From a virus, in the IMG/VR virus record IMGVR_UViG_3300029624_000014, positions 1-41,337 of that record: a stretch of DNA of 41,337 nucleotides. One strand, written 5' to 3'. A program made the translations under genes and the position numbers. The notes beneath the pieces were generated by a model. That model made no database searches and had not been told where the DNA came from. It saw only the letters and a program-made list of their open reading frames with translations. Below, piece after piece: positions 1 through 41,337 of the stretch. Position 1 is the stretch's first letter; each line of letters begins with the position of its first letter.

Positions 1-141
1 AACCAATCGGCGACGCGGTAGTTTTCGTTGTATTCTGAGTAATTAAATTCAATGTCGATGTTTGGTGAGAGGGTAGTTTCGTTTTCCATGTGACTGCCTC
101 CTAGTTGATTTTCCGTATAGAAACATGATAAGCGTCGGGGC
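1..141. repeat. Terminal direct repeat, left copy
   Basis: Bases 1-141 are identical to 41197-41337. The sequence therefore closes into a circle of about 41,196 bp. It carries the start of the small gene that is complete at the right end (here bases 1-89, minus strand) and the end of the next minus-strand gene. A 141-base overlap matches a standard assembly k-mer, so an assembly seam of a circularly permuted or circular genome is the simplest reading. A real short terminal repeat cannot be excluded. Confidence 0.95.
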
Positions 142-364
142 GCGACGGACATAGCGTCGCGCCGAACCCATCACCTGCGGCCCTTGGCCAGCACCTGTCA
201 AAAAACCGCACGAAATCCGCCCCATGCTTTGCGTCAAGTAAGGAATAAGCTTGCACAGCTTCATACGCCAGTCGACGCGCGAGGAGGGTAGCGGCGTCGC
301 CCCGAAGCCTGTTGTGCAGGGTTCTGCTGCGGCCGCACTTTGTGACAACCTGATAGAGAGCCAT
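101..364 (-). CDS. Hypothetical protein, 87 aa
   Basis: Not recognised. It is a basic, Arg- and Ala-rich protein with no visible membrane segment or catalytic motif; the middle (LARRLAYEAVQAYSLL) looks like an amphipathic helix. The start at 364 lies one base after the stop of the upstream gene, consistent with translational coupling, although its own ribosome binding site is weak (AAGTAAG). The stop overlaps the AGGAGG site of the next gene, which begins at 89 (41285 in the other copy). This places it in the minus-strand early operon. Confidence 0.6.
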   Translation of the reverse strand: MALYQVVTKCGRSRTLHNRLRGDAATLLARRLAYEAVQAYSLLDAKHGADFVRFFDRCWPRAAGDGFGATLCPSRPDAYHVSIRKIN

Positions 365-365
365 C

Positions 366-671
366 TTACTTGTTCCCGTCATACGAGCGGCGTCCGAACG
401 TCCGCCGCTCACATTGCTGCATGAAGGCGTATGCATCAAGCGTACCATCCGACGCCGCGCGCTGCGCGAGGCGAGCCATATGGCGGGACGGAGCCTCCTC
501 GCCGGTCCACTGCGCGCGCTCCTCGGCGAGCGTCGGCTTATAGTGCGCCACGAAGGGGCGGATGCAGCGTCCTGAGTTGAAATCGTGCATGTCTGGTCTC
601 CTGTTGCTGACTGTCTGTCTAACTGCAATTTGTGAACGAACGTTTAAGCGGCTTGCCATGTCCCGAGCCAT
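366..671 (-). CDS. Hypothetical protein, 101 aa (or 74 aa from an internal start)
   Basis: Not recognised; a hydrophilic basic protein. Two starts in the same frame each have a good ribosome binding site. ATG at 671 has GGAGG seven bases upstream, inside the end of the previous gene. ATG at 590 has CAGGAGA at good spacing. The first is chosen because it is two bases from the upstream stop, as expected for coupling. The second would drop a basic N-terminus, and both products could be made. It sits in the leftward early operon near its proposed promoter. Confidence 0.55.
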   Translation of the reverse strand: MARDMASRLNVRSQIAVRQTVSNRRPDMHDFNSGRCIRPFVAHYKPTLAEERAQWTGEEAPSRHMARLAQRAASDGTLDAYAFMQQCERRTFGRRSYDGNK

Positions 672-673
672 TG

Positions 674-1060
674 TCACGCCTCCGGGGAAAGGCGCACGCC
701 AAAGTCGACAAGGCGGTCGCGAAGGTTTTCAATAGCCCCCGATCGCATGTCGTCGAAATAGCCGCACGCCCGGAACTCGTCGGCGCTGTCGTAAGAGCAT
801 CCGCCGAGATACCCGCGGTCGCTCTCAATGCGCGTCCTAACGTGGGTGGCCTGAACACAGACGAGAGCCCACGCCCAAACGTCGCCGTCTTCCAGCCGCG
901 CGGCCGTCTCGTCTTCTAGCCATTGGTCGAAAAGGTCGTCGCCGGAGCAAGTCAGATTGCCGCGGAACGGTGTGTCGTCGGGCGTGATGGAAAAAACAAT
1001 CTCGACGTCGCCGAGGCCGTCGACGTGCACAGTTTCGCGATATTCTTCAATGTTGGGCAC
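674..1060 (-). CDS. Hypothetical acidic protein, 128 aa; first gene of the leftward operon
   Basis: Not recognised. It is acidic, with a run of Asp and Glu through the middle, as is common for early phage proteins that bind host factors; that role is only an inference. GTG at 1060 is preferred over ATG at 1090 because GGGAGA lies seven bases before it, while nothing resembling a ribosome binding site precedes 1090. It is the promoter-proximal gene of the minus-strand operon, facing the non-coding divergent region. Confidence 0.6.
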   Translation of the reverse strand: MPNIEEYRETVHVDGLGDVEIVFSITPDDTPFRGNLTCSGDDLFDQWLEDETAARLEDGDVWAWALVCVQATHVRTRIESDRGYLGGCSYDSADEFRACGYFDDMRSGAIENLRDRLVDFGVRLSPEA

Positions 1061-1065
1061 TGGTG

Positions 1066-1101
1066 GTCTCCCGTGTTCCGATGATTGCAATGTAGCAGGG
1101 C
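1066..1101 (-). promoter_or_regulatory. Candidate early promoter for the leftward operon
   Basis: On the minus strand, TTGTCT and TACATT are separated by 16 bases. Each matches the sigma-70 consensus at four of six positions. The -10 hexamer ends about 30 bases upstream of the GTG at 1060. The position fits a promoter for the early operon, but the match is modest and unverified. Confidence 0.3.
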
Positions 1102-1263
1102 AACTGTTAAAGACAAGTTAATAAGGGAGGAAATTCGTAGCATAATGTTGCAAAGTCACAAAATGGGGTGGTTTTTGTTGCGGGGTTGGCTCGTGCGAGT
1201 TGTGCAACAGGGGTGTTGCGTGGTGTGGCGGTTGATCTGGTTTGGCGGCCTCTTTGTCTATCT

Positions 1264-1315
1264 AAAATCTGATAACTAGTTACTTACATCTATTTGTTAT
1301 GAGTTATCAGATTTT
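1264..1315. repeat. Perfect 14-bp inverted repeat
   Basis: AAAATCTGATAACT at 1264-1277 pairs perfectly with AGTTATCAGATTTT at 1302-1315, with a 24-base loop. There is no uridine tract of terminator type. The AAAATCT core recurs in the two palindromes just to the right, suggesting a shared protein-binding motif. Confidence 0.8.
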
Positions 1316-1345
1316 GTGTGAACAAAGCGTGGGCGGGCGTCAAGT

Positions 1346-1379
1346 TTAGAAAATCTAATAAGGTCATTAGAAAATCTAA
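1346..1379. promoter_or_regulatory. Paired TTAGAAAATCTAA palindromes (operator-like)
   Basis: Two identical 13-bp palindromes (5-bp arms around AAA) lie at 1346-1358 and 1367-1379. Their centres are 21 bp apart, two turns of the DNA helix, so a dimeric protein would sit on the same face. This is the arrangement of repressor operators or initiator iterons. No cognate regulator was recognised in the window. Confidence 0.55.
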
Positions 1380-1386
1380 AGCTAGC

Positions 1387-1480
1387 CCATCCGCCCTGCC
1401 AACTTATCCGCCCTGCCAGCCCATCCGCCCATCCGCCTAACCAAGCAACCTTCCGTCTACGCCCTACCTAACCAAGCAAC
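1387..1480. repeat. Imperfect short direct repeats, pyrimidine-rich
   Basis: ATCCGCCCTGCCA occurs twice near the start of this stretch. CCATCCGCC-like units recur. CCTAACCAAGCAAC occurs at 1436-1449 and 1467-1480. No reading frame spans them. They may be part of an origin or a recombination product; no function can be read directly. Confidence 0.6.
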
Positions 1481-1687
1481 AACGTACACAAACCATCGAC
1501 TTCGACAAGCTCCAACGCTCTCCGTCTACGGAGCGACGGGGAGGCTTTGTCCGTGGGCTGACGGGGGGGGTATGTTCGTGAGTTGGGCTGGGGTGGTCTG
1601 TATCCCCGCCCCACAAATTTTCCGCCAAATTTTATAACCTAGTTACCACGCAACATAGCAATCAAAACTAAATCAATTTTTTTTCTC

Positions 1688-1716
1688 TTGACACGCCCAC
1701 CCGACCAAGATACCCA
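1688..1716 (+). promoter_or_regulatory. Candidate rightward promoter
   Basis: A consensus TTGACA at 1688-1693 follows a T-rich stretch and is 17 bases from TACCCA at 1711-1716, a weak -10. It lies about 30 bases before the first rightward gene candidate. The -35 match is perfect and the -10 poor, so this may need an activator or may be coincidental. Confidence 0.35.
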
Positions 1717-1747
1717 GCTTCAACGCAGCAAGTTCACGGAGCCCTTG

Positions 1748-1873
1748 ATGACGTTCCTAGAAAAACTCCAAGCAATCGCTACCGCGCTGTCCGACATCGT
1801 CACTGGGTCCGCCGCCGCGCAAACGGCTTTGACCGACCTCAACACGTTTCTCGACACCCTCGACACGCCGTAA
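1748..1873 (+). CDS. Small hypothetical protein, 41 aa
   Basis: Not recognised. ATG at 1748 has GGAG six bases upstream. The product is a short amphipathic helical peptide rich in Leu, Thr and Ala. Coding-like sequence continues in other frames after its stop as far as the next gene, so this may be the front of a longer gene broken by frameshifts (see 1874-2030). It would be the first rightward gene. Confidence 0.4.
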   Translation: MTFLEKLQAIATALSDIVTGSAAAQTALTDLNTFLDTLDTP

Positions 1874-2030
1874 AGCCGCGCAAGCGCTGAAAGCGCGGCT
1901 GGCTGACGCCTACGCGCAGCCCAAGCACCTCCCCCGCTTCCAAGCCATCGCCTCCGCTATGCGCTTGACGTCCGCCCCGCCGCCGAGTACGCAGGGCAAC
2001 AAGTTCAAGCTAAGTTCGAAAGTGCTTTGA
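1874..2030 (+). pseudogene. Open but start-less coding-like remnant
   Basis: Directly after the 41-aa frame, a shifted frame stays open to a TGA at 2028-2030, which overlaps the ATG of the next gene as TGATG. Its first part reads as a plausible helix (QALKARLADAYAQP). After about 1958 a third frame looks more protein-like (YALDVRPAAEYAGQQ) and runs into the next gene. The stretch lacks an upstream start. A perfect 8-bp hairpin (1874-1881 with 1893-1900) sits at its left edge. Decay, sequencing indels or chance are all possible. Confidence 0.3.
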
Positions 2031-2500
2031 TGACGACGATTGCGTGGGACGGAAGAACTTTAGCAGGCGACAGCCGTGTCAGCGACGACAACTGCGTCGA
2101 CGTGCTCACGGTTAAAAAAGTCTTCAAAAACAAAAACTTGTTAGCCGCTTTTTGTGGCACTGCGTACGACGGCGCGGCGATGCGGCACTGGCTGCGCACT
2201 TGCGGCAACGACGACTATGACGTGTTTTCAGGGGAAGGGTTTCCTAAAAGCGTCATGAGCGACGACTTCGAAGGATTGCTGGTGACGCCGTGCGGCAAAG
2301 CGACGTCCGTCAACGCATCGGGCGTCGTGATCGAAGTGGCGGAGCCCGGAGGCATCACCGCTATCGGGTCGGGCAAGCAGGCGGCGCTGGCGGCGATGTT
2401 GGCGGGGGCGGACGCCAAGCAGGCCGTAGCGATCGCGGCGAAGCTCGATCCTTACACAGGCGGGAAGATCACGGCGCTGCGGCTTGACGAGCGGAGTTGA
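2030..2500 (+). CDS. HslV/proteasome-like Ntn-hydrolase peptidase
   Basis: 156 aa, resembling HslV, the threonine peptidase of bacterial HslUV. After removal of Met1 the chain would begin with TTIAW, so Thr2 would be the nucleophile. The family pattern follows: AGDSR near residue 14, VKKVF near 29, then a hydrophobic strand and CGTAYDGAAM, matching HslV's AGD, VKKV and GGTADA blocks. Near the C-terminus GSGKQAALAA matches the GSGG-type helix. No HslU-type unfoldase was seen. TTG at 2027 is in frame, but ATG at 2030 exposes the Thr and is chosen. In other phages HslV-like proteins are annotated as peptidases of uncertain role; prohead processing or host protein turnover are inferences. Confidence 0.8.
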   Translation: MTTIAWDGRTLAGDSRVSDDNCVDVLTVKKVFKNKNLLAAFCGTAYDGAAMRHWLRTCGNDDYDVFSGEGFPKSVMSDDFEGLLVTPCGKATSVNASGVVIEVAEPGGITAIGSGKQAALAAMLAGADAKQAVAIAAKLDPYTGGKITALRLDERS

Positions 2501-2501
2501 G

Positions 2502-2526
2502 GCTGCTACGTCAGCGTGGTAGCAGC
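2502..2526 (+). other. Perfect 8-bp stem-loop between genes
   Basis: GCTGCTAC (2502-2509) pairs with GTAGCAGC (2519-2526) around a nine-base loop. It lies between the peptidase stop and the ribosome binding site of the next gene. No T-tract follows, so a structural or processing element is more likely than a terminator. Confidence 0.45.
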
Positions 2527-2539
2527 TACAGGAGTAAGC

Positions 2540-2695
2540 ATGGCTTACGGGAAAGGTAAACGCGCGGGCGGCATGAAGGGCGGGTCGAAAGGCTCGCAAT
2601 CTTCGTACTACAACCCGTTCGGCAAAGGCGGCAAGACTTACCAAGCGTCGTCTTCGAACCAGCCGACCGTCAAGGGCGGCAAAAAGGGCAAGTAA
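2540..2695 (+). CDS. Small basic Gly/Lys-rich protein, 51 aa
   Basis: ATG at 2540 has CAGGAGTAAGC directly upstream, a strong ribosome binding site. The product is very basic, with repeated GKGK, KGG and KGS motifs flanking a short aromatic SSYYNPFG core. Such peptides are common beside phage packaging genes and probably bind nucleic acid; the exact role is unknown. Confidence 0.65.
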   Translation: MAYGKGKRAGGMKGGSKGSQSSYYNPFGKGGKTYQASSSNQPTVKGGKKGK

Positions 2696-2712
2696 CGCAG
2701 GAGAGAGCTGAC

Positions 2713-2913
2713 GTGGCTAAGCGCGGCAAACGCACGATGTCTGAGAAAGTCCGCAACGCGACGGGCAAGATGGCCAAGACGGTTACGGGCAAGATGGAGA
2801 AAGGGTCGAAGGCTCCGGTAGTCTATCCCAAGAGCGGTACGCCGCGCGTTAAGCCAAAAGCGTCCACCAAGCGCGTAACGTACGAGCGTGTTAACCGCCC
2901 GAAGAAGCGATGA
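2713..2913 (+). CDS. Small basic protein, 66 aa
   Basis: A GTG start at 2713 follows a GCAGGAGAGAGCTGAC leader. The product is Lys/Arg-rich and contains a short internal duplication (TGKMAKTV then TGKMEKGS). No catalytic motif is visible. It overlaps the next gene by four bases. With its neighbour it forms a pair of basic proteins ahead of the terminase genes; DNA binding is inferred from charge only. Confidence 0.65.
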   Translation: MAKRGKRTMSEKVRNATGKMAKTVTGKMEKGSKAPVVYPKSGTPRVKPKASTKRVTYERVNRPKKR

Positions 2914-3113
2914 CGGCCGAGGCTGTTTCGCTTACTGAAAAGCGCCGCGGCGCAGGGCCTTCCGTTACGCAAGAGGCGGAGGCGGTGTGGGGCTGCAACA
3001 ACTGCGGCAGCACGGCCATGGAGCTTCTTTCAGACGGCTCCGTTGAGTGCGCTGCGTGCGGCGCAATGATGAGAGAACTTCGCTGCTTCCTCCCCGACGA
3101 CCCGCCAGCTTGA
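2910..3113 (+). CDS. Zinc-ribbon protein, 67 aa
   Basis: ATGA overlap with the preceding gene. Residues 29-54 hold two CxxC pairs (CNNC and CAAC) about 20 residues apart around a short beta-type sequence, the layout of a zinc ribbon. No other domain fits in the length. Zinc ribbons of this size usually bind nucleic acid or mediate protein contacts. Its place before the small terminase suggests a packaging or regulatory accessory, but this is inference. Confidence 0.65.
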   Translation: MTAEAVSLTEKRRGAGPSVTQEAEAVWGCNNCGSTAMELLSDGSVECAACGAMMRELRCFLPDDPPA

Positions 3114-3120
3114 CAATGAC

Positions 3121-3477
3121 ATGGCGCTCCGTGGACTGAAGAAAATCAAGAAGGGCCTTGATGGCCCCGTCGCTGAGGCTAAACCTTCCGCGCTCCCCGT
3201 TCCGTCTGCGAACGGGGATTTGATGCTTTCGATAGGTGGCAAGAAGTGGATGAACGACGCGGTTAAGTCCGCGTTTGAGATGATAGGCGGAGTGAAGGCT
3301 TTTTCTGTATGGGCGGCGGACAACCCGACCGACTTCTACACCAAGATGGCGTCGAAAACGATGGTCAAGGAAGTGGAGCGGGAAGAAGTGCGCGACAGCG
3401 TTGAGAGCATCATTGATGCGATTGACACGGACGGAAAAGTGATCGAAGCCGTCGACGCGGAGTTCGAGGATGTCTGA
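3121..3477 (+). CDS. Putative terminase small subunit
   Basis: 118 aa, lying immediately before and overlapping the large terminase by eight bases, the normal TerS position. The segment around residues 51-80, with IGGVKAFSVWAADNPTDFY, resembles the C-terminal pattern of many phage small terminases (LGG..aL..WA..NP.eFY). The N-terminus is basic, suited to DNA contact, and the C-terminus acidic. TerS recognises the packaging site and hands DNA to TerL. It is shorter than P22 gp3 and the identification rests on position plus this motif. Confidence 0.65.
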   Translation: MALRGLKKIKKGLDGPVAEAKPSALPVPSANGDLMLSIGGKKWMNDAVKSAFEMIGGVKAFSVWAADNPTDFYTKMASKTMVKEVEREEVRDSVESIIDAIDTDGKVIEAVDAEFEDV

Positions 3478-5095
3478 CGACGAGGCGATGCGAGCCAAGA
3501 AGATTGAGTTCGTCAAGCGCTGTCGCTCCGATTTGGAGTTTCAATGTCGCCACTGCTTCAAGATCAGGAACAAAGACGCGCAAGTCGTGCCGTTCGTTTG
3601 GAACCGCACGCAGCGGTACATCCACGAGAGGCTCGAAGCGCAGCGCTCTCGCATAGGCCGCGTGCGCGCCATTATAGTCAAAGGAAGACAGCAAGGCGTT
3701 TCTACTTACGTCGCGGCAAGGTATTATAGTCGGGCGAGTTTGTATAAGAACATTAACGTTATGATCTTGTCGCACGAGTGGCAGTCCGCTGACGCTCTGT
3801 TTGACCTTGTTGACCGCTACCACCGCCACAACCCTATTGCGCCGAGGCTCGGCCGCGACAACTCCAAAGAGCTGTCATTTGACGCTCTTGATAGTCATTA
3901 TAACGTGTTTACCGCGGGAGAGAAGGCGGCGGGGCGTTCTCGCACCACGTCGCTTTTCCACGGCTCGGAAGCCGCGATGTGGAAGAACCCGCAAGAACAC
4001 TATGCGGCGTCGGTTCAAACGGTGCCTATTCTTCCGAATACGGAAGTTATTCTTGAGAGCACGGCTAAAGGCGCGAGCGGACTTTTCTACGAGAAAGCCA
4101 TGGAGGCTTTGCGAGAGGAGGGCGAGTACGAGCTGATATTTGCTCCGTGGTTTTGGGAGGAGACCAACGTCGCTGAAGCGCCGGACGACTTCGTCATCGG
4201 CACCGAGAAAGACGATTTTGGCCAGACCGACCAAGAGTACATGGAAATGTGGGGGCTTACCCGCGACCAAATGTACTTCCGGCACGTTAAGACGAAAGAG
4301 CTGGGATCGCGCGCAATGTTTCGCCAAGAGTACCCGGCGGACATAGCCGAAGCGTTCATCGCCTCATCGGACGACCCGTACATCCCTGCTTATCGCGTTC
4401 TTAACGCCCGCCGCAACGACAAGATTGAGGCGCACGGCCCTGTTATAATCGGGGGAGACCCGGCAGGCCCCGGAGGAGACAGATTTGCCGTAGCCGCCCG
4501 CCAAGGACACAAAGTCCTGTGGGTCAAGTGGCGAAATAAGATAGGGGCTATGGAGGGCGCTCAATGGGTTCGGGAGCTGGCGCTGGAAGTGGACGCGGAG
4601 AGGGTAAATATCGACGCTGGCGGCCTTGGCCACGGCATAGTGTCCATTTTGCGGTCATGGAAAGACACGGCGCACTTAGTTCACGGCATCGACTTTGGAG
4701 GGAAAAGCGAGCACAAAATGGCGTACCCCAAAGTGCCGGGACCAAAAAACCGCCGCGCTGAGATGTGGAAGCGCATGAAAGAGTGGTTTGAGTTGGAGGA
4801 GGGTGTTTCAATCCCTGACATGCAGGAGCTTTCAACTGATATCCCTGTCACGCGCGTCAAGCCCACCACATCCAATGATCTCGTGTTGGAAAGTAAGGAC
4901 GACATGCGGAAGCGCGGGGTGCAGTCGCCAGACTTGGCCGACGCCATTGCTTTGACTTTTGCATCGCTACGCTATGTGCCAGTTGACAAGCCCAGACCTG
5001 TCAAGGCAAAACCTATATCTGAGGAGCCCACGCCGCACGCTACTTCGGGTGGTGCGGCGTTTCTTTATAACAACCCTAATGGCTGGATGGCCTGA
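3470..5095 (+). CDS. terL: Terminase large subunit
   Basis: 541 aa packaging motor. The N-terminal ATPase has a phage-type Walker A, KGRQQGVST, at residues 71-79, and a coupling-type ESTAKG motif near residue 197. The C-terminal RNase H-fold nuclease shows its acidic residues in GGDPAG (Asp330), NIDAGG (Asp382) and the late PDLADA motif. Length is close to P22 gp2 and related headful enzymes. It translocates DNA through the portal and cuts the concatemer. The gene overlaps the small subunit at its start, and its TGA shares an A with the portal ATG (TGATG), so the three would be made in concert. N-terminal cysteines (CRHCF) are notable but not diagnostic. Confidence 0.95.
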   Translation: MSDDEAMRAKKIEFVKRCRSDLEFQCRHCFKIRNKDAQVVPFVWNRTQRYIHERLEAQRSRIGRVRAIIVKGRQQGVSTYVAARYYSRASLYKNINVMILSHEWQSADALFDLVDRYHRHNPIAPRLGRDNSKELSFDALDSHYNVFTAGEKAAGRSRTTSLFHGSEAAMWKNPQEHYAASVQTVPILPNTEVILESTAKGASGLFYEKAMEALREEGEYELIFAPWFWEETNVAEAPDDFVIGTEKDDFGQTDQEYMEMWGLTRDQMYFRHVKTKELGSRAMFRQEYPADIAEAFIASSDDPYIPAYRVLNARRNDKIEAHGPVIIGGDPAGPGGDRFAVAARQGHKVLWVKWRNKIGAMEGAQWVRELALEVDAERVNIDAGGLGHGIVSILRSWKDTAHLVHGIDFGGKSEHKMAYPKVPGPKNRRAEMWKRMKEWFELEEGVSIPDMQELSTDIPVTRVKPTTSNDLVLESKDDMRKRGVQSPDLADAIALTFASLRYVPVDKPRPVKAKPISEEPTPHATSGGAAFLYNNPNGWMA

Positions 5096-7140
5096 TGCCT
5101 CTACAGAACAACGACACAAGCGACTGGAAGCGCGCACCAAAGCCGAAGGTGCCTGACGATTTCGACAGCGAAGAAGACTTTCTGTCGTATGCACGAAAGC
5201 TGTACTCGGAAGACGTCGGCGCGGACCGCGAAAATCGTGAGGAAGCGCTTGTCGACCACAAGTTTGTGGCGGGCAGACAGTGGGACGAGAACGTCTACCA
5301 GCGGCGGTTGAACCTCAAAAAACCCGCGCTGACGTTCAACCTACTGACCGCGTTCGTAGCTCAGTTAGTCGGCAATTACCGCCAATCTGAGAGCGTGCCG
5401 AAAGTCGTACCGCTGCACGACGAATACAAGGAAGCGGCGCGAGTACGTGAAGGCTTGATGCGCTCAATCATCAAGAACTCCAAAGCTGAGCGTGCGTTTG
5501 GCGCGGCTTTTGAAAACTGCGTAATAGGAGGCCTCGGAAACTTTCAGCTTGTCATGGACTACGCTGACGACGACGTGTTCGATCAAGAAATACGCGTCGA
5601 CCCCATTTACGACACGGCGGCCGTCGCTTGGGACCACAGGCACGTCGATCCAACAGGAGCGGACGCTCGCCATGTGTTTGTCACGGATCGTATGGCGCGC
5701 GCTGAGTTTGAGAAACGCTACCCTGATGCTAATCCGGCAAACTGGGAAAGCGACTACACGGATTACGCCCGCGTCTCGATTGATGGGTGGGTGGATCAGA
5801 ACAGTGTACGCATAGCGGACTTTTGGCGAGTGCGCTCACGGCGCAGACTGCTGGCGTTGACTGTCGATGGTAAAACAATTGACGTCACCGACGAGCCCGC
5901 CACGCCTGAGCTGCAAGCTATGATCCAAACGGACACGGCCGGACGCGCTATTATTCGTGAAACGGACGTTCGCTACGCAGAGCTTTACGTCATGTGCGGC
6001 GGCGCACTGCTCGAAGGCCCGTATGAGCTTCCAATTAAGCGTGTCCCAGTATTTCGAGTGCCTGCGTGGGAAATCAACACAGGGGACTATAAAACGCGTT
6101 TTGGACTTATTCGCTGGGCGAGGGACCCGCAGCGTCTTTACAACTACTGGAAGTCGGTTGAAGCTGAAAAGCTGATGCTGACGGCGAAAGCCAAGTGGAT
6201 CGGGCCGTTCGAAGCGTTTCAAGGTTATGAGGACGAGTGGAACAAAGCTCACCTAAGTGACCAGCCTATACTGCGCTACAACGGAGAAGCCGGTACAGCG
6301 CCGATACAAGTGCCTCCTGTGCAGATGGAGCCCGCCTTAATCCAAAAGGCGCAGGAAAGCGCGCAGGAAATCAAGGACATTTTGAACATCCACGAAGCTG
6401 CGCTTGGCATGACGTCGAATGAAGTGTCAGGTAAAGCCATCATGGCGAGACAGCGCGCCGGTGATCTTGGTACTGTAGTTTATCAAGACAATCTGCGCAT
6501 GGCCGTAGAGGAGTGTGGGCGTGTCATCAATGATTTGATACCGTATATCTACGATGCGCCACGCGTCATCAAGGTTTTGGGGGCTGACGCCAACATAAGC
6601 CCTGCGTATGTGCGCGTGAACTACGGAGACGAGGCGAGCGTTGATCTCACGGACGGCAAATACGATGTTACGATTACGACCGGGCCAAACTATGACACGA
6701 AGCGAGTTGAAAGCGCCGAGGTTTTGAAAACGCTAGCAAACGCAATGCCGGAGGTATTCTCGACTTCCGCCGATTTGCTGGTAAAAGCGATGGATATTCC
6801 GGACGCTGATCTAATTGCGGAACGGATACAGTATGGTATGCCGGCTGGGTATCCGGGCAAACCTGTTTCGCAACAAGAACAAGCGGCTATGCAGCAACAG
6901 CAGCAAATGCAGCAACTTGCCATTCAACTTGAAATGGAAGAAAAGCGCTTAGAGCTTTTGTTGAAACAGGCAAACATTGAAGAAAAGAGAGCTAAAGCCC
7001 GCAAGACCATCGCGGACATCGAGAACGACGACGAGAGAACGGAGGCCGAGCTGGCTCGAACGGCATCCGACATAGAGAGCCAACAAACTCGTGACGCTTT
7101 ACAAGCGATCGACGCATTTACAGGAGAGAACAATGTCTGA
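5095..7140 (+). CDS. P22-like portal protein
   Basis: 681 aa, in the portal position after TerL and of P22 gp1 size (725 aa). The N-terminal region (REEALVDHKFVAGRQWD, then LTFNLLTAFVAQLVGNYRQ) is typical of the P22-type portal family. The centre carries the wing and stem regions. From about residue 580 a Gln-rich run passes into a long charged coiled coil, corresponding to the barrel-like C-terminal extension of P22-type portals. It forms the dodecameric ring for DNA entry and exit and the platform for tail factors. It overlaps the scaffold gene by eight bases. Confidence 0.93.
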   Translation: MPLQNNDTSDWKRAPKPKVPDDFDSEEDFLSYARKLYSEDVGADRENREEALVDHKFVAGRQWDENVYQRRLNLKKPALTFNLLTAFVAQLVGNYRQSESVPKVVPLHDEYKEAARVREGLMRSIIKNSKAERAFGAAFENCVIGGLGNFQLVMDYADDDVFDQEIRVDPIYDTAAVAWDHRHVDPTGADARHVFVTDRMARAEFEKRYPDANPANWESDYTDYARVSIDGWVDQNSVRIADFWRVRSRRRLLALTVDGKTIDVTDEPATPELQAMIQTDTAGRAIIRETDVRYAELYVMCGGALLEGPYELPIKRVPVFRVPAWEINTGDYKTRFGLIRWARDPQRLYNYWKSVEAEKLMLTAKAKWIGPFEAFQGYEDEWNKAHLSDQPILRYNGEAGTAPIQVPPVQMEPALIQKAQESAQEIKDILNIHEAALGMTSNEVSGKAIMARQRAGDLGTVVYQDNLRMAVEECGRVINDLIPYIYDAPRVIKVLGADANISPAYVRVNYGDEASVDLTDGKYDVTITTGPNYDTKRVESAEVLKTLANAMPEVFSTSADLLVKAMDIPDADLIAERIQYGMPAGYPGKPVSQQEQAAMQQQQQMQQLAIQLEMEEKRLELLLKQANIEEKRAKARKTIADIENDDERTEAELARTASDIESQQTRDALQAIDAFTGENNV

Positions 7141-8152
7141 CGGTGAAAAGAAAGACCCGTTTGAGGGGTTTGTGAACGACGATGGTCTCTGGGACCCCAG
7201 CGCCGAAAGCGCTAAAAAGCCAAAAGTAAAAACGCCGGCGGACGAGGGTGCTCCTGACGAGGACGACGCCGAGGAGCCCACGGATGAGGAGCGCGTAGAA
7301 GATACTGCGGACGACGAAGAAAATACGTCCGAGGAAGATGGCGATGAAGGGGATGCGGCGGAAAGCGAAGACGACGCAGAAGAAAAACCCAAAAGCAAAA
7401 AACAGAAGAAAAAAAGCGTTGAACAGCGTATCCGCGAGCTAACATGGCAGCGTCGCGAGCAAGAGCGGGAGGCGCAAGCAGCCAAAAGCGAGTTGGACAG
7501 CGTGCGTGCTGAACTTGACACGCTCAAAAAAGAAATCAACGGGGACTTGACGAATGCCCCTGCCCAGAGTAAGTCAGGGCTAAAGAAGCCAGACCCTAAC
7601 GATCCAAAGTACCAATACGGGCAGTTCGACCCACAGTACGAAACGGATCGCGATGCGTATCTTGACAAGCTAGTCGAGGAGCGCATAAAATCGGCGACGG
7701 AACAAACTCGGCAAGCTGAGGCCGCTGCTCAAAAAGAGCAAGAATATCAGAAACGCACCGCTGACATGCAGCGCAAGGGCGTTGAAATGTTCGAAGATTT
7801 CGAACAATCACTAGCCCGCATCGAAAAAATGCCCTCTCTCGACCCGCAGGTCGCTGAGGAGCTACTAGCGTCCGAATACGCGGCACAAATCATCGACCAC
7901 GCCGCGAAGAACCCGGAAGAAATCTTCGAGTTGTCGGAGAAGTCTCAGCGGGAACAGCTTAAATATCTCGGAAAGCTAGAGGCTCGCTTCGAAACCAACG
8001 CTTCGGGCAAAAACAAGACAAAAACCAAGATCACGGGCGCAGCTCCCCCGCCTCCGCGGGCACGCGGCTCAGACAAAGCATCGGCGACCAAGAACGACGA
8101 GGATTTTGCGTCGCTCTGGGCGCGAAAAGGCGGCGACGCCAAAAGAAAATAG
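7133..8152 (+). CDS. Scaffolding protein
   Basis: 339 aa. ATG at 7133 is chosen because CAGGAGAGAAC precedes it; an in-frame upstream ATG lies deep in the portal gene. Residues 20-80 are extremely acidic (Asp/Glu with Ala, Pro and Ser), followed by a Lys block and a long coiled coil (about 100-270), then a Lys-rich C-terminus. An elongated helical protein with a charged C-terminus between portal and coat is the hallmark of P22-type scaffolds (303 aa in P22), which direct coat assembly and leave before packaging. Recognised by composition and position. Confidence 0.85.
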   Translation: MSDGEKKDPFEGFVNDDGLWDPSAESAKKPKVKTPADEGAPDEDDAEEPTDEERVEDTADDEENTSEEDGDEGDAAESEDDAEEKPKSKKQKKKSVEQRIRELTWQRREQEREAQAAKSELDSVRAELDTLKKEINGDLTNAPAQSKSGLKKPDPNDPKYQYGQFDPQYETDRDAYLDKLVEERIKSATEQTRQAEAAAQKEQEYQKRTADMQRKGVEMFEDFEQSLARIEKMPSLDPQVAEELLASEYAAQIIDHAAKNPEEIFELSEKSQREQLKYLGKLEARFETNASGKNKTKTKITGAAPPPPRARGSDKASATKNDEDFASLWARKGGDAKRK

Positions 8153-8192
8153 GCTAGCGTAAAAATGCGTTGGCCGTAGCAAAGGAAAGCAA

Positions 8193-9476
8193 ATGGCCAA
8201 CGCATTTAAGCTGACAAGCAAAGTAGCAACTAACGCGCTGCTTGTGCTTCTCAAAAACAACCTCGTTTTTGGTCGAAACGTCTCAACGCGCTATTCGCAG
8301 TATTTTGGCTCAAAAGCAGAAGCGCTGGGAGACACAATTTCGATCCGGAGGCATCCGGAGTTCATCGTCTCTAATGGCGCTGACTTTGTGAACCAAGACG
8401 TCGTGACCGGCTCGTCTACTGTGACGATCGACACTCAGCAGCACATCGGCATCACGTGGCAGCCGACTGACATTCCGCTGAACGTCGACGGCTTGCTTGA
8501 AGACGCCATTCTCAACGCTAAAATGGCTCAGCTTGCGCAGCGAATTGAAAGCACGATTGCGGACAAGCTGCTTGAGTTCCCGAGCTGGGTCGGCACGCCG
8601 GGCCAGACGGTCAACTCAGCGACCGACTTCCTCAAAGCGCCTCAGCGCCTAGACGAGTTCGCTGTGCCCCCGTCCGATCGTATTGGTGTGATGCCCCCGT
8701 CCGACTTCTACGCGACGGCTGGCTCGTTCACGACCCAGACGTTCTACGGGAATGACATCAACGACCGCGCGCTGATGAACGTTCGTCTTCCCATGATTGG
8801 CTCAGTACAGCCGTACATGGCGCAGACCACGGTTACGTTCACGACCGGCACGCGCGTCGCGGCGGACAGCACTGGCATCAAAGTCGCCGGCACGGGCCAG
8901 AACGTAAACTACTCGGCTGTGCGCGACACGTATCAGCAAACGCTGGACATTGACGGTCTTGAAGGTGGCTCGACGATCAAGCGAGGTGAAGTGTTCACGA
9001 TTGCTAATGTGTTCGCAGTCAACCCGCGTACGAAAGTGGCTTACCCGTACCTACAAGAGTTCGTGGTGCTCGAAGACGCCACCGCGGACAGTGCGGGAGC
9101 GGTTGAGCTTACGATTGCAAACCCGATCATCGCCGCAACGGGCGCAGACGAGACGCTGCGCACCAACACGGCGTTCCAGACGGTCTCCGCCGCGCCTGCC
9201 AATGACGCGGTTATCACGTTCAAAGGCTCCGCTTCAACCACGTACTCGACCCCCGTCGTGTACCACAAGGAAGCGATCCAAGCCTGCTTCGTGAAGCCGA
9301 CGAGGCCGTACGACGGCGAGTTCCAGTACGCCACGGACCCGGAAACGGGCATCACGATCCGTACTTACGCGTTCTCGAACGGTGCTTCCGACACGCACCA
9401 AGTCCGTTGCGACGTGCTGTATGGCATCACCAACTACGACCGACGTCTCGGCACGCGCCTGAGCGGCACGGCGTAA
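8193..9476 (+). CDS. Major coat protein, P22 gp5-like
   Basis: 427 aa, almost the length of P22 gp5 (430 aa). Preceded by AAAGGAAAGC at good spacing. The order of recognisable blocks follows gp5: an N-terminal helix, the SNTI/DTI-type strand, the 'PLNVDG' region where gp5 has its belt, a mid-chain TGIKVAGTG segment matching the start of the gp5 insertion domain, and a C-terminal pattern (VRCDVLYGITNYDRRLGTRLSGTA) aligning with the gp5 end. It forms the HK97-fold shell. Strong hairpins follow the stop. Confidence 0.92.
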   Translation: MANAFKLTSKVATNALLVLLKNNLVFGRNVSTRYSQYFGSKAEALGDTISIRRHPEFIVSNGADFVNQDVVTGSSTVTIDTQQHIGITWQPTDIPLNVDGLLEDAILNAKMAQLAQRIESTIADKLLEFPSWVGTPGQTVNSATDFLKAPQRLDEFAVPPSDRIGVMPPSDFYATAGSFTTQTFYGNDINDRALMNVRLPMIGSVQPYMAQTTVTFTTGTRVAADSTGIKVAGTGQNVNYSAVRDTYQQTLDIDGLEGGSTIKRGEVFTIANVFAVNPRTKVAYPYLQEFVVLEDATADSAGAVELTIANPIIAATGADETLRTNTAFQTVSAAPANDAVITFKGSASTTYSTPVVYHKEAIQACFVKPTRPYDGEFQYATDPETGITIRTYAFSNGASDTHQVRCDVLYGITNYDRRLGTRLSGTA

Positions 9477-9481
9477 TCTAT

Positions 9482-9506
9482 ACGTCAGCTTCTCTCCTGC
9501 TGACGT
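9482..9506 (+). other. Stem-loop after the coat gene
   Basis: ACGTCAGC (9482-9489) pairs perfectly with GCTGACGT (9499-9506). It has no T-tract and sits just ahead of a proper terminator, so it may protect the coat mRNA or assist termination. Confidence 0.55.
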
Positions 9507-9511
9507 GCCCG

Positions 9512-9547
9512 GCCGCCGCGAGGCTGATACCCTCGCGGCGGCTTTTT
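9512..9547 (+). terminator. Rho-independent terminator after the coat gene
   Basis: GCCGCCGCGAGG (9512-9523) pairs perfectly with CCTCGCGGCGGC (9531-9542) around seven bases, followed by TTTTT. This 12-bp GC-rich stem is a classic intrinsic terminator. It would lower expression of tail genes relative to coat. Confidence 0.9.
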
Positions 9548-9594
9548 CTTGCCGCAAAGAGCGGCGTGTGATAGTGCAAGCGTAGAGGTATACT

Positions 9595-10350
9595 ATGACC
9601 ACCGCGGCTGACATCATTAACGACGCTTACCGTGAAATTAACGTGGTGCCGCTTGGCCAGACACCTTCGACGGACCAGAGTTCGGAGGGGCTGCTCCTCC
9701 TTAACCGTTTGATTAATAATTGGTTTGGGCATGAGTTTAGCCAACTGCTTTACGATTGGCAGATACCTGCTCGAACGATTTCCGAAGGGTCCCGAGAAAA
9801 TCCACGAGACCCTTACGACGAGAGACAAAGCCCCGGCATAAACCCGTACCCCGACGCACAGTCGCGGGTGCTTGTGTCGGCGACTACAAACACGACAATC
9901 TTCATGCCGGAATACCCAAGCAACGGAGCACGCATTCGTGTCGTCAATCAAGGCTCCACGGTAAACCTTACTCTTAACGCCAACAGGAGGTTAATTGAGG
10001 ACGCTGCAAGCGTTGTCGTTGACCTTAGCTCCGTTGACGAGCGCGAATGGTTTTATCGCGCAGACAAAGGAAACTGGGTTCGTCGAGCTGACCTGGCTGG
10101 CGACGACGAGCAGCCTTTTGCTCCTGAGTTTGATGACCTGCTTGTGGCGGGCCTCGCTATCAGTCTCGCCCCGCGCTATGAGAAAGACGTTTCGAACGTC
10201 ACCGCCAGCAAATACCTACAAGACCTCAATCGTTTCCGCGCCGCCTACAAGCAGTACACGCAGGTCCAAACGCAATGGAATGTTAGCGCTTCGCAGTCTT
10301 ACCGTGTTGACGATGGTTTCTTTGGTAACTTCATCGGCGGGGGTTATTAG
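9595..10350 (+). CDS. P22 gp4-like head-to-tail adaptor with extra beta-rich domain
   Basis: 251 aa. The N-terminus (AADIINDAYREINVV, then GLLLLNRLINNWF) matches the helical pattern of the gp4 tail accessory family, which binds the portal ring first during tail assembly. P22 gp4 is 166 aa; the surplus appears as a beta-rich segment (about residues 85-160, with strands such as GARIRVVNQG and VNLTLNANRR). The family helices resume near residue 175. The stop TAG overlaps the next GTG (TAGTG). Assigned from motif and from its place after the coat and before gp10. Confidence 0.75.
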   Translation: MTTAADIINDAYREINVVPLGQTPSTDQSSEGLLLLNRLINNWFGHEFSQLLYDWQIPARTISEGSRENPRDPYDERQSPGINPYPDAQSRVLVSATTNTTIFMPEYPSNGARIRVVNQGSTVNLTLNANRRLIEDAASVVVDLSSVDEREWFYRADKGNWVRRADLAGDDEQPFAPEFDDLLVAGLAISLAPRYEKDVSNVTASKYLQDLNRFRAAYKQYTQVQTQWNVSASQSYRVDDGFFGNFIGGGY

Positions 10351-11192
10351 TGCGCATACCACTATACCCTAGTATCGACGGTCGCTCTTATGCGCAAATG
10401 CCTTTCTTGCCTTTGCTCAACCGCTTCTATGAGCAAAACCCAACTAATCGGGTAGACGGCGTTTCTCTGTTGTCAAGGCCTTTTACTGACCCTCTCGTCG
10501 AAGTAGGCGAAGGTCCTATAAGAACGCTCGCCACGTTAAAAGGCGCTTTTGATAACGCGTTATTTGCGGTGTCGGGCAACGCGTTTTTTCGTATTGACCC
10601 TGACCTAACAACTACGCAGATTACGGGCACGATAGCGGGAGACGGCGTACCTCAAATAGCTATTCGCTCAGACGCGGTGTTTGTCTGTGACGGCACTACC
10701 TTGCAATTTTATGACGGCATGACGGCATCGTTGCAAGCTATCGCTACGCCAGACAGCGTTGGTATTGTGTCTATTGACATACTTGCACAACACGTACTTT
10801 GCGTGCAATCGAACTCTCAGCGGTTTTACTGGATTACCCCCGGCGAAACGACCATAGACAGCCTTAATTTTGCTGAAGCAGAACAAATACCGGATGAAAT
10901 TATCCGTGTACGTGTAGTGAACGATGTGGCTTGGATGTTTGGGGAGCGGTCCACGGAGCAATGGTATGCTAACCCCGCGGCGACGGACGAAACTCTGCGC
11001 TTTCTTAGACAAGAGGGTTCTGCTTTTTCACGAGGCATCGTCGAGGGCACAGATGCTGAAATTGACAACGTAGTAATGGTGGTGGGGGACGACGGCCGGG
11101 TGTACCAAGTCGCAGGTACGCCTACCCGCGTCAGCAACCACTACGTAGAGCAGCAAATCAGGGAAGCCCTAAAGGCGCAGCGCGATGGCTAA
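10350..11192 (+). CDS. Tail hub (gp10-like), N-terminal half of a split protein
   Basis: 280 aa, similar in pattern to the first part of the P22 gp10 packaged-DNA stabilisation family: repeated beta-propeller-like strands (ALFAVSGNAFFRI, AIRSDAVFVCDGTTLQFYDG, IDILAQHVLCVQSN) and the characteristic DVAWMFGERSTEQWYAN motif, corresponding to FIVCFGSSTIEYF in gp10. It ends soon after VGDDGRVYQVAG and SNHYVEQQIREAL, where gp10 has its VYIIG and SIEKIIRS segments and would continue for about 200 more residues. Those residues are in the next gene. P22 gp10 forms the hexameric hub below gp4. The start is GTG. Confidence 0.82.
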   Translation: MRIPLYPSIDGRSYAQMPFLPLLNRFYEQNPTNRVDGVSLLSRPFTDPLVEVGEGPIRTLATLKGAFDNALFAVSGNAFFRIDPDLTTTQITGTIAGDGVPQIAIRSDAVFVCDGTTLQFYDGMTASLQAIATPDSVGIVSIDILAQHVLCVQSNSQRFYWITPGETTIDSLNFAEAEQIPDEIIRVRVVNDVAWMFGERSTEQWYANPAATDETLRFLRQEGSAFSRGIVEGTDAEIDNVVMVVGDDGRVYQVAGTPTRVSNHYVEQQIREALKAQRDG

Positions 11193-12507
11193 TCCTCCGA
11201 CATTTTCAAATGTTCAGTTGCTGTTGAATTTCGACGGCAACACCACGGACCTCAGTTCGAACGCGCGCACGCCCGACAGCGCTGCGGGCTCCGTAGGCCT
11301 TGTGGGGTTTGCAGCAGACATTGCTTCTACGTCTGCTATGGCGACGGCCGTCGCCAAATTTGGACAAGCGCTAGTAAGGTCTGGCGACAGCGAGACTATG
11401 GGGGTGGGGTATGGCTACGACTATACTAGTGGTGACCTTGTCCCAAGCGAGGGGGAAGACTTTACGTGCGAATTTTGGCTGTCTTCTCTGGAAGCCTTCT
11501 CAGGAGTGCAGGGCATTGTCATTGATGGCGGCGGCCTTCGCATACGGATCACGCACTTTGCGACTAAGTCATTTGAAGCAAGAGTAGCAGGTGCCTCGGC
11601 AACAGTTGACCTTGTCTACAATTTTGGCAGCGATGATCCGTTCGATGACGGCGCGTCTCATTTCTACGTTTTCCAGAAAGAAGGCTCGACTTACTCTATA
11701 TGGTTTGACGGAACGCGCGTCGCGCAAGATACGCAGCCCAGCCAGCTCGATCTCGGTGAGACGGGCACTATTTACATTGGCGGCGATAGCTCAGCGTCTA
11801 ATAACTCGTATGCGGGCGCTTTCGACAGTTTGCGTATTACAAAGGAAGCGGTGTACGAAGGTTCCCCCGCATCAATTCCCGTTCCAACATCCCCTTTTCC
11901 GTCGGGCATTCCTGAAAGCGACGATCTACGACAGCGAGCGTGGCAGTTTACTTTTGACGGACATCCTTTTTATGTCCTGCGGCTAGGGAACACGTCCACA
12001 CTAGTCTATGACTTGCTAACGGGGCAGTGGGCTGAGTGGGAGACTGACGGATACGACACTTGGAACGCAAACAACGGTCTCGATGACTGGGAAGGGTACC
12101 CTGTCGCAGGCGATGGCGACGACGGCAATATATACCGCGTAAGTGCGGATGCGGACGTTACAAACGACCAAGGCTCTCTTGACATTCAACGGCGCATAAG
12201 TGCGATCATCCCGCACACGGGCACCAACTGGGCTTCACAAGGAGATTTGCGCGTGTCCGCTAGTGTCGGTGACCCTGTAGATACCGATATTGACTTGGAG
12301 CTTAGCTGGAGCGACGATCAAGGACAGACTTACACAACGCAGACAATTTTGCTTGAACAAAGCGCGTTTCGCCAAATGCTGTGGTTTCAGTCATTAGGCT
12401 CTTTTCAGTCGCCGGGGCGCGTAGTACGGATTAGCGACAAAGGCGGCTTAGTGCGTATCGACGGAATTGACGCGGACCTAAGAGGTATTGACGTTGGCTC
12501 GAATTGA
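11185..12507 (+). CDS. LamG-like lectin domain fused to the C-terminal half of the gp10-like hub
   Basis: 440 aa. Residues 1 to about 228 form a concanavalin/LamG-type jelly roll: LLLNFDGN, FTCEFWLS, STYSIWFDGTRVA, TIYIGGDSS and FDSLRITK are the usual strand signatures. After a Pro-rich linker, residues 243-440 resume the gp10 family exactly where the previous gene stopped: FTFDGHPFYVLRL, STLVYDLLTGQW, and late strands corresponding to the gp10 C-terminus. The start ATG overlaps the previous stop by eight bases, with AAAGG eight bases upstream, so it can be translated independently. Together the two genes supply one hub plus a displayed lectin-like domain. Confidence 0.8.
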   Translation: MANPPTFSNVQLLLNFDGNTTDLSSNARTPDSAAGSVGLVGFAADIASTSAMATAVAKFGQALVRSGDSETMGVGYGYDYTSGDLVPSEGEDFTCEFWLSSLEAFSGVQGIVIDGGGLRIRITHFATKSFEARVAGASATVDLVYNFGSDDPFDDGASHFYVFQKEGSTYSIWFDGTRVAQDTQPSQLDLGETGTIYIGGDSSASNNSYAGAFDSLRITKEAVYEGSPASIPVPTSPFPSGIPESDDLRQRAWQFTFDGHPFYVLRLGNTSTLVYDLLTGQWAEWETDGYDTWNANNGLDDWEGYPVAGDGDDGNIYRVSADADVTNDQGSLDIQRRISAIIPHTGTNWASQGDLRVSASVGDPVDTDIDLELSWSDDQGQTYTTQTILLEQSAFRQMLWFQSLGSFQSPGRVVRISDKGGLVRIDGIDADLRGIDVGSN

Positions 12508-13744
12508 CCCGCTGCGGTTTAATACTCCGTTAACGGACGGAGACCGCTATCCTTCTCAGCAATTTCTCAGGCAGTGGAACCAGCAAATTGCGGTAAACAC
12601 CGAGGTTACAGGCGATGTCGCGTTTTTGCAAGATGAAATTGAAGACATTCAAGACGTTGATATAGTCGCCGGAACAGGCCTCGAAGGGGGTGGAAACATA
12701 GCAGGCCCCGGCAACGTCACACTTAATCTCGAAGATACGGCGGTCACGCCGGGCTCTTACACACTAGCCTCCATAACGGTAGACCAGCAGGGCCGTCTCA
12801 CGGCGGCTTCGTCCGGCGCAGTGCCCATCGAAGACGACGGCACGCCGGGGGGGAGCGCTTCGACGTTCAATTTTGGCTCTGGTGTCGATGCCTCAGTCGA
12901 TAGCGCTGGAACAGTAACTATTACAGTTCCCGGAGGCTCGGGAGGTGTTGACATTGAAGACGACGGATCGCCAGTTGCAACGGGTGTCACCACCTTAAAT
13001 TTTGGCACCAATCTCACGGCAACGGTAGACAGCGCTAGTGTCGTTACGATCGCAGCGTCGGGGAGCGGGGGAGGTGTTGACATTGAAGACGACGGATCGC
13101 CAGTTGCAGCGGGTGTCACCACCTTAAATTTTGGCACGGACCTCGATGCGACCGCAGACAGTGCTGGCGTCGTCACTGTTGCGTTCGGAGGCTCAGCGGG
13201 GGGCTCTGGACCTTGGGAGTTGGTTACGTCGCTTGCTGTTACGAGCGCGCAAACTAACATTGACGTTCCGTTTACGGACACGACGGCGGATGTGTTTCGA
13301 ATTTGTGGGTTTATACGCGCAAATGATAATAACGGGGTTAGTTTTTTCGGGCAGTTCACGGATGACAATTTTTCATCAGTGATAGGCGGAAACTACAACA
13401 ACCGAGGCGTTATTCTTTACGACGGCGGCGTTTCTGCAAATCGAAAAGGTGGCGATCGTTGCTGGTTTACAACTGATGAAGTTTCAAATGATGCGGAAAG
13501 GCTGACTTATCTAGACTTGTTGTTTTTTCGGCCCGGCGATAGCTCGACGTGGACGCAGTATTATGGGGAATGCTGGGGGCCTTTCGACAGCAATAGCGGA
13601 ACGCGTAACTGGCGTGTACAAGGCCGCCTAGCCACGACGGACGTGGTCGACGGCATCCGCCTGCGCCTCACAGCTAACGGGGGCTCAGGGTCGTCCGATT
13701 TTGCGGAAGCTCAGCTCCGTTTGTATAAGCAGTTCTACGCATGA
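12494..13744 (+). CDS. Tail fibre protein with tandem beta modules
   Basis: 416 aa from TTG at 12494, which has AAGAGG eight bases upstream; TTG at 12488 is in frame but too close. Residues 1-60 are a likely attachment region with a short coiled coil. A classic fibre motif follows (VAGTGLEGGGNI ... VTPGSYTLASITVDQQGRLTAAS). Then come three modules of about 43 residues starting (V)xIEDDGxP and ending in Gly/Ser, and a C-terminal jelly-roll-like head (about 245-416). It follows gp10 where P22 has its needle gp26, and probably contributes receptor binding. No endoglycosidase tailspike was seen elsewhere. Confidence 0.75.
   Translation: MARIDPLRFNTPLTDGDRYPSQQFLRQWNQQIAVNTEVTGDVAFLQDEIEDIQDVDIVAGTGLEGGGNIAGPGNVTLNLEDTAVTPGSYTLASITVDQQGRLTAASSGAVPIEDDGTPGGSASTFNFGSGVDASVDSAGTVTITVPGGSGGVDIEDDGSPVATGVTTLNFGTNLTATVDSASVVTIAASGSGGGVDIEDDGSPVAAGVTTLNFGTDLDATADSAGVVTVAFGGSAGGSGPWELVTSLAVTSAQTNIDVPFTDTTADVFRICGFIRANDNNGVSFFGQFTDDNFSSVIGGNYNNRGVILYDGGVSANRKGGDRCWFTTDEVSNDAERLTYLDLLFFRPGDSSTWTQYYGECWGPFDSNSGTRNWRVQGRLATTDVVDGIRLRLTANGGSGSSDFAEAQLRLYKQFYA
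12941..13137 (+). repeat. Near-identical 68-bp direct repeat within the fibre gene
   Basis: Bases 12941-13008 and 13070-13137 match at 67 of 68 positions, 129 bp apart, within the second and third fibre modules. The rest of each module has diverged. This is recent or gene-converted duplication that could vary fibre length. Confidence 0.9.
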
Positions 13745-14316
13745 CGACGGTGCTTATAATTGGAGGCGGTCCTAGCGTTCGAGACATTGACCTAGAAGAA
13801 GCGCAGCATATCGATACGCTCGCCGTAAACAACGCATGGGAGATAGCGCCGTGGGCGTACGCCATGGTTTTTGGGGATAGCCGATGGTGGGTAGGCTGGG
13901 GCAACGGAGAGCGTGTATTGAAGAACTTCAAAGGGCGTATAATCTCCACCAACAAAGGCATCGGAGACCCTCCACGCGTCGAGTATTATGATGTCAGCAA
14001 CGACTACACAGACCTCGACAAGGACACCGCCTTGCAAGGGCCTGACAGCGGCTCCAAAGCTATCAGTTTCGCGTACCGTCACATGCAAGCAAGCACAATC
14101 TTGCTCGCCGGCTTCGATCTAGCAGTCGGCAAAGATGGCAGGACACACTGGCATACGCGCCACCAAGCCCCAGTACAGAAGGGCGCTTTGGCGAATTTCG
14201 CTGAAAAACAGGCGGCGCTATACCGAGAACTGCGTGACCGTGGCGTTGACATTTTCAGGGTGACACAGCCCGGCTTAGAGGCTATTCCTTACCGTTGTCT
14301 TGAGAGTTTCCTGTGA
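13741..14316 (+). CDS. DUF115/MptE-like Rossmann protein
   Basis: 191 aa. The N-terminus TTVLIIGGGPSVRDID is the Gly-rich loop seen in the MptE-like/DUF115 family, which includes 6-hydroxymethylpterin pyrophosphokinase-like and Maf-type glycosyltransferase-like proteins. Further signatures are the AVNNAW strand, GPDSGSKAISFAY (the conserved SG..A block) and ILLAGFDL. It overlaps the fibre gene by ATGA and the next gene by GTGA. Homologues occur in other phage tail regions without known function. Transfer of a nucleotide-activated group to a virion protein or host glycan is a possibility, not shown. Confidence 0.65.
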   Translation: MTTVLIIGGGPSVRDIDLEEAQHIDTLAVNNAWEIAPWAYAMVFGDSRWWVGWGNGERVLKNFKGRIISTNKGIGDPPRVEYYDVSNDYTDLDKDTALQGPDSGSKAISFAYRHMQASTILLAGFDLAVGKDGRTHWHTRHQAPVQKGALANFAEKQAALYRELRDRGVDIFRVTQPGLEAIPYRCLESFL

Positions 14317-14756
14317 CAGTCTGGCGCACCGTTAACTCTAAATTCGTCAACGACTGGGTGAACCGCTCAGAAATACTTCCCTACGTGACGCCCCCGCAGC
14401 TATCAGTCGATAAACTAGATATAACTAGCGCCGTCGAGGATCGCGAAACGCTCTGGCTAGTTTACGGGGACGCCATGGCCGTTTTTTCGCCGCTTGGTGA
14501 CCGCGAGTACGACGGGCACTACTTGTTCAAATCTTCTTGTCGTGGAAAAAAAGCGCTATTCGCTGCGCAGAAACTGCTTGACGAGGTGTTTACAAGATAC
14601 CGCGCGCTCGCTATTGTCGGCCGTATTTCGCGAGACAACCGCGCTGCGCGCTATATTACGCGTGCTTTAGGCTTTCACCCCACAGGTGCCGACCTGTCAG
14701 ACGGCTACGTTGAATACCGCTTGGAGCGCACGCAGTGGGAAACATCTTTGGACTAG
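14313..14756 (+). CDS. GNAT-like protein, P22 gp14 position
   Basis: 147 aa. The C-terminal block SRDNRAARYITRALGF is the signature end of GNAT acetyltransferases (N.aA...y.r.GF), and the strand pattern LWLVYGDAMAVFSPL ... DGHYLFKSSCRGKKAL fits a small GNAT fold. In P22 the gene just before the ejection proteins encodes gp14, a small protein of related type, and T7 gp13 holds a similar place. It may aid assembly of ejection proteins rather than act as an enzyme. GTG start, GTGA overlap. Confidence 0.65.
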   Translation: MTVWRTVNSKFVNDWVNRSEILPYVTPPQLSVDKLDITSAVEDRETLWLVYGDAMAVFSPLGDREYDGHYLFKSSCRGKKALFAAQKLLDEVFTRYRALAIVGRISRDNRAARYITRALGFHPTGADLSDGYVEYRLERTQWETSLD

Positions 14757-15448
14757 GAAGGGGCCGCGAAAACGCCGGCTACGCCCTCAAGGGCTTCAAC
14801 TACCTTCGAGACAATCCTGTCATCAACCAAGCGCAAGGTGTTGGTCAAGGAGCCACGGGGCTGCTTGCCGGCGCACTAGGCGTGCCCGGCTACGGAGGTG
14901 GCTCTCCGACAAGCGGGGGCGGGGGCGGCTTCAACCCTTCTGCGTATCTTGAGGCTAACCCTGACGTTGCGCAAGCGTTCGCCACGAACCCCGGCCCTGC
15001 CAATGAGATTGGCATTACGTCCCCCGAGCAGTGGGCTCAATACCACTACGAGACGCATGGCATGAACGAAGGGCGTCCAACTGGAATGTCGGGAGGAGCC
15101 AGCGCATCTGGAGGGGCGGCGGGCGGCAGCGGTAATCCAGCTTTTGACGCATTCCAGCGTTCTACAGGCTATCAGGCGCGTCTACGTGACGGCACCAACG
15201 CAATCACAGGGTCCGCCGCCACCCGAGGCATGCTAAATTCTGGGGCGACGTTGAAAGCTCTAAACCAATTTGGACAAGAGCAAGCGCAGCAGTCTTTCAA
15301 CGACTATCTCGGTCTTCTTGGCGGCTTGTCTTCGCAAGGGCTGCAAGCGGCGACTGCTGTAGGCGAGGAGGGCACTGAGGGCGGCGTTAAGGCGGCGAAG
15401 ACGCAGCCCGAAACAAAAGGCATCTTCGGACGCCTTATCAACATTTAA
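14735..15448 (+). CDS. DNA ejection protein, P22 gp7-like
   Basis: 237 aa from GTG inside the previous gene. The second half carries a widespread ejection protein pattern: AFQRSTGYQARLRDGTNAI, SAATRGMLNSGATLKAL, then a Gln-rich helix and DYLGLLGGLSSQG. P22 gp7 is 229 aa and first of three ejection proteins, as here. Between Gly-rich linkers, residues 66-114 form an extra module, FNPSAYLEANPDVAQAF ending HYETHGMNEGR, like the YLxxNPDV repeat of bacterial secreted proteins. It would leave the capsid and enter the host envelope ahead of DNA. Confidence 0.75.
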   Translation: MGNIFGLGRGRENAGYALKGFNYLRDNPVINQAQGVGQGATGLLAGALGVPGYGGGSPTSGGGGGFNPSAYLEANPDVAQAFATNPGPANEIGITSPEQWAQYHYETHGMNEGRPTGMSGGASASGGAAGGSGNPAFDAFQRSTGYQARLRDGTNAITGSAATRGMLNSGATLKALNQFGQEQAQQSFNDYLGLLGGLSSQGLQAATAVGEEGTEGGVKAAKTQPETKGIFGRLINI

Positions 15449-15457
15449 GGTAATCGC

Positions 15458-16714
15458 GTGGCGCTTCTACAAGACATCATCGACATTACGGTGCCGGGGC
15501 AGCAAATAAACGCCGCTCGCGAAAAGCGCGCGCAGCGCGAAGCCGCCGAAGCCGCGAGGCAGCGCGAAGCCCAAGCGTTCGAAGCTATTAGCAGCGGTGA
15601 CGTTATGGGCGCGGCTGCGTTTGACCCACGTGTTGCGTCTCAATATCAACAGGTGCAAGGCAACCGTCTAACTCAGCGTGATGCGGCCGATCAACTGCGT
15701 ACGCGAGCGCTTACACGCGCCGTACGCGCAGGCCGCGGCTTGGCGGAACGCATCGGAGACCCCCTTGCGGCGTTCGATATGGTCTCGAAAAACGCTGGGC
15801 GTCTCTTTGGAGTTTCACCCGAGGAGGCGCAGCAAGCGCGTGCGCTGGTAGAACAAGGAGGCTTCGACGCACTAGAGAACGCTCTTGTAGGCCCCCAAGA
15901 AGCAGATACCCGAGGCCGTTACATCTCAACTCGAAACGGCATTTTTGATACGCAGTCGCAGCAAATAGTGGAAGGCACTCGCCCCGCAGGGGACCCTCTT
16001 GATCGTGAGTACCGGCTAGCTCAGATTGACGCAACTGAAGCGCTGGCCGAACAGCGGCGCGCGCGTACTGGAGCGGATGCCCGCATCCCTGAAACCGCGG
16101 GCACCAAAAAACTCGACCAAGAGTTTGCTAAAGAGACCAGCGATTACCTCAGCGGCGGCGCTTCCGTCGCAGCCTCCAACGTTGCGCGCCTCGACAACGC
16201 GATTGAGCAGCTTTCTGCCCGAGACGACCTTTCCGGCCCAGCCGCAGGCGCTTTACCGATCGCCGTGCGCTCAGTTGTCAATCCTCGTTCGGCCGCGGTG
16301 CAGCAGCAAGTGCAGAACGCCATCCAAGAGAGTTTGAAAGCCACTCTTGGAGCGCAGTTTGCGCGCGTGGAAGGTGAACAGCTACTCGACAGGGCGTTTG
16401 ATCCACGCCAACAAGAACAAGAGAACATCCGCCGTGTCAGTATCGTAGCCGCTACGCTACGCGACCAGCTCGATCGTAAACAAGAAATGGTTGACTATTT
16501 CACGGCTAACGGCACCCTTCGAGGTTACGAGGGTCCGCGCCCCGACCCACAGGCGTTCAATGACTTGCTGCGCCAGTTTGAACGCGAAGACCGCAGCTTC
16601 GGCCAAGACGACGCGTCGGGAGGTGAAGGAATGCCGCAGGCGGCGGTCGAAGCCGGAGTTGACGCCGCTGACTGGCAGTACATGACGGACGAACAAAAGG
16701 CGCTGTTTGAATGA
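15458..16714 (+). CDS. DNA ejection protein, P22 gp20-like
   Basis: 418 aa (P22 gp20 is 471 aa), from GTG at 15458 after AAGGTAATC. The protein is almost entirely charged and Ala/Gln-rich helix: a basic N-terminal coiled region (ARQREAQAFEAI), then a long helical core and a disordered acidic C-terminus. There is no catalytic motif or membrane span. Size, composition and position between the gp7-like and gp16-like genes give the assignment. P22-type ejection proteins form the trans-envelope conduit. Confidence 0.7.
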   Translation: MALLQDIIDITVPGQQINAAREKRAQREAAEAARQREAQAFEAISSGDVMGAAAFDPRVASQYQQVQGNRLTQRDAADQLRTRALTRAVRAGRGLAERIGDPLAAFDMVSKNAGRLFGVSPEEAQQARALVEQGGFDALENALVGPQEADTRGRYISTRNGIFDTQSQQIVEGTRPAGDPLDREYRLAQIDATEALAEQRRARTGADARIPETAGTKKLDQEFAKETSDYLSGGASVAASNVARLDNAIEQLSARDDLSGPAAGALPIAVRSVVNPRSAAVQQQVQNAIQESLKATLGAQFARVEGEQLLDRAFDPRQQEQENIRRVSIVAATLRDQLDRKQEMVDYFTANGTLRGYEGPRPDPQAFNDLLRQFEREDRSFGQDDASGGEGMPQAAVEAGVDAADWQYMTDEQKALFE

Positions 16715-18531
16715 CGACGCAAGAGCAAAAGCGCGCGCTGGCGATTGCTCGGGCGCGTCGTCGTCGCGCAGAAGCCGAAAGTCAGCAACAAGAAGGCCCA
16801 TCACTTGGCACACGCGGGGAAGCACTGCTTCGCGGCGTTGGCACAGGCGCGCTTGGCGTCGGCGATCTCGCGGCGGGCGTAGGTTCGTCGGTCGGGAACC
16901 AGCTTCGCCCCGTTTTTGGAAAAGAGCGCCTCCCGGGCACCGGGTTCGAGCGCGAGCGTGCACGACGCGAGCAGCTACAGCAAGAAGCGCCGTTTGCTTC
17001 GGGGGCAGGTACGGTCGCCGGAGCTCTAGCTCCCGTTGCAGGGGTGGCTGGTCTTGCACAACGAGCAGGGCTTGGGTTCCGTAGCGCTCAGCCAGTATCT
17101 AATACGCTGCGAGCCGCGGCGGGAGGAGCCGCAGCGGGAGGCGTTACTGAGGCGAATTTAGGCGGCGACGCAGGCGACATCGCCAAATCGGCTGCTGTAG
17201 GGGGTGTCGCGAGCCCGGCGGCGGGGGCGGCGTTGCGCGGCGCGGGAAGTGTTGTGGGCGCAGCTCGCTCACTGGCGGATCGCAACGAGTTGACAGGCTT
17301 TCGTGCGCTAGCGCGGTCCCTGAACCGCGAAGGCATTGATGAAAACGTGCTAGCGCAGCGCTTCACTGATTTCGTAGAAAAACGCGGTCGACGCCCCAGC
17401 GTATCAGAGCTGTTGGGCAAAGAAGGCGGCGAAGCCGTGCGGGATACTGTACAGGCGGGCTCGCGAGCCAAACGCACGCTGCAACGGGCGTCGGAGCGTC
17501 GTGAAGCGCGCGCGCCGCAAGATGTCTCAGACGCTATTCGTGGTGGACGCCAAGTTGTGTCTGTCTCAAAGTTGGAAGACTTGCGGAAAGTCGCGGCTGA
17601 CGAAGCTATGGCATCCCTTGGGCCACGTACCATTCGGTTCAACCCCGAAGCCGTCGATGCTATTATTGGCAACCGAGATATCTTCAAAGCGCTTGACTTT
17701 GACGAGCAAGCGGCTTTGCGAGAAATCGCGGACAGTGGCGGCGAGCTGACGATCCGACAAGTCGAGAACGCGCGCCAAGCGCTTGCTAAACGCGCTTCGG
17801 GTCCCGGAGGAGCTCCTGCAAAGTTCCGCGCGTTCCGGGAAGCCTTGGTCGGAGACGCGACGGACCAAGTGCCTCAATATGGCACGTACTTGCAAGCCTA
17901 CGCACGTCGAAGTGAAGGTATCGGCGGCGCGGAAGAAGGCCAGCGGATCGCCAACGCAACTACAAGGGATTTCCTCCGATCTGCGGAAACTGCCTCACAG
18001 CCTCGCACTGGCGGCGCGCGGGTAGGAGCACGTGGCGCTTTGGCTGACGCAGCGCTCGAAAGCCCCGGAGCGGCGGAGCGCACGGCGCGTCGCCTAGCCG
18101 ACGACGCGGGTTTGCAACAACGCCTCTCCGCTCTTGACCCTCGCGAAGCTGCGCGGCTGCGCGATGTTGGAGAGACCGAAGTACGCGCCGTGGAAGGCGT
18201 GCGAACGGCGGCGGGAGGCCGTGCAGAGACAGCGCTTGAGGAAGGGCAAGCTAACCTTCAAAGCGCACTCGAAGGCATCGGTATCGCAGCAGGACGGGCA
18301 GGCCCCGGCTGGGTCGCTCAATTTGCAGGCAGGCTAACGCAGCGCTTTCGCGTGCCGCCGTCCGCAGCGCTTCGTCTTGCGGAGGCCGTTACCGATCCTG
18401 CGCAGGCGGAAGACGCCCTACGGATGCTTTCGCGAGCAGGCGTTGAGCCCACTGCCGTGCAGCGCATCGCGCGCGATGCGTCGCAGGCCGCAGGCCGCAC
18501 CGCAGGCCCATCAACTACACAGGAGCAATAA
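16711..18531 (+). CDS. DNA ejection protein, P22 gp16-like
   Basis: 606 aa, the same size as P22 gp16 (609 aa). The N-terminus is an Arg/Gln helix, followed by Gly/Ala-rich hydrophobic stretches (about residues 35-70, 95-125 and 130-175) that could insert in a membrane, then a long helical region rich in Arg and Ala. No muralytic motif was found. ATGA overlap joins it to the gp20-like gene. It would be the last ejection protein, needed for DNA passage across the inner membrane by analogy with P22. Confidence 0.72.
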   Translation: MTTQEQKRALAIARARRRRAEAESQQQEGPSLGTRGEALLRGVGTGALGVGDLAAGVGSSVGNQLRPVFGKERLPGTGFERERARREQLQQEAPFASGAGTVAGALAPVAGVAGLAQRAGLGFRSAQPVSNTLRAAAGGAAAGGVTEANLGGDAGDIAKSAAVGGVASPAAGAALRGAGSVVGAARSLADRNELTGFRALARSLNREGIDENVLAQRFTDFVEKRGRRPSVSELLGKEGGEAVRDTVQAGSRAKRTLQRASERREARAPQDVSDAIRGGRQVVSVSKLEDLRKVAADEAMASLGPRTIRFNPEAVDAIIGNRDIFKALDFDEQAALREIADSGGELTIRQVENARQALAKRASGPGGAPAKFRAFREALVGDATDQVPQYGTYLQAYARRSEGIGGAEEGQRIANATTRDFLRSAETASQPRTGGARVGARGALADAALESPGAAERTARRLADDAGLQQRLSALDPREAARLRDVGETEVRAVEGVRTAAGGRAETALEEGQANLQSALEGIGIAAGRAGPGWVAQFAGRLTQRFRVPPSAALRLAEAVTDPAQAEDALRMLSRAGVEPTAVQRIARDASQAAGRTAGPSTTQEQ

Positions 18532-18762
18532 GTGGCCACGTTTTCGGACAACCTCGAACAATCACACCCGGAAGCGGTGACTTATAGCGGCTCAACGATC
18601 GCTGTCGTATCAGGGCTTTCCCTAGCGCAGTGGGGCGTGGTAGTTGGTATAGCGACGGCGCTGCTGGGCCTCACTGTGCAAATCTATCTTGGGTTCCGCC
18701 GTGAACGACGGGAACGGGAGTTGCACAAGCTCAGGCTCGCTGCGCTGAAACGAGACAAGTAG
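18532..18762 (+). CDS. Single-span holin, HP1 holin-like
   Basis: 76 aa from GTG at 18532 (AGGAGCAATAA upstream). A short polar N-terminus with the motif VTYSGSTIAVVSGLSLAQWG leads into one hydrophobic segment (about residues 33-54), then a strongly basic tail (FRRERRERELHK). This layout is that of the HP1-type small phage holins. It would time lysis by opening or depolarising the inner membrane. The endolysin is 3 kb downstream, so the lysis genes are not contiguous. Confidence 0.75.
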   Translation: MATFSDNLEQSHPEAVTYSGSTIAVVSGLSLAQWGVVVGIATALLGLTVQIYLGFRRERRERELHKLRLAALKRDK

Positions 18763-18775
18763 CACAGGAGAGAGT

Positions 18776-19021
18776 ATGGCCGTTAAGAACCGCCCGATGC
18801 GTATGACACGGGCGTATGTGGAAGGGTATGTCGAAGGCCGGACAAATCCCGCCACGCACGTTGAAGCCCCTTACGCTCGAACGCAGGAAGTAAATGACTT
18901 TGCTCGCGGATTACACCGGGGCCGGGTCTTACGAGCATTCTTCAGTCAAACTAAAACAGGCAACGTCGAGATTGATAAGGACGTGCTGGCTCTGCGCCGC
19001 GAACGAGGAGAGAAAATCTAA
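18776..19021 (+). CDS. Hypothetical protein, 81 aa
   Basis: Not recognised. CACAGGAGAGAGT precedes the ATG. A basic soluble protein beginning with repeated RMTRAYVEGYVEGRTNP, where YVEGRTNP and the later FARGLHRGR may form two short helices. Its TAA shares a base with the next ATG (TAATG), so it is coupled to the HTH-metallophosphoesterase gene and may work with it. Confidence 0.65.
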   Translation: MAVKNRPMRMTRAYVEGYVEGRTNPATHVEAPYARTQEVNDFARGLHRGRVLRAFFSQTKTGNVEIDKDVLALRRERGEKI

Positions 19022-20625
19022 TGGCCACTTCAAAAAATATCCCAGACGAGCAAGTGCTTGCAGCATGGGACAATGCTAGCGGCAACGCTGCGGAAGCGTG
19101 CAGAAAGCTGGGGATAAGTCGAGGCAGCCTCTACCCTCGGTTGAAAAAGCTCGGCATTAAGACGGACAAAACCTCGCTGCTTGGCCAGCTAGGAGGTATC
19201 AGCACTGTCAAAATGCCACGCCCAGAAGGCGACGAAGTCAAGCGCTACATCATCACCTCGGCGCAGAATAACACAAAAGTCAACGCAGTGTTCTGGGAGC
19301 GCCTGCTCGACTTAGCGTCTTTCTACGACGCGTCTGTGATGGTCTGTCCGTTTACTTACTCGCCGCAATCATCGCGGACGGAAGTCGACAGCCCATGGTA
19401 CGACCCCGAGGTGCAAGAATTTCTAGTCACTGAGCGCACGCAGCTTGCCCCCGGCCTCATCTTGTGCGCAGAGATTACGCGCACGCTTCCGACCGCAGCC
19501 CGCCCGCTCAGTGGATATGAGGCGTACACGGGCCGCGCGTCAGGCATCTTCCCCCACCCAAAGATCGCCATGGAGCCCATCCCGTCGATGAAGAACGAGG
19601 CGACAAAATTCAACTACACTACAGGATGCGTAACCCGACACAACTACTCTCGCACCAAAGCCGGTTTCAAAGGGGAGTTCCACCACGCCTACGGCGCGTT
19701 GATTGTGGAAGTGACCGCTAACGGGTGGTGGGTGAGACAACTCAACGCTGACAAACAAAACCGCATCTACGACCTCGATGTCTGCATTGACGAAGAAGGT
19801 GTCACGTACGGGGTTCCTGTCGAAGCGCTTATATTTGGGGACTTCCACGCGGCGGAAATCGACCCAGAAGTGCTGCGCGCAACGTGGGGCGATAACGCGC
19901 TTGTTGATTTTCTTCAACCTTCGCAGGCTATCTATCACGACTTTTTCGATATGCGGTCTCGTCCGTGGCAAGACGAAGCGTCGTTCCACCGACAGTTCCA
20001 TAAGCACGTACATGGGCAAGAAAGCGTTCGGGATGAACTCGAAGAAGCGCGGCGTATATTTCTGCAAAAAGTCTGGCGCGAAGGTTGCAAGCATGTTTTT
20101 GTACGAAGCAACCACGACATTAAGTTGGAGAAGTGGCTTGATACAGCAGATTATCGACGCGATCCGGTTAACGCGGAGTTTTTCCTTGAAGCGCAGCTCG
20201 AAAAGGTTAGAGCGATTGCTTCAAAAAACGACCGCTTCAACGTCTTCGAATGGTATATGCGCCGTGACGGGCTCCCCGGCGACATCATATTTCTCCAAGA
20301 AGATGAGAGCTACATCATCTGCCAAAACCGAGGAGGAGGCATCGAGTGTGGTCAGCACGGTCACTTGGGTCCGAACGGGGCCAAAGGTACCCCGCGCGGT
20401 CTTGCAAAAATGGCTCGAAAGCAGTTTATTGGAGACAAGCATAGTCCATGTATTGTTGACGGACTATACGTCGTCGGTACATGCACAGGTAGGAACGTTG
20501 CCTACACGAGAGGGCCTTCTAGCTGGTCGCCGACACATGGAGTTGCTTACGAAAATGGTAAGCGAGCACTACTGACTATGTGGAAAGGTCGTTTCTTTGC
20601 TCCGCGAGAAGGGTTAACGCCGTGA
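19021..20625 (+). CDS. HTH plus metallophosphoesterase protein (T5 A1-like architecture)
   Basis: 534 aa. Residues 1-46 hold a Fis-type helix-turn-helix (GNAAEACRKLGISRGSLYPRL). The C-terminal half shows calcineurin-type metal ligands in order: GDFH (273-276), HDFFD (306-310), SNHD (363-366, for GNHD) and QHGH (445-448). Residues 65-260 form an additional domain. Phage T5 pre-early protein A1, needed for host DNA destruction, also has a metallophosphatase fold; that analogy is inferred, not tested. Binding DNA via the HTH and cutting phosphodiesters is the simplest hypothesis. It lies between lysis genes and may be expressed late. Confidence 0.75.
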   Translation: MATSKNIPDEQVLAAWDNASGNAAEACRKLGISRGSLYPRLKKLGIKTDKTSLLGQLGGISTVKMPRPEGDEVKRYIITSAQNNTKVNAVFWERLLDLASFYDASVMVCPFTYSPQSSRTEVDSPWYDPEVQEFLVTERTQLAPGLILCAEITRTLPTAARPLSGYEAYTGRASGIFPHPKIAMEPIPSMKNEATKFNYTTGCVTRHNYSRTKAGFKGEFHHAYGALIVEVTANGWWVRQLNADKQNRIYDLDVCIDEEGVTYGVPVEALIFGDFHAAEIDPEVLRATWGDNALVDFLQPSQAIYHDFFDMRSRPWQDEASFHRQFHKHVHGQESVRDELEEARRIFLQKVWREGCKHVFVRSNHDIKLEKWLDTADYRRDPVNAEFFLEAQLEKVRAIASKNDRFNVFEWYMRRDGLPGDIIFLQEDESYIICQNRGGGIECGQHGHLGPNGAKGTPRGLAKMARKQFIGDKHSPCIVDGLYVVGTCTGRNVAYTRGPSSWSPTHGVAYENGKRALLTMWKGRFFAPREGLTP

Positions 20626-20879
20626 TCTTTACGCTAACTTTCGTTGCCTCGTTCGTTTTCATCTTCTTAAGAGCGTTCCAGCAACGGAATGTGGCGTTCG
20701 ACCACGAGTGGATAGTCCTGCCTACGGCTTTGGTGATGGCGTTTGCCGAGGTATACGTCGTCGCTAACATTGCCGTCAAAGGATACTCTATACCGCTGGT
20801 GTTGACTGTCGGGGCAGGGAGCGGCTTCGGCACGCTAGCGGCTATGTGGTCGCACAAGAAGGTGTTCAGGAGGCGTTGA
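20622..20879 (+). CDS. Small membrane protein, 85 aa
   Basis: GTG at 20622 overlaps the previous TGA (GTGA), and AGAAGG lies upstream. Three hydrophobic segments are visible: about residues 1-15, 29-48 and 52-73, followed by a basic end (KKVFRRR). No family recognised. A second holin, antiholin or membrane accessory is possible given the lysis genes on both sides. The next gene begins on its last base. Confidence 0.6.
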
Positions 20880-21013
20880 TGCCACTTAAAAAAGGCAAAT
20901 CCAAGAAAGTCATATCGTCTAACATCCGCAAAGAGATGAAAGCAGGAAAGCCTCAAAAGCAGGCGGTCGCCATTGCGCTGAACAAAGCAGGAAAAAGCAG
21001 GAGAAAGAAATGA
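20879..21013 (+). CDS. Small basic protein, 44 aa (DUF6496-like)
   Basis: ATG shares an A with the preceding TGA (TGATG). The sequence [16 protein letters not shown], then [17 protein letters not shown], matches a short basic family widespread in phages and annotated DUF6496 or as a hypothetical protein. Its function is unknown; a charged N-terminus with one helix suggests nucleic acid contact. It overlaps the next gene by ATGA. Confidence 0.7.
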
Positions 21014-21675
21014 CGCGCGCTGAGAACTTTTTTTATGAAGGCCACTTTGACCGTTGCGAAGGGGTGAAGCCACGCACAAAGTTTGTTTATCACTGGGATG
21101 AACAAAACTATCGCTTGGGGTATGGCAGTGCCAGTGAAATTCCATCTTTAAGCCACCCGGTAGGGGACATTGACAGCGACGAACGCGGCTCAGGCGCACG
21201 CGCCATCGGAGGCAAACCAAAGCTCGAATACGTACCCCTTACCGTGCTCCTTTCTGTTGCGCTTCGCCGCCATCTGTTACCGGAAGTCGACTTGCAAACA
21301 ATGGAGTTCCTCGCCGACTTCGAGGCGCGCGACGACCTCCACGGAGCGTCAAAGGCGCTTGAACGGCTGTGGGAAACGCACGGTATTGAGAGCACGTGCG
21401 CGCAGTTTGATTTCGGAGCCAAGAAGTACAAGGCGTGGAACTGGGCGAAGGGCATGAAGTGGTCCGTTCCCCTTGCATGCATCAAACGGCATTTGTGGGC
21501 GCTACTAAACGGCGAAGACATCGACCCAGAGAGTGGAGTAAGCCACTGGGGAGCGATAGGCTGCAATCTAGTCATGCTCGCGCACTTCGCCACGTTCTAC
21601 CCCGAAGGTGACGACCGCCCGCCCGCCTCGATGTTTGCGGTTGACACTCCGGCGGCCGAAGCCGACAACAGCTAG
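21010..21675 (+). CDS. dATP/dGTP diphosphohydrolase-like (MazG-related all-alpha NTPase)
   Basis: 221 aa. The core block [17 protein letters not shown] followed by [22 protein letters not shown] and [10 protein letters not shown] is the signature of the phage dATP/dGTP diphosphohydrolase family (DUF5664 type), related to MazZ of cyanophage S-2L. An N-terminal region contains the [11 protein letters not shown] motif also common in this family. It would hydrolyse purine dNTPs to monophosphates and so alter pools. No PurZ- or DatZ-like gene was seen, so it does not by itself indicate a 2-aminoadenine genome. Confidence 0.75.
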
Positions 21676-21698
21676 CCCAGCAGCTACAGGAGGAGCCC

Positions 21699-21824
21699 AT
21701 GCTCACCACGTTCGTTCTAGGTGCCATTACTGGCGGCGCTGTGATCTTCCTTTTCCCCGGCCTCGGCACAGGCGGTAGCGCAATCTATCGCGCTGTCCGC
21801 GACTTTGTTGAGCGCACGTTCTAA
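21699..21824 (+). CDS. Small membrane peptide, 41 aa
   Basis: ATG at 21699 with ACAGGAGGAGCCC upstream, one of the strongest ribosome binding sites in the window. One hydrophobic segment (TTFVLGAITGGAVIFLF) and a charged C-terminus (RAVRDFVERTF). A terminator follows directly. Not recognised; lysis-related function is possible from its place before the endolysin. Confidence 0.65.
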   Translation: MLTTFVLGAITGGAVIFLFPGLGTGGSAIYRAVRDFVERTF

Positions 21825-21830
21825 GCACAA

Positions 21831-21868
21831 AGCCCATCGCATACGCGACTATGCGATGGGCTCTTTTT
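21831..21868 (+). terminator. Rho-independent terminator before the endolysin
   Basis: AGCCCATCGCATA (21831-21843) pairs perfectly with TATGCGATGGGCT (21850-21862) around six bases, followed by CTTTTT. The 13-bp stem lies between the small membrane peptide and the endolysin ribosome binding site, so it would attenuate endolysin and sulfotransferase expression. Confidence 0.92.
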
Positions 21869-21880
21869 CATGGAGGACGC

Positions 21881-22381
21881 ATGACCTATCCCGGCAACCC
21901 GCACCAGCTCGGGGAAGACGGTCTCCGTCTTCTTAAAGACTTCGAAGGTCTTGTGCTCTACACCTACGACGACTTCGACCCGAAGCCGACTAAGACTTTC
22001 ATACAACAACCCGAAGACGCGGTGTGGGGCGGCACTTTGACCATCGGTCACGGCCACACAGGCCCGGACGTCGTCCCCGGATTGCGGATCAACGAGCGTA
22101 CCGCCGCCGCTTACTTGCGCGCCGACGTAGGACAAGCGGAGCTGGCGGTATATGGGGGACTGCGCGTCAAAGTGCGCCAAACGCAGTTCGACGCGCTTGT
22201 GTGTTTCACCTACAACGTAGGGGCGGCTAACTGGCGCGCGTCGACGCTCCGTCGGAAGTTGAACGACGGAGACGACTACGGAGCCGCTCAAGAGTTTGAG
22301 CGCTGGGTCTTTTCCAAAGGTAAGCGTCTCAAAGGGCTAGAGCGCCGTAGAGCGGCTGAGAAGGAGCTGTTCCTCCGGTGA
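21881..22381 (+). CDS. Endolysin, T4/P22-type lysozyme (GH24)
   Basis: 166 aa from ATG at 21881 (TGGAGGACGC upstream); an in-frame ATG at 21851 lies inside the terminator hairpin and is rejected. The GH24 pattern is clear: catalytic Glu22 in LLKDFEGL, Asp31 in TYDDF, Thr54 in TLTIGHGHTG, then FDALVCFTYNVGA and RRAAEKELF at the end. A loop of about 15 residues separates Asp31 from the TIGHGHTG strand, longer than usual. No signal peptide or SAR segment is visible, so export would rely on the holin. It cleaves peptidoglycan glycan strands. Confidence 0.92.
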   Translation: MTYPGNPHQLGEDGLRLLKDFEGLVLYTYDDFDPKPTKTFIQQPEDAVWGGTLTIGHGHTGPDVVPGLRINERTAAAYLRADVGQAELAVYGGLRVKVRQTQFDALVCFTYNVGAANWRASTLRRKLNDGDDYGAAQEFERWVFSKGKRLKGLERRRAAEKELFLR

Positions 22382-22944
22382 GTTTCTTCCTCCTCAAGCC
22401 TGAGAACGTTGTCCACATCCACATATCGAAGACAGGAGGCTCAACCCTTCGTCTCGGCGTGTGGGGGAAAGAGAACTACGAAGGGCCGGCCTTTGGTGGA
22501 ATGCCGGGGGCCTGGGCTCCGCGGTATAAGTTCGCGTTCGTTCGGCATCCTATGGAGCGTTTCTACTCCGCGTATCGCGACTTTTCACAGATACGTAACT
22601 ACCAAGGAACCGTTGAAGATTTTGCGCGGGTCACTCTGAGAGCAGCCCCAGAAGGCCCGTGGGTACGTGTTTGCAGCGGCATAAGTGACCACAACATCCA
22701 ACACCACACGGCTCCTCAGACGTGGCCAGAGCACGGCTTACAGCACGCCAACTTCATAGGCCGCTATGAGCAATACACGCGCGACGTAGTACGCTTGTTC
22801 AAGCACATTGGCAGGCCTGCGCCGGCGTCTCTACCCCGTCTTCGTGAAACGGAGCCCGCCCCGCTGCGCATGGATCGCGGTCTGTTTCGCGAACTCAAGG
22901 AGTTCTATCGCAAAGACTACAAGGAGCTGGGTTACGATGATTGA
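22378..22944 (+). CDS. Sulfotransferase-family protein
   Basis: 188 aa from GTG overlapping the endolysin stop (GTGA). Two PAPS-binding motifs are present: HISKTGGST (15-23) for the 5'-phosphosulfate loop, and FVRHPMERFYSAY (54-66) with Arg56 and Ser64 for the 3'-phosphate. This fits Sulfotransfer_2-type carbohydrate sulfotransferases, though shorter than most. It would move sulfate from PAPS to a sugar hydroxyl. Glycosyltransferases and a methyltransferase lie across the convergence point, suggesting a glycan-modification cluster. Its end overlaps the oppositely transcribed Rz1-like gene. Confidence 0.82.
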   Translation: MSFFLLKPENVVHIHISKTGGSTLRLGVWGKENYEGPAFGGMPGAWAPRYKFAFVRHPMERFYSAYRDFSQIRNYQGTVEDFARVTLRAAPEGPWVRVCSGISDHNIQHHTAPQTWPEHGLQHANFIGRYEQYTRDVVRLFKHIGRPAPASLPRLRETEPAPLRMDRGLFRELKEFYRKDYKELGYDD

Positions 22945-23225
22945 AGGGAGTGATAAAACTCGCGGTATGACTGAGAGCAGCGAAGCGCTCGTAGCTCAGA
23001 TTTACGCAGAGTTGCCATTAGATCGGCTGTCTGGGCGCGACTTAGCGGTCCTGTCGGGATTGGTGATGGCTGCTGCTGAGCGCAAGCTAGCAGCGGAGAG
23101 GGCAGCTCGGGCAGCTTCGGCTCACTGAATAGCGCGCAGCCGCTCAACGACATCGCCGCTAAGACACAAGTCATTAGCGCCGGGCTCTTGTTTTGCCGCT
23201 TCTCTGATAGCTTCCGCTCGATCAT
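22932..23225 (-). CDS. Rz1: o-spanin lipoprotein, Rz1-like
   Basis: 97 aa from ATG at 23225, which has AAGGAAAAC upstream; ATG at 23174 is an alternative. A signal sequence ends in the lipobox LSGC, followed by a Pro-rich stretch (PKLPELPSPLLAC ... PSPIPTGPLS) and a C-terminus with Leu/Arg and Cys (LRALRCSQSY), as in P2 LysC/Rz1-type proteins. It starts inside the Rz-like gene in another frame, the classical arrangement. It would be the outer membrane partner that fuses membranes at lysis. Unusually it is on the strand opposite to the endolysin. Confidence 0.8.
   Translation of the reverse strand: MIERKLSEKRQNKSPALMTCVLAAMSLSGCALFSEPKLPELPSPLLACAQQQPSPIPTGPLSRAQTADLMATLRKSELRALRCSQSYREFYHSLQSS
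22937..23128 (+). CDS. Possible 63-aa protein antisense to Rz1
   Basis: ATG at 22937 overlaps the sulfotransferase stop by eight bases, a typical operon junction, and the product (IYAELPLDRLSGRDLAVLSGLVMAAAERKLAAE) looks like a plausible helical protein. It lies almost wholly antisense to the Rz1-like gene, whose features are stronger. Either both strands code here or this frame is a shadow. Confidence 0.35.
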   Translation: MIEGSDKTRGMTESSEALVAQIYAELPLDRLSGRDLAVLSGLVMAAAERKLAAERAARAASAH

Positions 23226-23430
23226 TGTTTTCCTTGTCCGTCTGCGCGTCGGCGACGCCTCGCTCGTATGCACGGGCGGTTGCTGCGCCGGTCTTTTCCG
23301 CGTATTCCGCCTGTGCTTGGGCTGCGGACAGCTTGCACCGCGTAGTTGCATCTTGGCGACCTTTGACATACGCGCCGACGACGATAAGCAGCGCCGCGGC
23401 GATGGGCCAAAAACGCGTCAACGCAGCCAT
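23122..23430 (-). CDS. Rz: i-spanin, Rz-like
   Basis: 102 aa. An N-terminal membrane anchor (about residues 7-22, FWPIAAALLIVVGAYV) is followed by a charged helical periplasmic domain (GRQDATTRCKL ... AQAQAEYAEKTGAATARAYERGVADAQ) and a short C-terminal tail. This is the layout of inner-membrane spanins. The Rz1-like lipoprotein gene starts within it in a different frame. The start overlaps the upstream stop as TAATG. Together they would disrupt the outer membrane after the endolysin acts. Confidence 0.82.
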   Translation of the reverse strand: MAALTRFWPIAAALLIVVGAYVKGRQDATTRCKLSAAQAQAEYAEKTGAATARAYERGVADAQTDKENNDRAEAIREAAKQEPGANDLCLSGDVVERLRAIQ

Positions 23431-23624
23431 TAGCGATCAGTCCACTCAGGCTCGACGCAGGCGGTTGAGAACTGAAGGTGTGGTCCCATATTTGCCGTCG
23501 CGCGTTGGTGAAAGTATTTTTCGAATTTCTGACACTGCTCAGTGTCGTCGAAAGGGCGGATTATAATCTGTTGCTCGTTCGCAAACACGTCTACAAGCAC
23601 GGCGAGGAACAAGGCTTCAATCAT
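23430..23624 (-). CDS. Small protein with hydrophobic N-terminus, 64 aa
   Basis: ATG at 23624 with CTAGGAGGCTAGAT upstream, a strong ribosome binding site. A hydrophobic N-terminus (IEALFLAVLVDVFA) could be a signal or anchor; the rest is soluble with two Cys. It overlaps the Rz-like start and probably belongs to the lysis end of the operon. Not recognised. Confidence 0.6.
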   Translation of the reverse strand: MIEALFLAVLVDVFANEQQIIIRPFDDTEQCQKFEKYFHQRATANMGPHLQFSTACVEPEWTDR

Positions 23625-23626
23625 AT

Positions 23627-23770
23627 CTAGCCTCCTAGTCCGGTAAACGACGCAATTATAGCAAATGCACCAAGAAGAACGGCTCCCGCAGCGTCAGGGT
23701 TAGTGAGCCCGATGTACGCCACCAGCACAACTGCAAGGCCAAAAACGATAATACGTGCACGCTTTTTCAA
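23627..23770 (-). CDS. Small membrane protein, 47 aa
   Basis: TTG at 23770 follows AAGGTGATCTT. A basic N-terminus (KKRAR) is followed by two hydrophobic segments (IIVFGLAVVLVAYIGL and AGAVLLGAFAIIASF) with a short NPD turn. Two spans in 47 residues resemble small class II holins, and the next genes downstream include the spanins, so a second holin is possible. The non-ATG start lowers certainty. Confidence 0.55.
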   Translation of the reverse strand: MKKRARIIVFGLAVVLVAYIGLTNPDAAGAVLLGAFAIIASFTGLGG

Positions 23771-23811
23771 AAGATCACCTTGTCAGTGGGCAGAAGCCAC
23801 GCCGCCTCCGT

Positions 23812-23839
23812 GCTAGCGACGGAACCTACTTCCGTTAGC
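23812..23839 (-). other. Stem-loop at the end of the glycosyltransferase gene
   Basis: ACGGAA (23819-23824) pairs with TTCCGT (23830-23835), and outer GCTA/TAGC pairs extend it with a three-base bulge. It overlaps the glycosyltransferase stop codon. There is no T-tract, so attenuation or RNA processing is only a guess. Confidence 0.3.
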
Positions 23840-24434
23840 CAGCGCTGTCAACCTTCGCCTTTAAGCGCCGAGATGCTTGATAGTGAACAATGACAGGGTC
23901 TTCGTTGGGCTGCGGGCCGTCGAATATAGTTGAGTATCGGAGAGGCAGCATCGTCAGGCGGTGGTCAGGAAGGCAGTTGGAGACGAGCTTTTCCAGACAC
24001 GCTTGCTCTGTCTGGCTTGCTTCGCTTTCTTGTAGGTAGCCAAGAGCGCGGGACTGAGCATGCGAGCGCCAGAAACCCAGTAAATGAGACGCGGAGATGT
24101 CTTTCCCAAAAACCATTGTACCAGATGAAAGGTTGCCTTTGGGCTGACGAAAGTGCGCAGCAAAGCCGAGGTTTATACTGAACAGCATCTTCGGGTAGGC
24201 CACTACTTCTGCATCCGCATCGAGCCACACAAGAGAACAGTCTTTCCAGCGACGCCTGCACGCGTCTAGAATGAAAGGCTTTTCCCATATATTCTCACGC
24301 CACGAGCCCCGCGACGTATAGCCGACTAGCTCGTAGTCCAGCCCAAACTTTTGCAAAGAAGGCTCTAAGCGCGTCTTGACCTCCTCCTCGTAGCCCGTGC
24401 CGATGGTGTAGCCCGAAACAAACAGCGTGGTCAT
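23835..24434 (-). CDS. GT-A-type glycosyltransferase-like protein
   Basis: 199 aa. The core motif SLVWLDADAEVVAYP contains the DxD (Asp72, Asp74) that binds metal and nucleotide-sugar in GT-A enzymes, preceded by the KPFILDACRRRW helix typical of this group. Later SGTMVFGKD and IVHYQASRR correspond to acceptor and C-terminal loops. The end resembles nucleotide-diphospho-sugar transferases found near capsule genes. It overlaps the preceding gene by ATGA and would act in the cytoplasm on a glycan or protein acceptor that cannot be named. Confidence 0.75.
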   Translation of the reverse strand: MTTLFVSGYTIGTGYEEEVKTRLEPSLQKFGLDYELVGYTSRGSWRENIWEKPFILDACRRRWKDCSLVWLDADAEVVAYPKMLFSINLGFAAHFRQPKGNLSSGTMVFGKDISASHLLGFWRSHAQSRALGYLQESEASQTEQACLEKLVSNCLPDHRLTMLPLRYSTIFDGPQPNEDPVIVHYQASRRLKAKVDSAG

Positions 24435-25225
24435 AAAAGCTCCTTCGTCAGGTGCTGGAAAGGCAGCCCTTCGCGCATTTCATCGAGCGTCCACTGCGTA
24501 TAAGCAAGGTTGTGCGCCCACTGGGTGCGGTCGGGCATCGGCGGTTCATCGAGCGTCCACTGCTGTACCAAAGAAGCCACCATAGAGCGCCGACGCAGGG
24601 GTATGTGGGGAACGCCCTCTATGACGCTGTCAACGCCCGCGGTGGAGCAGAGCGCTATGGTAGCCCAGCAATTGCGCAGGTCTTCGACAAGAGGCTTTGC
24701 TTTTCCAACGACGGCAGGATGCTTCCTGAGCCGCACAGGACGTTTTTGCGAATTTTCCAGCAAGTGCACAATCTCCTGCACACGGCGCTCGTAACCTTCG
24801 TTCTGCACGCTCGTGTCCCACGGGACTTGGCCCAACACCAGCCAGTGCTCCCCGTCTTGCCGCCACGGCCGAAGATTGACGCCAAGACGCTCCCACCGAT
24901 CGCCGGGGGAGTTGGCGTTCTTATAGTCAGCAAAGCCGCCTCCGTCGCCCAGCCCGCACGCGTAGTGCGTGTCGCGGCGCACGTAGCCTCGCTCCATAAC
25001 AATGCAGTGGGGAGCGGCTGCGCGTATTTCGTCGCGGTAGAACGAGCGGGAAAGGAACTTCGTCGACGTAACGCCCCAGACAATCGCCACGTCGCAGGGC
25101 TCGTAGCGCACTTCTGCAAGTCGAATGTCATGCCCCAGAGACCGAACCCCCTCGTACATGGCGCGCTGAGCGTCCATGACGCGAGGGTCAGTCTCGTTGT
25201 TGTGGAACAGGCGCACTACGGCCAC
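24431..25225 (-). CDS. GT-B-like/capsule-export-like glycosyltransferase
   Basis: 264 aa from GTG at 25225. The second half shows LVLGQVPWDTSV, a helix, VRLRKHPAV and CWATIALCSTAGVDSVIEGVPHI, resembling the Kdo-transferase or capsule polysaccharide GT-B group, where RxHP and the ST.gVEa..G.P motif line the donor site. The N-terminal Rossmann half is less typical. It is coupled to the GT-A gene downstream and to the methyltransferase upstream. Donor and acceptor are unknown. Confidence 0.65.
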   Translation of the reverse strand: MAVVRLFHNNETDPRVMDAQRAMYEGVRSLGHDIRLAEVRYEPCDVAIVWGVTSTKFLSRSFYRDEIRAAAPHCIVMERGYVRRDTHYACGLGDGGGFADYKNANSPGDRWERLGVNLRPWRQDGEHWLVLGQVPWDTSVQNEGYERRVQEIVHLLENSQKRPVRLRKHPAVVGKAKPLVEDLRNCWATIALCSTAGVDSVIEGVPHIPLRRRSMVASLVQQWTLDEPPMPDRTQWAHNLAYTQWTLDEMREGLPFQHLTKELL

Positions 25226-25752
25226 ACGAACACCATGCCGTTGTCGCGGAAGAAGTCACGCTGCATTGTCGAAGCCTCCTTCGCAGCTTGCGTCAGCATG
25301 GTGTCGTATTTGAACCCCTCGTCCTCAAACTTAGCTATCCAATACTCCGCCGGCCGCTCATTGTGGTGGTGGGGAATGTTGCGCCCGGAGGGAGGATGCG
25401 CCGTAGCCGCGACGAGGTTTGCGCGGCTCAGCGTCACAAGCGCGTTCGGAGCATGCTCCTCCGGCAAGTGCTCAAGGAACTCATTGCACCACGCAAGGTC
25501 AAAGAAAACGCTGGGGGCGAAGTGTAAGGGGCCTTCCAAAAAGTCGTGCGTTATAGTCGCTCCAACGTCCGGGTCGCCGTCCACTCCGACGATGTCGTCG
25601 TAGCCAAGCGATTTAGCGGCGTCGCATTGGCCGCCGGGACCGCAACCTACGTCGAGCAGGCTGCGACAGCCCATGTGGTCGCGGAAGAAACGGAGCACGC
25701 CTTCGTCGACGTGCGTCCGTCCTAAGTGTGAGCGGTTGTGCCAGTCGGCCAC
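25216..25752 (-). CDS. Class I SAM-dependent methyltransferase
   Basis: 178 aa from GTG at 25752. Motif I is LLDVGCGPGGQ (32-42), followed by IVGVDGD as the motif II acid, and FDLAWCNEFLEHL near motif IV. There is no NPPY/NPPF motif, arguing against DNA adenine methylation; a small-molecule, sugar or protein substrate fits better. It precedes the two glycosyltransferases in the operon, consistent with methylation of a glycan. It overlaps the next gene by ten bases. Confidence 0.8.
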   Translation of the reverse strand: MADWHNRSHLGRTHVDEGVLRFFRDHMGCRSLLDVGCGPGGQCDAAKSLGYDDIVGVDGDPDVGATITHDFLEGPLHFAPSVFFDLAWCNEFLEHLPEEHAPNALVTLSRANLVAATAHPPSGRNIPHHHNERPAEYWIAKFEDEGFKYDTMLTQAAKEASTMQRDFFRDNGMVFVWP

Positions 25753-25756
25753 GTTC

Positions 25757-26272
25757 TTACTCGCAGAGGGAGTTAAAAGCTTCTTCCGCGGCTTTGGCGG
25801 CGGCTTTGGCGGCTTCTTTCAGAGCTTCGCCGTCGCCCGATCCGGTGTACGACACTTCTATACGCGGCTCTGGGTCGCCATTATCGTTCACGCCAACGCA
25901 TACGTTGATGTGGTAGCAAGGGTCCGTCAAAACACCATTAAAGAAAGGGGCGCTCTGTTCGGGCGTCTTTTCAGACGGCGTAGCCAAGCCTCCCTGCATC
26001 AACGCCTGCGTCTCGGACGAGAACGCGGCTGAGATAGGCGCTTCCGCCGGCTGCGGAGCTGCTTCAACTGGTACAGCGCGCGGCGTCGTATTGGTAAGCT
26101 TTTGCTCGATCTTCTCCTCTTGCGTGGGCTCTGCGGCTTCAGGCGACGAGGCCTTCGCTGGTGCGTCCCAGCCCTTGATGCCTTGCTTGGCGGGTGGGGT
26201 GGTCGGAGCCTGCTGCTGCGCTGGCGCGGCCTGAGCCGCTTCCGCTTTCCGCTTTAGTTTTTCGAAGGCCAT
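25757..26272 (-). CDS. Internal in-frame start: C-terminal 171-aa product
   Basis: Within the helicase frame, ATG at 26272 (residue 495) is preceded by CAACAGGAGAGTGAC, as good a ribosome binding site as any in the window and better than that of the helicase itself. The product begins MAFEKLKRKAEAAQ, runs through a Pro/Ala-rich linker, and ends in a small folded-looking region (CYHINVCVGVNDNGDP, then an Ala-rich helix). It may be a formerly separate gene now in frame with the helicase, or a second product made alongside the fusion. Confidence 0.5.
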   Translation of the reverse strand: MAFEKLKRKAEAAQAAPAQQQAPTTPPAKQGIKGWDAPAKASSPEAAEPTQEEKIEQKLTNTTPRAVPVEAAPQPAEAPISAAFSSETQALMQGGLATPSEKTPEQSAPFFNGVLTDPCYHINVCVGVNDNGDPEPRIEVSYTGSGDGEALKEAAKAAAKAAEEAFNSLCE

Positions 26273-27754
26273 GTCACTCTCCTGTTGAGTTGCTTCAGAT
26301 TTGAACGCTGTGTTGATGGACTGCAAGAACCGTTCCTGCGTACTATCCTTGTCCAGCAACGCTGCGTACTTCAATTCGTCGATGCTGTCGTCGACGAGTA
26401 GAAGATGGTTTATAATGTGGTCCGCTGTGTTGCCTTGGCGACATATACGCGCGATGACCTGATCATATACTTCAAAGTCCCACACCGCTGAAAAATGACA
26501 GATATGCTGCGCGCCGCCTTTCTGAAAGTTCAGTCCGTGCCCTGCTGATACAGGATGTACGGCGAGCACGTCAATAGCGTTTGCGTTCCAGTCATCTTGA
26601 ATGTCGTACGCTTCGGCATCCGTGGTGCCTTTGCCGAGGTATCGAAGTGGTTTGCCAAAACGCTTCTCATGCCATTCTTTGAGCTGATCGAGATCATGGT
26701 TAAACTCATACGTGACGAGTAACGCCGCGCCGTTCAACTCCGAGACAAGGTCGTCAAGAGCCTCGATCTTCGCACCGTGCACATCGATAACGCGCCGACC
26801 GCTACTGCCCGCCTCAGTGTTCGCGTAAACGCGGCCGTTCGCGAGCTGGGCGAGCTTGCTATAGAGCCCCGCCGCGTTCGCCGCTTCAACGGCCCCGCCT
26901 TCGACTTGTAGCAGCATCTCTTTTTTAAGCGTGTCATACGCTTTCTTCGACTTCGGATCGAGTTTGATCCGTATTAAGTTGTCGATCTTCTGCGGCATGT
27001 CAATCCAATCCTCCGCGGCGATGCGAAGGACAAGGGGCGCGATGGCTTCTTCAATACGTTTGTCAGCGCCGGGGGCTAGCTTGTAGTCATAGCCTGCGAA
27101 ACCGTCCGGCTGAAAATACTTGTCGCGGAATTTGCGAATGCTGTAGCCAAGAGAGTTTCCGCCATCAAGTAGAAGTATTTGGCCGAACAAGTCTTCGTAG
27201 CCGTTAGGAGTGGGCGTGCCTGTCAGCCCCCAAACACGCGCCGTTTTGGAAGTAAGCTTACGAAGCTTCTTACTCCGGTCGCTCATGTGGTTCTTGAACT
27301 TGGTAAGCTCGTCAACAACCACGGTGTCGAATGGGAACTCGGAGGGGCGGTGTTTGTATTGCTCGTATAACCACGCCACGCCTTCCGGGTTGATGAGCCA
27401 GATGTCAGCGTCTTGGCGCGCCAGCTCCTTTTCTTTCTTCGCCAAAGGCCCGTCGGGCTTCCACGGCGGCCGGGAGTTGTGCAGCCATGCGAACCGGAGA
27501 TGCGTGAACTCCCTCCACTCTTGGCTCTCTTGCCACCACGTTAGCTGGCACACGCGCCGCGGAGCGATGACGAGGACGCGCTGCGCCACGCCGCTTTCCA
27601 GCAGCGCGGAGACCGCGGCCAGCGTCGCCGCGGTCTTGCCGGTGCCCATGTCGGCGAATAACGCCGCCGCGCCGTTGTGCAAGAGGAACTCAACGGCTTT
27701 CTCTTGGTAAACGCGAGGGGTAAACGGCTTTGCGCTTTGCTTTAAGAGCCGCAC
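25757..27754 (-). CDS. SNF2/DEAD-like superfamily 2 helicase with disordered C-terminal extension
   Basis: 665 aa from GTG at 27754. Helicase motifs in order: Q-like YQEKAVEFL, Walker A ADMGTGKT (34-41), motif Ia VIAPRR, Walker B VVDEL (147-150 region), motif III GLTGTPTPNG (176-185), and C-terminal domain motifs near HPVSAGHGLNFQKGG and VIARICRQGN. It resembles the compact phage SNF2-like helicases that accompany VRR-NUC and PolA genes. The ATPase ends near residue 490. The rest is Pro/Ala-rich and has its own strong internal start at 26272. It probably remodels DNA or drives recombination. Confidence 0.88.
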   Translation of the reverse strand: MRLLKQSAKPFTPRVYQEKAVEFLLHNGAAALFADMGTGKTAATLAAVSALLESGVAQRVLVIAPRRVCQLTWWQESQEWREFTHLRFAWLHNSRPPWKPDGPLAKKEKELARQDADIWLINPEGVAWLYEQYKHRPSEFPFDTVVVDELTKFKNHMSDRSKKLRKLTSKTARVWGLTGTPTPNGYEDLFGQILLLDGGNSLGYSIRKFRDKYFQPDGFAGYDYKLAPGADKRIEEAIAPLVLRIAAEDWIDMPQKIDNLIRIKLDPKSKKAYDTLKKEMLLQVEGGAVEAANAAGLYSKLAQLANGRVYANTEAGSSGRRVIDVHGAKIEALDDLVSELNGAALLVTYEFNHDLDQLKEWHEKRFGKPLRYLGKGTTDAEAYDIQDDWNANAIDVLAVHPVSAGHGLNFQKGGAQHICHFSAVWDFEVYDQVIARICRQGNTADHIINHLLLVDDSIDELKYAALLDKDSTQERFLQSINTAFKSEATQQESDMAFEKLKRKAEAAQAAPAQQQAPTTPPAKQGIKGWDAPAKASSPEAAEPTQEEKIEQKLTNTTPRAVPVEAAPQPAEAPISAAFSSETQALMQGGLATPSEKTPEQSAPFFNGVLTDPCYHINVCVGVNDNGDPEPRIEVSYTGSGDGEALKEAAKAAAKAAEEAFNSLCE

Positions 27755-28044
27755 GACGCTCTCTTTCGCGCGTTGCTAAGGTATCCTATGGCAAAATCTG
27801 GACAATCCGCCACTACGACGTCGTAGCCAAGCGCGTCCAAGTCTTTGATCCGCTTACGCTGCATTGGCGTAGGCTTCTTTCCCGTCGCTTTGTACTCGAT
27901 GAACACAGGACGGCCGCCGGGAATAAGATACATGAAGTCAGGCCAGCCCGCAGCAACGCGGGGGTTTAGGACAAGACGGATATATTCCATCTTTTCTTTT
28001 TTAGCCCACGCTTGCACCCGCTTTATGACCTCAGCTTCAAGCAT
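27742..28044 (-). CDS. VRR-NUC domain nuclease
   Basis: 100 aa from ATG at 28044, which overlaps the upstream stop by eight bases; a longer frame to 28137 lies inside the neighbouring gene and is not favoured. The VRR-NUC core is complete: N-terminal Glu (LEAEVIKRV), GWPDFMYL (33-40, Asp36), FIEYK (Glu50, Lys52) and the later Gln62. This PD-(D/E)XK-type fold cleaves DNA structures, and stand-alone phage versions usually lie beside SNF2-like helicases, as here. It likely processes replication or recombination intermediates. Confidence 0.88.
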
Positions 28045-28360
28045 AGACCCTGACACCCAGCTTTTTAAGCTGCCTTTTTTCTTCGGCTTCGTCAGGCGTC
28101 CTCGCACTTTCCCCCAAAGCCGCGAGATAAACTTCAAGTATCGCGTCTTGCTCTTGCCTCTCCGCTGGGTCCATTTTGCGAAGACGGACGATCGTACGAA
28201 CGATTTTAACGTCGTACCCTTCGCTTTTCATTTCCGCGTACGTCTCCTTGATGTCGTCGGAAAGCTCTTTCTTTTCTTCCTCCAACCTCTCTATGCGCTC
28301 TATGAAAAGTCGCAGACGGTCGGCGGCGACGCCTCCGGTGTTTTGCTGGCGCTCAGTCAT
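28037..28360 (-). CDS. GapR-like (DUF2312) nucleoid-associated protein
   Basis: 107 aa from ATG at 28360 (AAAGGACGTGT upstream). Residues 10-85 match the GapR/DUF2312 pattern: [19 protein letters not shown], then [19 protein letters not shown] and [19 protein letters not shown]. GapR of Caulobacter binds overtwisted AT-rich DNA ahead of forks and stimulates topoisomerases. The family is nearly restricted to Alphaproteobacteria and their phages, so it indicates the host. Its place in the replication operon suggests relief of supercoiling during phage replication or competition with the host protein. Confidence 0.88.
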
Positions 28361-28388
28361 ACACGTCCTTTCATGTGGGGGTGTTTTT

Positions 28389-29060
28389 TCATCCATGGCG
28401 GCATGGTCCTCCTTTTGATACTCCAAACGGACACCATTTGCACTTATCGTTCGGTTTTGGGGCGAACAGCGTATCGTTGAAAAGCGGCTGCACTTTCCGT
28501 TCCCACTTTTCTCTCAGCGCTTCTTTCTGTGACGCGTCAAACTCACGTACAATCTCTCCGTCTTTGCCCGGAACGTCAAGGTACCACAAGCGCGCTTCTA
28601 CTTCCTTCAGCTCGGGGTAGCGGATCATGAACGTCAACGAGAACAGCTCAATCTGATCCTCATTTGTCGCGTATTTCTTGCCGGTCTTATGATCGACAAT
28701 TGTCGCCGTATTGTCCGGGTAGATGACGGCTGCGTCAACTTTAGAACGAAACCACGTCTTGTTCCAGTCGCGCCACCCGCTCGGACGCCACTTGCGGTCA
28801 AAGCACACCTCATGCTCGACGAGTGGTGACATTTGGGCTAACTGCTCGAACTGCGAAGCGAAGTTCTGACAGCTCGTCGGCACCTCAAACAGCTTGCCCG
28901 TCAGGTAGTCTTCGGCTTCCTTGTGGATGCGGTTGCCGCGCTCGAACGCCGCGACAGGCGGCTGAGGCAGCTTGTCAATGCGCGCGTACTTATACTGCGC
29001 CGGGCACATCTCATACTGAGCAAGGGCGGAGTAAGACCAGCTTTTCACTTTGTTAGGCAC
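28389..29060 (-). CDS. PD-(D/E)XK nuclease with Cas4/AddB-type Fe-S cysteines
   Basis: 223 aa from GTG at 29060, chosen because AAAGGAGGG precedes it; ATG at 29087 lies upstream of that site. It begins [19 protein letters not shown], the Cas4/AddB N-terminal pattern with the first Cys, has GNRIHKEAE (catalytic His helix), [20 protein letters not shown] (Asp and DxK-type motif IV) and ends [14 protein letters not shown], the three further cysteines of an iron-sulfur cluster. It is probably a 5' exonuclease for recombination or end processing next to the polymerase. Confidence 0.88.
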
Positions 29061-29166
29061 GCTCCCTCCTTTGGAATACGCATCCAAGAAATGGCGTTAA
29101 CACAAACACCTTTATGCCTTTTCAACGTAATGCGTCTCTGTACTACTCTTTTCGCAGGGCTCCGTC

Positions 29167-31131
29167 TCATGCCAGAAGCTCCTTGTACATGCGTGCCATG
29201 AACGCGTCTTCGCTCTCGCCAGCCTCAGGCTTCTTGCAGCCTCCCCACGTTGAACCGACCTTCGGAGAAGAAAGCATCTGCACGTCCAACTCAATGCTCT
29301 CCATGCACTCCTTCAGCAGCGCCATGGCGTCAATTATGTCTGCCAGCGGAACGCTTATGTTAATCTCATCGTACACCGTGACAAGAAAGCGCCATGTCGA
29401 TTTCCGTTTTGGGTGGTAATAGAAACGTATCAACGCCTCTTTAGTGATGTCCGCTGCTGATCCCTGAACATAGTAATTCAATAGCTTATAGACGAAGTCC
29501 ATCATGCGGCCGCTGACCATCCGCGGCTCCTCCGCGAAGTACGCGCGACCACCCCACGTCCTTATAGGTATGTTAAACCGCGAAAGCGTCTTAATAACGT
29601 TGTTGACGATCTTGCGGCCCGGTAGCGCTTTGTCATGGAACTCTTTGAACTCTTTCGCTTCAGGCCGCGTGATGCCAAGATTTGTCATCAAAGCGTTTAG
29701 ACCACCGCCGTAGATAGACTGGAAGTTCGTAATCTTGACCGACGTGCGGTCGTACTCCACGCCTTTCAAAGCCTCCATCTTAGCTTTGACAAGGTCATGC
29801 ACATCGAGCTGCGGGTCAGCTTGATAAGCGTTGCTAAGCTCCCCGCACTCCACGTCGCCAAATACACGCAGCTCTTGGCCGTCGAAGTCTCGGTGCAGAA
29901 ACACGCACCCTTCGTCAGGCCACACGTAGTTCCGTACGAGCGGTAGTGGGTCGACGGGCAAATGGGCAGGATGGCGGTAGCCGTCCACGCCGCCTTCCCT
30001 GAACTCCTTGCTAATGTTAAGCAAGTTCGGATTTGAGGTAGAAGGGCGGCCCGTGCGGGTGCCTCCAGCGCCGCCCCGCGTCTGGTTCCAGTTAGTGTGG
30101 ATGCGCCCACCAGTCAGCCGTCCCTGTTTTAGCCACGGGCGCATGAACGTCCCCAGACAGGTGCCGAGGCGATTGCGGTAACCAAAAGCGCTCGCCACCT
30201 CCGGATCGTTGTACATGTCGGGCGTCAGCGCTTTCTTGCTGACGCTGCGCTTACCCGTTTTGGTAAGTGTCCACTTGTCGTCGTCTACGACGCCAGCGGC
30301 GGCGAGCGCCGCCGCAACCTGCTGATCTGCGTCGAGGTTCAAATCTGGCGCGCCAAGTCGCTCACGCAGCCACTCATCAACGCACTCCCTGTGCGCCTCG
30401 TATTTTGCTATGTCTCGTTCCAGCGCTTCAAGGTCGACGCGCAGGCCGAGCCTTTCGTTTTCCATGAAGATAGGCAAGACTAGGCGTTCGCGGTCATAGG
30501 CGGGGCTCATGTGCGCTTCCGTGATAAGAGGCAACCCCCACTCAAACAACTTGCCTGTGCGCAGCGTATCCCCATTAGCGTAAGGACCTACGAGGTCCGC
30601 GGGCATCTTGCTTATCCACTCGCCGGTGGAGCGTTTTATGGCCTGCGCTTTGCCTTTTTCTTTTGATATACGCGGCATGTCGGGGTATTGGTCGTGCAAC
30701 TCCTTGCGATGCTCCCACAACCACTCCGCCATCTCGTCTCTCTCGTCCGGGGGCATGCCCAGCAGCTCCGCCGCCGCGGTTTTAAGGTCCAGCGCTTTAG
30801 AGTGCGGATTTTCTAAGAACAAGATAAACATTGTGTCGTGCACGCGGTGCCATGGCAGCACCGGAAGTTGAAAGTATTCATAGCACACGGCGAGGTCGAA
30901 CTTGGAGTTGTGAAAAACGAACTCAATCGTTGGGTCTTCCCACATATCCAAGAGACGCGCTTTGACGTTCCCTTCATTGCAGTTGTTGCCGGAGGGGTGG
31001 CCCCACGCCCAGTAAGCGGGCTCGTCGCCGGGCAAAAGCCACCACTCCGACAACCCTACCGGACGTGGAGGGAACGCCGGTCGGTCTTGGATGCGGTCCG
31101 TCTCAAAATCTAGAACGACGTAGCGCTTCAT
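29167..31131 (-). CDS. DNA polymerase, family A, with 3'-5' exonuclease
   Basis: 654 aa. Proofreading motifs: Exo I LDFET (7-11), Exo II FHNSKFDL, and Exo III YANGDTLRT. Polymerase motifs: A RDFDGQELR (Asp415), B KITNFQSIYGG (Lys466, Phe470, Tyr474), C TVYDEI (Asp588, Glu589). Motif C has Tyr where E. coli Pol I has His881. No 5' nuclease domain is present, as usual for phage replicases. It is ATGA-coupled to the putative binding protein upstream and would be the main replicative polymerase. Confidence 0.95.
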   Translation of the reverse strand: MKRYVVLDFETDRIQDRPAFPPRPVGLSEWWLLPGDEPAYWAWGHPSGNNCNEGNVKARLLDMWEDPTIEFVFHNSKFDLAVCYEYFQLPVLPWHRVHDTMFILFLENPHSKALDLKTAAAELLGMPPDERDEMAEWLWEHRKELHDQYPDMPRISKEKGKAQAIKRSTGEWISKMPADLVGPYANGDTLRTGKLFEWGLPLITEAHMSPAYDRERLVLPIFMENERLGLRVDLEALERDIAKYEAHRECVDEWLRERLGAPDLNLDADQQVAAALAAAGVVDDDKWTLTKTGKRSVSKKALTPDMYNDPEVASAFGYRNRLGTCLGTFMRPWLKQGRLTGGRIHTNWNQTRGGAGGTRTGRPSTSNPNLLNISKEFREGGVDGYRHPAHLPVDPLPLVRNYVWPDEGCVFLHRDFDGQELRVFGDVECGELSNAYQADPQLDVHDLVKAKMEALKGVEYDRTSVKITNFQSIYGGGLNALMTNLGITRPEAKEFKEFHDKALPGRKIVNNVIKTLSRFNIPIRTWGGRAYFAEEPRMVSGRMMDFVYKLLNYYVQGSAADITKEALIRFYYHPKRKSTWRFLVTVYDEINISVPLADIIDAMALLKECMESIELDVQMLSSPKVGSTWGGCKKPEAGESEDAFMARMYKELLA

Positions 31132-31934
31132 CGCGACGAGCGAAGTCCCGACAGACGATTGCCGGCGCGTTGCTGGGTCGTTTGACGTTCTTCCGGCGGC
31201 TGGTACGGCTCAATGATGTTGTCCGCCGCTTCTTGGTGTCTTTTACGCATCGTCGGGAACATATCACCGTCAACCAAGCCGATTGCCTCGAAGTTTAACG
31301 AATAGCCCCCGCCGTCACGTGGCAAGATGCTGATCTCCGTGACGACGCCATAAGGAGGTCGGGCATGTTCGCTTTGGCATTGCTTGACGAAACGGTCGAA
31401 AGCCTTCGTGCTAGTCTTCGGCACTTTCAAGACCAGCATATCAGCGGAGGCGTAGTGCTCCTCGTCCTCGTGGATAGTTGGCTGAAAGCCGTTACGCACG
31501 CCCGGCACCGCCTCCATGTAGCCCGCCGGTATGAGGGCGAGGCGGTAGCGATTGTCACACGCTTTGCCACGGCCTTTCGTAGCGCTTCCCCACTGGTTCT
31601 GCGGGCACGATGCGCACTCATGATGCTGCGGCTCGAAGAAGTTGAGGTCAGACTGCATGGCGGGGTGTGGAGCTAGGTCCGTCATCTCGTGCCCCATGGC
31701 GAAGCACGTCGGAGGCATTGCGTTGTCGGGGTTCCACTCGTGCGTGTAGTAAGTGTTCTCGTAGATGAAGTGGGCGACCACAACGACAAGGGCGTTACCC
31801 GGCACAGGGTCTTCTCCTAGCCGAAACTGACCTCCCGCGGTAGACAAAAAAGACGACGATATGTGGACGCGTCCGGCGCTTTGCTGCGCGGCTTCGGCCC
31901 ACTGCTGGTCATAATGCGCGACTTCAGTTCCCAT
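31128..31934 (-). CDS. Cys-containing replication-module protein, possible ssDNA-binding protein
   Basis: 268 aa. Not firmly recognised. Residues 100-135 contain ECASCPQNQWGSATKGRGKAC, with Cys107, Cys110 and Cys126 (and perhaps Cys77) placed like a zinc site, followed by a beta strand RLALIPAG. The N-terminal 60 residues carry Gly-rich strands, and the C-terminus is disordered and Arg/Gln-rich. It precedes and overlaps the polymerase gene, where many phages encode an ssDNA-binding protein. Comparable Cys-x-x-Cys, N-W-G-S patterns occur in phage replication modules without clear function. SSB is inference. Confidence 0.6.
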   Translation of the reverse strand: MGTEVAHYDQQWAEAAQQSAGRVHISSSFLSTAGGQFRLGEDPVPGNALVVVVAHFIYENTYYTHEWNPDNAMPPTCFAMGHEMTDLAPHPAMQSDLNFFEPQHHECASCPQNQWGSATKGRGKACDNRYRLALIPAGYMEAVPGVRNGFQPTIHEDEEHYASADMLVLKVPKTSTKAFDRFVKQCQSEHARPPYGVVTEISILPRDGGGYSLNFEAIGLVDGDMFPTMRKRHQEAADNIIEPYQPPEERQTTQQRAGNRLSGLRSSR

Positions 31935-31943
31935 TTCTCTCTC

Positions 31944-32345
31944 CTACAGCTTCTTGATGCTGAGCTTAACGCGGTTGAACGTGCCGACGCCCGGCACCTG
32001 TACTCCGGCATCCCACGCTTCTCTCACTGAGGCGGCTTTGATCGAGCGCGTCAGCAACTCCCAGTCACCTGTGTTTAGTATGTGCTGGCGCAGTGCGTCC
32101 CAGTCTTCAACCTTGGGCGTGGGCTCAGTCACGACGCGAGCCATGTACTTGAGGCCCACCGCGCCCCCGTCATTCGACTTGTCGAGGTTGTCAATCAAGT
32201 GGTTTTCCAGCTCGCGTTTGCGGGCTTTGACCTTATCGACTTCCTTCTGCATGGCGGACGCTAGTGCGTCTACCTCTTTTATCTCGTCCGCGCAAGCGCC
32301 AAGGCTTTCGGGCATCGGAGCGCCTTCCAGATATCTTGGGTTCAC
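31944..32345 (-). CDS. Hypothetical coiled-coil protein, 133 aa
   Basis: GTG at 32345 is chosen: it overlaps the upstream TGA (GTGA) and has AAGGAGAGA at proper spacing. Residues 15-60 form a charged coiled coil (IKEVDALASAMQKEVDKVKARKR), followed by a globular part with VTEPTPKVEDWDALRQHI and a C-terminal strand (VKLSIKKL). It lies between a DnaJ-like gene and the putative binding protein in the replication module. Related proteins are known only as hypothetical in other phages. Confidence 0.65.
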   Translation of the reverse strand: MNPRYLEGAPMPESLGACADEIKEVDALASAMQKEVDKVKARKRELENHLIDNLDKSNDGGAVGLKYMARVVTEPTPKVEDWDALRQHILNTGDWELLTRSIKAASVREAWDAGVQVPGVGTFNRVKLSIKKL

Positions 32346-32638
32346 CACTCTCTCCTTGTTACTCCGGTGCCGTTGCACTTTAGGCACCTCATCTTGGCCC
32401 CTCTTTTGTTGGGGCCTAGCTTGCCGGTGCCATTGCAAGAACCGCACCGCTGCGCGCGCTGCGCCGCTTTGGCGCGCCTCGTCAACTCCTGTTTGGCTTT
32501 GCGTAGCTTGCCCACGTCCCCGTCGCCGCCGTAGTCCGGGTGTGCGCGTTTTACGGCCGCGCGGAATGCTTCGGCGATCTCCGTTGGGCCGGCTTCCGCC
32601 GTCACTTGCAGCAGCTTTGAGGCTTCTCGTTTATCCAT
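32342..32638 (-). CDS. Mini DnaJ-like protein: J domain plus one zinc module
   Basis: 98 aa. The N-terminal half is a short J domain with HPD at 33-35 inside AFRAAVKRAHPDYGGDGD. The C-terminal half has the two DnaJ cysteine motifs CGSCNGTG (65-72) and CLKCNGTG (85-92), one zinc-binding module instead of the four motifs of DnaJ. J domains stimulate DnaK, so this may recruit the host Hsp70 to the replication complex, as lambda does by other means. It sits four bases after the primase-helicase and overlaps the next gene. No strong ribosome binding site is seen, consistent with coupling. Confidence 0.85.
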   Translation of the reverse strand: MDKREASKLLQVTAEAGPTEIAEAFRAAVKRAHPDYGGDGDVGKLRKAKQELTRRAKAAQRAQRCGSCNGTGKLGPNKRGAKMRCLKCNGTGVTRREW

Positions 32639-32642
32639 CTTG

Positions 32643-34811
32643 CTAGCTCAGCTTCGACTTTGTGCGTTTTTGGAACTGTTCGTAGTATGGGAAGTTCGAC
32701 ATGCAGTGCTCGAAGTAGTCTTGCGTCACGGGCTCCCTCCAATCATCGACGTCAGCGATCACAAGATACAGGCGATAAGTCCCCTTCCACAAGAAGCCCC
32801 GCGGGTCGTCCGCGGGCTTGAGGAACCGCACGCCGTTCTCCCGCAGCTTCTTCGACAACTGCCCTGCCGGAGTGCCTTTTGCGCGGCGGTCTGAGTGCAT
32901 TGTTTCAGCGATATGCGGGAAGATTACCGCCAGCTCCTCCGACGTGTACCAAGGGCGCACTTGGAACGTGGCAAGTGCCGTTTGCGTCTGCGTGATATAC
33001 GCCGCCATTTTTTCGTTGCCCGCGTTCGCGCGGCACCACTCGTTAGCGCTGTCCAGCCACCGCAATACGACGTTCTGCGTGCCGTTTTTGATGTCCTCCG
33101 CTATCCGCTCAACAGGGTCAAGGTTTTCCAGCCGCGCCATTATCTTCTCGGTCGTCATGGGAGGCCGGCTCGGAGGCTTCCACCCTTGCAAATCGTATTC
33201 CAACATCCAATTCATAAGCCGCTGCGGGCCGCCTGCATTCTCCCACGGCAGTACGTAGTCAAGGTAGAAAGAGTGCTCGCGGGCGGGCGGACACTCGCAG
33301 ACAAACATGCGGCGGTCGTCACCGGCGAACGCGCCGACGCCTCGGTCGTTCGCTGTAAGGATGAATTGGGCGTAATTGCGTATCTGTTTTTCTGTTCGGT
33401 ACTTTGCGTTGCAGTAGGCGGTTTCTTCAGATATGTAGCTTTTCAATTTTTCTTGTGCGCGGTACACGTCTAGTTGCTTTGCTTCATCAACAATCGCCAA
33501 CAAAGCGCCTTCAATCCAAGGGTTGAACGCGGACGTTAGGGCGGAGGGGTCTACTACTTTGCCGTATTTCCCAAACGCTTTGCGAAGAATACGGCACCAC
33601 ATCGACTTGCCCGAGCCTTGGTCACTGGTCAGAACAACTGCGATGGGCACCTTTGACGCCGGGTTTTGAGCTTTGTAGATCATGAGCTTCAGCGCGAAGT
33701 CGCGAAAGTCTTCGGGCAAATCGCTGAATATGTGGTCTGATAGATCGAGAAACGGCGTAACGTCTCCCTGCGACGTTTCAAACCCTGTCCATATGTTGAA
33801 CGCTACGCCCCTTTCGGTTTCCAAAGTTTGTTCGTCTGTTGACGGATCGAACGTAATATCGCTTACTCGGCGGGCTAGAGGGTGTTTCAAAAACTCCGGC
33901 GCGATGTAGGTCCGTTTGACGCCCGAGCCGTCCATCTTAGGCGTCAGTACGTGTAAAGAGCTATACTTGGAGCCGTTGACGAAGTTACTTTTGTCCATCC
34001 ATATTTGCGTCTCAGTGTCTATAAGGGAGCCTTCACGCTCCACGTAAGCCACCGTTTGAGACATGCCCAGCACCGCGGCGTCGATCTTCCGTAACTGGGG
34101 CGCTTTCTGCAACACCTCATAGATAGCGTCTTCACCTTCGGAAGCGATGAAGTCGTCCAGTCCCGTCTTGTCTTGTCCTTTTAGCTTCGGAAGCCTTGCG
34201 AGAAAAACATCCGCCTTGCGAACTTGGCTTAGCTCAGTCGACAAGCGACCCTCGGCGGTTTGAATGTTGACATTCTGTTCCGCGTCGCTGTCGAAACAAA
34301 TGTACACCGTGCGTCCTTTAAGTCGAAACTGTTCGAGGTCCGGCAACAGTTTGTCGCCGTCCATGAAGTTGAATACTCCGCCAAGACCGATAGTCGGGAT
34401 GCCCGCCAGACATGCCCGCAACGCCTTTTTTTCGCCTTCCGTGATCAAAAGCGGGACTTCCACGTCCTCAATAACGTTTTTCCATTGAAACGCCTCTACG
34501 CGCGGGAAATACGCGTGAACGCCCGATTTGGCGGGCTGGGCGTAGCGCAGTGTTTTCCTGCGGCCGCGGAGCGGAGGAAGCTCGCCCAAATAACGAACGC
34601 GGCAAAAATCCAGCCTCTCCCCTGCCCGCTCAAACTCCTTTGGACTACCATCTGCGGCTACGTATGGGATTACGAGCGCGGGGAGAGGCCGGAAGTCTTC
34701 GTAGATCGCCGCGGCGTTCTCGACCGTGAACATCTCCGCGGCTTCGGCCTGCGCTATAGCAATGTCGGAGCGCTCCAAGTCCGCGCGCGCAAGGTCGTAA
34801 GCAGTTGGCAC
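32643..34811 (-). CDS. Primase-helicase: TOPRIM (DUF3854-like) plus SF3 helicase (DUF5906-like)
   Basis: 722 aa. Residues 118-220 form a TOPRIM-like domain with LLITEGEKKA (122-130, Glu) and FDSD (173-176). Residues 385-500 form an SF3-type ATPase: Walker A SDQGSGKS (396-403), Walker B ALLAIVDEA (436-444), and sensor ILTAN (484-488). A C-terminal region (about 620-722) may be a winged-helix DNA-binding part. Such fused proteins both prime and unwind at phage forks. It lies two genes upstream of the polymerase module and would load at the origin. Confidence 0.9.
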   Translation of the reverse strand: MPTAYDLARADLERSDIAIAQAEAAEMFTVENAAAIYEDFRPLPALVIPYVAADGSPKEFERAGERLDFCRVRYLGELPPLRGRRKTLRYAQPAKSGVHAYFPRVEAFQWKNVIEDVEVPLLITEGEKKALRACLAGIPTIGLGGVFNFMDGDKLLPDLEQFRLKGRTVYICFDSDAEQNVNIQTAEGRLSTELSQVRKADVFLARLPKLKGQDKTGLDDFIASEGEDAIYEVLQKAPQLRKIDAAVLGMSQTVAYVEREGSLIDTETQIWMDKSNFVNGSKYSSLHVLTPKMDGSGVKRTYIAPEFLKHPLARRVSDITFDPSTDEQTLETERGVAFNIWTGFETSQGDVTPFLDLSDHIFSDLPEDFRDFALKLMIYKAQNPASKVPIAVVLTSDQGSGKSMWCRILRKAFGKYGKVVDPSALTSAFNPWIEGALLAIVDEAKQLDVYRAQEKLKSYISEETAYCNAKYRTEKQIRNYAQFILTANDRGVGAFAGDDRRMFVCECPPAREHSFYLDYVLPWENAGGPQRLMNWMLEYDLQGWKPPSRPPMTTEKIMARLENLDPVERIAEDIKNGTQNVVLRWLDSANEWCRANAGNEKMAAYITQTQTALATFQVRPWYTSEELAVIFPHIAETMHSDRRAKGTPAGQLSKKLRENGVRFLKPADDPRGFLWKGTYRLYLVIADVDDWREPVTQDYFEHCMSNFPYYEQFQKRTKSKLS

Positions 34812-34818
34812 TATCGCC

Positions 34819-35013
34819 TCAGTTGATTTTCAGCATCGCCGCAACAAGCGCTTCGCGGTGGGTCGGGCCTTGTCCGAACTCGTGAAAAGTATTTTCGTCG
34901 TCGCTGCGAAGGTTAGCCTGCCACGATCCATCGTCAAGCTGAAAAAGGTTGTTTAAGCGGAAACCTTCGTCCTCGCAGTAAGCAATAAGCTCCTCAAGCG
35001 TTGCGTTTTCCAT
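34819..35013 (-). CDS. Hypothetical protein, 64 aa
   Basis: Not recognised. ATG at 35013 with GAGGACATTA upstream. An acidic protein of alpha/beta type (LEELIAYCEDEGFRLNNLF, then GSWQANLRSDDEN and a C-terminal helix EALVAAMLKI), resembling small phage proteins of the double-stranded-RBD-like or DUF type, but no family can be named. It precedes the primase-helicase by seven bases. Confidence 0.65.
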   Translation of the reverse strand: MENATLEELIAYCEDEGFRLNNLFQLDDGSWQANLRSDDENTFHEFGQGPTHREALVAAMLKIN

Positions 35014-35094
35014 TAATGTCCTCGGCTTTCTCAGGAAACCGACTACTTAACAGATTTTTCCCTTTGCAGCCCCATTCCTTACGTCGCACCTTGT

Positions 35095-35502
35095 TTACTC
35101 ATCACGAGCCTCACGCAGCGTTATTTCCTCTCCTCCGACAGTGAGGCGCTTGCCGTAGCTGTTGGTGTATAACTCGACGGCAAGGCCGTCCGCGGTCTCC
35201 CCGACGTGCTTAGCCTCGGCGGCGCTTACGTGGACCGTAATGAGATACTGCGCTTCTTCGTATGTGAACCGGAACCGCAGGGTGGCGACGCCGGCGTTGC
35301 GGCTCATATAGACCCTCAAAGTCTTTACGGGCAGTTCTTCAAGTTCGACAGGGGCCTTAGCGCGGTATGCGTCCCACAGCTCCGCGATCTTAGGCATCGC
35401 GTTGACTACTTGCGGAGCTTCCTCCTCAAGTAGATCGGCGGAGGCCTCCCCCGTGGACGCGTCCCATAACCGGAACTGGACAGTGTATTGACGTTTGCTC
35501 AT
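35095..35502 (-). CDS. Hypothetical protein, 135 aa, with hairpin-sequestered ribosome binding site
   Basis: Not recognised. ATG at 35502 has TTAGGAGC seven bases upstream. The protein is rich in beta strands (YTVQFRLWD, VKTLRVYMSR, ATLRFRFTYE, QYLITVHVS, LTVGGEEITL). The whole ribosome binding site lies in the 3' arm of a 13-bp perfect hairpin (35508-35563), so translation would be off unless the stem opens. Expression is probably controlled post-transcriptionally. Confidence 0.65.
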   Translation of the reverse strand: MSKRQYTVQFRLWDASTGEASADLLEEEAPQVVNAMPKIAELWDAYRAKAPVELEELPVKTLRVYMSRNAGVATLRFRFTYEEAQYLITVHVSAAEAKHVGETADGLAVELYTNSYGKRLTVGGEEITLREARDE

Positions 35503-35507
35503 GTGGT

Positions 35508-35563
35508 GCTCCTAAGCCTCGCTGCGCTTCCTGTCAAGCGCTCCGTGATGGAGGCTTAGGAGC
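35508..35563 (-). promoter_or_regulatory. Hairpin that sequesters a ribosome binding site
   Basis: On the transcribed strand, GCTCCTAAGCCTC (from 35563 to 35551) pairs perfectly with GAGGCTTAGGAGC (35520 to 35508). The second arm contains the AGGAG site, five bases before the ATG. The 30-base loop contains an inner 6-bp stem (GCGCTT at 35524-35529 with AAGCGC at 35536-35541). This looks like a translational switch: thermosensor, protein-bound operator, or ligand-gated element. It may also be opened by a ribosome or by trans-acting RNA. Confidence 0.7.
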
Positions 35564-35627
35564 TTAGACCCCGGCTGCATATAGGTTTGGCGTTGAGCTC
35601 TCTCCAAAAATTCAGCATAATGCACCA

Positions 35628-35936
35628 TCAGTGCAGCCTATCTTTCACGGCTTGCTGCGTTTGCGCAGCGCCCTCGGCCTCGACGATATTCACGGCATCT
35701 GTCAATGCCGCAGTCATTATTTTAGTGGCGTTTTCTGCGTCGGGCACGTTGCCCCGCACTAAGTTGTACGTAGTCAACATAGAACCAAGCGCCATACTGA
35801 AAATGGTAAAGGTTTCGCCTGCTTTTTCCTTGCGCTGGCAATAGTGGCGCATGCTCTTTTCAAGGTGCGCCACTATTGCCAGCGCATCTTTACTCGTTTT
35901 GTCTTTCGCGTCTTGGTTGTCAGAATTTTGGGTCAT
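35628..35936 (-). CDS. Hypothetical protein, 102 aa
   Basis: ATG at 35936 with AAGGACAGTGCT upstream is chosen over upstream in-frame codons that would lie inside the neighbouring gene. After a polar N-terminus (NSDNQDAKDKTSKD) the chain is helical with a mildly hydrophobic stretch (TFTIFSMALGSMLTTYNLV) and an Ala-rich end. Not recognised. It overlaps the preceding small gene by 17 bases. About 60 bases of sequence without a gene follow before the hairpin at 35563. Confidence 0.6.
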   Translation of the reverse strand: MTQNSDNQDAKDKTSKDALAIVAHLEKSMRHYCQRKEKAGETFTIFSMALGSMLTTYNLVRGNVPDAENATKIMTAALTDAVNIVEAEGAAQTQQAVKDRLH

Positions 35937-36090
35937 AGCACTGTCCTTGTTGCAAAAGATCGTCGAGGCGTTGCAATTCTTGCGCCAACGCTTCCGCCTG
36001 CGCATCTTGCTCCCTCCACCGCGCATCCTGAAGAAGTCGAAACACATCTTTCCGCTTCGGCCCGATAAGGTCTAAGTTTTTGTGCGTCAT
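35920..36090 (-). CDS. Small hypothetical protein, 56 aa
   Basis: ATG at 36090 overlaps the upstream TGA (ATGA). The product begins MTHKNLDLIGPKRKDVFRLL and continues as a charged Gln/Glu/Leu helix (AQAEALAQELQRLDDLLQQ), a likely coiled coil. The reading is consistent with coupling on both sides. Not recognised. It is short, so easily missed. Confidence 0.6.
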   Translation of the reverse strand: MTHKNLDLIGPKRKDVFRLLQDARWREQDAQAEALAQELQRLDDLLQQGQCYDPKF

Positions 36091-36527
36091 AGTTGCAATA
36101 CGGCCATATCTGCTGCAAGAGCTTTGAACATTTCGGCTTGGTTCTCAAAAACGTCCGTACAAAACCCATACATGACGTCGTAACGCTCGGGATCGCCGTC
36201 TAGGCACACGTAGCACGTCTTCCCCAAGCCCGCCGCATAGCCCAGCTCAAGATGCCCCGACTTGCCCGCGGGCATCAAAAGAATGGCGATATCGCAGCGT
36301 TCGAGGTGGTGTTTGTCAAACTCAAATACGTGTCGCGCGGCATAGCCTTTCAAAGCCTCAGGCAGTGCGCGGCCTCGTCCCACTTCGTAGGCTTTCCAAT
36401 AATCGTCCGCTTCGGGACCGGCGGCGTACCAGTCGTCGAACACGTCGAACCCGAAGCGGCGCAGCTCATTGGCAACGACAGGCACGCCCTCGTTGCGCAA
36501 TGAGCCAATCAAGTATATTGATGTCAT
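36087..36527 (-). CDS. Nucleoside 2-deoxyribosyltransferase-like protein
   Basis: 146 aa. The family fold is visible: an N-terminal strand with IYLIGSLRNEGV (4-15, phosphate/sugar loop), CDIAILLMPAGKSGHLELGYAAGLGK (78-103) with the nucleophile Glu94, and the DDWYAAG acidic segment. Members exchange or hydrolyse bases on deoxyribonucleosides or 5'-monophosphates. In phages they may recycle host nucleosides, make modified nucleotides, or affect nucleotide signals. It overlaps both neighbours by ATGA. Confidence 0.75.
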   Translation of the reverse strand: MTSIYLIGSLRNEGVPVVANELRRFGFDVFDDWYAAGPEADDYWKAYEVGRGRALPEALKGYAARHVFEFDKHHLERCDIAILLMPAGKSGHLELGYAAGLGKTCYVCLDGDPERYDVMYGFCTDVFENQAEMFKALAADMAVLQL

Positions 36528-36799
36528 TTTAGAACGTCCTTTATTGCAGCGACAATGGCGCAGCGAGCCATTGTCTCACATATTGCCGGTGTGTGCCCTT
36601 TGCTTTTTGCTTCGCCAAACGCTTTGCCTCCTTTTTTGTTAGCCTCAGTTGTCATTTGTGCAAGCAAGCGTGCGGCGTAGAGGCCTGCGTTTTCCTTTGC
36701 TAACCGAAACGCGTCGTCGCTCATGATATCGTCACTTTGTTCGTTTTGATCTTCATCCGCGTACGCTCTTCGACGGCTGTTGTATTCAGCTTCATCCAT
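36524..36799 (-). CDS. Hypothetical protein, 91 aa
   Basis: Not recognised. ATG at 36799 is preferred (GGAGG seven bases upstream); GTG at 36802 is next to it. An acidic N-terminus is followed by helices (AFRLAKENAGLYAARLLAQM, then AICETMARCAIVAAIKDVL). It is ATGA-coupled to the deoxyribosyltransferase-like gene. Confidence 0.6.
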   Translation of the reverse strand: MDEAEYNSRRRAYADEDQNEQSDDIMSDDAFRLAKENAGLYAARLLAQMTTEANKKGGKAFGEAKSKGHTPAICETMARCAIVAAIKDVLK

Positions 36800-36802
36800 C
36801 AC

Positions 36803-37690
36803 CTATCCTCCGTACCCTTTTATTTTGGCGGAAGCTTCGAGGAAATCAAGGATAGCGAACGTCTCGTCTCCGAGTAGCGTGCCCTGCCTCGTCTGCGCCC
36901 AGTGTTTTCGAGCTTCTTTCATCGTGAAATAGCGGCAACCTGCAATAACGCGCATTTCCCCGTCAGCACAAGGAACGTAAATAAACGGGAAGCCGTCCGA
37001 GCGTAAAATTCCGGAAACCCGCGCGTCGCCGGAAACCTGCGCGTCGCCGGAAACCTGTGCGCGGTCGGAAACCTGTGCGCGATCAAAAACCCGTGCGCGG
37101 CCGAAAACCCGTGCGCCATTGGAAACCCATGCGTCGCCGAAAACCCGTGCGTCGCCGGAAACCTGTGCGCAGTCGGAAACCCGTGCGCCGCCGGAAACCC
37201 GTGCGCCGCCGGAAACCTGTGCGTCGTCGAAAACCCATGCGTCGTCGGAAACCCATGCGCGGTCGGAAACCCATGCGCGGTCGGAAACCTGTGCGCGGCC
37301 GGAAACCTGTGCGCGGCCGGAAACCTGTGCGTCGCCGTAAACCTGTGCGTAGTCGAAAACCCGTGCGTCGTCGAAAACCCATGTGCGGTCGGAAACCCGT
37401 GCGCGGTCGGAAACCCGTGCGCGGCCGGAAACCTGCGCGTCGTCGGAAACCCGTGCGCGGTCGAAAACCTGTGCGTCGTTGGAAACCCATGCGCGGTCGG
37501 AAACCTGTGCGCCACCGAAAACCTGTGCGTCGTCGGAAACCCAAGCGTCTTCTTTCTGTGACAAACTATCTTCAGAGGCGATAAACCCGCCCAAATCGCC
37601 TTTTCTAACGCCGTATGCAGGGATGTCTTGCAGCGCGCGTATTCGCCGCAGGCCGTTTTCGTTTGTCTCGTTTGTAAATTCGTACTTCAT
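36803..37690 (-). CDS. Hexapeptide-repeat beta-helix protein with 30 tandem repeats
   Basis: 295 aa, with AACAGGAGGCTAAAG before the ATG. The N-terminus (LRRIRALQDIPAYGVRKGDLGGFI) matches a known phage/bacterial family whose members continue as DAxVxGxARV repeats. Residues 47-226 are thirty exact-length hexads of the form [D/G/N]x A[R/Q/W]V[S/F]. Val and Ala every six residues should form a left-handed beta-helix. Residues 227-295 are a conserved C-terminal domain (FPFIYVPCADGEMRVIAGCRYFTM). Function is unknown; an elongated rod for binding a partner is likely. Its coding sequence can change length without frameshift. Confidence 0.8.
   Translation of the reverse strand: MKYEFTNETNENGLRRIRALQDIPAYGVRKGDLGGFIASEDSLSQKEDAWVSDDAQVFGGAQVSDRAWVSNDAQVFDRARVSDDAQVSGRARVSDRARVSDRTWVFDDARVFDYAQVYGDAQVSGRAQVSGRAQVSDRAWVSDRAWVSDDAWVFDDAQVSGGARVSGGARVSDCAQVSGDARVFGDAWVSNGARVFGRARVFDRAQVSDRAQVSGDAQVSGDARVSGILRSDGFPFIYVPCADGEMRVIAGCRYFTMKEARKHWAQTRQGTLLGDETFAILDFLEASAKIKGYGG
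37013..37552 (-). repeat. Thirty 18-bp tandem repeats
   Basis: The 540 bp consist of 30 units of 18 bp, of the + strand form GTGCGCGGTCGGAAACCC with variation mainly at the fifth to tenth positions. Conserved GGAAACC and GTGCG blocks flank the variable bases. Because 18 is a multiple of three, several frames stay open across the array, so overlapping frames there are shadows. Such arrays readily gain or lose units by recombination or slippage. Confidence 0.95.
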
Positions 37691-37809
37691 TTCTTTAGCC
37701 TCCTGTTAATCCATAGACTGCGTGCGGTTCGCCAAGCAAGCCACATGCCGCAGGCGATGTGAAACGCAACCCACACCAACACCGCCCCTATGACGACAAG
37801 TATTTTCAT
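37687..37809 (-). CDS. Small membrane protein, 40 aa
   Basis: ATG at 37809; its TGA overlaps the ATG of the hexapeptide-repeat gene (ATGA). One hydrophobic segment (ILVVIGAVLVWVAFHIACGMWLA, about residues 3-25) is followed by a basic end (RRLKK). The ribosome binding site is weak. Not recognised. Confidence 0.5.
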   Translation of the reverse strand: MKILVVIGAVLVWVAFHIACGMWLAWRTARSLWINRRLKK

Positions 37810-37828
37810 TTCGTTGTCCGATCTCTTT

Positions 37829-37897
37829 CTATGATAGCCGACTGCACAATTCGGTGGGAACTGCGCGCACCTGCGTTTCGTCTGTGACCAACAGCAT
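37829..37897 (-). CDS. Possible 22-aa leader-like peptide
   Basis: ATG at 37897 follows the linker TAGAGGAACCCCGC (the previous gene's stop plus AGAGGA), the same 14 bp that precede the neighbouring 73-aa gene. This shared translation signal is the main support; the peptide itself is uninformative. Confidence 0.35.
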   Translation of the reverse strand: MLLVTDETQVRAVPTELCSRLS

Positions 37898-37910
37898 TAG
37901 CGGGGTTCCT

Positions 37911-38132
37911 CTAGCGTTTCCCGCGGCGCGCAGGACCGCACCCTTCGCGGACCTCGCGTGGACCGCACATTATGACGCCTTCCGGCTTCGGAATTGGGGC
38001 ACCATTTGCCCACATTTCGACCTCAAGCATCTTGTCGTAGACCGCGCGTTGCTGCGGCGTCTTCACAACCTTCGGTAAGTCGCCAATATCGACGCGGAGA
38101 TAGTCCGCAAGCTGTTGATCGGTCATCGCCAC
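37911..38132 (-). CDS. Hypothetical protein, 73 aa
   Basis: GTG at 38132 (or ATG at 38126) lies after the TAGAGGAACCCCGC linker. The N-terminal part (TDQQLADYLRVDIGDLPKVV) looks like a small helical domain and the C-terminus is basic. Not recognised. It sits between the NPPF methyltransferase gene and the cluster of tiny genes, in a GC-rich part of the minus-strand operon. Confidence 0.6.
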   Translation of the reverse strand: MAMTDQQLADYLRVDIGDLPKVVKTPQQRAVYDKMLEVEMWANGAPIPKPEGVIMCGPREVREGCGPARRGKR

Positions 38133-38146
38133 GATGCGGGGTTCCT

Positions 38147-38938
38147 CTATATTTTGTCAGGCATCGGTTCAGTCAGCGTGACAACAGTGCCAAGCGCCAC
38201 CGTGTTGCGATGGATCTTCAAAACCGCGCCGTCTTCATCACCGACAACCTCGTCGCCGTCGCGTGTCGACATATGCCAGCGAGATGTTCCGTCCGCGCAC
38301 CGCTTCAAAGTAACAGTCTCTGGTTCCCAAAATTTCGTGACCTTCATAGCGGCCTCCCGAGTGTAGCCTTTAATCCGCTCGATGATCTTTGCGCGCGCAC
38401 CGGTGAGGGCGAACGCGCCGGCCGGCAAGTCTTCGAGCGGCTCGCCGTCGAACGTGCTCGGAACGATCGCCAGCAGCGAACCGCCATCGACAAGCAAGTT
38501 GAACGCGGCCTCGACGTGTTGGCGCGCCCGCCGGAAAGGCGGGTTCATGACCACTAAGTCGAAGCGCTCTTCGGTCGTAGTCGCCCACTCCTCGAAGTCG
38601 GCGCAGACAGGATGCGCCCCCATTCGTTCGAGGACGTCGCACAAGGCCCGCTCGCGCTCGATCGTTACGACGTCCGCGGAATGCACGCCGCGCGCCTCGA
38701 AGGCCCGCACAAGCGCCCCTGTGCCGGCGCTGGGCTCTAGGATGCGCAAGCCTTCGAGGTTGCCGGCGTAGTCCACGAGCCGGGCCGCTATGTCGGGCGG
38801 CGTCACGTGGCATTCGCTCCGCGCGGAAACGATGACGGGGGCTGGAAGCTCGCGCGGCGTCTCGCTCGCGCGCGTCTCCGTGCGGTTGCGGCGCGCTCTA
38901 AACGAGCTCGCCGGCCGGGTGTAACAATCGGCCTTCAC
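38147..38938 (-). CDS. Adenine/amino-methyltransferase-like protein (NPPF)
   Basis: 263 aa. CHVTPPDIAARLVDYAG leads to motif I ILEPSAGTGAL (66-76), an acidic VVTIERE strand, and motif IV VVMNPPF (129-135), the signature of N6-adenine or amino methyltransferases such as those on plasmids. No restriction partner or target-recognition domain is obvious. A C-terminal tail of about 55 residues (TSRWHMSTRDGDE, VLKIHRNTVAL) is unusual. ATGA-coupled to the DUF3560 gene. It may protect phage DNA from restriction. Confidence 0.82.
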   Translation of the reverse strand: MKADCYTRPASSFRARRNRTETRASETPRELPAPVIVSARSECHVTPPDIAARLVDYAGNLEGLRILEPSAGTGALVRAFEARGVHSADVVTIERERALCDVLERMGAHPVCADFEEWATTTEERFDLVVMNPPFRRARQHVEAAFNLLVDGGSLLAIVPSTFDGEPLEDLPAGAFALTGARAKIIERIKGYTREAAMKVTKFWEPETVTLKRCADGTSRWHMSTRDGDEVVGDEDGAVLKIHRNTVALGTVVTLTEPMPDKI

Positions 38939-40317
38939 GCCGCCTCGCCTGCGCTGTCCGCGTCGATCGCTTCGGGCGCGGGGTGCGCCTTCTGGTCGGT
39001 CAGGAACACGGCGACGTATTCGTGACCATGATCGCCGCCAGCGCCGAAGTAACGGCCCATCGCGACCCGATAGCGATAGCGGCCGCAGACGGAGAGTTTG
39101 ACGCCGCGATAGTCGTTCGGCACTTTGGCGTATTCCGCGCGCGTCGCTTCGACTTGCCGATGCTGTATCAGCTTGTCGCGATAGTATGGGTTGCGCGTCG
39201 TCAGCGCGTCCGCCCGAAAGTTGAGGATCGGCGGCTTAGCGTCTTTCTTCGCGGGCGGCTCGTATCCGACGCCCTGCATCGCGTCGCGCCACTCGTCGGC
39301 CGTCTTCCACGCCTCGCAAGCATGGCCGACGCCAAACCCGCCGAGAGGCAACGCGCCCCACGGCAAGGGCGCGGGAGATAGAACGCCGATCAAGTCGCCG
39401 TCGCGCTTCACGGCCGGCTTAAACGCCCCGAACTCGCGCGCGTACGCCTTTAGCACGGTGTCGGTTATCTCGCCTTCGTGCCGCTTCGCCGACGGCAGAA
39501 ACGAGCGTTCATAGGCAATGCGGTGCAACAGGTGCTCGATCGTCCGGATCGTGTTCGAGCCACGCGCAAGGGTGCGCTCCTTGCGCTCCGCAATCCATCC
39601 GTAGGCGTCGCGCGCCTGCATCTCGCCGCTCCTCAACTTCGAACGAAGCGAGTAGGGCACGACCGGCTCGCCTTCGGCAATGTAGTCGCACGCAGCAAGG
39701 AACGCATCGGCGTCCGTCGTCGGCGCGTTCGCGGCGACGCGCTCGGCGACGTAGGATTGCGTAATCCGACGCTGCGCGGCCCGTAGCTCGGCCAATAGCG
39801 TCTTGATGCGGTTGAGCCTGACGCGCGGGCTATTCTTGCGCTCCGCGTGCATTTCCGCGGACGTCGCCTTGTACAGGTGGTTGTTCGCCGTGCGGTCCAG
39901 CTTCTCCGCGGCCCGCATGTTGTCGTGGATGCGCTGTTGATCCTTGCGCGCGCGCCGCTCGGAGTGGTGTCCTACTAGAATAGGCTGGCCGCCGTAAAAG
40001 CGCTCCGCGATGCCGTCGGCCGCGTCGCGTCGGACGCTCGCTTCGGCCGTGCGCTTGGCCGCGTAGCCTTCGAGCCGGTCGGCCTTCATCTGCGCACGAT
40101 CGGCAAGCGTCATGCCTTCAGGCTCGATTTCGCCTGCAAGCTCGATCGCCAAGTCCTCGCGGCGCGGGCTCCATGCCGGCGCAACGAATAGCTCTTGTTT
40201 CGGAGCCCATTTGAAGCCGGCCGCCTTCACGCGTCCGAACGTCTCGTCGTCCAGCCGTTCGGACGCGTAGAGCCGTAGCTTGTTGTCCTCTGGTGAGTAG
40301 GTCGCCGTAATTGTCAT
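38935..40317 (-). CDS. DUF3560-domain protein
   Basis: 460 aa. The N-terminus contains an alpha/beta segment (VKAAGFKWAPKQELFVAP), then residues 85-150 carry the DUF3560 signature: RRDAADGIAERFYGGQPILVG, HHSERRARKDQQRIHDNM and a Lys/Ala helix. The C-terminal region includes a conserved-looking strand set near ADALTTRNPYYRDKL and GVKLSVCGRYRYRV. DUF3560 proteins are common on plasmids and integrative elements, often with N6-adenine methyltransferases, as here. Function unknown. This pair is more GC-rich than the structural genes, suggesting acquisition. Confidence 0.82.
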   Translation of the reverse strand: MTITATYSPEDNKLRLYASERLDDETFGRVKAAGFKWAPKQELFVAPAWSPRREDLAIELAGEIEPEGMTLADRAQMKADRLEGYAAKRTAEASVRRDAADGIAERFYGGQPILVGHHSERRARKDQQRIHDNMRAAEKLDRTANNHLYKATSAEMHAERKNSPRVRLNRIKTLLAELRAAQRRITQSYVAERVAANAPTTDADAFLAACDYIAEGEPVVPYSLRSKLRSGEMQARDAYGWIAERKERTLARGSNTIRTIEHLLHRIAYERSFLPSAKRHEGEITDTVLKAYAREFGAFKPAVKRDGDLIGVLSPAPLPWGALPLGGFGVGHACEAWKTADEWRDAMQGVGYEPPAKKDAKPPILNFRADALTTRNPYYRDKLIQHRQVEATRAEYAKVPNDYRGVKLSVCGRYRYRVAMGRYFGAGGDHGHEYVAVFLTDQKAHPAPEAIDADSAGEAA

Positions 40318-40347
40318 CTAGCTGTCTCCTGTGGTCGGGTTTCCGGA

Positions 40348-41067
40348 CTAATCGCCGGCCGCGCTTTTCGTTCCGAACGGACCATAATCGTCCGGCAGTG
40401 GCGGAACGTCGTCGGGAGACTGAAAACCAAACATCGGCAGGAAGTAGAAGGGGTTCCCGTCGCGAAGCATTACGTCAGCACCCTGAATTTCATTTGACGC
40501 CATACCGGCGGCGGCCCTGACGGGGTGTCCAGCGGCGTACCCAGCGACGTACATAGCGGCGTACCCCGCGACACTAACGGTGTCCCTAGCGACGCGCGCA
40601 GCGAAGCACCCAGCGACTTCCACAGCGGCGGCCACAGCGACGTGCTCAGCGACGTGCCTAGTAGCCTTAGCCGCTCTGAGTGTAGAAAAATCAAACCCGT
40701 CTAGCACGCGCCAAAACGCCATCACTTGCTGCGCTTTGCTTCCAAGAATTCGCTCCGGGCGCGTCAGGACGACCGCCGGCGCGCCGTCGACGGAATCGTT
40801 AACCAGCCGCAACAAAACTGCGTGATTGCGGCTAATGTTCAGCAACCTCGCCGTTTCGGCATCCGCCGTGCGTTGATCGGTACACCGCAACCATGCTGGA
40901 TTGCGCGCGCCGAGTAAATGCAACACCTGACCTTGAGCGCACATACACCCGATATTGTTTGGCGGAGACAAGCCGTCGCCGTCGTACGCGTCCCAATCAA
41001 TCAGGTCTCCCTTATACGGCTTACCTTCGTTTGTATCCCATCGGGATATAAGCTCGTCGATTTTCAT
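40348..41067 (-). CDS. Protein with Ala-rich tetrapeptide repeats, 239 aa
   Basis: ATG at 41067 overlaps the upstream TGA (ATGA). Residues 1-130 are globular with CMCAQGQVLHLLGA and the DAETARLLNISRNHAVLLRLVND pattern, shared with other phage proteins. Residues about 135-187 repeat AxxV/A tetrapeptides (RHVAEHVAVAAAVEVAG, GYAAMYVAGYAA), probably one long helix or a coil. The C-terminus has a Pro-rich end (FGFQSPDDVPPLPDD). Function unknown. It lies two genes from the circle junction. Confidence 0.7.
   Translation of the reverse strand: MKIDELISRWDTNEGKPYKGDLIDWDAYDGDGLSPPNNIGCMCAQGQVLHLLGARNPAWLRCTDQRTADAETARLLNISRNHAVLLRLVNDSVDGAPAVVLTRPERILGSKAQQVMAFWRVLDGFDFSTLRAAKATRHVAEHVAVAAAVEVAGCFAARVARDTVSVAGYAAMYVAGYAAGHPVRAAAGMASNEIQGADVMLRDGNPFYFLPMFGFQSPDDVPPLPDDYGPFGTKSAAGD
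40507..40664 (-). repeat. 12-bp period repeats encoding AxxV tetrapeptides
   Basis: Degenerate 12-bp units such as CAGCGACGTGCT and CAGCGGCGTACC recur about a dozen times, encoding the Ala-rich tetrapeptides. The conserved AGCG(A/G)CG core shows through third-position change, so the array is old or under selection for its helix pattern. Confidence 0.7.
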
Positions 41068-41285
41068 TGCACGATCTCCCACGTCACGTATACGCCGTTA
41101 ATATCCGGCCCGAGATATGCGTCGCGAAGAATGCGCTCGGCCTCTTCCGGCGTCTCTGCGTCCTCCGCAGCCCAGATGGTCGGCCAATGGCCGTCAAACC
41201 AATCGGCGACGCGGTAGTTTTCGTTGTATTCTGAGTAATTAAATTCAATGTCGATGTTTGGTGAGAGGGTAGTTTCGTTTTCCAT
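41064..41285 (-). CDS. Hypothetical acidic protein, 73 aa
   Basis: ATG at 41285 follows TAGGAGGCAGTCAC. It is acidic with many aromatic residues (EFNYSEYNENYRVADWFDG) and an alpha segment (DAETPEEAERILRDAYLG). Not recognised. Its first 89 bases are repeated at the left end of the window, and the whole gene is intact only across the circle junction. Confidence 0.65.
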   Translation of the reverse strand: MENETTLSPNIDIEFNYSEYNENYRVADWFDGHWPTIWAAEDAETPEEAERILRDAYLGPDINGVYVTWEIVQ

Positions 41286-41337
41286 GTGACTGCCTCCTAG
41301 TTGATTTTCCGTATAGAAACATGATAAGCGTCGGGGC
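41197..41337. repeat. Terminal direct repeat, right copy
   Basis: Identical to bases 1-141; see the left copy. It joins the operon ending here to that at 1060-101, so the leftward genes continue without a break through the junction. Confidence 0.95.

Follow-up and report, generated by a model that had tools for sequence, protein, structure and literature searches.

Phased palindromes, an inverted repeat and a CtrA-type box in the divergent gap of a phage with P22-like head proteins

The stretch of viral DNA analysed here (the window, 41,337 nt) has identical first and last 141 bases (1-141 = 41197-41337). This exact terminal repeat is probably the overlap of a circular assembly and not a biological end, which leaves a circle of 41,196 bp. 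The head and packaging proteins (terminase, portal, scaffold and major head protein) match P22-like families, and replication proteins (helicase, DNA polymerase and primase) are encoded leftward at about 25.7-34.8 kb. The replication genes, read leftward, and the packaging genes, read rightward, part at a gap which, by the gene list used, is the longest non-coding stretch of the genome (Table 1). The first-pass annotation had called it the only long one, which needs correction as stretches of 385 and 281 bp come next in length. No credible open reading frame with a ribosome site is found within the gap. A DNA similarity search with positions 1-8000 against named phages returned no match, nor did an Rfam search, and a tRNA gene search found none. 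Elsewhere the genome contains a long array of 18-bp repeats (36922-37637) within the gene of a repetitive protein (36803-37690), a perfect 21-bp inverted repeat with a 14-nt centre (35831-35886), a homologue of HslV-family peptidases (2027-2500) and a sulfotransferase-family protein (22378-22944). The 6-bp palindromes CAGCTG, CTCGAG, CTGCAG and GGCGCC are absent from the window, although 9 to 19 occurrences of each would be expected.

Table 1. Features of the divergent gap, with strand and the evidence by which each was located
Feature	Position	Strand	Evidence
Non-coding gap / control region, 688 bp	1061..1747	.	gene list, flanks from ORFs
Predicted -10 CTACAT of leftward operon promoter, 11 bp from the TTAA-N7-TTAA box	1090..1095	-	read from sequence
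TTAA-N7-TTAA box (CtrA consensus), reads TTAACTTGTCTTTAA on the minus strand	1107..1121	-	pattern scan
Inverted repeat, 26-nt arms 1252-1277 / 1302-1327, 24-nt centre	1252..1327	.	repeat search, shuffles, fold
Palindrome copy 1, TTAGAAAATCTAA	1346..1358	+	exact match
Second predicted leftward promoter, -10 at 1357-1352 inside copy 1		-	consensus scans
Palindrome copy 2, TTAGAAAATCTAA, 21 bp from copy 1	1367..1379	+	exact match
Predicted leftward promoter, -35 TTGGCA (1402-1397), -10 TAGATT (1378-1373) in palindrome copy 2	1373..1402	-	consensus scans
G-rich box GGGGGGGGTATGTTCGTGAGTTGGGCTGGGGTGG, recurring in relatives	1563..1600	+	comparison of gaps
AT-rich stretch, low duplex stability	1614..1690	.	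stability scan
Predicted rightward promoter, -35 TTGACA (1688-1693), weak -10 near 1709-1716	1688..1716	+	scan and relatives

The most conspicuous element is a 13-bp sequence, TTAGAAAATCTAA, which occurs twice, as had been claimed from first reading, with centres at 1352 and 1373 and no further exact copy in the record. It is an imperfect palindrome in which AAA is flanked by 5-bp arms, and the 34-mer that spans both copies (1346-1379) reads as four alternating half-sites TTAGA, TCTAA, TTAGA and TCTAA. When the gap was shuffled 10,000 times with its dinucleotides preserved, no shuffle contained a 13-bp palindrome repeated at a distance of up to about 50 bp. When up to three mismatches are allowed, matches to TTAGAAAATCTAA do not exceed chance level, and a text search with the motif strings returned nothing relevant. 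Most likely, the palindrome pair represents binding sites for a gene-control protein. Among the proteins scanned (a subset of the open reading frames) there is no candidate repressor or integrase gene, and the sole helix-turn-helix match is of the Fis type, at the N terminus of the DNA transfer protein encoded at 19021-20625. The latter protein matches a phage DNA transfer protein family (phrog_1745), and AGAGAAAATCTAA, which is two mismatches off the palindrome, overlaps the start codon of its gene.

Beside the palindromes lies the inverted repeat of the first-pass annotation, with exact 14-bp core arms AAAATCTGATAACT (1264-1277) and AGTTATCAGATTTT (1302-1315). We found that it extends to imperfect 26-nt arms that are 81% complementary. 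The AAAATCT core said to recur in it is indeed present in both arms and in both palindromes. None of 100 dinucleotide shuffles of the gap reached the inverted-repeat score, and the segment 1245-1385 folds as single-stranded DNA with a z-score of -4.35. Both the palindromes and the inverted repeat are thus non-random elements of the gap.

Nine equivalent gaps were compared, i.e. that of the window and those of L003, L004, L013, L023, L024, L036, L041 and L098. Searches with terminase and portal retrieved distant relatives only, and the closest one in searches with terminase, major head protein and portal, L006 (55-63% protein identity), stops short of the gap. The first leftward gene as query for close relatives retrieved nothing. 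The pair of TTAGAAAATCTAA is found in none of the relatives' gaps, and neither exact nor relaxed searches of viral contigs and of five records turned up the paired palindrome. Recurrence in relatives had been proposed as a check on the motif; it is absent at the equivalent place, and relatives with about 45-55% terminase identity are too distant to decide the matter. A resemblance of the inverted-repeat arms (GTTATCAGATTTT..GACAAAG) to GATAACAGTTTTATAGACAAA in L003 and L004 did not rise above shuffles and was discarded. What does recur are long inverted repeats of differing sequence, which in five of the nine gaps exceed all 126 control segments taken from the same loci. Very long AT-rich inverted repeats were observed in L023 (572-687) and L098 (3740-3797), with scores of 75 and 66 compared with at most 42 in the controls (n = 126). 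This recurrence despite differing sequences, together with the fold z-score given above, would suit a function of the inverted repeat and the palindrome pair through structure, be it as cruciforms or as hairpins in single-stranded DNA or in the transcript, for which the sequence itself would matter little. However, the presence of two exact 13-bp copies, helically phased, suggests that sequence is recognised. AT-rich stems lacking T-tracts also do not resemble terminators, and none is predicted there, so that we consider a purely structural role unlikely.

Several putative promoters can be assigned to the gap. On the minus strand the order is TTAACTTGTCTTTAA (1121-1107), 11 bp, CTACAT (1095-1090) and then the GTG at 1060 of the first leftward gene. 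This means that the TTAA-N7-TTAA box, which resembles the binding sequence of CtrA, a cell-cycle regulator of the probable host bacteria, occupies the -35 position ahead of this gene, and the promoter itself is probable. An overlapping -10 TACATT with -35 TTGTCT ranks 17 of the minus strand in a sigma-70 scan. Promoters that CtrA activates usually carry its site at -35 (PMC11264516). The genome contains two perfect TTAA-N7-TTAA sites, one of them in the gap, and for the window's gap alone 12 of 400 shuffles also hold one; the case for CtrA rests on the occurrence of such sites in five of the nine gaps, those of the window, L003, L004, L023 and L098, compared with 0.33 expected from shuffles. 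N7 is also the commonest among 21 TTAA spacings counted in the nine gaps. In L003 (TTAACTTGTTGTTAA) and L004 (TTAACTTGTTATTAA) the box is followed after 11 bp by GATAAC, on the plus strand and ahead of a small open reading frame, so the distance between box and -10 is equal (11 bp) in all three genomes. The predicted CtrA-type promoter is the better supported new detail of the region. Measured from this box, the palindrome pair is situated about 225-270 bp upstream. An attempt to read the 34-bp site itself as a degenerate CtrA site failed, its nearest reading being CTAA-N8-TTAG with the wrong spacing. Each palindrome carries a predicted leftward promoter with -10 TAGATT, and these two rank 9 and 15 of the minus strand in the sigma-70 scan. 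The predicted rightward promoter scores poorly, with ranks of 239 and 366 in the same scan.

On the opposite side of the gap a G-rich box was detected by comparison. It consists of GGGGG with GGTTCG or TGTTCG and is followed by A/T tracts and, in most gaps, by a TTGAC-type -35, which is found in L003, L004, L013, L024 and L036 too. The strict pattern occurs in six of the nine gaps compared with 0.04 expected, figures that are optimistic, as are the other gap statistics, since the gaps were picked and the pattern was written while the same loci were viewed. In the relatives the box with GTTCG lies on the same strand upstream of terminase (L003 1885, L004 5988, L013 1307, L023 1102, L024 5895, L036 7320, L041 5498). 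Over all viral contigs GGGGGGNGGTTCGNGG gives 114 matches, by a rough estimate no more than chance, and therefore the box has weight only through its position. In local alignments of the window's gap with those of the relatives it is the G-box region (L003, L041) and a 14-mer common with L013 that stand out, whereas the palindromes do not. This recurrence upstream of the terminase genes could be taken to mark a packaging (cos or pac) region, in which DNA would be cut at the G-rich box, the A/T tracts would be sites for terminase and the palindromes would be incidental. Yet the circular assembly of the window runs across the box, and in the contigs L003, L004, L024, L036 and L041 the box is internal and no ends are seen there. 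As this explanation also leaves the palindromes unaddressed, we give it very little credence.

The AT-rich DNA pointed out in the first-pass annotation was confirmed, and the three least stable 50-bp windows of the whole genome all start within the gap (at 1258, 1340 and 1628), the last of them in this stretch. Easily melted DNA is what a phage replication origin would offer; the palindromes and the inverted repeat would then be bound by an initiator, and the AT-rich DNA beside them would melt. The cumulative skews agree with this proposal of the earlier annotation insofar as the AT-skew minimum is at 1320 and the GC-skew minimum at 1984, with maxima at about 24-26 kb. However, the genes change direction at these two places as well, and skew therefore cannot separate replication from transcription. 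Furthermore, the gap shows no DnaA box, IHF consensus or iteron array, its direct repeats are two-copy or C-rich and do not form the initiator repeats of a theta-type origin, and any promoter gap is expected to be AT-rich. An initiator of another kind might, however, recognise different sites. Thus, the proximity of the skew minima stands while their meaning is confounded, and an origin at this place appears possible, if doubtful.

Information about the host comes from the methylation site of CcrM. GANTC occurs once in 41,196 bases compared with about 155 expected from base composition, whereas other sites of the type xyNy'x' occur 44 to 625 times each. The depletion is shared by L003, L004, L013, L024 and L103 and absent in L006, L015, L097 and L098. 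Only two portal relatives were found in bacterial genomes, both distant and both in alphaproteobacterial records. Because of the GANTC depletion together with these portal relatives the evidence points to an alphaproteobacterial host with CcrM. It is in this group that control of phage promoters by CtrA has been shown (PMC9437464). A restriction enzyme of the same site specificity would also account for the depletion.

Taken together, we favour the view that the region is a divergent promoter/operator of the phage, in which the 34-bp pair is a tandem operator and CtrA acts on the leftward promoter, and we assign to it a probability of about 0.55. Two regulator dimers would bind to the pair on one face of the helix, as 21 bp correspond to two turns, and would cover the -10 elements of the predicted leftward promoters, whereby leftward transcription would be repressed or timed. 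The inverted repeat may provide a further binding site, either for this regulator or for a different one, because its arms share AAAATCT with the palindromes. Host CtrA would act on the leftward promoter at 1107-1121. As to the operator function suggested in the first-pass annotation, position, symmetry, 21-bp phasing and the overlap with predicted leftward -10 elements speak for a candidate operator. The promoter/operator reading is weakened because no relative has the pair and no repressor gene was found among the proteins scanned, and because the promoters are consensus matches only, the gap has a single CtrA box where the phages already described have several, and the host is itself deduced.

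Tandem phage operators of the lambda OR/OL type are bound by pairs of repressor dimers. The window resembles them in that palindromic sites, in phase with the helix, overlie promoters in a region that separates divergent operons; with the dyad sites 21 bp apart and overlapping a promoter it conforms in this respect to a tandem phage operator, the promoters here being predicted only. In contrast with lambda, its half-sites are TTAGA, and neither a repressor nor an integrase gene is present among the proteins scanned.

A further parallel is offered by alphaproteobacterial phages with CtrA-site gaps between divergent blocks, for several of which binding and regulation have been described (Mascolo et al. 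2022, PMC9437464). They include vB_BsubS-Delta, vB_StuS_MMDA13 and the phiCbK group (PMC9437464). With its large intergenic gap of 688 bp between divergently transcribed blocks the region, as far as sequence comparison goes, fits this already described kind of phage control region (PMC9437464). Nevertheless there are differences: the gap of vB_BsubS-Delta contains 12 CtrA sites, that of the window a single perfect box, and the window additionally has the palindrome pair and the inverted repeat. Moreover, it is known from its sequence, with a host that we infer. The near-absence of GANTC is shared with pelagiphages, for which such depletion has been described (PMC9516812), but those belong to other phage groups, whereas the window phage has P22-like head and packaging proteins.

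A broader proposal would see in the gap a fast-evolving replication-control module common to these phages, through which phage replication would be gated by the cell cycle of the host. Transcription from a promoter region, which in several of the phages contains a CtrA site, would proceed into the conserved G-rich box; there an RNA-DNA hybrid might form, next to AT-rich DNA that melts easily, and the inverted repeats and palindromes would be the lineage-specific switch. We regard this proposal as very unlikely.

If the promoter/operator reading is true, CtrA-type promoters and a near-complete loss of CcrM sites would be features of an additional phage lineage, with P22-like heads. Phage sensing of the host cell cycle would then extend to this lineage, and the palindrome pair would offer a handle on the regulator that balances replication versus structural genes.

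Follow-up and report, generated by a model that had tools for sequence, protein, structure and literature searches.

Candidate glycan transferases in two operons of a phage genome and their possible acceptors

The stretch of viral DNA analysed here (41,337 nucleotides, hereafter the window) encodes a sulfotransferase, two glycosyltransferases, a methyltransferase and a DUF115-like protein. A sequence-only reading had proposed that these genes form a single cluster for glycan modification, acting on the host surface or on virion proteins. We asked whether the genes belong together, what their products are, and which acceptor they are likely to modify.

The 41.3-kb window is probably the complete genome of a P22-coat phage, with a 141-bp repeat at its ends. 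Its DNA had no match among 50,697 phage records, and single-protein queries with the helicase and the sulfotransferase found no relatives in IMG/VR. The closest relatives of its DNA-transfer, DUF115-like and GT-B proteins came largely from phages of Dinoroseobacter, Rhodobacter, Sphingobium, Caulobacter and Brevundimonas. An alphaproteobacterial host is therefore plausible, and the rhizobia mentioned earlier were not substantiated.

Gene layout in two operons

All genes named in the sequence-only reading were found where it had placed them (Table 1), including the DUF115/MptE-like protein in the tail region. The minus-strand run 25752-23835 consists of the methyltransferase, GT-B and GT-A genes in this order. 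The methyltransferase gene starts 4 nt behind the helicase gene, and the three genes overlap by 10 nt and then by 4 nt. This trio directly extends the leftward replication operon. The sulfotransferase and DUF115-like genes belong to the late rightward block. The sulfotransferase start is joined to the endolysin stop through a GTGA overlap, and the start of an acetyltransferase candidate, an uncertain member of the set, overlaps the DUF115-like stop by 4 nt.

Because the spanin genes Rz and Rz1-like (22932-23430, minus strand) and a small ORF separate the sulfotransferase from the glycosyltransferases, the genes form two opposite-strand groups, and the proposed single cluster around the operon convergence was not upheld. 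Around the convergence, patterns resembling promoters and terminators were overall no more frequent than expected by chance.

Table 1. Transferase genes of the window and their neighbours
Feature	Position	Strand	Evidence and context
Tail-fibre-like protein	12488..13744	+	phrog_38058 tail fiber, 1.9e-7; just upstream of DUF115-like gene
DUF115/MptE-like, GT42 (CstII)-like CMP-sugar transferase candidate	13741..14316	+	phrog_4603 'alpha-2,3-sialyltransferase', 6e-23; directly behind tail-fibre-like gene
Acetyltransferase candidate, uncertain set member	14313..14756	+	PF13302, E=0.052, below cut-off
Endolysin	21851..22381	+	PF00959, 5.6e-35; upstream of sulfotransferase; context
PAPS-dependent sulfotransferase	22378..22944	+	PF03567, E=2.2e-11; phrog_3347 'galactose-3-O-sulfotransferase', 2.9e-10
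Rz1-like lipoprotein, overlaps Rz	22932-23369	-	Lipobox LSGC readable; context
Rz spanin	23122-23430	-	phrog_312, 4.7e-4; context
GT-A (DxD) glycosyltransferase	23835..24434	-	AF2 pLDDT 92.5; PDB 2p6w, TM 0.71, E 2.1e-10
GT-B, retaining Kdo-transferase type	24431..25225	-	AF2 pLDDT 93.0; fold, motifs, conservation
Small SAM-dependent methyltransferase	25216..25752	-	PF13489, 4.8e-7; PF08241; first gene of minus-strand trio
Helicase	25757..27754	-	phrog_62 DNA helicase, 1.4e-128; immediately upstream of the trio

Families and folds of the transferases

Families and folds, catalytic motifs, the lack of membrane segments and recurrent association in other viruses were all established by computation. 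The GT-B had no Pfam match. When its predicted structure was searched against the PDB, all 19 matches at E<=5.1e-4 were KpsC, WbbB or KrkA (TMq 0.44-0.54), and the next unrelated match appeared only at E 3e-3. Retaining Kdo transferases are defined by a QxxxD and a (K/R)xHP motif (PMC12887879), and both could be read. The first is Q133-VPW-D137, in which D137 aligns with Asp232, the nucleophile of WbbB (PMC9587256). Q133 was found in 40/41 relatives and D137 in 34/41; the substitution of D137 in 7/41 counts against a glycan made for the virion. The CMP-binding motif is R167-K-H169-P170 (R in 37/41, H and P each in 39/41). E78, kept in 35/41 relatives, is a possible counterpart of the general bases WbbB Glu158 and KrkA Glu102. 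The model and the motifs show that the product is a GT-B of retaining Kdo-transferase type, which narrows the earlier description as GT-B-like. Pfam and NCBIfam miss this family, though it occurs in dozens of viral contigs, and a concrete, testable assignment is given here.

The GT-A had no Pfam match itself, and one relative (L084) clears the cut-off of PF03407 (Nucleotid_trans). Its DxD motif, D72/D74, is kept in 18/18 relatives and, with the fold match, bears out the DxD glycosyltransferase read earlier. Among solved structures, the fold predicted for the GT-A comes nearest to A064R domain 1, from a capsid glycosyltransferase of the virus PBCV-1. The profile of the GT-A matched no PDB sequence at E<=10, so that the likeness to A064R domain 1 is one of fold, not of sequence homology.

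Profile comparisons support placing the DUF115-like protein with glycan transferase families. Its profile matches CstII with E 2e-6 over positions 10-162, whereas PF01973 (MptE-like) was matched at 3e-4 and 21 bits, short of the cut-off of 34.6, which the tested relatives did not reach either. H141, which may correspond to the His of the sialyltransferase HP motif, is conserved, and the window copy reads HQ where several relatives read HP.

The sulfotransferase passed the gathering cut-off of PF03567 (Sulfotransfer_2; 44.8 bits against 22). HISKTGGST and FVRHPMERFYSAY are readable as its PAPS motifs. In an alignment with sulfotransferases from three further phages, both the 5'-PSB (KTGGST) and the 3'-PB (RHPxxRxxSxY) are conserved. 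Pfam, phrog and alignment thus agree with the earlier claim of a sulfotransferase with both motifs. The methyltransferase matched PF13489 and PF08241 and no DNA-methyltransferase model, as expected from its description as a non-DNA type.

Hydropathy found 0 transmembrane segments in all five transferases. Membrane-based serotype conversion of the gtr type was rejected, as the set holds no membrane proteins.

Recurrent partners and the likely acceptor

Dozens of phages encode relatives of the GT-B, which often lie behind a small methyltransferase gene and among capsid and tail genes, adjoining the SU10 adaptor, the head-tail adaptor Ad1 and the P22 coat. Their loci also carry GDP-mannose dehydratase, DegT, GT8 and FkbM genes and sometimes sulfotransferases. 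In 15/35 loci that could be scored, the gene directly preceding the GT-B encoded a methyltransferase, compared with 9/393 other genes (Fisher p=1.6e-12; loci not fully independent), and this adjacency is more than chance. The DUF115-like protein was fused to or near the GT-A in 16/17 other viral loci, and sulfotransferases were present in seven GT-B or GT-A loci of other viruses. In the jumbo phage LR756500, DUF115/GT-A, Capsule_synth GT, methyltransferase and sulfotransferase genes are neighbours.

These associations, with the overlapping stops and starts of the window's own trio, argue against unlinked accessory genes that were acquired separately, have different targets and make no joint glycan. 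Such an origin would fit the two strands and two operons and the placement of the sulfotransferase beside the endolysin, which is not conserved. It would also fit the finding that the window's GT-A family and the strict GT-B family occurred together in no other fetched locus, which in turn counts against virion decoration. On balance we regard it as improbable. Because the families and folds recur together in other phages, we read the genes as a modular glycan cassette. The proposed glycan modification is thus supported for transferase families that recur with nucleotide-sugar enzymes, and is not supported for the genes as one unit.

Our leading explanation, with a probability a little below even, is that this modular set of soluble cytoplasmic transferases builds or caps a short glycan, most likely on a virion protein. 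The GT42/DUF115-like transferase and the Kdo-type GT-B would use CMP-activated acidic sugars such as host CMP-Kdo, which is predicted, and the GT-A would add a sugar from a nucleotide-diphosphate donor. The methyltransferase (with SAM) and the sulfotransferase (with PAPS) would cap hydroxyls. The acceptor could be the tail fibre or the capsid, the tail-fibre-like protein of Table 1 being one candidate, and the particle would leave the cell glycosylated and sulfated. We infer the donor sugars, the order of steps, the acceptor and a glycan shared by all five enzymes.

A virion acceptor is suggested because the GT-A is nearest to A064R domain 1 and A064R builds the end of a capsid glycan, because GT-B relatives lie beside virion genes, and because virion glycosylation by phage glycosyltransferases is established in mycobacteriophages (Freeman 2023, cited in PMC11256854 and PMC12363180). 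Placement among structural genes may only mark a permissive insertion site, which counts against this reading. Acceptor tails rich in Ser/Thr gave it no support either, as no structural protein of the window has a striking terminus of this kind; the top value (0.33 over 40 residues) came from within the MCP.

It is quite possible that the same enzymes instead work in the cytoplasm on surface polysaccharides of the host (LPS core, O-antigen or capsule) during infection, masking receptors from other phages or keeping progeny from sticking to debris. To our knowledge, retaining Kdo transferases and GT42 enzymes of known function have LPS, LOS or capsule acceptors, not proteins, and KpsC, WbbB, KrkA and CstII are such relatives; this counts against a virion acceptor. 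Five soluble proteins are what cytoplasmic glycolipid precursors require. The methyltransferase and glycosyltransferase genes lie in the replication operon and not in the late operon, which also counts against virion decoration; they are probably made before the virion genes. Authors of the pelagimyophage study propose O-antigen modification by glycosyltransferases of the tail-fibre region (PMC7029224), and pelagiphage Mosig, which carries a GT-B, a sulfotransferase, a further glycosyltransferase and methyltransferases, fits as well. On the other hand, no flippase, polymerase, lipid-carrier or membrane glycosyltransferase gene was recognised beside the set, the sulfotransferase and the DUF115-like protein are encoded in the late block, at a stage where little is gained by keeping out a superinfecting phage, and relatives are placed inside virion gene blocks. 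Of host-surface modification and virion decoration, we lean weakly towards the latter.

Phage glycosyltransferases can also hypermodify DNA (Pyle 2024, cited in PMC12619734), and those of the window adjoin replication genes, with a nucleoside deoxyribosyltransferase-like gene at 36087-36527. However, no hydroxymethylase, thymidylate-synthase-like or base-kinase gene was recognised among the scanned ORFs, the genes that accompany the relatives are nucleotide-sugar, sulfotransferase and FkbM genes and not base-modification genes, and the folds match polysaccharide and capsid glycosyltransferases. It is thus very improbable that the enzymes glycosylate modified bases, T4-type or hypermodified thymidine, in the DNA of the phage itself.

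If virions are sulfated and glycosylated, this changes the view of adsorption, surface charge and evasion in environmental phages. In the open-access literature searched, no description of a phage glycan cassette with a sulfotransferase was found.

Comparison with known systems

New here are the Kdo-type GT-B, the A064R-like fold of the GT-A, a CstII-like DUF115 protein linked to GT-A, and the recurrent partners of the GT-B. Many phages carry unexplained glycosyltransferases, and the usual partners of one family are now named.

The GT-B shares its fold and both motifs with KpsC (GT107), WbbB (GT99) and KrkA (GT140). It differs in being much diverged (9-14% identity in structure alignment), smaller (264 aa), set in viral genomes and not in a capsule context, and in an extra C-terminal motif conserved in its family, QWxxxLAYTQWTxxEMxxG. 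The DUF115-like protein resembles the GT42 sialyltransferase CstII by profile, with weak matches to MptE-like (PF01973) and Maf, and is shorter than all of these.

We know of no sulfotransferase in the capsid glycan system of PBCV-1. In this chlorovirus, A064R (with A061L) offers a GT-A fold and virus-encoded soluble enzymes, and combines a GT-A, a second glycosyltransferase and a methyltransferase to build the capsid glycan end (PMC9614988). Its trio is fused in one protein of a eukaryotic giant virus, whereas the phage trio is encoded by separate genes; it works by L-rhamnose chemistry on an N-glycan, unlike the phage set, and identity to the GT-A is ~16% in structure alignment. A phage system crossing lineages might make an analogous virion glycan, acidic, O-methylated and sulfated, using transferases of the Kdo and sialyltransferase types together with a methyltransferase and a sulfotransferase, which we consider doubtful.

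The mycobacteriophages Che8, Corndog and Myrna, whose glycosyltransferases modify capsid and tail-tube proteins, are alike by description; the available text of PMC12363180 and PMC11256854 reports no sulfotransferase or Kdo-type glycosyltransferase there. Mosig is like the window in gene content. The cultured Caulobacter phages CcrColossus and CcrSC differ from the window in that no sulfotransferase was seen and some GT-B copies are without the Asp of QxxxD. Mosig and the Ccr phages have much larger genomes, a GT-A of another family and several paralogous GT-Bs. In the interval from a tail gene to the endolysin, the Ccr phages encode a DUF115-like protein, two GT-Bs, a further glycosyltransferase, a methyltransferase and a GT9-like protein, and in them the choice between virion decoration and host-surface modification could be decided directly.

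Arrangement of the transferase genes

Every gene named in the sequence-only reading was found at its position. They do not, however, make up the single cluster proposed there; one functional theme is split over two operons, with spanin genes lying between the plus- and minus-strand transferase groups. On the minus strand the helicase gene is followed after a gap of 4 nt by the methyltransferase (MTase) gene, which overlaps GT-B by 10 nt; GT-B in turn overlaps GT-A by 4 nt (GT-B and GT-A are two glycosyltransferases, GTs). Such tight packing suggests that these three genes, which close the replication operon, are translated in a coupled manner.

Features of the window by position
Feature	Position	Strand	Remarks
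Direct repeat	1-141 and 41197-41337		perfect
DUF115-like (MptE-like) gene	13741-14316	+	directly after tail-fibre-like gene; late rightward block
ORF	14313-14756		4-nt overlap with DUF115-like stop; weak GNAT acetyltransferase match (E 0.052)
T5 A1-type DNA transfer protein	19021-20625		phrog_1745, 2.4e-156; N-terminal Fis-type HTH
dGTP_diPhyd_N protein	21010-21675		PF18909, unknown N-terminal part; between holin-like gene and endolysin
Terminator-like stem	21831-21862		13 bp, T-rich bases behind it; just ahead of endolysin
Sulfotransferase gene	22378-22944	+	after endolysin, GTGA overlap; late rightward block
GT-A	23835-24434	-	DxD glycosyltransferase
GT-B	24431-25225	-	
MTase	25216-25752	-	
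YdcK-type beta-solenoid repeat protein	36803-37690		PF18836; early region

The ORF behind the DUF115-like gene could be a sixth glycan-modifying gene, for O- or N-acetylation, and the stem may split the endolysin and sulfotransferase genes off from the upstream late genes.

The window, a single IMG/VR virus record of 41,337 bp, begins and ends with the same 141 bases and so probably represents a complete genome. Its virion genes are of P22 type (terminase, P22-like portal, scaffold, P22 coat), its minus strand carries replication genes for a DNA polymerase of family A, a helicase and a primase, and the ORFs scanned in the window yielded no recognisable integrase. The T5-type protein sits within a P22-coat phage, and the PHROG neighbours of the PF18909 product include T7-lysozyme-type proteins. 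The lysis set is of Gram-negative type (endolysin, holin-like protein, Rz, Rz1-like lipoprotein), and the spanins imply a Gram-negative host. For the DNA-transfer protein, the DUF115-like protein and GT-B, the closest relatives come largely from alphaproteobacterial phages, which makes a host of that class plausible; nothing points to rhizobia in particular.

Identity of the five transferases

The sulfotransferase matches PF03567 with both PAPS motifs present, and the MTase is a class-I SAM methyltransferase by profile (PF13489). GT-B fell in no Pfam or NCBIfam family. Its structure model (pLDDT 93), built from a 41-sequence alignment of the window and viral contigs, had as sole significant solved-structure matches the retaining beta-Kdo transferases KpsC, WbbB and KrkA, and the sequence profile independently retrieved KpsC and WbbB (6e-4 to 1e-3). 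The profile alignment pairs QVPWD137 of GT-B with QVEDD of WbbB, whose last Asp is Asp232, as fixed by a D232N chain among the same matches; Asp232 is the catalytic nucleophile (PMC9587256). Both hallmark motifs of retaining Kdo transferases, QxxxD and (K/R)xHP (PMC12887879), are found in GT-B and conserved across its family. The QxxxD Asp is missing from two Caulobacter phage paralogues (loci L011:5950-6774 and L107:6659-7495), possibly copies with altered chemistry or inactive.

The family appears mostly viral at the similarity level searched, since IMG/VR held 71 loci with relatives, and a search of 84,980 species genomes from bacteria and archaea with nearly the same patterns matched just 2 stretches. 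The fold recurs in the giant alga virus Tetraselmis virus 1 (BFVD A0A2P0VNK4 and A0A2P0VP54, TM 0.74-0.75), suggesting a Kdo-type GT common to phages and eukaryotic viruses.

For GT-A (model pLDDT 92.5), the top four solved folds were all domain 1 of the PBCV-1 glycosyltransferase A064R ('glycosylation of the major capsid'), to which sequence-level similarity was not found. Glycogenin and blood-group enzymes came next, so specificity is not readable from the fold. The DUF115-like protein matches phrog_4603, and its profile hit CstII, a sialyltransferase of family GT42, at 2e-6; matches to MptE and Maf were weaker. Phage P1 PmgO, annotated with a putative morphogenetic function, and P7 hdmB are within reach of this family; the PmgO kinship could tie it to virion assembly.

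Recurrence in other viruses

Loci were collected with the GTs themselves as bait, several contigs are related, and gene calls are mechanical ORFs. Among 40 representative GT-B neighbourhoods, 35 were scorable for the upstream gene, and in 15 of these 35 the gene directly upstream of GT-B encoded a small MTase resembling the window's, compared with 9 of 393 other genes. The commonest Pfams beside GT-B relatives were MTases, GDP-mannose dehydratase/epimerase, DegT aminotransferase, GT8, MptE-like and FkbM; head-tail adaptor and coat genes were also neighbours. Twenty GT-A loci were found and 17 examined for a DUF115-like domain, which was linked to GT-A in 16 (same protein in 10, in four of which the domain scored weakly, at 1e-6 to 1e-8; within two genes in 6). 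This linkage connects two window genes that lie 9.5 kb apart on opposite strands. A sulfotransferase accompanies GT-B or GT-A in L003/L020, LR756500, Pelagibacter phage Mosig, L027, L029, L062 and L067 (L-numbers are collected viral loci); jumbo phage LR756500 encodes it in an unbroken row with a DUF115/GT-A protein, a Capsule_synth GT and an MTase. In none of the other loci found with this bait did a GT-A and a GT-B of exactly the window's families occur together. The transferase set is a modular system.

Candidate pathway, acceptor and known systems

GT-B and the GT42-like protein are predicted CMP-sugar enzymes, and GT-A would act with a nucleotide-diphosphate donor. With the MTase and sulfotransferase, these three transferases would work in the cytoplasm, either building a short acidic glycan or capping one; hydropathy gave no membrane segments in any of the five. 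The donors CMP-Kdo, nucleotide sugars, SAM and PAPS could all come from a Gram-negative host.

A virion protein is tentatively preferred as the acceptor: the relatives' genes are placed among structural genes, and two of the window's genes occupy a late position. By analogy, A064R, which likewise combines two GTs with a methyltransferase, builds a viral capsid glycan (PMC9614988), and the precedent of virion glycosylation in mycobacteriophages points the same way. It is possible, with lower probability, that the host surface is modified instead: LPS, LOS or capsule is the target of every characterised Kdo-transferase or CstII relative encountered, and O-antigen modification was argued by pelagiphage authors (PMC7029224). 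Glycosylation of DNA is very unlikely.

Both cassettes of glycan genes in phages and the glycosylation of virions have been described before. The openly available literature held no account of a Kdo-transferase-type GT-B family as a recurrent member of such cassettes, nor of its MTase partner, the DUF115/GT-A pairing or the added sulfotransferase. In the cultured Caulobacter phages CcrColossus and CcrSC, the stretch from a tail gene to the endolysin holds a DUF115-like gene, two GT-Bs, another GT, an MTase and a GT9-like gene.
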